Source of the DNA: Nymphaea colorata | Taxonomy: Eukaryota; Streptophyta; Magnoliopsida; Nymphaeales; Nymphaeaceae | Direction of reading: 5' to 3' | Assembly (NCBI RefSeq): GCF_008831285.2 | Contig: NC_045138.2 | Coordinates: 15,967,934-16,031,933, forward strand | Length of the DNA stretch: 64,000 bases | Shown here: positions 1 to 64,000 of the stretch, piece after piece | Position numbering within the stretch: position 1 is the stretch's first letter | How the letters are laid out: each line of letters begins with the position of its first letter | The notes under the pieces: model-generated | Databases searched by the model: none | What the model was told of the DNA's origin: nothing | The model's input: the letters and a program-made list of their open reading frames with translations, nothing else | Program-made: the position numbers and the translations under genes

Positions 1-876
1 ATCTATGGATGTCCCTCGTCTTCCCATTGTCAAATTTTTAACTTTTAGATCCAAAGCTTCTATTATGATGCCAATAAGAGTTGTGACCAGCTGGCCAGTC
101 GCTGTGCAAGAATTTCAAGTTGAAGAAATCAAGAATTTGATACTCCAAGCATATATCTTCACATCATCTTCTAAAGAATCTGCGCAACTTTAATTTACCA
201 AATTAAAGAAGAAGAAGAAGAAGAAGAAGAAGAAGAGCCCTACTATGATCTTTTCAAAAAATGTGAAAGCCAGGTATGAAAAAGCAGAAAACGGCTACAA
301 AGACTATGAGCTTTCTCAAGGCATCCATCTTCCTGCCAAGCCTCCATTGACAGTGGCTGAGAATTGTTTTACGTGTATAAACACTATCCAACCCATTTTG
401 CTAACTGTGAATGACAATATGAGAATACTTCATTTGAAATATTTCCCCAAATTTGGGGTTTTCCCACATGAAATTCTGTTCCTATTTTCTGCCATATCTA
501 TGAAGGAAATGAATCATCAAAGAGACGTATGCCTTACGACAACTATATTCTTCTCCCCAGAAAAGAAAAGACAATCAAATCTTACTCAAGGGCCACAAGA
601 ACTTGGGACCTATTCCCCAACAGCGGATCATGGGAGAAAAAGGCAAATTTCTTTCAGTGTCCATGGAATCAACTGGCTTGTTACTTGGAACAGAAGCTTC
701 GGCATAAAAATCTCCACTGTCAATCACCTCTATAAGTTACGCCCACTGTCAAACAACACACATTAGAAAACCCACTTGAAATTTTACCTTCTAGATATCC
801 GTTTGCATAGGTGTCCACCAGCTAAACAATACTTGAATAAGCCATTCCACGCTCATCTCTCAACCATCAAATCAGA
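1..876. other. Left-edge intergenic sequence / BCD1 downstream region
   Basis: No recognisable gene. Short open frames on the plus strand (longest about 173 codons, 245-766) have no family resemblance and no splice-supported continuation, so I do not call them. The part next to 876 should hold the 3' UTR of the minus-strand BCD1 gene. A GAA microsatellite lies at about 205-237. Confidence 0.6.
205..237 (+). repeat. (GAA)n microsatellite
   Basis: About ten uninterrupted GAA units, read directly in the sequence, downstream of the BCD1 stop. It is a simple repeat with no sign of a coding role. Confidence 0.95.
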
Positions 877-3800
877 TCAAGAATTAGCAATCTCCCCTTC
901 TTCCAAATCCTGACCCGCAACGTAAGCATCACTTGAAATAGAAAGATCACCTCTATATCTGCCTTCAGAGTCGAAGCTTGACATGTTTTGAAGCAGTTCA
1001 GTCCTCACAAAGTCTTCCTCATTAGAGAACCCACAGTCAGGGCCCTGAACATGACCAGCATCCGACCCATCAAGCAAGTTGAAACAAGATGTTGGCAAGA
1101 CATCCTCAAAGTCAAAATTAGTGTCTCTGTCAACTCCTAAATCTTGTATGTCTGCTGGAAAATAGTCAAAACATTCTTTTTCCTTACGATCAAATGTGTC
1201 ACTATGCGAATGTCCAGCCAAGAATGATTCACTGTCACCCTCTACAGTTAAAGTATCAGTGTGAGCAGACTCAGGGTTCGCACAGGTTACAGAACAAGAA
1301 CGAGATTCTTCAGCAGGAACATCATTTTTGTCTTCAACCTTCTCATTTGATGTAACACCAATGGAGCTAGGAAGACCACTTAAAGATTCAGCAGACCCGT
1401 TATCAGTATCTCGTTTTGAAAAATCGCTAACACCAAATTTGTCGAAATGCAATGGGAGAACAACAAGGATGATGGGGAACTCTAACACGGTGATGCCTGC
1501 CAACTGTTTGCTCAGACTACAATTAATGTTCAACTCACGAAATGGTGATTCAGTACCCTGGAATAACAAAACGCAGAGTCCAAACAACAATTATAAAATC
1601 TTCATATTGGACTGATCAAATGAAACTGCAGGACATAGTTATCTTTCTTTTATTAGAATATGGTGGCAGTAATTAGGAAAATCGAAAAAAACTATCACCT
1701 TCACTTTTTCCCTTATAAAGAACTTGAGATTGTCCACTGACTCTTTCCGAAATGGCCTCAGCTTGCACTGTTTCTGAGTATTCCATGAACCATCAATTTT
1801 CAAATGATTTTCAACTAAGGACCGCAGGCTTTTATGCTCATCCACTCTGAAACATGAGGCAATAAACTGAAGTCATTTCAGAAAAAAAATGAGTTAAGAG
1901 ATATTAGCTGATATATGGTAGAAAAGCAAGGTAAGGAATTTCTACAGCAATGTGATAGGAAAATTATAGTGACAAGATAGTCTCTGTAGAAATAAAAACC
2001 AAGAAGGAAGACGGATAATCATTTCCTTTCTGTTTTCGCTTAACAGTCAAAACATGATCTTCACTCAAAAGTCAGAACATGATCTTTGTTGATACAATCA
2101 CATGCAAGAGGAAATAAGGCATAACATCTAATGGCAGGAGAAAGGTGAATTTTTTTTTTTTATCCATGAACTTCTTTGCACCTACCATCTCCCATAGAGG
2201 GTTTACCGTTTACAGATCAGCCTCAACCTTGCAGTAATTTTCTGGGTTCTAGGATTGGCCTTAAGAATAAAATATCATAAATATAATCATTCAGTGAACT
2301 TTAAAGTGGTTAATGGCCATTATCATAAGCAACATATGAAACTTATGATATTATCAAGATATATGGACATCTAAAAATACCATACCAAGACCACCACACT
2401 TCTGAACATTTTCGCTTTAGGTTTATAAATAAATTTCATTAAAAAAACTATATTGAAAACAACTGGGGTATTTCCTATGCAACAATTCAACGAAAATTCC
2501 CATGTAAGTTTCAAATGTCATACAGACACCAAAAAGGTGGTCAATTGTGTGGATTACTCAATAGAAGTTTCACTACCATACCAACATTGTCTGTATCAAG
2601 AGTGAAAGAGTCTGTGTGGTGTTGTTCCGGTCTCGTAGTGTTGGTTTTCCTGTTTTCCTCCTTGTATGGTTGGTTAGGTCAGGTTTGTTTATCATCCTTC
2701 CGGTGAGAATATCAGAATGCCTTCCAGAGGTTGGTCAGAGATCGAGAGGTCAAAGTGCAGTTCTCCAAGCGCCTCAAGGAGAAGTCTAACCATTGGCAGA
2801 ACCAACTCTATACTCTTCTTTTATACTCACTTGCTATAACAACTGTAGCATTGGTATTTTCTCACAATAAATATCTAAATTCAACTGATAGACAACACCA
2901 AGTGTGCAGATGCCTACAAAAAGACATCTCAAATACCAGCTCAACTGAAACCAGTCATAGACCACAAATATAAAAAGAACCTTACCCATGGTCAACAAGA
3001 ACGATATCTGTCGAATAGAAACCCCACTCAATGGTCCAAAAAATGACTTTCTTCCTGTATAAGGAAACGGAATGAAAAATTATAAGACATGCACCTTTTA
3101 TCAACTGAAGAAATTTACCTTTAAATAAAATAAAACACAAGCATCTTCACCATGCAAATATGCAACTACATACAGTACTACTGAGAGTCTCGGACATCAA
3201 GATAACCTTTTGTGGAAAACCATAAATATGGCACACATATTCCTAGAATAAGGTGCGTTTCACGCAGGACAGTTGCTCAACGAATTCAAGTTACAGACTT
3301 TATGGCATAAAATGCAGCTGGCATCATGATATTGGTGGCATGATACTGACAGCTAAACATGCAAATCCAACTGATTCATGTTAGCAAGAATAAAATCTGT
3401 TCGAACAACCGAAGGAACAAATAAATACAGGATCAGGAAACTATTTCAGGCCAAGCGAAGCACATGCAGAACTCCTGATATGCACAAAAAATGAACAGCA
3501 CAAGGTCGGAGAAACTACCAAGTTCCTGCACATCATGATACTAAAGTTAATATTTGCATATGATTCAGTATCCAAAGCTGAATACAATATGAAAATATCA
3601 TAGTCCAACTGTCCGAGGAAGAATCATGTCTTTATCATGGTTATCAAAATTTAAACTATTTAGCCTGGTAGCTACTAGGAGGACTAATCCAGATCAACAA
3701 CCCAGATAGCCCTGAAAATTGACAGTCTGCCAAGACTAATACTTGGGATGAGAAAAGAATTTTGTTGATTTCAATAAAATCAGCATTCACACTTCTCTAG

Positions 3801-4744
3801 AATATATTTTATGCATAGCGAATATACCGTGTTTTAAGGACACATTTTCATGAACTCTACATTTTAATTTTAAACAGATATAATATCTAGGTCCATGCTT
3901 GCCTGAAATTCCTCATACTTTCTTTACTTGTAGATTCATTACATGCATATTTGTTTAGGTTCAAAGCACATGAAGGAGAATTTATCAAACCGCTCGTTCG
4001 TATCTCCAACAGCTCTTTCAACGACATGTTACAAAGATTCTTAATTTGGTTTAAAGAAAAAAAATATCATAGCCCAAGCAGATTGCAGAAATCTTAAGCA
4101 AGAACAAGCAGACACCAACAAAAAAGTTACCCATAAACAAACGGCATGAAACGAAAGAAAGACTAACCAACGATTATAATAAGATCGATTCTTCTTTTTC
4201 ATGGTCATTCCGGCCGGCAGGAGCAAAACGTCGATCTTCCGAGTGCGAGCAACACGCCGTAGTTCCTTCGCCCTCAAAGACAATTTAAAACCAGCGCCTC
4301 CTATCAATCCTTGCCTCAACTTCCGAGCAGACTCCGCCACTCTCTTGGTCTCCTCCAGCAGATTGTAATCTTTCACAGCACAACAACCAGAAAATTAAAG
4401 AGAGAGAACAAATTGCTAATGGAAACTGACAACGTTGGTAGTGGAGACGGAAGCGGCGTTTGGGGAAAAGAACCTGAGATGAGGTGGGCATCGTTGAATT
4501 CGGAGATAGGGATGAAGTGGGTTCGGTCCCTCCTGCCATTACAGTTGGTCCTTTGCTTATGGGACTTGACGCAGGGGAGGCTGCAGGTGCGGAGAGAGCA
4601 ACCTGGGCATCGATATTTGAAGGGTTGCACACCACACTCTTCACAGAGAGATGGACGAGGCGGCGGTTGTTCTTCGGTTGCTGCTGCTGTTGGGTGTAAT
4701 GGCGACGGTGACAAAGTCACCTTGGGATTCTGGATTTCTTCCAT
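877..4744 (-). CDS. BCD1: BCD1-like zf-HIT box C/D snoRNP assembly protein
   Basis: Five exons (transcript order): 4744-4474, 4369-4168, 3054-2986, 1846-1699, 1557-877. All introns are GT-AG and phases agree, giving 456 codons plus stop. Exon 1 encodes the HIT zinc finger: Cys34, Cys37, Cys46, Cys49, Cys54, Cys58, His62 and Cys68 are all present (LCEEC...CPGC...CSLPCVKSHK). The BCD1 core follows (DYNLLEETKRVAESARKL, LLLPAGMTMKKKNRSYYNR, WTIEWGFYSTDIVLVDHG, LKFFIREKVK). Known BCD1/ZNHIT6 proteins act in the nucleus with RUVBL1/2, NOP58 and NUFIP to assemble box C/D snoRNPs. The last 150 or so residues are acidic, Ser/Asp-rich and probably disordered. I chose the Met at 4744 (MEE, as in other plant BCD1 proteins), but the frame stays open to Mets at 4771 and 4900. 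Family call is sure; exact start is not. Confidence 0.93.
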
Positions 4745-6729
4745 GAGAGAGGGGAGGTTTGTAGTGACCATGGGTTTAGGGCTTAAGAGGGCGGAGGTAG
4801 TGCTGCAAACGGATCGGACATGGTTAAATACCCGACATCTGACTAGAAATTCCACAGATTCGTGTCCTCGAAGCAAGATTACAACGCCTCGTTCACTCAT
4901 TGGGTCCTAAATTCGGGCTCATATTTGCTTGCTTTTAATGTTTGAATCATTCTCAATGTAGTGTTTTAGTTAATACTTTGTTTCAGTGAATGTGTTGTAA
5001 TTTCTTTTTTTTTCTCACCAGAAACTTTTCAAGAATCCAAGAAATTTGATCGATCTTCATGTGTTTACTTCGAGAGTGTCTCCTCAGTTCTAGCCGACAA
5101 TCTTTCCCTAGCAAGTGGTAAAAGGAGAATATAGAAAAACCCAAGATCAAATTTTTTGCCCAAGTTTTCCATGGCATTGTCCTTTTAAAGTTTAGTGGTA
5201 TCAGGACTCACTCTTGTGCTCAAAAGAAATATTTCAATATAAAAATTAGCTAGCTTCTCTAGAGACAAAAGACAGCTCCCAACAAGAGCTCCTTCATGTA
5301 AGATCTTCAAGTTGAAGAAGGTCATCCCGTAACTGAGGTGGAATCTTTTTGGATGATATGATAAAGGGTTTCTCAGGCTCACTTTTCCAACATTTATGGC
5401 TGGTTTGGCAAAGGGAACAGTATGTAACTATTTCATGAATCTGCCTAATTATTTTGAAATATTTGTGGAACAGTTACAAAGAGGTTTCATTGCCAAACGA
5501 AATATTAAGGAAAACATGGTTAGGTTGCCATTTCAAATACTATCAGCTAAAAGATGTATGAAGATGTATGACATTTTATTACCATTTTGATGTGGTATGG
5601 AATCTTCTTAAGTGCAATGTTTAATGGATCTTTTGCCATTTTATACTGTCCTCTCCAAATTCAACTCTCAATCTATTTTGGCATCAATAAAGCAGATCCC
5701 CGAATGAACTATTCAGATACTGCTTATTTTTGGCTCAGCATTGAATTGAGATACGGTGTTAAAAATACAAAATGATATTTAAATTTTTACATGTCATTTA
5801 ACTGTCGGGACAGCGTGAGAGATTCCTAATTCCTAATGCCCGAGTGAAAGGCTTAAGCCCCTCTTCTTCTCCCTGCCTTCAGGGTTCAGAGTTATGTCAT
5901 AAATTTGAATGTTGCACATGTCATCATTTGCAGTGAGTAGCACTCATAAGAATCAAATTAAAGAAGCATTGTCAATGTGGCACTTAGGTAGACCAGCTAT
6001 GCTATGCCATACCGGGCTACATGTCCTCTAATTGAAATGTTCATCAGAATGGGATATTTGCTGGATTCAATAAGGAAAATCCTACACCATATGCCTTGTC
6101 TGCATCTAACTTTATAAATGGGTCGGATACTTCTAATTCCAATCTGATTTCACATCCGTTTAGCTGGTTCTAATAAAAGAATCTGGTTCAATTTATTAGT
6201 CAAATTCTGATTCTCCTTGCAGTTTGATAGCTGCACCTGCCCAATATTCTGCTGGGAACCCAAAAAGATCCAAACCCAACTATAAATGCCATATCCTATT
6301 ATAGTTGTATCTAAATTCAGTTTTACAAACAAGACTCTGAAGTTAATCAAAGTTGTATCTCATTACATGAAGTTAAACTAGTCGAATTCGGTAAATGCTA
6401 TATCCAAACTCTAACCCGAACCTTTTGCAGCTCTAGATTGTCAATGGGATGTGAACTATCTTGCTGAATCCAACTACTCTAGTTTGGATTCTATTGAATT
6501 TGATTCGGGCCACTGTCATCCCCAAGTCAAATATGTAGTTGTTTAAGATAGTAAAACCCCACAGCTAGAACGCTCACTCGCAAAGTGTATCCAACTCATC
6601 AGCTTTTATAACAAGCAAGGGACAAAAAAAAATGAAGGTACCTCGAAGAGGCCAAAGTCCTCATCCCCACCCTTCCCCCTGTCTTCGTCCAAAACTGTTT
6701 CAGGGTCTAGAATAGGGAGTGTGACACAC

Positions 6730-6841
6730 ATCATTTAGAGGGTCATGCATTCACCGTTTGCAGTCAAGTGAAATAGCGGCCACAAATCATTTAGATGGTC
6801 ATGCATTCACCGTTTGCAGTCAAGTAAAATAGCGGCCACAA
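6730..6841 (+). repeat. 56-bp tandem duplication, two copies
   Basis: Copy 1 is 6730-6785 and copy 2 is 6786-6841. They abut exactly and differ at about two positions (TTAGAGGG/TTAGATGG and AAGTGAAA/AAGTAAAA). This is a recent local duplication in non-coding DNA. Confidence 0.95.
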
Positions 6842-9230
6842 AAGTCGAACTACCGGACTTTTGCTAATCTGGCCAACAAAGTAACATGGTAGCAAAAAAT
6901 GAAACTCGAACATTACCTGAAGGCCCTTGTTCTAACTCCTATCATGCCAAAGAGGCTTTAGCAGCGTAAAATCTCTTGTCGATCAGATGTTATGTAGACC
7001 TCTAGCTAAGACTATTGATCTTTTAAATTTCTCCTAAACCCAGTTTATACTTCAGATTTTACGTAAGTGTTTTTTTCTTAAACTTTTAGATATATAGAAT
7101 TTATTTTATCTCCGATGTTGACACAGTCCAGAAACCCAAAAAACAGGAGGAATTTGTGCTCTTCTGTGGCCGGTGGGTCTCACCCAGAAATTTATTCATA
7201 CGATGGGATTCATCAACATATCTTCTGTAACTCCCAAACAGACTGAATGATCATCATTATTTGTATAATTATATTGGATCGAAAGCAGGCTACCAAAGGC
7301 AGCGAAGAGGAGGTTGGACAGACATTGAATGGCATTTTAATTTGCTGCAACTCCGGCGCAACAAGGTCCACAAACAGTCACGTCTTCACCGTCCGGCAGA
7401 AAAAATCCACCTGCCAACTTTGCCTTTCGCTTTCCAAATGCCTCCCCTGAACCCTCTCCCCCAACCTGAGATTTCTGACTTTCTTTGTTCTTGATCAGGC
7501 CCAGACCCCATTGCAGAAGGTCAAGGAAGCTTTCCTTCTCCTCCGCATTTCTTCGCCAACAAAGAAGATCATCTTCTTTTTCCACACGCATCCAAGAGGC
7601 ATCCACAACGGGTGACAAGTCAACCCACGCATCATTTGACGGAAATGGATAGAGAGAATCGGCACATCTCGGCTGCAATGAATTGTCCGCTATCGGTTTT
7701 CTGAAAATCAATTTCTTATTTACTTTAAAAAAGGATTATTTATGTTCATTTTAGTAAATAATATCGTGAAGCGAGGAAAAACTGAGAAAATCAGTAGTTT
7801 TTAAGAGGAGCGGCACCATCATATGCCTTATCCGAGTCTTATTTTAGACTTTTGATTTCTTCATGTTCCAGTTCTGCTTAAGGAAACAAAATGTTTATTT
7901 TCAGAACAGAGTATTATTTCATGTCATTTTCGACATGGGTTTAGATCCCACCCAAATATATGTTTATTGCAAATTAAAACGCAGCTGTTTCTGATATGTC
8001 GTGTAGAAGAAACTCGCAAAAAAAATTGGAAAAAAGAAACGAAATGCTTACATTTTTTCAACTGACCTGCTTAACACGCAACTTGTTGGCTAGCATGCTT
8101 ATCCGCCTGTTGAAATTGAACTGAAGATAATCAGTGTAAGTTGTCCAATCAAATAGAGCAACAGCCTCACAATTGATACTTCAAATGTGTTTCTCAACAA
8201 AGAAACTGACAACTAAGACTTATCTTTTAGAGTTGGTACTTCTTATTGGATTGAATTATTGTGGTTCTTATGAGTTCTTATATTTAAGAATCCGTAACTT
8301 AACAGCAAAAAAAAAATTCATCTAATACATGATTTCCACTAAATAAACCATAGACCAGACATTCAAAAGCTTGAATTTGCAATCTTCTCTGAAATTTGGT
8401 AAGCTAATTGAGTTCATACTCGCGTATCAGGGACCCATGTGTGAGTGCACACATACCCACAGAACATTTCCTGCAAAATTGTGAGTGGGGTGTGTTTATT
8501 AAAGTGGGCATTCACAACGAAACTGAACCACGAGCTAAAGACACCACGTGAACCCATGTGACTCATTAAATGTCATTCCTCATGGGCGACAACCTTGAAG
8601 TTTCTACAAATTAGAACAAAAAAAAGGTATGATGACGCTTGACAAGTTTCAACTTTCAAATATCGCTACTTCAACAACTTCTTTACATTAATTTCAAAAA
8701 GCTGGAATATGACAACTTTAAAAATGCAAGCATAATCTGAATATAACGAGCCGAAGACGATGTATTTTTTCACAAACATCTTTGGGCTAGTCATGCTTGT
8801 AAATAATCAAAAACTGACATATCTTGCACACCTTGTGATATTATATGTGCTGATATTTCACGTAGATCCTTGTCAACCAGAACCAGACTGACTTTATGAT
8901 CTTATCTTCTCTTTTTTCGATATGTCTTGAGCAAAGGTTTTTCCTGTGGAGAAGATTTGTGATACAGTCTGTGGCTGGAAGCCCTTCCTGTAAGTCTCAA
9001 CAAACGGTTCCTGAAGCAACAGAAGAGGAAAGACCAATTGACCAGCAGATGCCACATCCTTTCATGCAGCAAGGTGATATATTAACAGGAGGCAGTTGGG
9101 TCCACTGCTTTTTTCTGGTTGGAAATAACCTTCTGCTTTTTTTTTCTGACCCAGAATGACTCGGATCCCACACGGAAGGGAGCTGATGCTGACTCATTTC
9201 CCAGGCTACAGTAACTCCCAATGGATAAGG

Positions 9231-9240
9231 ATATAAAATA
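9231..9240 (+). promoter_or_regulatory. TATA box of the J-protein gene
   Basis: ATATAAAATA lies about 145 bases before the J-protein ATG. With initiation about 30 bases downstream this leaves a 5' UTR near 110-120 nt, typical of a plant gene. No transcript evidence was available. Confidence 0.55.
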
Positions 9241-9376
9241 AAGGACCCACCATCCATGTGGCAGATCACAGGAACCAGAAAACCAATTATAAAAATCCTT
9301 GCACCTCTTCTCCGCAACCTCCATTCTTCACAAATCTTCCCATCTTTCTGCCTCTCTGTGTCTGTGAAGTTAGTTT

Positions 9377-9457
9377 ATGATCAATGCTAGCAGGATCATC
9401 TCATGCGGTAGCCAGTTTCAGCTGGCCAGTCTCAAGGAAGAACAGCAGCAGATCTAG
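9377..9457 (+). other. Overlapping upstream ORF of the J-protein gene
   Basis: An ATG seven bases before the main start opens a 26-codon frame (MINASRIISCGSQ...) in a different register. It runs through the main ATG and stops with TAG at 9455-9457. If transcription starts upstream, scanning ribosomes meet this ATG first, so it could lower translation of the J protein. Its context is TTTATGA (T at -3), which is weak, so leaky scanning is likely. Confidence 0.6.
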
Positions 9458-9809
9458 GCAGACGGTGCCAGCCGCATCTTGTTCAGCCACCGTTCCGCAG
9501 ACATCTGCGCGTCTCAATCCAGCTGCATCCTTGTATGATGTTCTTGGACTCTCATGCAAGGCATCAGCCGATGATATCAAGGCAGCTTACAGAAGACTGG
9601 CTAGGACTTACCACCCTGATGTCGTAGCCTCTGACGATAAGAATGAGTCCACCTCCCACTTCATGGCGATCCATTGTGCATACTCCACACTGTCTGATCC
9701 TGAACAAAGAGCTGAATACGATAGAAAATTGTCTGCAAAGCGAACACCTTTTCGCACAAGCATCTATGGCGGAAGCAGACGGACATGGGAGACAGATCAA
9801 TGTTGGTGA
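9384..9809 (+). CDS. Small chloroplast J-domain protein (DnaJ11-like)
   Basis: Single exon, 141 residues. Residues 1-45 are rich in Ser, Ala and Arg with few acidic residues, as in a chloroplast transit peptide. The J domain spans about 48-115: SLYDVLGL opening, helix II (ADDIKAAYRRLARTYHPDV) with the HPD motif that stimulates Hsp70 ATPase, then HFMAIHCAYSTLSDPEQRAEYDRKL. The tail is short and lacks the Gly/Phe and zinc-finger regions, so it is a type III (class C) J protein. The length and layout match Arabidopsis J11 (At4g36040) and its relatives, which are stromal and stress- or light-responsive. It should partner stromal Hsp70. The start is fixed by the transit peptide; a TATA box lies upstream. 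It converges on the thioredoxin gene. Confidence 0.9.
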   Translation: MLAGSSHAVASFSWPVSRKNSSRSRQTVPAASCSATVPQTSARLNPAASLYDVLGLSCKASADDIKAAYRRLARTYHPDVVASDDKNESTSHFMAIHCAYSTLSDPEQRAEYDRKLSAKRTPFRTSIYGGSRRTWETDQCW

Positions 9810-11177
9810 TTCCCATGCTCCAATCATTATATGAGCAATCTTCATATGTCTCCTACTGGGCAAGTTCATTAGAATAAAACCGACCTGGTTAAGCCCTAGA
9901 TAACGTATACATTAATTCGTATGTGGACTTTTCAGTAGAAAAAAATTGGTACTTTTATTTCGGTGTTTTACGATTCCTAAATGCATTGTCATTGTTGTCT
10001 TTCTTGTCAGTATCATAAACAGCCTTCCTTCATGAATGCATTGTAAATAGCAGTGTACAATTGGCCTTGGACAAAATGGAGAAGGTATACTTTTATACCT
10101 TACAGCACAGATGCATTATTAAGATCCTGTTATGTGGTTCCAAGGCAGCACTTCTGTGTGTGTGTGTGTATATGTGAAAGAGCGAGAGAGAGAGAGGGTC
10201 TTGTTTGTTAGATTTAGCACTAACAGTCAGACCTAAGAATTCAGAAGTGTTTAAATTAATCTCTTATCGAGCTAGCAGATCTTTTTACTGCTTAAATATG
10301 TAAACACACAAGTAGCGACTAAGTTTCCCGGTTTTACAACTCATGAACATCAGGATGCTTCAAAATATTCCCATGGATAAAGTTAAACTTGCCTTTAAGA
10401 CATAAAAGTAGTAATACAATCAGGGGCTCAGGTCCGGCGGTTCTCATTTCTACAATCGGGATTCAGCAAAGCGTGGGCTTATCACGATAAGTTACAGTAT
10501 CTTCCCTTGAAAACATTTTTCCTTTGATGCTTCATAGCTTATTCAATTACAACATGTTCATTATACATTACGTATATATCTAGACATACCTTTAAGAGTT
10601 TAAGGTGATCAATATCAGATGTTCACGTTTCCCCAAAAATCCTATGTGAGAAAACAATGTTTCTCGTCAGTTTGGTTCAATGAAAAGAAAGGGTAGTAAA
10701 TGAACTTTCTTAAAGCTTTTACAAGAGCACTTTCAGCAAAAAACACACGCAAGCAAGCAGGTTTTAGGAGACGCAAGAATGGTCTTATTGTGCATATCTT
10801 GTTTGTGTAGCATAAATAACAGATAATTGAGAGAAATAGAGTAATCTTCCACGCCTTCCATTATAACCAGCCAAAATTTATGGGATGCAATGCCAACCTA
10901 CAACCGGAGAGGACCAAGATCAAATGTCCAAGGACACGGAAGAAACACACAGGTTCATAAACAGAGGAAATTCACGTATATGATGCAAATCATAAAGAAT
11001 GACATGAGAAAATGGGTTCAAAAACAAAATCCAGGAAAATGTAACGATCATGTCTAAAGCCTATCGCTTGAGTGAAAAGAATTAAACAAAATTCTCTATT
11101 CTTAAAAGACCACAGAGTTCAACATTATTCAAAGATAGTTGGACAGGAACAGTTTCAAAAATCAAGAACATGTTTTC
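9810..11177. other. Convergent 3' spacer between J-protein and thioredoxin genes
   Basis: Non-coding. It must hold both 3' UTRs, since the two genes point toward each other. A short GT run followed by a GA run sits near 10157-10197. No other gene or structured element was seen. Confidence 0.7.
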
Positions 11178-13602
11178 CTAGGAACTCAAGTACTTGTCAA
11201 TTATTTTCACGAGAACTGATTTGGGAACAGCTCCGATGACCGATTCTTTCTTCTCTCCATTTCTGAACAATAAAACAGTGGGGATGCTCCGAACACCATA
11301 ATCAGTTGCAATTTGAGGACTGTCATCGGTATTGAGCTTAAAACATTTGAGTTTCCCAACATACTGCTTTGCCACTTCATCAATAATTGGTTGAATCATC
11401 CGGCAAGGACCACACCAAGGTGCCCAGAATTCAACCAAAACGGGAAGATCATTCTCAAGGACCGTAGCATTCCAAGTGGACTCTGTAACTGCAGTAGCTG
11501 CAAAATGATAATCCAGTTTAAGTGAATAGCGGCTCATACTAAAAAAACTAGCAATAAATTCATCCCATTAAAGAAACTAAAAAAGGTAATTGTGTTGAGT
11601 GTGTTGCAAACTTTTAATCAAAAGGCATATCATATCCAAAACTTCCAGCCATGTTCAAGAAGATAAGATTCTCATCTTGCTAGCATATGTTCATGCCTTA
11701 TTATGTTTAAACTATAAAGAACATACTTTTTTTCTTTCGGAAGGCATGTGCAACCACCCGTTCTTGTTTCGGCAGTGGCAAAAATCCAAGATTAGGCCAA
11801 AGACTCTTGCTGAACATATACAATTCACCACACGTTTGAAAACAGTCACACAGGTTTTCTCCTCATTGCAACTGTCACTCTGACTTACACAAAAAGCATC
11901 ATCATGTGTTCATCCGTCATAACTTCCTTTTAGAAAAATAACGTGAAGACACTATATCACATTCTCTTGCGACCTAAAACACAGTCGTATTTGTCCAAGA
12001 TCTAGACTAAAATATGCTTTACCTTACTTCACCACCCAGCTCAACTGAGTTGAATCTCGTTCCCATTTATGTACAAACACACACGCGCACACACACACAC
12101 ATACACAGGCCATACATGCTCTCGCCCAGAAGAGAAGTGGTAAATTTAATGAAATTGTGGACTGAACGGTTCCACAATCGTTAAAAAAAAAAATCTTGGA
12201 GAAGACCACACCAAGCCTCTCACTGTGCTACATTAGATTTGATTTGATTTCAGAAATGACCACTCAGTGGACCAACATTTATTGTCTGGCTTTTTCAGAT
12301 TCCCTACCTACTATAACTCCTTCGGTAGACGTATAGCCATGTACAGGACTGCTTCGCTCTAGCAAGGGGGGGATGCGACCAGAAATAGAAAGAGAACACC
12401 ATTATCCTGAACACGTCAAGTGCTGTAGAGTCGTAGACTGCACAAAGTGCATAAGAGGGCGTTGTAGACTGCACAAATAGCAAAACTTACAGATATATAT
12501 ATATATATATGACGACTCCGACAACCACAGTATTGAGAATCTGAACCATTGTTCAGTGTTCAGCGAACAATAAGAAGAATCCCAGAAAGGAAAAGCAGAC
12601 ACTTCTGAACCACCACGCTAGCAGAGATTGAAACAGCAAAACCTTCAAAAGGAGAAACCCCAAAGTCAGAGGGGCGAAGAAGATGGCAGGATTCACGCAA
12701 ATGCATTTCACATCTCTATAAAGAAATTACTACACCGTTCCACCGTACTATTCCTTTAAAACAGACCTGGTCCATTACGGATCGAAATATACTTATCTAC
12801 AAGAGAAGAAATCAAATCCAGGATTAGTGAGATACGCCTATGGAACCTGGCTCCCTACTCGTGATCACTTCATCGCCTGGAAAGCAAAAAATCTGTGCGT
12901 TGCTGGAAGAAAAAATCATGTGGTACAGAAGATGACTACAGAAGATGAAACATCATTGTCGTAGATTGACTACAGAAGATGGACAGAGATCAGGAACAGA
13001 GCGACACACAGACACAGAGGATATTGTCAAACAATGAAGGAGCAAGAACCATAGGAACGATCGTCATAGTTCATCCTTGAATATGTTTGCATTTAGACTG
13101 CCAAAGCACACAACCACGCCACGATATCAAGAAAAATCAACTGCAACCTACAAACCCGCCCCCCCCCCCCCCCCCTCTTCTTTACAGCATGCACAACGAT
13201 TTTTAAGATCAAAATAATAGCCAATAGTGAAACCCAAAAAATGCTCCGACTCGAGCAACAAACATGACCCCAGAGTTCTGTATCAAGTTTTAAGCAATCA
13301 AACGCCAAATCGAAACAAAAGGATCAAGAACCAACAAAGATGAAAATCAAAAGGGAACTACCTTGCGCCTCGCAGACGATCCTCCCCGACTTACATTTCT
13401 GAGACATAAATCGGCAATTCCTGGTGACCAAATCGGAAACGAACAACCCAGAAGGTGCACTTTGGCGAGCAAAGGAGACACTTCTGCCACTGCCCACCAT
13501 TCGTCGACACAAAAGAGGAGATGAGAGGAGACGGCAGGAGAGAGGCCTCCTCACCGGCGACGACAAGGAGAGGGGTGAATTCATGGCCATCCCCACCACC
13601 AT
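11178..13602 (-). CDS. Chloroplast thioredoxin m-type
   Basis: Two exons: 13602-13362 and 11497-11178, joined in phase 1 by a GT-AG intron of 1,864 bases, giving 186 residues. Exon 1 encodes an N-terminal region rich in Ser, Arg and Leu with almost no acidic residues up to about residue 70, a chloroplast transit peptide, ending near RIVCEAQ. Exon 2 encodes the whole thioredoxin fold: [20 protein letters not shown] with the redox CGPC at 109-112, [21 protein letters not shown] with the conserved cis-proline, and the terminal helix [16 protein letters not shown]. The CEAQ.. junction and WCGPCRMI are typical of m-type thioredoxins, which ferredoxin-thioredoxin reductase reduces and which activate Calvin-cycle and other stromal enzymes. 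In-frame Mets at 13590 and 13584 are alternative starts. Confidence 0.94.
12074..12107 (+). repeat. (AC)n microsatellite in the thioredoxin intron
   Basis: Alternating AC with a few G interruptions, read directly. A second simple repeat, (TA)n at about 12493-12510, lies in the same intron. Confidence 0.85.
13159..13175 (+). repeat. 17-base poly-C run (poly-G on the sense strand)
   Basis: Seventeen consecutive C on the plus strand, so the thioredoxin pre-mRNA has a G17 tract about 190 bases downstream of exon 1. Such runs are prone to slippage and sequencing error. Confidence 0.9.
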
Positions 13603-16600
13603 GACAGGGAGAAAAGATGAAGAAGATGAAAACTGATGGATACTTCAATTTGGTTGCCGCGCAATCAGAAGCATTGGAGATGACTAGGACATGGGATGAT
13701 CTGATTCAAGCAGAAAGTTTTTTATCAAACATAACACGATGGTCAAGCGCCTCATTTCACGCTCCCTGATAGCTTTATTCTATTTATAAACTTGTACATA
13801 ATTGATTGACCGTCTTTTCCACCTAACATCATGCTCACAAGAGGATTCGCTGCTTTAATCCAAATCATTAACTTGGACCAAATACTCGACTACTGTCCCC
13901 GCATAAAAACAAAGTTCAGCAGCTGAGATTTACAACTGTGATCAGGTCGCCATTGATTGGAGGCTCCCAGCAAAGAAGGCCCATCTTTCTGATTACCCAA
14001 AACAAGTGTTTCCACGACCAAATGGCCCTCAAAAGTAAAAAATATGGCAACCTAATCTTCACCCACTAATGCCCATTTGGTATATAAGCATCTTTAGTGC
14101 ACTACCATCAGAGCCCCCAAACAAGTAAATTAAGAAATAATTTTCAAATGATTAAACTAACCCATCAGAATTTTGGCTTCTTAAAACTACTTTTGAAAGG
14201 ACAAACCACTTGATTATATTGATCAAATGAGCCATTCATTTGTTCACAGGAATCCTCATACTTTGGTGGCCTTTTATATTCCACTACCCATAAATTCCAT
14301 ACCAGCTGATTCAAGGGCGTCATGCATCAAATTATCACCTTTCAATTTTCTCATTTTAGACATGTTTGAAATTATTTTTATATTTGAAGTTATATGTAAC
14401 ATTATTGTCCTGCCAATTCATATCCAAGTAGCTGATGAGCCAAATAGTTGGATCGTCAGCCTGAGCAATTCAATTCAATACCCAAATTAAATAGCAACGG
14501 CTTGGGTTCAATTTCACGCAATGTTGAGTTGCTCAATACGGTATATTGAAACCAGACCTGCTCAAAACAAGGGTTGAATAAGAAAGCCATCCTAGGGTAA
14601 CCTTTCATGACAAATTCTTCTCAAAGTTCAGCATGGTTGATTAAAAGAAGATCGACAGGAACAAAGATTTAATTGTAGAGCCATCACTAGGAACGCACGT
14701 CAACTATTTGTACAAAGACAATCCAAATGCAAAGGTTAATAGAATTTAATTCAAAGTGAAAGAAACTAACACACCAAAACCACATACAACGCATAATCAC
14801 AAAAAATATAGTGCAATCACTGCGACTTTTTGGTCTTGACTAGGAACCCCCGAAAGATTCATCTTTTCTAATACGATTTAGGGGAAATAGACGCCTTTTT
14901 AGCTGTAGAATCTTTTCTAGAGAAATTTCTCCTGCATCGTCTTACACCCGCTGGGCCCCGGCCGAAACAAGGAAAGTTACTTCCACGAACTGCTCCGTGC
15001 CAGGGGTGGAGAACAGCCTCAGAAATTGAATAAGCAGAACTCTTGAATTCCGAGAACGACGAATATGATCTTTGGGATTCAACTGTCACAAACAGCAGTC
15101 GACGTACAAAATCCATGAGATTCAAAGCAAAAATATGCCCTCGGAGCGTTGATATTGCATTAGCAATATGGGAAGACAATACAAGGTTACGATTAACTTT
15201 CACTGCCCGCTGCAGCTCCCTTATGAAAGAAGTAGAAAAAGAAAAAAAAAAAAAGTTGATTCAGTGTAGAAACAAGTAGGAAATCTGAACGCTTGTATAT
15301 GACTAAACCACCCATCAAACCATATCATTCCAGATGTGAAACGTAAATAAAAACTTCGGGAAAGAAAATGATGAATGACAAATGGAGAGGACAAATTTGA
15401 CATGGTTCTACTCTAAGGGCCTACATCCATGGAAAGTTTCCAAATTTGCTTCAATTCGAAAATGAAACTGAAATGTACAATAATTGTGTTTCAGCAGAAG
15501 ACAGACAACCCACTAATCTTACATTACAAAGCGCTAGAACCCGCAACCTTCCCACAGATTGATTTCCGTCGTGAATTTTTTCTATTGCAATGTAATAATG
15601 AGAGAAATCACAACAAGATCGCACAAAGAAATCAATTATAATGATCTATGTGGACATTTGTCAGCTATGCAGACATTAAGTTATCCTGCGCAGCGTAAAC
15701 TAGTGCCAAAAAACTCAGAGAACGTGCCCAAGGAGAGAATATGTTAAGAGAAGGATATAAAACTCATATCAATTTATCAACGCCAACAACATTTTGGTTT
15801 CAGAGTAATAGAGGAAGCAACCTAACATAAACTCAGAAGCAGAAGATGATGCCCAACGTAAACCATTTCCAGTCAAATGACTGTTTACAGTACAAATATA
15901 ATCACACACTTCATTAGTTTACACTTAAAACAGATCAGCTTGCACATGTTGAAACATTGATAACATGAGCAGAATCATACAACATCCACAAGAAAACCTT
16001 AAAGTTAGAACAAGTTAGAGAGAGAAAGAGAACCCATCACAAAAACATCGTCTCCCCACTTTGACATGCCACTCTGAAAAAAATTGGTCTACGGTATCGC
16101 ATGTAATCTTCCGACTTCTTTCAATACTATGCTACAAGATGCGCTATGTTACACCTGCAAAAAAAAATCAAGTAGATAAATATTTATTTATTCCTTTACA
16201 GCAACCATGCTTCTTGTGTAAAAAAGGGTTATGCCAATGGGTCGAACTTGGGTTAGATGCAAGGCCTTACTGAGGCAGACCTAATTGCATCTGGTTTAAA
16301 AGGATTACATGATTTCCGGGGTTGAATTCTGATCCCACTATTTTATGATACAATTTTCACATGTAAATGGGTCAAACAGGACTCAGATTTGGACCTCGAC
16401 ACAAACTTATATACCAATCTGGATCAGATTCGTAAATCAAATATTTTTCTTTTACTTGTTGAAAGTTGAAACCAAATGAACCAGTATTCAAATTGGTAAG
16501 CATATCTGAGCCTCTGACCCGTTGATATCCCTATCCCTAGGGCTGGAAAACAAGCATACCTTGACAAGATTATACAATTTGCAGATTACTGCTTGAAGAA

Positions 16601-18057
16601 AATTGTTAAAGCATATTGTACACCACAGGCGACAAAAAAATGGGAAGGAATCCAGATGATGAGGAACTGCCGATAGTTCTTAGTAGATAGTTGATCAGAT
16701 CCATGAAAACTGTCATGCAGTTTCTAATGCCACTAGAGCGGACACTGCACAGAATGAAAATAAATACTATATCAACAAATTTGCAACGATTAATATTTCC
16801 ATTGAGTTTAACATTAGTTGGTATTACACTAATGAAATTTATAGATCTTCATCCATTTTTCATCATCATTTCCAGTGCAAAGATTAGGACACATCATAGG
16901 CTTCCAAACATATACATAAGCAGAATAAGTTTCCAAATGAACGAAAAAGAGTGGACATTACGTGTGGATTCTGTAGAAGAACAAACGCACCAGTTGATAA
17001 ACTTGGCAGCTTGTCCAAAGCGGTCATGTCCACAGGTGGTAAACCAGCCATTAAAGCGCAAAAAGAAAATGATAACATGTTCTTTGTTTTATTCTCCTTG
17101 GCTATGTCATGAAGTTTGCCTTCTAATTGTAAAATGCAGTACAAATGCTTAGTAACAATTATCTCCAAATGAAGGTCCCTTTGAATAACTTTTTTTATCA
17201 TCATTTCGCAACTTTTATGGACCAAAAATAAAATGGACTAGCTTGATCATTGGTGAAAGGTACTAGCAAATAGTATCACTGAACAGAAATGCCTGGCATC
17301 TCATGAAAGACTTCCAGTCTATCATCACTACCAAAGAAAAAGCCTTGACATTTGGTTCTCCAAAAATATATCATTCCAAGATAAGCCTATGCCTTAATTC
17401 GGTTGCTGATCCTGTTTTCTTCATTGCCCTCAAGAGAATGATTTTCTATGAAAAATATAGAGAAATTAACGGAACTCTTATAAGTTGAAAAATGAAAATA
17501 AAAAGATAGTATTCATGAAGCGAAAGGGCTTTTAAAATGCTCCATGCAAAAATATAAACAAAAATTAAAAGTGTCTTCTACATATAAAATTAAGAAAATA
17601 ATGCTTAATATATATTTAAATTACAAAAGAAATGCAGACATAACATGACATTATCAGGATACATAAATACATACATTTTTATGACATTTTGAAAATATTG
17701 CTTTGGGGATATTATTTCACCAAAATTTTTACAGTATAAGTGACATTTTCAAAAGTTTGGAAACTGATGACTACGCATTAACTATAACAACAACCATATT
17801 GTTTGCATAGATGATCACAAATATCATTTGATTCACCATCATTTGACATCTTGCCCATACCAAGTGCAGATACTAACATTTTTTTTTTATTGAAACATTT
17901 TTAAGAAAGATAAAAAATGAATTTGTGCTTCAGAAATCTTCAAACAGTTTAATGGCAGTAATGAAGACTAAAAACCACACAAACAATTGACAAAAACCAA
18001 TGTCATAAACTACTTTATTTGCATTTGTTGGCGCAAGAAGTTAATCCAGTTGAATTT
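13603..18057. other. Spacer between thioredoxin and SET-domain genes, mostly unassigned
   Basis: The left end is the thioredoxin 5' UTR/promoter; the right end is the 3' UTR of the SET gene. One minus-strand ORF (14868-15209) looks as if it could be an exon and is listed separately. A second minus-strand frame at 16884-17225 has no clean splice sites. Around 16.3-16.5 kb is a worn sequence resembling old repeats. I cannot assemble a gene here. Confidence 0.5.
14868..15209 (-). CDS. Unassigned ORF, possible terminal exon or gene fragment
   Basis: About 113 open codons ending in TAG at 14868. A pyrimidine-rich tract and a possible AG acceptor (CATAAG, AG at about 15211-15210) precede ELQRAVKVNRNL. 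The other two minus frames are broken by stops, which is mild evidence for coding. The C-terminus is basic (GVRRCRRNFSRKDSTAKK). I do not recognise the family. A passing likeness of AVLHPWHG to the plant glycolipid-transfer signature is too short to rely on. It could be an exon of an unresolved minus-strand gene, a decayed fragment, or chance. Confidence 0.2.
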   Translation of the reverse strand, partial: RAVKVNRNLVLSSHIANAISTLRGHIFALNLMDFVRRLLFVTVESQRSYSSFSEFKSSAYSISEAVLHPWHGAVRGSNFPCFGRGPAGVRRCRRNFSRKDSTAKKASISPKSY

Positions 18058-21000
18058 TCACCAGCTGACCTGAAAATCACGCACTGTGACGAAATCCCAA
18101 CGTTCTTTTCTCATATCTAAAACTTCTTTGTCTCCATCGTCATATAATATCTGCCACAAAATTTTACGGTAGAGACATCATTTTTTTCCAACATCCTATA
18201 GAATAAGTTACAAAAGGAAAAAACACCAAAAATGTAGCATTCGAACAAACAAGAAATCAAGATTAGCCACACATAATGGACATTCATTACTCACTGTGTG
18301 TTTTTTGTTCTTTGCATTATAGGCTGATATTTTCCCTTTATAGAATCTGCAATTTTCACGCTACAGTAATTAAATAATGCAACGGAAAGCAGCATTCATA
18401 AAAGACAAAGAAGGCTCAAATCTAACATTTCATAAGATGAATGAATAGCACTCACCTCCACCAAATAACTTCTCAAAAAATACAGATTTAAAACAAAAAA
18501 TCGACTGTTATTACTGCAATTGTGAAAAATGCACAATTATATTCAAGTATATTCATCATAAGGCCCACCTTTGAGAAAACAGCCTAATAGGCTAATATCT
18601 ACTTTCCAGAAAATACAACATTCTTCAAGGCATCGGTGATGAAAAAGTTACTTAGCTATTATAAAGTCGAGATGGTTTACAAAAAATATTGAGATGGGAA
18701 CAAAACAAGGAATCTCAAGGACAAATTACACAATACATACATTATCAGTTTATACATGATTTTTCACTTCAACTGGGTTTAACAATGAACAACATGATAA
18801 GGAGCATCACATTGCAATAAACAGAAGCCATGCAACTTGAAACAAAAGAACTAATAATTTCAAAGTTGAAACTAGGCTGCAAAGATAATAGATACATCAA
18901 CTTTTGAATCCCAACAAAAACATATCAGAATTTAGCCCAACAGAGAGAAACAATTTTATTTTTCAATGATGACTGAAGTAGAAAAATTAGACAACCATTG
19001 CATAAAAATTGGCAGTAGGATGGTAGTCATTGAATCATTTAATCACACCTTTTGTCTTCTGGCCACCATACTTTCACACGTAGACCAATGCAGTCCCCTC
19101 TCCGCTTAATGGAGTGGCCATTAAGAAATCTTCCTGGATTATCAGAAAATAGAAGAAACACATAGAAAAGGGAAGGAGAGGAGGAAGAATCAGATGTCTG
19201 AATAGTGAAAATAACTGTTGAAGCAATGCACAAGGAGGCAAGCTTACCACTAGATATTTCTCCAGCAGGCCAATCCTATGCAACAGAAAAATGGCAGTCA
19301 ATTTATTGTCAACAGGCATGAACTAAGAGCAAACACAAACAGTAATAGTAAATGGAACCATAAAAGCCAGTTTTCCATATCCAACACATTATTACCCCAC
19401 TGAATAATAAGCTAGAAGTAAATTCTAGAATAAATTACACTTTATCACCTGTAGACTTTCACTATGTTATTCTATACCTTTTATTATATGGCCGAAGGGA
19501 AGGACAAATTAATTCAAGGCTCTCCAGCGAACATGAAAGGAAAGTATCCATACAGCACTCTTTTAACAGTGCCTAGAGGGAAGAGTGGCTCAGCTTGTCT
19601 GCATTGAATTTCTTCACAAGGACTATACTTCATGGAGGCCTCAAAAACGTTAGGGTCTTGTCACCTCCCCATGCTACCCCCATTTATATTTTTATTAATT
19701 GCAAGCTAAACTACTCAACACAAAGCAATTTGGGGACTTGCACCACCTTCATTTCCCTACGTAGTCAGTTTCCTTGCCCATATGTTAATATCTTTGACTT
19801 GCATATCTTAGACTTAATTCACACTACTATTGCACTTAAGTGTGCAACGTGAGACACATCTGCATTAAGATTAGCAGTGAAACCTTTAATGATATGTTAC
19901 TGTTCAATAAACAAATGGCACAATACATTTTGTCTTATTTTCCACCAAAATAACCAAATTCGATTACTTGAAGTGGAGAAAGGGATGCCCACCAAGGATT
20001 TACACTTTGCAACCAAGATGTTTCAGAGTATCTCTTAAAGGAATCAGCGTCCATAAAAGGGCACCATCAAGAGAGGCCATTTTATGGTTACAACTTGGTA
20101 GCAGAAAGGGATGAAAAGGACTTTCAGAGAAACTAGAGAAGCAGGAAAAATGAAGGATAACTAATTAACAGTCAATAAGAGGCTGTGAAATTATCAAGAG
20201 GATGGTATTTTTGATGAGAAGCTCAAGAGCTTATGTCATTTAAACTTTCAGTTAGAGGACCTTTTTTCTTTCTCTCTTTTTCCCAACATTATTTTTCTGC
20301 CAGGCAGTTCATTTGAGAATGGTTAGCCCTTCCCCACCCACAGATGCCAGACCTAGTTTCCTTCAAATTCCATAGAAATGCTAACTATTGGAAGCCGAGC
20401 CCTAAAAGGCACAGATTTGTGGGGTTAAAGGCTAATGGCCATCAAGAACACCAGCAACTCCTTTTCAAGCTTGGTTCCTGTTATAGCACGAGTTTTATTT
20501 TAACTTGTAAGTTCATTATGAATAGTGAAGTGCCATCCTTAAAGAATGTATTATCTATGATTGACTAGGCCTGTGTAAGAGAATAAAGAATTTAAACATT
20601 AAGAACAGATTATTTGAAAAAAAAAAAGGCCGTATGGAGAAGACTATATAGATTGGATGGAGCGTGAAAATGAATATGTAAAGGTTCTTTAAAAGTCCAA
20701 ACAACTTCAAAAGGCTTGACCAGCCACCTTCCAACTAGTAATTAGGTCAACTCGGTATGCTGTCGGTGAGCTGTAGATTTTCACAATAGCAACATGGGTT
20801 TAGGAGATCAACAGTTAACGTAAGGAAAGCAGTTTGACTGTTTGAGATGTTGCCCTGAATGTTCTTGACACTCGTCTCATCCTACATCACTTAAATCAAC
20901 TCATCCTATATCCACCAGATGATTGGTTTAAATTATCTCTCATCAAGATTTTGAACAGACATCAGGGTTTAACTCTAAGAGGCAAGTGAGGGTGACCATT

Positions 21001-24000
21001 AAGCATTAAGATGGACAGACTAAATAAGCAATAAAGGCAGGGAAACAAAGAACAGAGATGGTGGGATTTTGTGATGAGGAAGTTCAGTGTCCAAATCGAT
21101 AATTCAAATAGCTAGAGAGGTTGCAACAGGCTTATATAATCAGATACCGAATGGGAACAATCAGCTAAGGAGAAGGTTTTGAAATCTTCAGAGGTTTTAG
21201 TAGGTTTACACAGGACTCTTGTGAATGGGCTCCACAAGAGAGGAGGTATTCCACAGAGTAGCTCGCCACAAATAGAGCCATGGCATCAGTTTGAAGGGAA
21301 AGCCCCATGATTGACCTCCTTTGGCATCTAATCTGTGAAGTCTATATGTCTAACTCCATCTTGTCAAGAAAAAAACAAACTTAGCCAATTTAATGAACCA
21401 AAATATCGACTTACAAGAAGGCCTTTTTCATATAGAAATGCTTTCAGTATAGGTGAAGTAGCTGCCACCTCACAAGCAACAAACTCAGTAGCAGCCTCTG
21501 AAGATAGCTTCTGCTTGCTGGGCTTCGCTCCCAACTTTCCTCTGCAACCCAAAGCACCACAGTAGCACTCTTGATCCTTTCCAAATTGAATAAACCTACA
21601 AGTAGGTCAGCAAACGGACAATATCACTTTCAGAAGAAACTAATATAGTAAATAACGGACCCAAAAAAAGAAACTAAAACATGGAAAAAGATAAGTAGAT
21701 CACTATATAAACAAGCCCATATATCATGTAGACATAAGATGCTGGATTTACTACAAAGAATGTTCCCAGCACAGTTACAAGAGAAAATGTAGGGTTTCCG
21801 TACTGATAATCATAGGTCAAAGGCTCGCCCATCTTAATCTTGCGTTTAGCAAAAATTCCAATTCTGGTCTCACCATCAACTCTCCTGAAATAAGAAATCA
21901 TAATCAGTAAGAGATTTATTTTACAAGAAAAAGGTAATTCCATTCAAAGACAGGTAGAGAACCATTTCTGCATTTCAGTATTGGGCTGACAACTATGGTT
22001 CATAAAGCGAGACTTGTTTCCCTTGTATGTGGCATCAATAACCATATCCCTGTTAACCTCACACAGATAAAAGTTAGTTTCACCACGGCGCTTCATTTCC
22101 CATAGCCTCTCCTCACATGTTTTATCATCAATAACTGCACAAACAATGTGAATGTTTCATGTTTCCTTTATTAAGAATAACAAAGATGATAAAAAAGTTT
22201 CAGATAATGACCTTCACCCACATATTCTATGACAAACTCCCCCTGACTTATATCCTCTTTTGCTACCAATCCTAATCCACATTTCTCAGTCTGCAAAAAT
22301 ACCAAGTAAGATGGAATCAAGAAGGGGACAAACCTACAAGTCATGATAATTACAATATGAGCTTTTTAATTTCTAATAAAAGAAACCATACAACAGCTAA
22401 CCATCGACAAACACAATGTGTAAGATTATTCAAGTCCCTGCTAATTAGCAGCATAGAACCGTAATTTTCTCAATTGCTTGCTATGAGATTGGAGAGAACA
22501 CCATGCAACGATAACATTAAGAGAAAAATGTTTAAGATACCAGTTGCCCTGGTATGGACTTCACCAACCTTCTGTGTAAGAATAACAAAAAAAGGGAGTT
22601 TCAAGCATCGACTCATTAAAAGGAAGAAATATTAGAAAGCATTGAGGCACAATGATTAGAGTCATTAGACACATCATGAATAACTCAACAATCAAACCCA
22701 CCACATCCACCCTCCCAAAAGACTGGAGAAGCCTCAAGCAAGAAAGAGTTCAATCGCCAATATTGGATTGTGCAAAAGTAAAAGTCTCCCACGTGCACAA
22801 GAGAAGCATGAATAATTGCAGTTCATGGAAAGCAAAACAGTGAATAAATGTCTAACAAGTAATGGGGGAACACTTAGCATTTATACAGCCATACGGAGGA
22901 ATCTAGACATACTTCAGTAAGACCTTCAGTCATTTATATTTTTTCACAATAGCAGATGAAGGACCATAACTCTTTTCCTAAAGCAGAAGTATAATAAGAT
23001 ATAAAATAAAAACTAAAAAGGTATAGGTTGGTTAAATTCAATGTTTTGAACCAACAGAAACTTGAATTCAAGAGAAATAAACAAGTGTCTAACAATATGA
23101 AAGACAAAAAAACTAGACTGCTTTATTTTCTTGAGAAAGAATCTGTGAATTAAGATGTACCTTCACTACTTTCATTTTCTTGCTGACACGACTCTGAAAA
23201 GGCCTATTGGCACACGAATCTGCACATCGGCAGCTGGATGAACAGCAAGACAATAACATCCTGCGGATAAAGACATTCAGCAATGCAAATTGTTCACGGA
23301 AAATAACAAATCAGGCAAGCAACAATGATGTGTATTTTTTGCATATTCATGAAGCACATTAAACAGTTGATGGCAGTAACCATCAAATGAAACAGATAAG
23401 TGAAAGATCCAAAATAAGATCAGTCTTACCCACAATGGCAATCTTTCTGACACACAGTTGATGATCCAGGAGAAGCAGCACAGGAACAGAAAATTCCATC
23501 ATCTTCATTACGCCTCTTCGGTTTCTTTGCTAGATAAACATCTTTAAGAAGTTAAGACCTGAAGACAAACTTGCAATTGCTTGGCTACTTAACGATAAAC
23601 ACCATAATGAAAATGTGAATGTTGCTAGGAATTTGAGGCCTCACCAAATGCACAACCTATGATGCTACTAGAGGGGACCAACTCTTGGTGCACAAAGCCT
23701 TCATTCTCTGCTTACATGATATTTCACATTGACATAGAACTGGCAAGAACCAAATTGTACTACTCTTTTCTAAACATTGTACTTGTTAAATATCATACTT
23801 ATCAATGAGATTCAAAAGAATATTTTCATGTGAATCTCTTTGTAGTCAAGCTCAATTGACATCGAACTATTTAGACATTATGTTCATCCATGAATCTCTC
23901 TGTAATACTTTAATTTGTCTCTCAATCAGTGTTGTAAATCTCAGTTTCCATCTCCTATTGGAAACCAAGAACACCAATACATATTGACAACAGGGATCAG

Positions 24001-24924
24001 CTTGTCTCAGCCTTAAATTCAAAGTTAAAAAAGTAAACTATTTCTAAGTTAGTCTTTTATTAATATATCAGCATGTATAAACCAATACAGGCCAATCAAA
24101 TCACATGTCGACCAGCTTTTGAAAGGAGCCACCCCCTCATAATGCTTGCATGACGTGCCAATGCTATGCATACCGGCCAATATACACAAATACATCCAAT
24201 TCCAATTGTTTTGACACTAATACGGGAGAAGAAATCAAGAGAAGCAGAATAGAGGAATTTGGGAGAAACAAAGTCATGAAAAATAAAAAGATAAGAGATA
24301 CATGATCAACTTGAAGTCAAAAAGCATTCACTGGATAAATGGTCGACTTGAAGTCAAAAAGCTTTCACTGGCCGTAGCTCAAATGCACAGAAAGGAAAAA
24401 TCATGGTTCTTGTGCTTAACCATGTAATAAATTGGAAACTAATTGATTAAAACTTTGTTTGATTTGAAAATATACAGGGCCTCGCAAGTCATACAAGGGC
24501 CAAGTTACTATCAATTTGATGTTCAAGCAACCCTAAAATGCAGAAACAGATGATGCCACGAACAAGGAAACTTCTCTTCTATAAAATAAAGATTGATACA
24601 TGAAACTTTGAGATGAAACAAATTAGTTTGAAGAAGGAAAAGAAACAACGACCAACACTGGGAGCTTCAAGTTTCATGAAATGTTTGATTCAGCATGTAA
24701 AGAACATAAATTAACTCAGACAACAGAATCCATACATTCACTTATTATCTTAACATCTATTCCAATTCAACAGCGCCAAAGAGAAAAAATACAGATCAGG
24801 AAAAATAAAATTCAAAAATAAGCATAAGGATACTGCGCTTTATGAAAGTATATTGCATAGATCTCTGTTCCTTTAGCCATTCCGGGAGTTCAAAATCAAC
24901 AGGAATCTCAGGCACATGAAGCAT
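18058..24924 (-). CDS. ASHH3: ASHH3/ASHH4-type SET-domain histone-lysine methyltransferase
   Basis: Eleven exons: 24924-24834 (acceptor at 24928), 23541-23430, 23260-23161, 22290-22212, 22134-21963, 21884-21804, 21595-21415, 19275-19248, 19133-19049, 18346-18295, 18150-18058. Phases agree throughout: 357 residues, close to my memory of Arabidopsis ASHH3 (about 360). Order: VDFELPEWL N-region; Cys-rich AWS (about 47-90); SET (about 102-212) with GLGLVAKEDI, EYVGEVIDD, NHSC at 173-176 and LTYDYQ; post-SET CYCGALGCRGKLG; then a Tudor-like tail from about 295 (CIGLRVKVWWPEDKRFYKG, ILYDDGDKEVLDMRKERW). SAM-binding and catalytic motifs look intact. ASH1-group enzymes methylate H3K36 in the nucleus; activity is inferred here. 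The first Met is in exon 1 as given; relatives have about 20 more N-terminal residues, so a further upstream coding exon may be missed. The stop assumes the last exon reads into VSW-stop. Confidence 0.92.
24303..24371 (+). repeat. 37-bp period direct repeat in SET gene intron 1
   Basis: Two copies of a 32-base segment containing ACTTGAAGTCAAAAAGC, at 24303-24334 and 24340-24371, with three differences. Non-coding. Confidence 0.85.
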
Positions 24925-24928
24925 AGTA

Positions 24929-27202
24929 CTGAAAATGAATCTGACATTTCTCTCAGGTTTCTTCCTTGTCAAGAAAAAACAAAATCTTAGTCATAAGGAT
25001 GGTATAAGTAAATATCCAAGAAACAGAGACCATAAATAAAAAATACAAGAACCGATGATGAGGATAAAAAACTTGCACAAGAATAAAGGAGCAAAAATGA
25101 ATTTCCCAACAAAAGATTGCACAGAGACAAGTTGAACATAAAGCACCTGATGCAACAAAGTGGATCAACTTTCTCTAAACTGAAAAAGATTGCTAAGTTG
25201 ACGAGGTCACTAGACAGAAAGCAACCATGTAACAGGCATTTGGATTTTCATAAAAAGTAGAGAAACACGATCAAATTTTGTCTATTGATTGAGTGGCCAA
25301 TCGGCACTAATATATTTAAAACCAGAAGGACGATTAAAAATGTAAAGACACTTTTCAAATGTTAACTGGAAAAGTTACCACATAATCTTTTTGTGCTTTG
25401 ATCCTCTTTTCACGATACCTATTTCCCTGCTCAGCAACACCAAACTTCTGAGCTACATAAGAAATATAAAAGAAATAGAAGAAGATAAAAGCAACTTGTG
25501 ACAATTATACACGTAAAAATAAAATGACTTCTGCAATTTTTAAGCCTCTTCTTAGTGAGAAGATTGTTTTGAGTCTTTTGACATCACACAGATACATGAG
25601 ACACTAAAATAACCATTCCTCAAGAGGCTGCACATACTTTCTTCATATATGTCAACACCATTGATGCATATTGGTAGAGTATGTACTTATAGGGTCACAA
25701 CATCATGAGCTACATAGCCTGCAAAAAGGACGACATTTTTGTCATCAAGAATGTTAACCATAACTAATAAGAAAATAATAAATAATCACGAAAGAAAAGG
25801 CAATATAGAGCAGATAAATTTCAGTCACCACTAATACATGAACAGGCACAAAGTAGCAAAATAACCAGACCACCTGTGCAACCTATTATCTTTTTCCTTT
25901 AAAAAATGATGGACATAGAGCAGTACTATTGCAAGCTAGTGGTAGAAAAGGACTATTTAACAATTACTTCAACTTTCAGTTTTGAAACATTTAGTTTTGA
26001 CTTGCGATATCCCAAACATATAAACCAATTTTGAAATGCATTGCAGCTTAGCGTAAGTTGCTTGTGCCTGTTGCCTTGAGAAGCATCAAACACAAAAAAA
26101 GCAAACAGAAAAAGTAAAACTTGAAAAATGAAAATCCCAGTGAAACAAAGTTTGGAGCCAGTATTTACATTATCAATTTCAGTATCCCAAGTGCAGCTTC
26201 TGCTCATGATTTAAAGGAGGACATCATTTTCTCTATGCAAGGCAAAGTGATCTTTCGTAACCATAGATAGACATTCAAATTCCATGCAGCAAGTGAACGG
26301 ATGGAAGCCTCAAGCCCCCTCCCCTTTCTTTCTTTTCTTGACACTGAAAGCTCTAGTTCTCTGAAAAGCCTAACAATGAATGTGTGGATGCCATTTTGCA
26401 GATAATCTAGGCCTCTCAAAGTAGACATTTGAATGTCGATTTTTTCTGGTTTTAACAAAAATAACTCGTTAATTTGATCATCACAATAACTTTACATACC
26501 GTTTGACATACTCTCACTGATTTTAAATCTCTTTCGTGTTACAAATAACCAGCATTCGTATTCATGAGACAGTCTCAACGCATGTCTATGTCCCATAGTT
26601 AGTCATATTCTTTTATCAAGGAACTCCAAATCTAAACTTTCTTCGATCAGCTAAAGCAATAAAAATGAGCTAGAGGAACCATTTGAGCACATGTACAAAA
26701 GAACAACACAACAAACAAAATTAATATTTCGATAACATCGCAATACAGTCAGCAACAACACCTCGATCCCAACAACCCAATAAATATGCTTAAATCACGA
26801 CGGCGGCTTCAAAAACAGACTTAGCACAATGAAAGCAAACCAACTGAATGACATATTGTAAGCACGCCACATGAACATGTCGGAACAAAGAATGAAGAAA
26901 AAAAATCATAGATTCAACAATCAGTTAGCCGCAGAGAAGAGGTCCGATCGGCAAAACCCTTTTCGAACAACCCACACCCCCTCCCCCCGGCCCGGGGAGA
27001 AAATAAAAGCAGCGGGGAACCATTTTCCAGCAAGAAAGAGACGGGTCAGAACCAAACTTCGTTGCTCCACCCACAGTCACGACGAGATAAAGAGCGAGGG
27101 AGAGAGAAGGGAACAAAGAAAGAAAAATGGACGAACGATAACCGACAGGAAAATGGGCGACCAGCGTCCACCTTCCGAGCAGAAGAAAGAGAGAGATAGT
27201 AC
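24929..27202 (-). other. First intron / upstream region of the SET-domain gene
   Basis: About 2.3 kb between the first recognised coding exon and a probable 5'-UTR exon. Two candidate small exons are visible: about 25140-25170 (TTTTTCAG acceptor, donor CAG/GTGC) and about 25385-25455 (frame AQKFGVAEQGNRYREKRIK). Neither clearly matches the N-terminus of known ASHH3 proteins. No other gene was recognised. Confidence 0.4.
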
Positions 27203-27400
27203 CTGGATGACTGAGAGAAGCCAGACGGTAGTTCGGAGGAAGCCGGAAGATGCCGGATTTAGGGCACCAGAGTCGTACTCGAGCGGGGAGGCCGAGAGAG
27301 AGCGAGAGAGGGAAGAAGGTGGTCCCGATGTCAACCGCTCCCGCTTTCACAATCCGGCTGCGAGCAGGAAAAAAGAAGCCGAGGGTAAGAGAAAAAAAAA
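27203..27400 (-). other. Probable 5'-UTR exon of the SET-domain gene
   Basis: GC-rich, CT-rich on the minus strand, ending in a good donor (CATCCAG/GTACTATCTC, GT at 27202-27201). An ATG-type frame at 27334 (MTSGPPSSLSRSL...) stays open to the donor. Spliced to the acceptor at 24928 it would stop after a few codons, so it would be an upstream ORF. The outer limit near 27400 is a guess. Confidence 0.4.
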
Positions 27401-30400
27401 ACCCATTCAAATAAGGTACCATTTTCTTTATGTAATTCCCAATCAAGACTCTCTTCCATAAATATTAATAATTACTCACGGGAATCATACGGATTGGCCT
27501 TTTCCTACATGTGACAACGGGCTAAATTTTGTTTTCGTTCTCTCGTCCGTAAGAAAAAAACTGTATGTTTCCATATTATTACTTGGCATCGAACAACGCT
27601 TCTAGACTTTGCAACCAAGAAGGAGAAAACAAAAGGAAAAAGATATTTATCTTTCGCCTTGTTTCATCCAATTTAACTCATCTTCCAATCTTTATCATGC
27701 AAAAGGACATAACACTAATTGTGTTCAAAGCTTCGAACATGGTGCAATCCCAGGTGATAAAATTTTGTTAGATACCGTTTTTTCACATTAATGAATACTT
27801 AGAGAAACTGACATTATTTCTCTCTGCGGGTTACGACTTACGGGGATTAATAAAGGAGTCACTCATTTGCAGTAATTTCTTTAAAAATTTTCGCGGGTCA
27901 GATTGGAAATTCAAAAATGGAGATTCCATTTGGGATTATGCCTGAAAATGGTTGTCGGAATGTAAAAATTTTCCAAAGGAGAAGGAAGCGCAGCCCGCCC
28001 GCCCGCCTTGCCTTGGAGTTTAAACGGGCGAGTTGGACGGCCTTTGACTTGTTTCGGGCCGTGTCATCTGAGCCCACAATCGCAACGGAGCGAACCGATC
28101 TCAGAAGACGGAGCGAACCGGTAGCATCACCGCCATCAGTATCGGTTTGACCCGTCCGTGTCGACTATTTCCCCTTTTTCATTTGAAAACCATTTCAAAG
28201 TATTTATAAAACAAATAATATATTTAATATCTCAAGCCCATATCGACCAGCGTCACTTCAGTTCATGGCAGGCACAACAACCACTTTTAAGTTTTTAAAT
28301 ACCAATTTGTTTGGAAAGCACAAAAAAACAACTCTCGTTACTATCCTACGAAAAAGTGAACTTAATTTGTTATCATTGGAACTGTATTAAATAATAATCA
28401 ACTTCAACACAATAATCGAACTGATACTGTATCTTTTACCTCAGACAATATTAGGTCCACATCCAGCTTTCAGTGTACCAGCAAAATTTTGAAGCTCCTC
28501 CACCGACTAATCTCCATGTGACTGGTCTATCGTGAGAGTGGAACAGAGAAAAAGCAATTGCTTTAGAAAAATGTAAAAGATAAGCTTCAGTGCTTCACGG
28601 GATTCATTTCTCGTGAGAGCTTTGAACCTGAAGTTCATTGGTTGGGGACAAGGGTCGTGGTGCATATAACAGGGTTTCATTTGCATGCATGGAAGTTGCT
28701 TCACAGAAGGCCGCATCTTCAGTATCTTTTTAATAACGGAGTCATCAGACTCATCCTCCAACCCCAACACAGGCCTGAACCTAGGAGAGACATAAAGAAA
28801 TCAGGATGCTTCAGCATGGGTAGGTAGTAATCCTCTCCCTTACCTGAATACAGAGGAACAAATAATTAAAAAATATATGTAGATTCGGACAATCTAAACA
28901 TCTTGATTGTTGGAGGATCGAACCGGTTTGGATGAGACGCCAAGTCCTGGGGCTCATTTTTTCTGCCAAAACAAGCTCTTTTTTGAAAAAGAAATGATTG
29001 AAGGAAAGACTCGGTCTCCGACTTGGATTTAAGTTTTAACATCATTCAAACGGGTAATCACTGATTGAGGCAGTCTTGAAACGCCAACCGAACATAGCTG
29101 CACGAGCATATGTAAAAAAGAGGCACTGAGAGACGCTTTAAATCCAGGACACGAACAAGCATCATTCTGTTCAATTAAAGGCAGTTCCATGAAGAGAAAC
29201 TGCTACAAATCACTTTTTGTCTAAAATTTCACCAACAGCGATGAAAATGAAAAATGAAATCCAATCTGACGATAGTAATAAGTTTATTCAGTAATTTGCA
29301 TAACAAAAAATAGATACTTCCACATGATTTATGCCTACCACCTTCATCAGCTATAGAAGTTTATGGAATCTGAAGCTCATAAGTTTTGTCTAACAGGATG
29401 ACCTCTCTGTATTTCAATAAACTTAACCTCAAAAACACATCACAGAGACTGTAATGCCCAATGAACATCATAGAGAGTCCAACAAATAAACCAGAACAAG
29501 GTGGATCACGCGCAAGAAATACAAAAAAATCCATGTAAGAATAGGACAATAATGTGCAGCAAACCCATCTTTAGAGAGTATAACATGAAATAACAGAAGA
29601 AAAGAGAGAAACGAAATCAGATGCCGTGTGGGAATTGAATGCCACCACGATGGTAGCAACTGTTCCTGGACCTACCATGTTTTTGCCAGCAATGACAGGC
29701 GGACAGCGTTATTAAGAAAATAGCACCTCAACAGCGTCTGTACACTACTAATCAATTATGAGCCTAACAACTAACTTTCCAATAAATATAACAGCAAATA
29801 TTTGTTGAATTGAAGAGGGAGACGAAGGCCGCTGTGAAGGAGTGCCAGCGATAATAAAGGTACAATATCTCGGGCACTAAAGATGAGGACTCTATAAGCT
29901 CAGCAAAGGAACTTCAAATAGCTGCGGGTTTTGCAGTATCCAAGGGAAAACCCGAAAAGCCAATCAATTAATGTGGGATCTTGATGTTTAGAAAGCAAAG
30001 CGAGAAGTTGGGCTGCACTTACCAATTCTGGCGTGTACTCGGACTCTCTACATCGTGAAGGAGGGAAGACAAGCATAAAAAAAGAAATGGACTACCGAAG
30101 ATGTAAACTGCATAGATAGAGAGAGAGGATCCACTGCCTTCGACAGTGCAAAACAAAATGAAGCTGATTTATGTAAAATGACAATGTGAACCTAGGGGAG
30201 TAACTTTAAGCCAAAGAGCAATCAGTGAAGAGCAGAATAATCAGCATATGCTTACAGTACATAAAGTGCAATACTGCAGACAATAAAGACACATCTATCC
30301 CTGTCCAATAAGTACAAGTTCAAACTGATTCGCAATTACTCAAACAACAAAAGCATGTCGGGAAAGGGAAATTCAAAGCTTGAAATAAATCGCTACATGA

Positions 30401-30813
30401 ATAACTCCGTCTGATGAACAAACAACTTCACAAGTAACTCAGGGAATAACAGTATGTTCCATCAATACCAACGCAAGAGAAAGAACCTCGTTTTCGTGCT
30501 TTTTATAATAAAACAGAACAGAGTTTAAACCATTGACAAGAGAATTTTCGTTCCAGCACAGCCTTTAAATACATGGACACCAGACAGTTTTAGTAGCGCT
30601 TCAAATCACACCCATGAGCGATTAACCATTCACTCGTACAGTCATACATCAAATTCACTGCCACCAAAATATGAGTTTACAACTTAGATCTGTTAGAAAA
30701 CTCCGATTATATGAAGATCCAACTTGCAGCCATTGACGTGTCAACATTGGCAGTAGTAGACTCCACAGAGACCATCCAGTAATTTCCAAGCGATAAAAGA
30801 CTGAAGAATTCTT
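27401..30813. other. Spacer between the SET-domain and DYW2-like genes
   Basis: The left part holds the SET gene promoter and a locally GC-rich patch at about 27985-28150 (runs of CCCGCCCGCC). The right part (about 30500-30813) should be the DYW2 3' UTR. A possible orphan exon at 28507-28780 is listed separately. Nothing else recognisable. Confidence 0.55.
28507..28780 (-). CDS. Possible orphan exon, unknown product
   Basis: A strong acceptor (TTATGTCTCTCCTAG, ending at 28781) opens a frame beginning FRPVLGLEDESDDSVIKKIL, then a Cys/Met/Pro-rich stretch (LPCMQMKPCYMHHDPCPQP), ending with a stop at 28507. The first half is acidic and protein-like; the last 35 residues are hydrophobic and look like read-through, so a donor may lie before them. 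I know no family with this pattern and found no partner exons. It may be part of a small lineage-specific gene, a decayed gene, or chance. Confidence 0.2.
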
Positions 30814-32322
30814 CTACCAGTAATCACCACAAGAACACTTGCCATCCTTGAAATGATGAAACCGCTTATTGTCTCTCACAATGAGCTCCCTTCCAACGAT
30901 TTTAGACATGATTTTGATAGCATTGTGGCAATCACCGCAGATGCGGAGGTTCTTGATAATCCTCAAGGGAGTGTTAGCCGGAGTACTGATAAGTCCATAA
31001 GCGATGGCCAGCCTCTCGCTATGGTAAAGCAAAGCCTGCTCCTTGGCTTCCTGATCAATATCATGGAGGACGTATCTGGTGTCCGGCACGTAACCAGCTT
31101 CCTTCATCTGTGAAGCCTCGGGCTTTTGAATTAAGGGAGCTCGAAATTCGTTCAATTTGTAATTGCCCTCAATCATGTTAAGACCAGTTCGCCTTCGCGT
31201 CATTAATGGCTTCACGTCGGGCTTTGGGGTTATCGCCGGGATGATGGTCGGCTTCGGCTTCACTTTTGAAGGATCTATCACAAGCAAAAACTCTTCAATA
31301 CGGTCCTCCCTCTCAGTATCACCTTGCATTCTTGCAAAGTGCATCAAAGCCTCCCACACGTTGCTACTCGGTTCAACTGGCATCCTCGCAATGAACTCCT
31401 CCGCTTCGTTTAAGTGTCCAGACGAACCAAGAACGCCCACCAAGCCCACGTAATGCTCATCGCCGGGAACGATCCCATAGTCCTTGGTCATAGATTCGAA
31501 ATGTATGAACCCTTCCTCCACAGACTCCAGACTCGCGCAGGCAGCCAAGACCGCAACGTATGTCTGGCCGTCAGGCCGCCCACCGGCCTGCCTCAACTGC
31601 TTAAACATCTGAAGCGCGTCTTCTCCCTGCCCATTAGCTGCGAACCCCTTGATCAAAAGGTTCCAGGACTCCAAATTCCTCTCGGGCATTCTGTCAAACA
31701 TTTGGCGAGCATCGGCCATGCTGCCGCATTTACTATACATATCGATCAACCTGTTGTTGATATAAACGTCGTGCCTAAATGGGGTTCTTAGAAAATGATC
31801 GTGGACCCTTTTGGCTTCCTCTACTGACTTCGCACCCGCACAGCCCTCGATCAACGCCAAGAAAACGCTGGGCTCAATGCGAACTCCTTGCCTCTCCAAA
31901 CTGCTCAGTAACTGTGCAGCCTCCTTCATCTTCCCCTCTCTACAAAACCCCAATAGTGTGTCGACGTTTCCCTGAATAAGAGGCTCCTCGACAGGAGGTT
32001 GCCGAGCGGGAGCAACCTGATTGACATTCGTGACTGGGCTTCCCCTCTGAATAGGCTGTGGCCGGTAACCACCACCTCTTGGTGGTCCGTATTGGTTGCT
32101 GGGTGGCCTCTGATAGCTGTTTGGAACGGCCGATGTGCTCAGACATCTTACAGAGAGACTCCGATTGTGAAACGAAGGGAATTTCTTGGAGACGCTATTC
32201 AGATGATTGAGACTCAGGGAACGAAGGAGAAAGATAGACGAAGAATTTGGAGTCCTCGTCCTCAAGATCGAGGCGAGCATCGTCGCTCCTGCACGTTGAA
32301 TCCCTACGAAGGAAGAACTCAT
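30814..32322 (-). CDS. DYW2: DYW2-like PLS/DYW pentatricopeptide repeat protein
   Basis: Intronless, 502 residues. The first 65 or so residues are rich in Ser, Arg and Leu with few acids, as in an organelle presequence. A Gly/Pro/Gln-rich linker follows ([13 protein letters not shown]), then a short PPR tract from about 115 to 335 ([77 protein letters not shown]). The DYW deaminase-like domain ends the protein: [31 protein letters not shown] with HxE, CGDCH zinc ligands, and GKCSCGDYW at the terminus. Few repeats, the Gly-rich linker and [17 protein letters not shown] point to Arabidopsis DYW2 (At2g15690) rather than a site-specific factor; MEF8 is the near alternative. DYW2 supplies deaminase function in trans with E+ PPR proteins and NUWA for C-to-U editing in both organelles. 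Confidence 0.88.
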
Positions 32323-33048
32323 CTCTCTCCCTCTGCCAAAACCCTAGGAAAATGAACGCGGGGTTAAGCGATCAGGTCTTATTGGCGGTCGAGGGCTTCC
32401 CTTTGGGGTTCTCGTGCCCCTGAAATTGCTTTTTCTCAACCCCTCCTTTGTTTCGAGTAGTTTCCCGTTTAAACCTCTAATTTTGCCCAGTACATATATT
32501 AAATGTGTTCTTCCCTATTAAAAACAAGATTGACGGCTTTAACAATTTGGGATAGTGCCGCCATCCGGTGGATCGCGCATCGACCGTCTGATTTCTTAAA
32601 ATCAATTATTATGTCTACCTTTATACAAACGATGATATCACGGATGTGATAACGTAAATAATAACATGCATCTAATAACTTACTTTTATTAAAATCGGTT
32701 CCAACGGAACCAATGGTATATCAGTTTTATGGTCGATTGAAGAGTGTCACGCATCAACTTTTCATTTTAATATACATTAAAGATATAATTTTATGTTTAT
32801 TTGAACGAAAGGCTTTCAATTTTTTTTTTTTCCGATTCACAATGCATTCATTTGAATTAATATAGCTGACTTATCAAATCCACTCCCCACTAATTTGGTT
32901 TGCAAATCGGTACAGCATTCTGGTTGTGTTTCTTCCTTTTTCAATAAACCAAAATTTATGATAAATTGTTTTTTTGACCATTTTTTAAACATAGTTTGTA
33001 TATATGACAAGATAAAAACTATGTTTTTTTATAAATAACATAGGTGTT

Positions 33049-33219
33049 TGTAACGCTCCAAAAGTTTAGTCTCATTCTCAATGACTTATAAAATGGGTAA
33101 TTAATGAGATGATTGTCATGGTTCATACTCTTTTTAAGATTTGAGTCGAAACTGCTAAAGAGCGAATTGGGATTCGTCAAACTATAAGTCTGTGCCAATG
33201 AGTGGGTCGGGTTGTTATA
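33049..33219 (+). repeat. 5' LTR of TRIM-like element
   Basis: 171 bases, starting TGTAACGCTCC and ending GGGTTGTTATA. It aligns with the 3' copy over its length but with many substitutions, so the insertion is old. Confidence 0.75.
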
Positions 33220-33294
33220 GTGATGTCATAGCAGTTTCAACATTCGGACCTATGGTTACACACATGCCAACGCGTGTGCTTTAAGGAGGTGGAT

Positions 33295-33483
33295 TGTAAC
33301 AGCCCAAAAGTTTAGTCCCGTATTGAAGATTGTGAGATATCTTCAATAACTTATAAATAAGATCATTAATGAAATGATTGTCATGATTCATAACTTTTTT
33401 GGTGTTGAAATCGCAATTGGTAGGGTGCAGGTTGGAATCCATAAAACCAAAAGCCTGAGTCGAGAGTGGGTCGGGTTATTATA
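33295..33483 (+). repeat. 3' LTR of TRIM-like element
   Basis: 189 bases, starting TGTAACAGCCC and ending GGGTTATTATA, preceded by a polypurine tract. It is about 18 bases longer than the 5' copy through small indels. Confidence 0.75.
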
Positions 33484-35110
33484 GTGGTTGGTTATTCTCT
33501 CCGCCCCATTTCTACTATCCCTAAACACATCATACTGTAGTTAAATTTATCTAAATCAAGTTTGTCCTCGTCCAAATTACTGTCTATTTTTTTGTCGTAA
33601 GTTGATTGAGCTCGTGCCAAACTTGTCTATTAAGTTTAGTGCGGGCCAAATGCATGTAAGTGCACATTATGATCAAGGCAACCCAAATGTTGGAACACAC
33701 CTATGAAAGTCGTAGTAGTCCACGACTTGTACAGTTAAAAATGGTTTCATTTAATGTGTCGTTAATCCCAATACATATTGGCTCGTATCAACCGATTTTT
33801 CCACTCTGATGTTGGGTTAATGTGAATATATCTGCTCAAAAATTTATAAAAACATATTATTGTTTAATATGTCAAACAGTCGTATATGCAAGTTGCATGT
33901 GTGTTGTGCCGGTATTAAAAATATCGTTTGAAACAAAACCATAAGCCAAACTTGTCAATGCCAATATCAATTCAGACTTCGCAGCAGTTCTATTATAACT
34001 AGCATAGTGTTGTTTTTCCCTTGCAAGCATTTGGCGGCTTTAATATGCAATTAAAACGATTGTTTTGCCACACGCTGCTACACATAAGATCCTGGATGTG
34101 CTAATAAACATCTTGAAGCCATTCCTATTCATTTTAACTTAAATTACAGCCCATTAAATGTTTATGTCGTTTATTTGGAACTTTTTTTTATTTTGTGTTT
34201 AATTGGGACGTTCTTTTTTTACATAACTCTTAAGACCATATGCTTATGTCCTTAAAGTTTCATGTTCATAATATAATATATTGTTAAACTCGAATATTAT
34301 GTTTGCCATCGTTTGCAGCTTAAAGAAACAATACACTTAAGTGTAAATAAGGGTCACGAGATTCAAACGCCTCTATAACCGTTTGCATCCTTGCCGAGTA
34401 AGCACGACCAGACCAGGCCTCCCGCGCGGACTCACAGGTCCGCGCCTGGATCTCAACTCGGTCAAGACTCTGAACCGAGCTCGTCGTTTCGTCGGGGGTT
34501 GGCTTCGTTCAAGCGGTAAAGAAAGATTAGAATTAGAAAGAAGGGTTGAAAATGGCATCGACTTGCTCCCTCCATCCCTCCGCTTCGCGGGCGTCTCCTG
34601 GCGCCATTGTTTCCCCCTCTACTTCCACTTCCCGGCCAGTTTCTTAGTTTACCGCTTGTTTGGCTTCCACCATCCGATAATTGCCAACCCTAACTGCACT
34701 CGTCTTACTCTCTTCCCCCAATTCCCCTCCTCCCGTTGGCCAAGTTTCGAGAATTAGGGTTTTTCATCCGTCGAGCTCGCTGGCAGACCATCGCCGTGCC
34801 CTTTATCGCGTTCGGTTGAGAATACTATGCCTGTCCCTGTGGAGAAATGGGGGTAGCATTTCCCGCTTGTTGGCTTTGTTTTTTGTTCCTCCACTCTGGA
34901 GTGGAAGCTGTCGTTCCCTGAACTCGATTTGATTTGTCCGCTGGGTGAATCGAGGTACTGAAGGTGTGTTAGACTCTGCTCCGCGACTTCTGCTTTAGTG
35001 ACGTTTTCTGCCTTTGTTTGGTTCGTTCCCGTTTTTCTTTTTCCTTTTTCCGGCGAACTTATTTGGTGAGGGGCTTGGTGTCTGTGAGTGTTGTAGTTGG
35101 TACTTCTTTC

Positions 35111-37784
35111 ATGGCCACCACTGCCTCGGCCGAGCGTACGGTCTCTGAAGTGGGGAAGCGCCTCTCTCAAACCAGGCTGAACAAGGATGCGCTCGTCAAG
35201 CTGCTCAAGGTTCGTACAAAATGCTGCCTCTTGTTCACGTCCGTCTCTATTCGAGCGTTTGTTTACGTGCATGTGTGTATACGCGCGCATACATGCCGGC
35301 TTGTGTATGCGTGTTAGGTGCTAAGTGCTTTGCACTGTATGTGGTGGTTGGTGCGTGTACATATGTCTGCTTTGCTGGAAATTTCTTTTGTCTGTTGTGA
35401 TATGTAAGGATCTCCAAGATCCAAATGCTATTGCGTGTCTGTTTTGCACCTTTCATCCTTATTTGTCTTCTTTTATGCTCTACAGTGTTAGATATATTGC
35501 TTTTTTGGAGCAAGGATTTTGTTTTGCTGTTTTCTTATTTGCCCCGTTCATCATATTCTAATGAGAATCAGTGGAATGGCGATTTTGAAGAAATCGTTTT
35601 ATTGAAAAGAAAGGAGCGAAACCTTATGGGGTCATGTGGAAAATTAGGTCAATACTTGGAGAGGTCCGAGAGGAATATCAATGTTGTGGATGGTTGAAGA
35701 ATCTGGTTGGAAACTGCAAAAGGGTTGTGCACGAGAGTTGAGATGTTCAGGATTGACTTACTTTTGTGGCATCTGATGGGAGTTTCAAGCTCATGAAGCG
35801 ATTGAACTGGTCCATTTTCATGAAAACTCATTGACTTAGGCTGAATGCAATACAAGTTCAGTGTTCTGGATTGATTGAGGCACTCAGTCAAGCTGAAACA
35901 TGAACATGCTTCCCTGTGATTCGTGATGCTATAAGAAAACGGGATTGCACACTTCTTTGAAAGTCACACTTGTGAACAATCTCTCTGACATTGACTCCCG
36001 GGCTACCAAATACTTTATTCTAAAGATTTTTGAATTCATTTGAAGGTCAATTTCCTCTAATGTTGCCTGTTAGACTAATAGATTGAAAATAAATTGCAGA
36101 TTATTTAGTGAACTTATATTTGGATTAGCTGAGACAAGAATTTAGATTAATAGGCAGCACACAGAGCTTAGCATATGAGTTCAAATAAGTTATTTGCAAT
36201 CTTATAACACGTCTATTCAGGAGCTGCTACTTTAGTTTCCATTGTCCAAACCTTGTGTTGTTTTTGACCAGATATCTGCTACTCCTATTTCCTATCTCTT
36301 AACTTTTTTGTTTTGCCTGACTAGGGCTCCTCTCATCTTGAAGGGGCGGTTAATGAAAGTCAGCTAGTTTATAGAATGTCATGAGCTTAAAAATCACAGT
36401 GAGTGCCCTTGATTCTTGGGCTCTGGTGGGTGGGGGATGTTGAAAGATGGGGTGAAGGAGGGATTTTGCTAAGACATAGAAATAATCTGGGATTTGTTTA
36501 GTTGTTAAACAGACTTCCTTCACAGCATCATTTTATGGATTTCTGCCTTTAAGAGCAAGTAAGGTAGAAAAGGGTTTGAAGCAATTATTATGTTGGAGAT
36601 GTTGATGGGCTTTGTTCCATATGAGCTATAAACCTGTCTCATGTTAATGTTGGTTGCCATATGATACACTAGGTTCCGTGTTGATCTTGAGCCACGAACT
36701 TCTGTATACGAGCATATTTAATTTTCTGAGTTGGATAACTTCATAGATCATACTATATTCCATTCTATGGAAATTCTTACTCTCTGGCCATTGAACTTGC
36801 TGTGCAAAAGACTTGGTAAGAAGGTCTTCTTTGTGTGACTTGATTGTTTTTATTAGGCTTATTGTTGCCACTTTTTGCGTGCTTATATTTAATGAAAACT
36901 ACTGACGTATAACTGGCATTGGGTACTGATAATTATTACAAACATTCTATATACTATCTACAGCAAGCTGCGGATGCTTTGTCAGAATTTCTTCAGTCCC
37001 CATCTCTCCAATCTGCACTGGAACCTATATATGATTCCATTGTTCGGCATAATTATCTTCGTCATAAAGACAAAGATGTCAAGCTTTTGGTTGCTGTGTG
37101 TTTCAGTGAAATTATTCGAATCTTGGCCCCAGATCCTCCTTTTAGTGATGCATTGTTGAAGGTATATGCTCTTCTTTACAAAATCCTTCCATACCAATTT
37201 GTAGTCTATCCTTTAGTCAATCTTAGTCAAACATGTGCTGGCTCTTGGTTGTCATGAAAAATGGTTTTTTCTTTTGCACATAAATTTACCTATTCACCAC
37301 CATGCCCAGCGAGGACAGATTTGACATTTTTATGGGCAAAAGTTGGGAAGATTGGAAACTGTACTACTGAATCTTCTCAATTTGGGAAGTTTTGAATAAT
37401 TTCATTAGCGAGCAAGCTTTTCTTGATTTTTTGCTTTTGCATGAATTTACATTTGATTGTATTGGCATAGAACAAAACATAACTATTGTTTGATTTTTTT
37501 GAGTTCTTCAGGATATTTTTAAACTTTTCATCGGCACATTTGGTGAACTTGCTGATACTGCCAGTCCATACTTCACCAGAAGGGTAAAGATACTTGAGAC
37601 AGTTGCAAGAGTCAGATGTTGTGTGCTAATGCTGGATATTGGGTGTAATGACTTGGTTCTTGATATGTTTAATGTTTTCTTCTCCGTGATTAGGTAAGAT
37701 TATCTACATTTTATATTATTCTGCGGCTTTTGATCATTTTCTGTTGATCTCTGAGTACTTGCAACAGATTTGTATGTGTTTCTC

Positions 37785-37872
<88 letters not shown>

Positions 37873-40800
37873 GAGTCAAATTCCTTTTTCTTTTACATGC
37901 TTTTTTGAAGTGATTGTTAAAAACTAATTCTCACCTTGGGAATTGGGATGGATTTTTCTATGTACCATCAGCTTACTACTTTTCCAGCGAAATCATTGAT
38001 TTTGATAAAAAAGACGAATCATATCCCTAATACATTGTGATTAGGTAACCAAATGTTTGGAAAGAGTGGGCAGCCTTTCTTCAATTTGTAATCTATTATA
38101 ATGATAAAGTGCTTATAACAATGGCCTAGACAGGTCAATGGTTTTTTAAATGTGAAAAAATGTTTGTGAATGGTATACAGCCGGTTATGTTTTTAAAAGT
38201 AATTACAAAGTTCTTTGATGCGGCCAGCAGACTAAATCTGCAGGAGTCTTTTTGTGTCATTTATATATTATATCTGCTTTCTAGTAAGTTAGAATCTTAT
38301 ATACTTCTGGCCGTATTGGATGAAGTGGAAGGTATTGTGAACAAATAGAAGCACGTGATTTCTTTTTTTTTTTTTTTTTTTTTTGGGGGGGGGGTGGGTG
38401 TTCCTTGGCGTATAGTAGGTGGACATAAATGTGCCAAATTTGAATAGGGCGAAGCTATTTCTCTATTTGACTATCACACTGTCAGGCTTGGATTTGATGT
38501 GCAAAGCACAAACAGAAATTGGAATTTTTCTTGTATCCTTCTTTGAATATCCATTGAAACCATTGAGAAAAGCCTAAACCAAATCTGAACTCACTTGTTT
38601 ATTGGTTCGTTTTCTTTCACTAAATGTGATCAACTGGATTTACAATTGTAGTAGATGATGATAGGTGACTCTTAACATCCTTAATGATACAAGATGAAAT
38701 GGTGATTATACTAAGCCTCTGGCTTCAAGCCTATTTTTTTGGCACTGAAGTGCTAGTTTCTTTTCACACTGTACCTGGAACCTAGCTGAACTTGGCATCT
38801 TCGTGCAAGCTTGTAGCTGCATGGAAACATGCAACTAATGTGAGTTGAGAAGGGTCACTAGAAGGGAAACAATTTGTGCCCCTGATGTGTACTTGACTTG
38901 TCCACCCCTGTGAGGAAGCATTATTAGAAGATACAATGAATGTCTCAGGAAAGAAAAAGTTATCATTTTGTTCACTTTACTTGAGCTATTTTAATTCATT
39001 AAATAAAAGGAATGATGGTGGATGATTGTAGTTTGAAAATGCTTGGAATGGTGGAACTCACATTAACAATTGAGGATGTTTGGTTGTTATTGAGCAATGT
39101 GTCTAATGATGAGAACTGATGTTGATAAAATGGATCTAATATACACAGATGTATGGCCTGTCAAACTGTTAGTGGTACGATGGTGGTGGAGGAGGCTATT
39201 ACGTGTTTGTATGTTTTTGTAATTTATGTTGATCCATGTAGTGGCATGCAAATTATGTGCCTGGTGTTTCATCTGACATATTTGTGATGTTACAGTAACA
39301 AGCTTTTGCTATTTTTTCTGGTCGTTTTTCAAGCTCATGAGCTTCGTATTATTTAAGAAAACTTTATTTATTTATTTATTTTGCCTGCAGAGATGAACAT
39401 CCTCAAATTCTATTTCAAGGTATTTTGTCAATAATGACACTTATTTTGGAGGAGGAAGTTACACAACCACTTTTGGATGTGATATTGCAAAATCTGCTGA
39501 AGGATGAAAAGGTTCTTTTCTTTTTTTGATGATATTGTTTAATTGGCATTTCACCATTTTGTGCAACACAGGTGACATTTGTTTTGTCAGTATATCTCCA
39601 ATTTATCTTGTTGGTCTGTATGAATTTTTGGTGACTGAGTGGAGAGAAAATTCATCTGCAACTTATGGTTTTGAAGCCAACACTACATGTTCCTTAAAAG
39701 ATATTGATGGAATTAGAAAAAGAAACCTGGAAATGTTTTATCAATTTGAGTTTGATCTAAACAAAGTATTAGATTCATTAAACAGAACAAAACTGAGCAT
39801 TTGCTTTATGAAGTAATACAAGCTATGATATTAGTACTTCACGATGTCTATCTCATAAGTGGATACACTAAATTGAAAATTGTTTTATTTAGAATTTTAG
39901 AGAATTCTAAGGAATGAATATGCCATTTGCCACTTTTTCATATAAGAAGAAAATTTAGCCAGAACTAAGTTTACACATATACATATATGTGCTAATTCCA
40001 ACCTAGTTGACGACAACATACTGGTTTAGCTGATTTTCAGAGAAATTGTTTACAATCTTCCTTTGTGTGTGAAGAACTGGGCTTAAATGGAAATATCTCT
40101 TGGTTTTTTGTGCTCTAACATCTCTCCTGTTGACTTGTACTAGATTGCATAGAATTAGTGAAAGGCATTAGCTTGTGCATGCATACATTTATTTGGTATT
40201 CTGTAGCGTGTATCTGTCATTATTGTTGCTGCTGTTTTATCATTCCTTGTACTGTTTTTTTTAACCTTCTTCTGGTTAGCTAGGAAATGCACATGCTCCC
40301 GTTAGGGCCATTAAACGTGAATAAAACTGTCTTAAACATGTCTAATGATGATAACAAAAATTTATTTGCTTGCATTTGCATTTGTGATGGGGTGTCTGTT
40401 TCAGTATGCAACTTTGTAATTTTATGTATAAATACTGTGCAATTTTTTTGTACGACAGGTGTTGTTATCTTTAACATTGTTAACTTTTCACTATGTCATT
40501 TCGTGGGTGTTAAACTTGTGCCTTTTCTTGTTACTGTCATGTAGGCTTCGTCTTTGATGAATGGGCTTTTGATTGATGTTTTTACGTAGTAGATAGAAGT
40601 TCAGGTTTTTAGATACTAACCCTGGATCTTGAAATGTTCATACTTGCAGAATGTGTCTCCTGCTTCCTACAGGCTTGCGGTCTCTGTCATCCAAAATTGC
40701 ATGGAAAAGCTTGAGCCTTTTGTCCGAAGGTTCTTGACATCATCAATTATCGATAGAGGAGCTAGAGGCAGTGAACTTGGAGAAGTTTACCATGAAATTA

Positions 40801-43800
40801 TTTTTGAAATTTTCCAGTGTGCCCCTCAGATGCTTCTTGCTGTGATCCCGAACTTGACACAGGAATTGCTTGTATGTATTCCAAAAATTGTTGGTTGTTG
40901 AACATAATTAATGCCAGGTGGTTTTATATATCTTTTTGATGAAACTGTTAGCAGTAGAAATTCTTACTTTTCTATGAAGTCATGCACTCTTGCTTATATC
41001 ATAAGTAGGAAATGCTTATACATGTTCCAGAATTCTTGGCTTCTGCATTTTTGTGTCTGCCAGATGCTTGACAATGCACTCCATTTCTGTGAAGCTATTT
41101 TAGTACAATTGGTTTAATTTAGGCCCTTGAGGTTGAGATGATATATTTTGCACTTGTATATCTTAAAGCACATGTGATGTGTTGCAGATTGACCAAGTGG
41201 ATGTCCGTATGAAGGCAGTGCAATTACTTGGGAGGCTTTTTTCATTGCCTGGATGCCAGGCTGCTCATGAATATCATCAATTATTTGTAGAGTTTTTGAA
41301 GCGATTCTCTGACAAATCTGTTGAAGTCAGGCTAAGTGCCCTGGAATGTGCTAAAGGGTGCTATATGGCCAATCCTTCTGGTGTAGAAGCACTTGACATT
41401 CTTGGTAAGACAGGATGATGTTGATAATTTCTGCATTTGTTTAAAAGCCTTTTTGCAATAATGTTTGGTCACTTGCCTCATGTACCCTTCGGCACTTGCA
41501 TTTGGAAGGTGCTCTTGAAGCTCGGCTTTTGGATTTTGATGAAAAAGTAAGGGTTCAAGTTGTGAATATAATTTGTGATTTGGCACAATGTCATCCAAGA
41601 TGCATTCCCTCCGAGTTAGTATTGCGTGCGGCAGAAAGGCTTCGTGATAAGAAGGTGAAATCTTGTTTTAAACTGTTTTTTCCTGCTTCACCTAGCATGA
41701 GTAGAATAGCTTGGCAATTGTTATTATTTGAAATTCTATACATATTGCAGGTTTCAGTCAGGAAAAATACAATGCAGAGGCTGCTGGAATTGTATACGAG
41801 TTACTGCAATAGGTGCTTTGAAGGGGAGATCACACCAGATGATAATTTTGAGCAAATTCCGAGCAGAATATTGAGACTTTGCTATGACAAGGACAGCAAG
41901 GATTTTAAGTACGTCTTATGTGATTTGTTTGATTGGAAAATAAACCTTTCTCTTTGGGATGATCATTCTGGATGGTGACTGATGGATCTAAACCTTCATG
42001 ATGTATTAAATTGTCTATTATTCTACAGGCCTCAAAATGTGGAACTTGTACTTGCGGAAAATTTATTTCCTGCTTCACTTCCAGTTGCAGAAAGAGTCAG
42101 ACATTGGATATCTTTCTTCTCTTTCTTTAATTCACCACATATAAAGGCACTAGAGTCTATCTTATCTCAGAAATGGAGGTATTTTCTTTAAGTGGCGATT
42201 TTATCTTTTGTATAAGCTGTGGTTGTTTACTTCTTAAATCTTTTGTAGGTTACAGATGGGGATGCAAGAATATTTGGCTCTTCGGCAGAAAGGAAAGGTA
42301 ATAGATATCTGTGGTTTCCTTTGTTTTCTATGTATGCTCAAATTTCAAGTTATGATACTTCAGGTCTTAAGCTGTCAAATTGATGCTTGATGTGCATGCC
42401 ACATTAACATGGCACGAACTGGACATGCCATGATCCATCATTGGTACTGTCTATGCGTGACATCTTCTTAATTTATACTTTTTGCATGGTTTCAATCCTG
42501 TTACGTGCTTCTTCATAATATCTTCATATGCTTTTCCAATTTTTAGCTTTAGTTCTGCTTTATCATTTGTGAATCCTAGTATTTCTGTATCCTGTTCAAG
42601 CAACTGCAGTTTATAGGTGATCCAAATAATGTGTTTAAACTCTGAAGTATGTTTATATGCATGTGTCCCATTATTTTTGTGTGTGCGCTTGCAAGGCTGT
42701 TTATCATTGCATGTAGTGCATGTCTACATGTATACAATTTGGTGACAGTTAGTGGCTAAAGAAAAATCAAGGGAGATAGAAGAAGAAATGTAAAGGGCTC
42801 AACATTTGGACAAGTGACTGGAAACTCTCCCCATGTTCTGTTTATTACTGCTTACAATGTTAGGAGAAAATGACAGAAGATTTTGATGTACATTGCTACT
42901 GCACCATAAAATCCTAAGATTGGAATAAAAAACTTACAATTGTTTAACTGCTTACTTTCAATAGTTTCTTTTTATGCATGTAAAAAATCTTGTCTATCAG
43001 ATGTAGTAAAAGCCATATAGGTTATTTAGGTTGACTGATTTTTCAGATTTGCATCTTAAACATCGCTGTTTACAGGGTCATGTTTGGGAAATATTTTGTA
43101 ATATTTGTAATATCTAGAGAACCTTTTTGCTTGACATATGAACTAATTGGATAGCTCTCCTAGTGTAGTATATATCCTTGTAACTAGAAAAAATTGCAAA
43201 TCCCATTTGACAAGTGGGAATAACAGTTCGATGCTCCCCTTTTCATACTCATCGAAGAGGCACTCAACTTTTTTGTGTATCTCTCAAACAACTGATTTGC
43301 ACCAAAAAACAATTAATTAATTGTTGAAATGACCAAATTGGCCAAGCAAATCAAAATTTAAAATTAAAATTTTTTTTTAAAAATCATGGCCTCCACGAGA
43401 TGGTAAGGGCTTGTGGATGGCGGCCGTCGCTCTTCGCTATTCAGCAAGACGCGATGGTGTTTGGCCATCCCCATAGCTTCCCTATTAGTGGCAAGGAGCA
43501 GGGACCAGCCAATCCTCTCTAAACACTGCACAATAGTGGTTAGCTGGCCATCGACCCTCGCTGAACAGTGAGGGCCGGCTCCATTGCCTCATGTTGTTCA
43601 GCAGGCGTTGACAGCCAGGGCCATTAGCTGCCGCTCAAACATTGGCCGTTGTTGCTTGTTGGATGAGTGGTGGGGACCAGCCAATGCCCTTGTGTCATAT
43701 TGAATGCAAGGGGTTGGCAAGGGGTTTGTTTGGTTGCTTCCCCTTGCCATCATCAAACCAGCGATGATGGCGAGGGCTGATGTGTCGACATTTGGGTGGC

Positions 43801-46800
43801 AGCTGTCACCCACACTGTTGTTGCTTGCTGGACGGCTGTTTTTGCTTGGGCAACGCTTGACGCCCACATTGAACAGCGAGCGTTTGCTTGTGAGTTGTGG
43901 CACCTTGTTCTAAATAGTGAGGGCATCAATCCAGCAAGATTGGCTCCATCGTCTAGTGAACGACAACACTGAGGGCTGATGTCCATCACCCAAACATTGG
44001 CCATTGCTTTCGCTGCTCGCTTGATGATGGAGGGCAGCAACTAGTGAAATGGTCACCTAAAAGTGTTTGGCTGGCCGTTGGCCCTCGTCATCTAGTACAA
44101 CGAGGGCCAGCATTTGGGCGACCGCCATTGGCCCTCATTGTTGCGGCCCACTGGATGGCGTGCTGCACTGGAGTCGACCCTCGTTGAACGAGGGTCGAGA
44201 GCCAGCCAATTACTGTTGTTCAGTGAGGGTCGACTAGCCCTTTCTCCTCGCCATCGAGAAAGAAGCGACGAGGACGTTCGGATGCCGTTGCTTTTTGCTG
44301 GACGATGAAGAGTGATGGCTGTCGGGTGATTGTGTAAGAGATACACCAAAAAATTGGGTGCCTTTCTGATGTGCATGAACTTTTATTCCTTCATTTGTTG
44401 AACTGGAATTTGTAATTTTTTCTAACTATTATTGTTGTTTTTTTTTTTTTTTGTGTGTGTGTGTGTTGGCAGCAGAAAAATGAGCAAAATAGGTGCTTTT
44501 CTTGCATCCAAAAATTGGTGGTGGTTTTGATATGTCAGGTTTTGAAAAATCAATGGGAGTGTAGAGCTTCTTTTCCTTTCAATGTAATAACTATAAACCA
44601 GTGTTGCAAATTTCAGTGTCACATATAGGAACCCATAAAAGCTGATGCTCATCAGCGCATATGATGTGGGGCCATATCGCCCATAAAAAATAAATCACAA
44701 AAATAAAAATACATTATTATTATTGTTTTATTATGGTCATATCAGCTGATTAAATTTATAAACCCCTGGTCGGTTGATATTCTGGAGGGGCCATTGCAGT
44801 CCCTTTATAGTTGTAGTTTGCAGGTGATACAATGCATTTAGCTGGTAGATGCACAGCAACATTGGCACAAACCTATTGCTTATAGTGCTGAACTAAATAA
44901 CTTGGGTAAAAATTGCAGAACCTTAGAGACCCAAAAGGGCGTCTTGCAATCCCTGGATTCCATGCAATATGAGAAAAATAAAAGGAGTTTATGAAGGGCG
45001 AAAAGTAACTCTTACTATATTATCAGGCTGAAATAGGCTTTTGTTGAGGAAAAAAAAATGCTTCTGACAAGAAATTGTTCTGTCCATTATGTATTCTGTG
45101 CTTAACTAATTTCCTGCAAGTCATCACATTGACTTTTGCCTAAAATGATATTATATAATGTACAATGAACTAATGGATCCTAGACTGTGCACAATGCACA
45201 TATATAATGCTGTCTGGATTAGGTTCTATCACTTTCATTGTAAGAGTTGAGGTCAACTATTTGTGTCTATGAGCTTCAAATCTTCACACTGGCAGTCACC
45301 AAAGGTTAATTGTTTGAACATTTGATACACCTTTCTATGGGATTTTCCTCTCTATTAAATTTATGTTTATTGTTCCATGTCCTGGAGTTGTTTCATTTAT
45401 TTGTCAGTTTTTCTTTGTCAGCAAGTTTCCTTTCCTGGCAGAAATAGAAAAAGCTATATTGGTTGCTGCCGTGAACTGTTGCTTTTTTATTGCATTTATG
45501 TAATGTTAGTGTTGAAAATGCAGGATGGAAATTCTGATGCAGTGCACAAAGAGGTCTTGGCTTGTTTCAGGAAAATGTCAACTTCCTTTGCTGATCCTGT
45601 GAAAGCACAAGAGAATTTTCAAAACCTGCATCAGATGAAGGATAACAGCATTTTCAAGACATTGCTGTCCCTTCTAGATGAGCAAAAGGATGTCGAGGCT
45701 GCTCAAACTATTCGAGTGAGTTCACAACTGTCTTTTTGTTTGCGTACTTTAACTATCTTCTTCTGTACATGTGTTGGTACAAATTGGTTTATTTTCATTA
45801 CTTTCCAAGTGTCTTGATTGGCAGTCACTTGACAGTAACACACTTTTCTGTCATCAATCAGTGGGGAGAGAATTGGTCCGATTTGCATAGATGACTTTAT
45901 AAATTTAGATTTTCATGTAGCTATGGTACTCAGTAGTCTACAGCAAGTTGCTTTAAAAACTAAATAGTAAATATATTTTCTCCACAAGATGTGAAACAAT
46001 GGAAGGGTCTGCACAAAGCAATTCTATGAATGCAGATTTTGCTGCGTGTATCCAATGGACCGTGTCCAATGGATTGTCAGCAATGCAGTTTTAGTAACCA
46101 AAATGCCTCCACAGAATTGAGAAAACAGTAGATGGATCTGATGGAGCACTTCAGAGATGCATGCTCAACCTTTTGGAAATTATATTTCATCACTCTGGCT
46201 AGGAAGCATTTCTTGTTCCTAATCTTCTACAATATTGAGGCTTCCTGTTATGGATTAAATGATCTCCTTCCTTGGTCGTACCATTGGACCTCATTTCTCA
46301 TTGCTTTTGTGCTATCCATATCATTTCTTTCTGCGACGCATGAAAAAGTTCGTTCATTATAGCTTACTTCAACAGGCCATCACCGGTTTCTGTCTGGATG
46401 AGAGTAAGTAGCTAAATATATGTTTTTGGTTCAACAACTTTTGAGTTTCGACTTATTCAGGAGTTATATTTGTTGCATGTGATGACCAGTATCAAAGGTT
46501 CTGCCAATTGCATGAGGCCTGGTAAATAAGGCTGGGTGTATGAGCTTGTTTTGGTCCTCTTAGGCATCCTTTTTGAATGTTTAGCCCATAATGTCATATC
46601 TATTTTTACTGCCTCCTGTAATTTTTTACTGGTCTTTTCTTTTCTTCTTTTCTTCTGTTTTCTTTTTTATTTTTCTTTTGATAGTTGCCTCTGCATGCAT
46701 TGGGTCAACCTTCATCTTGTGTTATAACTAATGAGGTTGCCTGAGCTTGCAGCCAGGTAAGGGCGTTTTTCTGCCTGGGTTTCATATCATTAAAATAGCA

Positions 46801-49800
46801 TTGTAAGCATTCTTGGATCTGGATTTTTTTTCAAAATCTTGTTAGGATCTGATTTAGGTTGGTCTGTCATCCTGTCCAGGTTTAGACTATTCTAGATTGA
46901 ACATGATCTAGGTTCATATAAATTTTTTTTATGTTACGTTTTTTAATTACAAGGGGCAGTATTATTTCAACTTGGCTTGTACCTGAATTTAGTCTTTATG
47001 TTATCACATATTATTTGGATCCTAATAAGGACTTTAAGATGGCTTCAGATGTTGGACGTACAAAACCTAGGGCAAAATGTCATATAGGTGCAATATATGG
47101 GAAACTTATCATATGTAAACGGAAGATAGTTTAGTGCTTAAAGCTCATGACAAATACTCGTAGCTTTTAGGAAGTCCCCATTCAACTTCTCATTAGAAAA
47201 AGTTCCTACATGTTTTGGCTTTTGGGTTTAAAGACATTTTCAGAATGAACAAAGGAAACAAAATTTAATGTCAGCAGTATTCGTTTATATCATCAACTTC
47301 AATTTGGTTGTTAAATTAGATGCGTCAGAACTGCGTATGAACTAGATGATGATATGAGATGCCCATCCCTTGGGATGGGCAGTTCTCGTGTTACTTGGTA
47401 AAAGTTGTAAATATGGAGCATATTAATTTTAACCATCAATTAATATGTTTGAGATAATGATAAGACACAGGACACAATGTAGACCATATGGCTGATGCTC
47501 AGTTTTCAATGTAGACCATGCGTGACGTTTAATTTAACACTCCAATATCGTTGCATATAGTGTTTTAATTTTTTGAGCTTTGAGTACAGAAGCAATGTAT
47601 TGATGCTTTCATGTCGTGGAGTACTTGCACTAACGGTTGGTGGTTTACAGTTGGTTCTCTGTTACTCTTTTGTGTTTGTTGTTTACTAAATTATATTGCA
47701 CTTTTCCTCTCCTGTTGCTTGTTAGGATGATCTGCTAAAGAGGATAGGAAGTAGGCATCCACAATATGAATTCTTGAGGATACTCAGTGCTAAATGCTCA
47801 AACACCTTATTCAATGCGGAGCATGTCAATTTGATCATTTTGTATTGTCTGTCTAACAATGCTCAAGCCAAGGCACTTGTGGCTTCCGCCATAGATCTCT
47901 TATGGGTAAGAAGTATAGCATGGCTTATCTCATCGTTCATTTTCACTTTATGCTTTTTAATTATATGATTCATGGACTTTTTTGATATTTTGGGTAGTGT
48001 TGTTCATCATATAAACCGTTATAGGTCTAAGGTGTCTATGTTCTTATTTTGGGTAGTATTATTCAGCCAACAGAGTGTACCCTTTAGAAGCAACAGGTTG
48101 GGAAACCAAGAGAAAGATGTTTTCCATTTCTTGTTGGTTGTTGTCGTCCTTCAAATAATCTTGTATAACTTCTCTTAGGTGGAAAATCCATTATTCTTAT
48201 TCCACTAGGGCTTGATTATGAAAAGAATTAGTTTGATCCAGATCATGTTTTTTAGTGAACAGGTATGAGAAAAATATATGCTCGCGCACACATGCTCTCC
48301 AATGCAAGGAGGCTTGGTTAATGGAAATGTGCATGAGGGCATGTAAGCTTTTTGTTCTCCAAAAGCATCTAATGTCAGGATCTTTCTTCTTCTAGTCCTG
48401 TTGCTAGTGTTGTCTGCAACTTTTGGTCTCTCATTTGCCATCTCTCGGTTCTGGAAGCAGTAGAAATATTGAACTGAAGGAATCATCAAATATGATCTCC
48501 ATATATAAATGTATATGTGTGTGTTTGCTGTGATCACACACGTGTGCCTCCATGTAAGCATCTGTGCATGTGCATCTTTTGTTTTTTGGCCTTTACATGA
48601 AATACAACAATATAGAATGTGCTTGGAGCCGGTTTTGCTTTAATCATGTTGAACAAAATTCAATGCTAGCATAAACTTGTACTTTTGGAGATGCACCTGC
48701 ACTATTCTCAAGGCTTCCTTGCTGGGTGATTTATCTCAACAATCTGTCTACTGTTTTATGGTTATCATATAAATAACATCAGCAATAATTCTCAAAATTT
48801 GTGGAGTTCTCACTCTTTATGCTGCAAACCATTTGCCTTAGAGTGAACCTATATATGCCTGTTATGTATTTTCGTATGTTACTGCACACTTTGTGCTTTA
48901 TGTGCACTGTTATTGGGTATCTGGTACTTTTTCTCCAGAATATTCTTAGTGTTAGAACTAAGTGTGCATTTTTATATCAATTTGTGGAAATTTTGTTTAT
49001 TTTTGTTGCTTTATTTGTGTGATTTGATCGTATTCATTTTCTTGTTTGGGAAGACTGTGGTCAACATCTGTCCTTCAATTCTAAAAGGCTCTGAAGAGGG
49101 CTTTGTTAAGCTGTTGATGGAAAAACTTTGCCCTTTCGAAGACAAGCTCCTGCAGACTTTGGCCAGAGCAGGCAGTCATATTTCAATTGCATTTCCGTAA
49201 GTATATTGGCTATTGTAATAAGGTTATGAATCTGTTCCATGTTTATGCATGATTATACACATAGTTGGAAATGACGTTCATTTGTATTAATGTTCCCATT
49301 TCCCAACTTTTAGATGTTGATTGCTTTTCTTCTAGACCACTGATGTTAGATATAGGCAAAATGTTTCTCTTATAATTGCTGCCTTGGAAAGGACGTGCAT
49401 ATCTCTGTGGTATGAGTGTCTCTATGTGTTTGAGGTATTAGTGTCTTTGTGAGGTCTCCTGCATTTGAAGTTTTTTGCTTTTGTGCATTCTTATATGTCT
49501 AGTCTTTGCAATTGGCACCGGCATAAGTGATGCAATACTTTGAACAGTACAACTTGCAAGTTTGGAATTGTAAATCAGGCCCAAACAAGATTAATGCTTC
49601 AACAATGTCACACTTGAAGCTTCCTCCAACACAACAAAGTAATACTCAAGAGGCCTCACCCAAGAGGAACAAATAACATATATTGATTCCAATAAACACT
49701 ACAAGAAGTGGCTAAAAAGCCATCAGCAAAATAGTGGAGCATGTACACGATTTATAGAGGAGAGAACAAAAGGGAGAAGAGAGCTAGCCGTTGGGACTAG

Positions 49801-49929
49801 TTCCAACGGCTAGAAATCTAGCCGTTGGGACTAGTCCCCTTTTAGGAATAATGAAAAAAAAGGGGTAAAAAATAGGGGAAGTAAAAATACATAAAAAAGG
49901 AAAAATTACATATGTATCCTAATATCCAA

Positions 49930-49986
<57 letters not shown>

Positions 49987-52665
49987 AGGCATATATTAGA
50001 TGACTAATATATGTAATATATATATAAATGTATATGTATACATTTGGAATACATACATTCTAACAGGAATTTGTGGTTGCATTTAGGAACGCTTTTAAAC
50101 GAGCTAGTAAATTAGTAATGTATACATTCTGAGTTTGTGCTGCACTTTTTATTTGCACCGCTTCTTCTTTCAGTAATCCTGCATTAACTTACTAATTTTT
50201 AGTCAATTATTTTGGTTTCTAGTTCAATATTTCCATTCCTGGAGCAGCAGTGTTTGGAGGGAACCCGTTCACGAGCAAAGCATTCTCTTCCAGCAATTGT
50301 TGCATTAACAGATGCATCATGTGAGCCAGCTTTGTCAGATCTGTTTAGGGTATGTTTGTCCTGCTATTCAACCAGGAGATGGGCTTGGAAGCAGTTATAA
50401 ATTAATTTTTTACTATGCCAGAATTTGTTGTTTCGGACTTTCTGTTAATGTGTTTCTGTTCTTGGCATATTTTTTAGATCGAGGATAATGTCTAATTATT
50501 ATTATCAACTAAAAGTTTCTCTTCTCCCCATTTAAACCTTTTCTTTTGATTCCATTCTATGTAAATGCAACTTTAATATAATGTAGCTGCCTCTGTCATG
50601 ATACAGTCGGCAGGCACTGGCCGATATACTTAATGGATTCTCTATACACCTGATTAGATTGGACACGTTTGTATATTCCAAAACTCAAATTTCAAGAAGG
50701 GGTACATGTTTCGTGTTTTTTATTTTTCTATTTGGCCTTTATTTGTCTTTTTTTGCTTGATCAAGAAAAACTGGTAACTTGGTAATCTGATTGACTTTGG
50801 GGTGCATCGTGGATGTAAATCTGCTTGCTTAATAACTGGTGCTTATGTCTCCAATAGTCTAATTAGATATTTTATTGGAGAATTTTTTAATTGTTTATTT
50901 ATATTTTTTTGATAGGAAATGCCTGTCGTTTTTATTTTTCTTTACATACTTTTTGCAGGACTCAAAATTTTTGAAATTTTCCAGGGAAACCACTTTTTTG
51001 AGAAAAAAAAAACTCCTGAGAAAAACTTTGCTGAGAACAAGATTGATGCCTATGTTTTGTTTGCTGAACCCAAATTCTGGCATCGTTTTTCTTTTTTTTT
51101 TGGAGAGCTTTCGTTACATTTTATTTAATTTGATAGCTTGGAATTAATCTTTTCTTACTTTCTTTTCTTTGCTTCACTCATGCTCCATTGGTTTATCCTT
51201 TGAGCGGCTATACACATATTTGACATAGCCTCCCCATTTTTATTCCCTCATTACATCTCAACATTATTTTAAGCTGTGTTACATGCTTCAGCAAATTAAA
51301 TCTGAAGATTTTGCACTAGCAGCATCTATTGTATCCTACAAGTAGGGTATTTGGATGATCGCGGGGAAACAGCCACATGCGAGTTTTGTTAACATTTTGT
51401 TATTATAAATTTGGTTTTCTTAGAATATCATAATTCTTCTTGATAATGTTTTTCATTGTTGATGGAATCAAATGAATGATACTTTCCTTTTTTTCTTTTT
51501 ACATGTGCTTATTATTTCTCTCCGTTTATTAATTTCAGAAACTTGTGGACTCTCTTTTTGCTGGGAGGAATGTGCCAACTGTTTTACAATCATTGAGCAC
51601 ACTTGCTCAACATCGTGTTTCAATGTATGAAACTTGTGATGAAGAAATCACACAGCATATCATTCAAAAAATTTTCCGAGTGTCCAATGTGAGTTTTTAA
51701 TGCCTGAAATCCTTGGAAAAGAGGCTACTTTTTGACTATTTCAGTCTGAATTAATTGCTGAATAATGGTGTACTACTGTTTGTTCAGTCAGATTGGCATG
51801 ACCACTTGGATGAGGGATCATCATGTACCTACAACTGTAAATTGAAGGTATCTATTATCGAGTAGTTTAAAATTTATTTGAGCCACACAGGAAGATGTAG
51901 GTGTTATTCCTTAGCTATTTGTGCTTTGTGTTCATGTTTCCTCCCATTATATATTAAACTATTTTTTCAAACAGGTATATGCTCTGAAGGCACTTGTCAA
52001 GAGTTTTTTGCCATTAGAAGGAACTCGTTCAAGGCAAAAGCTTGGGCGACTATTTGGTATTTTATTAAAGCTCATGCTGGTGGGTGAAATTTCAGATGGC
52101 ATTAATTCAAGGTATGTTCTTGCTCCGGCAGATTTGCTATTGTACTTTTTGGAAGATGTTAACTCAGATTTGGGACGTTTATACTCTGCTACTGAAAACT
52201 ATATCTCATGGTTCTTTACCATATAAACACAGAAAGGGAAGTTGCTAAGCAGGGTATCATTTTGTTATACTCTTTTCTGACTTACGGCATTTGCTTTTCA
52301 AGTTCTTTTTCCTGGTTGTGAAGTAACTTTGGCTGTAGGATCTAGTTTGGAGCCTATTTCAAAAGACATAAAGCTATGTTATCCCAGAAATAAATAAATT
52401 AAATTTCAGGAACCACCAAGAAATTGTCAGGATAACATTGTTATTTATTTGGCAGTTCTGCACTTCAATAAGCATCTCACTGTTTGTGACTATCCTGAAA
52501 TGGGGAAGAATGTTAAAATACAACATGTCTTTGGTGTTAGTCAATCTGCTCTCTACTCATTTACTAGTTTGCTACCTATCCGTTCCCAATTATCTTTTTC
52601 CTAAGCTTACAAACTAGCACAAACTGAATTTAGAAATGCAAATTGAAGGTCTACACACACACACG

Positions 52666-52727
<62 letters not shown>

Positions 52728-55700
52728 CATATATATATGATAGATATGTAGAGAGAGGACATAATTTTTTGTGAACTTCTGCTTTTATCTGCACTTTTTG
52801 TGATACAGCCTTTTCCTAGTTTGTTTTAGTTATGTGTACATTTAACTTGTATTTTTTATGAACACATGCTATTCTATGCAATGCTTATTGACAGTAATAT
52901 GGCAATGCCATTTTATGTTCATTTAATATTTTCAGTGAGAACGACAAAGCTCATCTCAGGTTAGCTGCAGCTGTATCTGTTCTTCGACTGGCTAGAAAAT
53001 GGGATGCTCAAGTTTCACCACAACTTTTCCATGTAGTGATTCAAAGGGCTCGGGTAAGCCAGATGAATAAGCTTTTGCTCATCTTGGGGAAGTAAAGTGA
53101 ATTTTTAGATTCATCTTGGGTCTTTTCATTTTCATGTCATTAAAGCTCTATATTGTTTCACTTGATGTTTATGGTTGTTACTGTTATATGTGCGCATGTT
53201 ATGTAATTCCAATGTGTAATAAGTCAATAGCTATGTTTCTGAATGCGTTATTATGAAAATAGCAAATAAATTGTATAAACCTGTCTGTCAGCTGCATGAC
53301 CTGTTCAGCATGCACGATGTTGATTTGTACTCCATTCTGTTAGTTTTTGTTGTGTGAATATGCTCAAGTGTACTCCAATCCCTTGTACATCTGGGCATGC
53401 TAAAGTCTCGCTGAGGATTCAAAACGCAAAATTACTCACTTCCAGCTGTATTCCGTACAAATCTCAAGGTATCCAAGGAGAACAAATAAACAATAAACTA
53501 AAATCAATTTGAACTTAATATGCATATATGATTCCACAGGATTACTGATCAGCCTGATCTTGATGGTATGCTGATTCAGCCTATCATGTTATCGGGGTTC
53601 TGCATCTCCTAGTGAATGTAATCCTGCATTGCAACTTAGCATCCGGGCCAGTGAACTAGGTCAATGTAATAAATGTCGTTTGCCATCTCAACGCAGGATT
53701 TTAATATATGAAGCCAGCTAGGTTATGAAGTTCCATAAGAAATCTAATCCAACCTGAGACCTGAATTTGCTTTCTACTGGTATGATAACCATAGTCGACC
53801 AGTTAGTGGCTGGTCTAGCTTACTCTGTTTTAACCAGATTAGCTGCACTAATATATGGTTTTCCTTATGACAAAAACAATTGGACCTGCTGGCGTGTTTA
53901 CCATTATGTTCTAATTGAGTGGAGTCTGGATCACTCACCATTATGGGTGTCTGATCGGTTGTACCCAAATGTCAAGGACTCCAGAAATATTGATCTTTAA
54001 CTGCAAAATTTCTTTCTCTTTTAATGCTTGTATAGGCATGGAGGGGCTCATTACCCCACCAATTCCTTGCTGATATATTTTTGAGACTGAGATTTGTAGA
54101 AATTTCTTGTCATACTTTTTTTTTTTGTCATTTTTGCGAACACTTAATTTGGTATTTTTTATATCAGGATCATTCGGATTTGGTTCGCCATTGTTTTGTT
54201 GACAAAATAAACAAGTTCCTGAGATCACGCTCCTTACCCAGAAAATATGCTTGTGCTTTCGCAGTGGCTGCTTGTGTTTGCCATGACAATTTTCAGGAAG
54301 ATGTAGGTTTTTTAGCATTTTCTATCTTTGTTGCACATGTTTCATCTTGTTGTCATGCCTATGGGTTTGATTATGACAATGATTGGGCTTTACTCTGTTG
54401 CTTCTTCATTTCTCCCCTAGTGTGTAAGATACCTCACTGGATTTATAGAAGACTATCGTCAAGAGGCTCGGAATCGTCAAGCATCTTCTCACAACTCAGA
54501 TGGAGTAACAATGACATACTATCCTGAATATGTTCTTCCTTATTTGATTCATGTCCTTGCTCACGATCCACTTTTTCCTGATATGGATTGCCAAGATAGT
54601 GCTGGTTTTGTTACAGTTTGCAGGTACTTGTATGGTGTGTTAGTTATTGTTATTTGCAACACTTTTATTATGCAATTTGAAGCTTTCTTTCATTATTTTA
54701 TTGTTTTAAATATTGCTTTGCAGTCCTCTTTTTATTTTATTGAAGGCTCTTATCATCTCTGGTCCCACTGATGACATCAAAAGGGAATCTTCCGAGAGCA
54801 TATCATTCACATTAGGTATTCTGCGTGCTATTAAAATGTCAGAAGATGCTGTTGATGAAAAAAAGAGTAATGTTAGTATTCTGGAATTTCTGTTAAGATA
54901 TTACTTGGCTGTTCTTTCTTTTTGGTTTTCATTATTTTTGTTTTCTGCCTTCTGCGTTGCAGAACCTACACGTGCTAGCGGATGTTGGTTTGATTTTCAC
55001 AAAATCTTTGGGTGGAAGCAATCAGCTTCCTTCTCAAGTACTGGGGAAGGTTTTGCTTCCATCGTCTTTTTATAGAGTCAGGCCAGATGCAAAAAGCAGA
55101 AGGGTATGTTGACTACTATTTTGCTTGTACATTTGATTTTTTTTTTTTTAATTTTCTGACAAACGTCTGTTGTTTTTAGCTCAGGCAGATGATAATTGCC
55201 TGCCCGATTGTATTGCTAATGGCTCTTTCCTTGAAAAGGTTCAGAGTGTCTGGTCACATATTTTCCAGGTAGATTATTTGTTGTTTGTCCGTCTTTAATA
55301 TCATATTTCTGTTCATATATAAATATTTATCTATGCGCACACATATCCATACTTTTTTATAATCTTGCATGCTCTTATTATTTGAGTGCAGCTTTCTGGG
55401 AAACGGGGGAAAAGGTTGCAGGAGGAGGTTCTACATGTTGAAGATAAAAGCAGTGGGAAGTTGGTAACAGAAAAGCACTCAAGTCATAAAATAAGTGGTG
55501 GGGATAATATGGCAGATCTCTCTGATGGTAATGGAAAAGCATCTTCAAAGACCTTCAGAAGTGAAGGTAGCTCTAGGTGCAAGGCCAAGTCTGTGTTACC
55601 ATCTAAAACTACCAGTTCACAGATGTCATCTCATGAAAATTCAACCTCGAGCGATGGAGCTCTCAGAGACATTGTGCCTGGAAGCAGAAAAGAGAAGAAC

Positions 55701-58700
55701 ACTTCATCAGCTGCTGATATGATTTCAAAAAGGTTAAGATCTAGTTCTGGAAAAGGGACAGTTGGTTCAAACGGCATATGCCATAATGACAATAAGAGAA
55801 GTCATGATGTTGGTGCCAAATTGTTAAATAATTCACATGTGAGATTTCTGCTGCCTTTTGTTGTATAATCCTGCTGTGTGTGTTTTTTTATCTTTTTTCT
55901 AAGTCTTGTCTCTGCATATGCTGGTTGTTAAAGATGAAGCAGTGCAATGTTGGGGAGGCCTTAATTGGTCAGAGAATCAAAATCTGGTCGCCCTTTGATA
56001 ACTGGTAAATCGTTAACTTTCAATCTACATTCAAGTTGCTTTTCAAGCTCTGTTATTGTTTTTTTTTTTTCCATTTTGTCTTTGCGGTATTGATGATGTG
56101 GAGGCACTGGCTTATAGTTTTTGTCCAGGGACTGTCTGTGAGTACAATCCAGATAACTGCTCTTACATGGTATGTTACAATCTGTAAGTGATTATGGACT
56201 GTCTTTCCTGTTGTTAGTACCGAAAAATTTCCTTCTGGCATTATATTTCTTGTGGTTCTAGTGGTATAAATTTTTCCCAAGGCATCTTTAACAGAAAATC
56301 AACTTCCAATTTTCCCCTTTTCTGCACTATTTTTTGTTTATTTTGTTTTTTTGAAAATATCCTGCCTAAATATCATATGATTTTGTGATGGTTGATACTA
56401 GACCTAATTGAGATGTAAATTTTGACCATACTGATGTAAAGAATGGTTGTACAAGAAGAAGAAGTTTTATTTATTTATGTTTTTACGAATTTGCATAAGG
56501 AAACTCAGTTCCTCAAGCCTCACAAAAGGAGCGGTGGAAAAAAAAAAAACCTTACAGGTCCTCCTCAACTCCAGGAGGTTCACCAGCAAAAAGGACATTA
56601 GTTAAGGAACGAACTACTGACATGAGGGGTATAATAATATTTGTACTGGAAGACATGCTTTGGTGAAAGCTGTGCATGTTTCCACTCCTCCCCTGTCATA
56701 CTGGGGCTACTTGGCCAATGGTGCTGGTCATGCCTCATTGTTCAAGGTGAACCAGTTGTCATGGTAATTGCTTTTGTCATATTTATTTGTTCTTGTTTTG
56801 AGAACCTACAGGGAGGCAAGATGATTGTAAATCTGCTGATTTGCATGCAGATCTGATCTTATGCAGATCGATGGTGTGTGTTTGCTCTGAGAGAGAGAGA
56901 GAGAGAGAGAGATCATATCTGATGGACATTGCATGTACTTAACTCTCATCCTATAGGCATGTGTAATAATATCTGTATCACAGAGAATATTGGTGGTGTT
57001 AGATACGATGGAATGATACTTGATCGTTCTCAGGTGGTTTTCAGTGCGGTGAGGATATTAGCTTAAGAAACGATTGTTTGCCATGTAACAATTTGAATTT
57101 TAGTTCAATTGGCGACTCTATGGATCCTTTTAATTTCAAGCGATTTTAACTATTAAATATGTAGTAAAAAAGCACAAGCAGACTTAGTCACTCTGAAACA
57201 TGATAATGACTTCTGAAATAGTATTGTTACAGTAAATAGTATCTAACTTAATAAATGAAGATACGGCGAAATAACTTATGATTCTGACATGCTTTAGCTT
57301 TTAGTAGGTTAGCTGGTCTGGTAAAAAATGTCGGGCTATATAAAATAAATTATGGTTATGACATGCTTTAGCTTTTAGTAGTTTATCTGGTCTGGTAAAA
57401 AATGTAGGGCTATCTATTTACTTATGATAATACCATCTCTCTTGGATAGGCTTAGTACTCATTTGCATAGTGGATGCTTGGATTTGATTCACTTTGTTGG
57501 CCATGTTGGACCTTTTGGCTTTTGTTTTCAATGTTAGCAAAATATGCACCTCAATTGCTTTTGCAAATTGCAGTCCTGTCATGTTAAAGGATTGGTCCTT
57601 TTTGTATTCTTTGTTGAAGATTGAGTATGATAATGGAGACATTGAGAGGTTATGTTTGACAAATGAGCGTTGGGAAGCCGTGAGCATGGAGCCTGCATCT
57701 GAGAAGGTTTGTTCTGAGCACATCTGCCATCTTTTTTTGTTTTCTTTTTCTAATTCTAATCTTAGGTTATGGGGCCAATATTCTTTTGCAGGAACCTGAG
57801 GAACCTCATTTAGAAAATTTGTGAGTAATGGAAATCTTTTCACTCTCCAGTTTCCATTGTGTACTATGTCAATCTGTTCCATATTGTTTGCTCATTCTTC
57901 ACACGCTATACTGGTGCAGTACTTTCTTTAGTCAATATCGACTTTCTTGTTACATATTTTTTTTTTGCATATATTGGATTTGTTGGCATAAGAGTGGTTC
58001 ATTGGTCTGTTTTCTCCAGTCTAATCTACACATAATGCATCCTGCTTGTTAAAAAAAAACTGCCCAGTTTTTATCTTGATCCTAGGTGTTGTGCGTGGTC
58101 TGCCTTTCTTTTCTTGTTGTGTCACAGAAAATGCTTTTGCGTTAAAATTAAAAGATAAACACATATGAGCATAAACATTTCTGTAATTCATCTGTATTTT
58201 ATTTATTTCCCTATGGCTAATAGGATTTACTCAAGGTTGTAAAATCCCTGGTAGACAACCCTATGTTTTTCTGGTTTTCTGTTCATCAGTCTGCTAGGGC
58301 ATGTTAAGAGATGTTTCTTCTAGACAAGGAGACTGATCTCTTATGGCTTGGGATTTCTCAGGCAGGACAAGGGGAGAGCAGAAGCCGATCCATCTCCATC
58401 TCAGTGAGTGCCAGTTACTTGGTTCTTGAGACTATTTGCACTGTGGTTGGTTGCCTGACTTATGCTTCCAAATGTTTTCAGTGATATTTGGTGGGGCTCT
58501 TCTTTAAGTAATGACACTGGTCCACAAGATTCTGATGTGATAGAAGATAAGAGTGCTGAAGATCTCTCATCCTCTGTACCGTCAGATGTGGAGGGGGACC
58601 TGGACAGTAGAACTTTGTCGTCCTTTATAGGTAATTCTTTTGATTGTAGTATACCTTGTTTCTGTAGGGTTTTCAAAACCTTCCCGTTTTCGCCTTATAC

Positions 58701-59178
58701 AATTAGTCGTTATTTTCTGAAAGTCTACATCAAAAGTTTGCCTGTTGAAAGCATGTTGTATGTTTACATTGGTCCTTTATTTTTCCTGTCTTCATTATTT
58801 AAAAATCGGTTAACAATTTGAATGTATGGACTTAATGGAACTGGGAAGGAATGGGAGTAATAGATGGCTGGTCGGTGAGTTCAAGTTCAAGGTTCAAACC
58901 TCACCGTGGCTACTTGGGCCACAGTTCGAGTGCCTGTCTAGCTGAAAATGCCCTTGTGTTTCCAAGGGGCCTTGTCTTTGAAATGGTAGAATGTTGGGGT
59001 GGTGATAGCTTTTGCATTATTGGAAAAATGATGATACATCTTGGCCGAAGCTAATAGTTAAGCTATCTTGATTATAGGGAAGCGGAAGGCAGTGAAAAAA
59101 ACGCAGCTAAAACCGTCAGATGACTCAGATCAAGCAAATGTCAAGAGAACAAGATTAGAACCTGCTAATCGCCATTAA
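35111..59178 (+). CDS. PDS5: PDS5 sister-chromatid cohesion protein (PDS5A/B type)
   Basis: 31 exons: 35111-35209, 36964-37161, 37512-37693, 39391-39511, 40650-40871, 41188-41404, 41509-41654, 41751-41908, 42029-42178, 42249-42297, 45524-45715, 47726-47905, 49054-49196, 50223-50349, 51539-51688, 51788-51847, 51975-52111, 52936-53053, 54168-54302, 54421-54623, 54724-54871, 54963-55103, 55185-55268, 55392-55838, 55934-56004, 56118-56169, 57620-57706, 57792-57820, 58362-58403, 58482-58630, 59078-59178. Every junction is GT-AG with matching phase, giving 1,445 residues. Residues 1 to about 1100 are HEAT-like helices collinear with plant PDS5 ([74 protein letters not shown]). A Ser/Lys-rich linker leads to a Tudor-like module (about 1270-1335) and a basic tail ([18 protein letters not shown]) suited to nuclear import. 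PDS5 binds cohesin with WAPL and controls cohesion, loop size and repair. Confidence 0.97.
37790..37870 (+). repeat. Compound (TC)n(TA)n microsatellite in PDS5 intron 3
   Basis: About 27 bases of TC followed directly by about 54 bases of uninterrupted TA. Read directly; likely highly polymorphic. Confidence 0.95.
38363..38394 (+). repeat. T22-G10 homopolymer junction in PDS5 intron 3
   Basis: Twenty-two T followed by ten G, then TGGGTG. The G side has potential to form a quadruplex with the neighbouring GGG. Length is uncertain in any assembly. Confidence 0.85.
43185..44424. mobile_element. Long-TIR DNA transposon, non-autonomous, in PDS5 intron 10
   Basis: The ends form an inverted repeat of roughly 100 bases: 43185-43290 and 44329-44424. 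Left starts TAGAAAAAATTGCAAATCCCA; the reverse complement of the right end starts TAGAAAAAATTACAAATTCC. Further inside, GGGAATAACAGTTCGATGC pairs with GGAATAAAAGTTCATGC, and TTTGTGTATCTCT with TTGGTGTATCTCT. The interior (about 43385-44330) is strikingly GC-rich against AT-rich flanks, carries no long ORF I recognise, and contains degenerate sub-repeats and palindromes. Long TIRs plus a GC-rich non-transposase interior suggest a MULE-type or foldback element. I could not define a target-site duplication, so superfamily is uncertain. Confidence 0.72.
44174..44198. repeat. Perfect 12-bp inverted repeat inside the transposon
   Basis: TCGACCCTCGTT, one G, AACGAGGGTCGA. A related 9-bp hairpin (GGCCCTCGT at 44080-44088 with ACGAGGGCC at 44100-44108) lies 65 bases upstream. 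Both contain the CCCTCG/CGAGGG core that recurs through the insert. Confidence 0.9.
44590..44790. repeat. Possible dispersed repeat with GATAT/ATATC-rich sequence
   Basis: The stretch begins GTGTTGCAAATTTCAGTGTCACATA and contains CATATCAGCTGATT and CGGTTGATATTC. A related-looking stretch starting GTTGTAAATCTCAG is at about 23930-24190 in the SET gene. The shared flavour suggests copies of a dispersed element, but I could not align them reliably. Confidence 0.3.
49784..49835. repeat. Hairpin and direct repeat within the solo LTR
   Basis: CTAGCCGTTGG (49784-49794) pairs with CCAACGGCTAG (49803-49813) as an 11-bp perfect stem. The 18-base left arm plus loop is then repeated directly at 49818-49835. 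Confidence 0.9.
49932..49982 (+). repeat. (CA)n microsatellite inside the solo LTR
   Basis: About 25 uninterrupted CA units, followed by AT-rich sequence that continues to the LTR end. Confidence 0.95.
52652..52738 (+). repeat. (CA)n(TA)n microsatellite in PDS5 intron 17
   Basis: About 65 bases of CA with two G interruptions near the start, then about 20 bases of AT-rich TATA units. Confidence 0.95.
56888..56912 (+). repeat. (GA)n microsatellite in PDS5 intron 26
   Basis: Twelve uninterrupted GA units, read directly, between the two Tudor exons 26 and 27. Confidence 0.95.
57276..57413 (+). repeat. 74-bp period tandem duplication in PDS5 intron 26
   Basis: Copies at about 57276-57339 and 57350-57413 share GACATGCTTTAGCTTTTAGTA and CTGGTCTGGTAAAAAATGT, with a handful of changes. 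Non-coding and about 200 bases upstream of exon 27. Confidence 0.9.
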
Positions 59179-60998
59179 TTCAATGTGAGTCTTCTTGTCA
59201 CCATTATTTTGCCAAACTTTACATGTCTACAGGAGATGTTATTTAGTGTGTCACTTGGTTTGCCAATTGTACAGAGACTGACAAGAAGCAGGCAACCACG
59301 AGATACGTGTATCATATTGTAGATGCCATCTAGTTGGAAAATGTACCATATTGTAGACGCTATCAAGTTGGGATTCCGAAGGCCAAAATTTGGCATGTCT
59401 GTTATCTGTTTAGCACCTCCCTTTGTATATGCCTTGGGAGGATTTGTAAATGATGAAATGAAAATGGCAATTTTGCTCTCTCTCTCGCTCTGTGTGTGTG
59501 TGTGTGGATGTGCAATGGAGATAACGGCACTTCCGTCTACCTTAGCGGCAATGTCTCCAGAATGGGCTGATGGGTACATTATTTTCGTTTTCAGAGATCT
59601 AGGTCACGTTTTTGTGTTATTGTCGTTTTCAGAGATCTGCTTCCACAATATTCGTGCTTGCTTCAGCAAAACATCATCCACTAGGCTACATGGTGGACTT
59701 GAAATTTCCCTGGTTGGACTTGAAATTTTGAAGCTGTAAAAGCTTAGAGAGCTCTACATGTGGTGCGTCTCTGTTCGCTCGGCCAATCGTTGGAGTGTTT
59801 ACGAGATACCATAAGGGCCCAATGTTTGCTTTAGTTGAAAAAAGATTGTTTTTCATCGACGAATCAGCCAACTGTGCACCAAAAGGATGTGGTAACGACG
59901 TATCTGGTGGCGTATAATTGCAGGAATAAATTTCGTTTTCCTTTACTTTGTATGGTTTAATACAGAATAATGTAACGGTTGAGCGAAGGTTCAACTTGCT
60001 TGTTTTTTGCATGTTTTTTATTTCAGGGGATTGTAGTGTACTAAGTGGCAAAATGGGATTTGGGATCAAAACTTAAGGTGTCTGCTGGCATATTCCATTG
60101 AGCTCCTCTTCTGGACCCTAAACAAGGTTTATAAAAAGCCTGGAGTAGCGGGCACAAGAGGTAGGCTGTGGTTTGAGTGGTGGAATGAATCATTCATCTT
60201 GAAAAAAAATTATTATTATTTTGGTTATAGCAATTATTCATGTTTTGCAAACTTATCAGATATTAATGTTCAGGGCAATTGCTTATTGCTTAAGTCACTA
60301 TTTAATAAAGTTGGTACATTGATAACGAGTGGAACATTTAATGGCTCAAAATCGCTATGAGTTTGGTTGCTCATCCTATCACGATGAGCTTCATCGCTAT
60401 AATTTCTATTTCTTAGTTTTCATGTTCATCGTTTACCATTAGACAACTAACAAATCCATGAGTTAGATTTTTCACATTTACGCTGTCAAAATAAGAAAAG
60501 GAAAACCAAAAAAGGTGTGTTTGAATGACAGAAAAAAAAGTCAGAAACAGACCATTGTATCACGACTCACCGTTATTCTATTCCTTGTTCAATCAGACGG
60601 TGGAGTGTTCGCTTGTGACGCCTCTTTAGTCTTTAATTTTTAGCAAAGTTTCTGACGCACCTCCGATGGTGCTGGAATTCAAAAAGCAGGAATCGGCTTA
60701 AACCGGAACCGACCAGTGAGAGCACAAAGTTGCCTGAACCGGCTCCAGGCTAACTCTACGTCCATCCCTTATCTGGCGGCAGAGGGGCCTGCCGCCTGCT
60801 GTGGTGGGGTTGAAAGACCGTGAGACGGAGAAAAGGCGGCAAAGCAATTGGAATTGAGGTCTTCCGGCAACGCGCTGGCGCCCCTGACTGAGAGTAGGAC
60901 CTCGCCCTACATTTTGGGCGGGACGTGCCGTCTTCTTCCGTGCTTATGCTTCTACCTCTTCCTGTCCAATCTTCAACCTTTCTTGGTTGGTGTAGCTG
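59179..60998. other. PDS5 3' UTR and spacer to the PPR gene
   Basis: The first part is PDS5 3' UTR/downstream DNA. It contains several short direct duplications: 59309-59337 repeated at 59343-59371, TTTTCAGAGATCT twice within 59588-59640, and TTGGACTTGAAATTT. A TC/GT simple repeat is near 59478-59506. The last few hundred bases (from about 60600) are the PPR promoter and 5' UTR, rising in GC content toward the start codon. No further gene was recognised. Confidence 0.6.
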
Positions 60999-63059
60999 AT
61001 GAAGGGCGTTGTCAGAAGCGGCCACCTTCACTCTGCGGCATCGAGGCTCCTTTCTTCTTCTTCTTCAATTGCTGCTGATTCCGCTACCAACTTCGCCTCA
61101 GGAGTTCCACCTTTGTTTCCTGCATCTTTTTATCACCGGCACCCGTTGGAAGTCCAGAAGCTGCAACGCGCCATTGAGTGCTGCTGCCAATCCGGCAGGA
61201 TTGATGACGCCTTCTCCATTTTTAGGCATATGGTCGGGTTAAACATCAGCCCATCCGTTTCCTCTTTCAATGTCTTGTTGTCCGCTTTTAACAAGGTTGG
61301 TCGGTTCGCTGCCACTCTCCCTCTTTACAACCTCATGTACAAGTCCGGGGTTCCTCCTGACGTCGCCACCATCAATATATTGATCAATTGTTACTCTGAA
61401 ACCGATAGAAGCGACGTCGCTTTCGAGGTCTTCAACGAGTTTAGAGATCAAAAATTAGCCCCAAACATTGTTACTTTCAATACCCTTTTGAAGGGTCTGT
61501 GTAAGGAAAAGAGACTGGTCGATGCCATTCAATTTCATCACGACATGGCCGAGAAGAAACGGCCTCCCCCTAACGAAAGGACGTACTCTATTCTCGTCAA
61601 TTTTCTTTGTAGTTTATCGAAATCGCTACATTGTCTGGGTTTGATCTCTGAGATGTTGAAATTGGGGTTGGAGCCCACGGAGTCCATGTATAACACAGTC
61701 TTAGCAGGGTTGTGCAAGGAGAGAAGGATCGGCGCGGCTCTATCACTTCACACCTCCATGAGTAAGGTCAGGAAGAAGGCCAACTTGGTCACTTACACTG
61801 CGCTAATCGACAGACTGTGTAAGGTGGGGATGCTGAAAGAAGCTAAGTTGTTATTTATTGAAATGTCGAACAATGGATTCTCACCCAATATTGTTACTTA
61901 CACTGCATTGATTTGTGGTTTTTGCACGGAAGGTCTGTGGCGGGAAGCCGCGATTGCATTGAATGAGATGATCTCTCATGGGATTAGGCCAAATCTTGTA
62001 ACATATACTGGAGTCATGGGTAGTCTCTGCAAACATGGCAAGTTTCAGGATGCACTCGACGTGTTCGATGGAACGGTTCAGCTTGGACTAGACCCGGGCT
62101 TAACCACTTACGCTACGATGATCCATGGGCTCTGCAAGGGTGGAAGAATGGATGCTGCTATCGGCCTCCGTCGTCAGATGGAGGTGAATGGTCTTGGGAT
62201 TAATTTGGCAATTTACAATTCGCTGATTTATGGGTTTTGCAAGATTGGAAAGATGGATGAAGCCATGAAAGTTTTTCAAGAAATCAAGGAAAAAGGTTCT
62301 AGACCTGATACCATTACTTACAACGTATTGATGGATGGGTTTTGCAAGGCTGGGCATATTGGTACTGCCAGAAGTCTTTACCTTGATATGAAAGAAGAGG
62401 GTCAGAATCCTAACCTAATTAGCTATAACACGTTGATGGATGGTTTAAGTCGTGAGTATAATCTTGATCAGGTTCTTAATTTGTTCAGAGAAATTAATGA
62501 TTCGAGTCAAGTGGATATTATAACTTACAACATACTCATAAATAAGATCTGCAAGGAAGATGAGGTAGTAGAGCCAAAGAAAATTGTAAATGAATTGTCT
62601 GAGAAAGGAATTGAGGCTGATGTTGTGACTTATTCAACACTGATAAATGGGCTTTGTGAAAATGGGAGGCTGCTTGAGGCCATGGACCTGCTGGGCCAGA
62701 TGACGGAAAGTGGTCTTTGTCCAAATGTAATAACTTACAATAGCATCATGAAAGGGTTTTGTTTAATAGGACAGGTCGACAAAGCTGTTGAGATGCTTCA
62801 TGTAATGATTGCTAATCACATAATTCCATCTGCCAATACATTGTGTCTTTTCCGGGAATATGTTCATGGTTTACCTCACCATCAGGAGACCATGGAATTA
62901 CTTGAAACGGTCATACTGAAGCAAGATAAATGCTGTGATGACTCGTATATGGAACTTCTGGATGTTGTTGGTCAGCAATTAGTTCTCCCTTCTAAAGCAT
63001 CATCCCATGAATGTGCAGCAGCAAAGGCAAGTAAATTATGTGAATCTTCGGGTTCATAG
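60999..63059 (+). CDS. P-class pentatricopeptide repeat protein, organellar
   Basis: Intronless, 686 residues. The N-terminus (VVRSGHLHSAASRLLSSSSS) is basic and Ser-rich with no acidic residue in the first 25, typical of a mitochondrial presequence; plastid import cannot be excluded. From about residue 50 to 640 there are 15 complete 35-residue P-type repeats plus partial ones at both ends, with hallmark lines such as NIVTFNTLLKGLCKEKRLVDA, NLVTYTALIDRLCKVGMLKEA and DTITYNVLMDGFCKAGHIGTA. There is no E, E+, DYW or SMR domain; the last 45 residues are not repeat-like. P-class proteins bind organellar RNA and act in processing, stability, splicing or translation. The repeat consensus resembles the fertility-restorer-like clade, but I cannot assign orthology or target. 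Start: first Met of the frame, directly before the presequence. Confidence 0.93.
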   Translation: MKGVVRSGHLHSAASRLLSSSSSIAADSATNFASGVPPLFPASFYHRHPLEVQKLQRAIECCCQSGRIDDAFSIFRHMVGLNISPSVSSFNVLLSAFNKVGRFAATLPLYNLMYKSGVPPDVATINILINCYSETDRSDVAFEVFNEFRDQKLAPNIVTFNTLLKGLCKEKRLVDAIQFHHDMAEKKRPPPNERTYSILVNFLCSLSKSLHCLGLISEMLKLGLEPTESMYNTVLAGLCKERRIGAALSLHTSMSKVRKKANLVTYTALIDRLCKVGMLKEAKLLFIEMSNNGFSPNIVTYTALICGFCTEGLWREAAIALNEMISHGIRPNLVTYTGVMGSLCKHGKFQDALDVFDGTVQLGLDPGLTTYATMIHGLCKGGRMDAAIGLRRQMEVNGLGINLAIYNSLIYGFCKIGKMDEAMKVFQEIKEKGSRPDTITYNVLMDGFCKAGHIGTARSLYLDMKEEGQNPNLISYNTLMDGLSREYNLDQVLNLFREINDSSQVDIITYNILINKICKEDEVVEPKKIVNELSEKGIEADVVTYSTLINGLCENGRLLEAMDLLGQMTESGLCPNVITYNSIMKGFCLIGQVDKAVEMLHVMIANHIIPSANTLCLFREYVHGLPHHQETMELLETVILKQDKCCDDSYMELLDVVGQQLVLPSKASSHECAAAKASKLCESSGS

Positions 63060-64000
63060 TTATAGAATGGGTTAATGAAGGTTCAGAACCATTTGTACCT
63101 ATACATGTATATATATCTGTCAGGTACCATTCTTTTGTGTATATTCTGTATATCATATTACGTTATCAATGAATTAATGTCGGATTTTTTTTTGGTTCAT
63201 CCAGTTGCCTTCCAGGATAATTTTCTTGTTTCTGGCAGGAGATATTGTGTGTACACAGTTTCATATGTCCTGCCTTTGATTGGCCAAGCCTATGCTGAGA
63301 CTTCAGGCCTATTTTCTGTTCGAAGATAGCGCCTTTATGCAGCAGGGTTGTACTTCTTAGTGGGGTACTATTACCATATTTTTGCTGCTTGGATGTGTAA
63401 ATATATGATTTTCCATCGTACTCTTCTTACAATTCCAACTTTTTCGTGGCCTAACCCTCTCAGTTATGTTTTATAAACTATTTTTTCAAGAAGATACAGA
63501 TCAACTCTTAATCATTATTAATACACGAGAGGACTAATGGTACCGTTAACCAGACTTACAGTCTTGCAAGCAAATTGCCTTGCATGTTTCATCTAAAATT
63601 TTGCCTGGCACTGGTCCTTGGTTGGATTTCTTCACTTCCTTAAGCAATAAATAAGGTCTTTGTAAGTCCTGAAAAAAAATTCCGCTCCTAAGACACGCTT
63701 TACCTCAGCCTACCCCAGCCCCAAGCCTATCTTGACTAAACCAACCCACCTATAGAGCCAACCGCACCTAGCCCACCCAAGCCTCAGCTAGGACTAGGTT
63801 CAGCCGGCTACGCTAGTCATCTCGCTAGCTTTCCCCGGCCGTCTTCCTCGGCCTTCCTCTCTACCGTCGGCTATTTTCCGACGTACGTGGCCTAGCCACA
63901 CTCGAAGGCAGGCAGGTAGACCGAGTATAACGAGTCTCAAACATAGTTCAGTGCATGTTGTAAGAATGTTGTTTCTCTTTGACAGTAGGACAAGTGTAGA
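63060..64000. other. PPR downstream region to window edge
   Basis: The 3' UTR of the PPR gene is followed by AT-rich DNA. After about 63685 composition shifts abruptly to C-rich sequence with recurring CCTA/CCCA/AGCC words (CAGCCTACCCCAGCCCC). This looks like the edge of a repeat or transposable element cut by the window; no coding frame was seen. Confidence 0.5.

Follow-up and report, generated by a model that had tools for sequence, protein, structure and literature searches.

A Tudor intron pair common to a predicted ASHH3/ASHH4-type SET-domain gene and PDS5-type genes of Nymphaea colorata

Genes of the window

The window, meaning the whole stretch of 64,000 nucleotides analyzed here, carries a SET-domain gene on the reverse strand and a PDS5 gene on the forward strand. 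The modelled coding sequence of the SET gene, upstream of which more exons may lie, starts in a cysteine-rich, AWS-like pre-SET exon (23430..23541, splice sites placed by eye), followed by a second pre-SET exon taken from the spliced reading frame (23161..23260), three SET-domain exons (22212..22290, 21963..22134, and 21804..21884), and a post-SET exon left in phase 0 (21415..21595; exon 7 in the numbering of the first-pass annotation, which is kept here). Exon 8, of 28 nt, is left in phase 1 (19248..19275). The last three exons encode a Tudor domain. Exon 9 opens it (CIGLRVKVWWPEDK; 19049..19133, from GT/AG enumeration and the reading frame), exon 10, of 52 nt, continues it from a phase-2 acceptor to a phase-0 donor (18295..18346), and exon 11 holds its end (ILYDDGDKEVLDMRKERWDFV) and the stop codon (18058..18150, from the reading frame). 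With this modelled splicing, the coding sequence joined from 23541 to 18058 was open across 326 residues. A donor-like CAG/GTCAGC in phase 0 lies immediately 5′ of the stop in exon 11, so one more exon is possible.

The SET part of the joined protein matched Pfam SET with an E value of 9.1e-28. In a sequence search of the structure database, the best solved relatives of the catalytic part were SETD2 (6.7e-49) and NSD1-3, with ASH1L lower, all of them H3K36-type; the SETD2/NSD match extended through the last of the post-SET cysteines. A cysteine pattern was visible in the pre-SET part, which had no Pfam AWS match at E 0.01. The order of a Cys-rich pre-SET, an H3K36-type SET, a post-SET, and a C-terminal Tudor is that of ASHH3/ASHH4 (SDG7/SDG24), and the C-terminal Tudor of this class is present in the SET gene by homology to the solved structure 7DE9. 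The label ASHH3/ASHH4-type has this architecture and PMC11508336 as its basis.

The HEAT-repeat exons of the PDS5 gene lie on the forward strand within 40620..54768, and more may lie upstream. All six pieces of the gene matched Pfam PDS5, five of them above the cut-off, and among solved structures it matched human PDS5B (5hdt, 2e-19). Its Tudor domain was read from the alignment and GT/AG enumeration as exon 25 (55934..56004, whose 5′ end is possibly further upstream), exon 26 (56118..56169), and exon 27 (57620..57706). Long CA/TG-type simple repeats stand inside the gene span at about 49885-50004 and 52618-52771, with HTHTHT runs in translation. Further along the same strand, a 687-residue ORF (60996-63056) was judged by eye to resemble a pentatricopeptide-repeat protein.

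For both Tudors of the window the best solved match was 7DE9 (SET tail, 1.7e-17; PDS5, 4.7e-11), and it is this homology that gives the predicted Tudor fold. Both also matched Pfam PTM_DIR17_Tudor below the cut-off (24.6 against 27.2 bits for the SET tail).

The shared intron pair and its borders

The first-pass annotation had proposed that the two genes share a 52-nt Tudor exon. In the modelled splicing its coordinates, length, entry in phase 2, exit in phase 0, and flanking peptides were all recovered for both genes. The neighbouring exons had been said to align as well, and they do: a gap-free alignment of 53 residues, 23 of them identical, spans all three exons. Its score was 118, against a mean of 22.3 (s.d. 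3.9) and a maximum of 49 in 2000 shuffles. Within the 159-nt Tudor frame of either gene, one intron follows nt 44 and the other nt 96. The two 52-nt exons align ungapped with only 26 of 52 nucleotides identical, which makes their split old, and no match was found between the SET and PDS5 introns at E 0.1.

The exon models were compared with other GT/AG combinations within set ranges, using hand-set splice weights and a Tudor-similarity ranking that is biased to models resembling each other. In the SET Tudor 195 of 8036 combinations were open, and the model of the first-pass annotation had both the highest splice score and the greatest similarity to 7DE9. In the PDS5 Tudor 92 of 6144 were open; here the corresponding model led in similarity and was third in splice score. 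If two introns per gene were placed independently, both would coincide with a probability of 8e-5 given 158 equal sites, or 5e-3 given only 20.

Relatives were sought in the N. colorata genome (407.8 Mb, 783 contigs). The RDM15 Tudor query gave 10 matches and the SET-tail query 11, of which three were the SET gene of the window, and introns were read in 11 Tudor domains of 10 genes. The RDM15 query missed both split Tudors of the window, so these numbers are minimum values in which unbroken domains are favoured. Both introns and the 52-nt exon were present in four of the 11 domains: the SET tail, the window PDS5, a PDS5 gene on C8 (21.11 Mb; Pfam PDS5 in three of three pieces, two above the cut-off), and a short PDS5-like gene on C4 (11.11 Mb), which is weakly identified (one of two pieces, E 0.0039, below the Pfam PDS5 cut-off). 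A comparison with PDS5 paralogues had been suggested as a check, and within this genome the C8 and C4 genes agreed with the claim in exon length and phases. The second intron alone occurred in two domains, both of ATX1/2-type genes, one on C2 (8.95 Mb; PWWP and FYRN matches) and one on C4 (23.96 Mb; PWWP match, SET match slightly under the cut-off); their own first intron is a different one, in phase 0 and seven residues in. The remaining five (MSH6, EPL1, a PTM-like gene with Tudor and DDT, and both Tudors of an 858-residue ORF) are uninterrupted within the domain. In this set of 11 the first Tudor intron was therefore confined to the SET tail and PDS5-type genes, and all four of these carry the 52-nt exon.

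The 11 matches of the SET-tail query included no further Tudor tail of the ASHH3 type, and the nearest SET relative outside the window by identity (C9:16845102, 61%) lies near none of them. Two loci from this query, which we take to be EMSY-like, have an unbroken first intron site and were left out of the 11-domain count and of the tree. A further match on C7 looks like chance, and searches of viral and prokaryote collections confirmed no relative. Several features were seen in passing: the C8 PDS5 gene has GC-AG splice sites at its first Tudor intron (reverse-complement coordinates of locus L012, about 3087-3793), the 858-residue ORF (C9:15.67 Mb) is uninterrupted and both its Tudors are of the SET-tail/PDS5 type, and ORFs that by eye resemble a Copia-type retrotransposon lie downstream of the MSH6 exons (reverse-complement coordinates of locus L022, about 4244-6690).

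From these comparisons, common ancestry of the inner Tudor exons of the SET gene and PDS5 is well supported at the sequence level. The first-pass annotation had gone further and argued for one ancestral exon set, moved between a cohesin cofactor and a histone methyltransferase, rather than convergence. Its ancestry part holds for the inner intron pair, found in four of 11 Tudors; intact transfer is unsupported, as the modelled 5′ borders differ in phase. In the chosen models the first Tudor exon is entered in phase 1 in SET (exon 9, after the 28-nt exon) and in phase 0 in PDS5. Acceptor-like sites in phase 0 also stand upstream in SET, which leaves its 5′ Tudor border less sure than the inner borders, and one phase-1 site stands in the C4 PDS5-like gene. 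No likeness was visible by eye between the residues preceding the Tudor in SET and PDS5. With modelled 5′ phases unequal, a symmetric, cleanly bounded cassette is unsupported; as modelled, the common part is the inner intron pair and not a unit with matching ends. An older phase-0 insertion whose border was later remodelled is possible, as SET exon 7 exits in phase 0 and the donor-like site before the stop is in phase 0.

Tudor relationships and the H3K4me1 pocket

By identity over 53 residues, the SET tail was closest to the C8 PDS5 Tudor (30/53), followed by the C4 PDS5-like gene (27). The window PDS5 ranked mid-list with 23, level with MSH6 and behind the EPL1 gene (25). The window PDS5 Tudor was the most diverged of the three PDS5-type Tudors and is for that reason a poor proxy for a donor. 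It had been predicted that the SET tail would nest within PDS5 Tudors. The tree (12 rows, 53 columns), in which the ATX pair formed the single starred branch, did not show this. A clade of the SET tail with PDS5 and RDM15 was compatible with the data (p-AU 0.217), and so were PDS5 with RDM15 without the SET tail (p-AU 0.30) and the SET tail with MSH6 (p-AU 0.212). Only the SET tail with ATX was rejected among these four groupings (p-AU 0.016). Such a 53-column tree is too small to settle donor or direction, and the case for a PDS5 link is carried by the introns rather than by the tree.

RDM15 (AT4G31880) is a reader of H3K4me1 (PMC8184781), and 7DE9 is its structure according to a figure legend of PMC13361950. 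The RDM15 work is cited for PDS5C in PMC11519323, where the Tudor of Arabidopsis PDS5A is described as similar to that of PDS5C. In RDM15, K4me1 is contacted by W616, Y623, Y641, D643, and D645, and H3R2 by E647 and Q654 (PMC8184781). The SET tail matched this Tudor without gaps over 52 residues and keeps six of the seven contacts (W, Y, Y, D, D, E). We take RDM15 and PDS5C to be one gene. All five cage aromatics and acidic residues are retained in the tail; of the two H3R2 contacts E647 is kept and Q654 is E, as in nine of the 12 rows compared, the tail included. The retention of six contacts was modestly over the expectation from overall identity (hypergeometric 0.034). The two proteins differ in that RDM15, which functions in RdDM, has its Tudor after an ARM-repeat part (PMC8184781), whereas that of the SET gene follows a SET domain and has E at Q654.

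The window PDS5 Tudor keeps three of the seven contacts, and two of the five cage and acidic residues, with S, C, and N at W616, Y623, and D643 and E for Q654. By residue comparison, the pair is asymmetric: the writer retains the pocket, whereas two of the three cage aromatics are gone from this PDS5 copy, which probably does not bind in the manner of RDM15. The C8 PDS5 and C4 PDS5-like Tudors each retain six contacts, and the loss in the window copy against this retention suggests paralogue specialisation. Between five and seven contacts are retained by the MSH6, EPL1, two-Tudor, and ATX domains, which makes the pocket a family trait and no pointer to PDS5.

The plant MSH6 Tudor is of the same type and is tied to H3K4me1 (PMC12292046, PMC13305816). 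In N. colorata it differs from the split SET tail in having one unbroken reading frame, and D645 is E. The two ATX1/2-type genes have seven (C2) and six (C4) of the seven RDM15 contacts, and the presumed H3K4me1 writers ATX1/2 may also read this mark. ATX1/2 were described in 2006 as sharing an Agenet variant with plant Epc-N proteins (PMC1388200).

Origin and predicted function of the Tudor tail

Our judgement leans towards the SET gene being an ASHH3/ASHH4-type H3K36 methyltransferase with a C-terminal PDS5-type Tudor, whose inner exon structure shares ancestry with plant PDS5 and which is predicted to read H3K4me1. The tail would have been gained by gene-fragment duplication or by fusion from a PDS5-type gene. 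It would bind monomethylated H3K4 as RDM15 does, and this binding would anchor the enzyme and steer H3K36 methylation to gene bodies marked by H3K4me1. We draw the anchoring step from the six retained pocket residues and from the ashh3 mutant, in which H3K36me3 is affected at genes that receive H3K4me1 from the writers ATX1/2/ATXR7 and ASHH3 is read as acting downstream of H3K4me1 (PMC9372134). Counting against the explanation are the modest excess of retained contacts, the pocket being a family trait, the unequal modelled 5′ borders, the tree with its compatible SET tail and MSH6 clade, the ATX genes that share the second intron, the Pfam Tudor matches below the cut-off, the weak identification of the C4 PDS5-like gene, and a different cue proposed for ASHH3. 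Genes that gain H3K9me2 and H3K36me3 in Arabidopsis ibm1 also gain ASHH3; the cue that the authors propose is H3K9me2/mCH together with H3K36me3, and they put forward ASHH2 for the part driven by H3K4me1 (PMC11204290). The word Tudor has no occurrence in the main texts of PMC9372134 and PMC11204290.

An account with an appreciable, though less than even, chance of being right places both introns before the split of PDS5 and ASHH3, in an ancestral plant Tudor gene, with losses in MSH6, EPL1, PTM, and (for the first intron) ATX and with no transfer from PDS5 to SET. The second intron in two ATX1/2-type genes agrees with it, being not PDS5-specific unless gained twice, as do the single starred branch and the compatible SET tail and MSH6 clade. 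Against it stand the rejected SET tail and ATX clade and the best match of the tail, which is a PDS5 Tudor. Comparable weight goes to the alternative that the tail reads another mark (H3K36me3 or H3K9me2), or none, and serves as a structural or protein-binding tail. The cue proposed in PMC11204290 speaks for this, and the retained H3K4me1-specificity residues of RDM15, both aspartates included (PMC8184781), speak against it. In the SET tail of N. colorata all five cage and acidic positions are kept. The tail of Arabidopsis ASHH3 may have an altered cage, and for that reason the Arabidopsis ASHH3 data may not transfer.

The opposite direction, a Tudor passed from a SET-domain gene to PDS5, is improbable. 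The tree data are compatible with PDS5 Tudors as a clade with or without the SET tail, but three PDS5-type loci with the exon were found against one ASHH3-type locus; these are copies rather than events, and split Tudors can be missed by the searches. Chance coincidence of intron positions in separately evolved genes can be set aside almost entirely: equal exon length does follow automatically once both positions agree, but the coincidence probability for two genes, the same positions in two more PDS5-type loci, and a protein homology far beyond the shuffled scores all disfavour convergence.

A Tudor in ASHH3/ASHH4 enzymes is known already, with ASHH4 reported from bryophytes onward, which would make the tail old (PMC11508336). 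SDG8/ASHH2 is likewise an H3K36 methyltransferase with an H3K4me1 reader, but there the reader is a CW domain and not a Tudor (PMC13361950). In the accessible portions of the open-licence literature, we found in print neither introns shared between ASHH3/4 and PDS5 nor H3K4me1 binding by the ASHH3 tail, and no named reader for ASHH3 downstream of H3K4me1.

Returning to the ASHH3/ASHH4-type enzyme with a PDS5-type Tudor, the shared exon structure is real and informative, and the functional prediction that the tail reads H3K4me1 is sharper than that of the first-pass annotation. As judged from its sequence, a further histone mark may direct the SET enzyme through its Tudor tail. A bolder version, which we hold to be unlikely, is that an H3K36 methyltransferase lineage captured the PDS5 Tudor exons as an H3K4me1 reader; H3K4me1 deposited by ATX1/2, also a recruiter of PDS5C and MSH6, would then directly recruit H3K36 methylation. 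Carried by the writer, a reader of PDS5 type would link ASHH3 to upstream H3K4me1. The shared introns are also a marker for the spread of one reader domain among plant chromatin proteins.
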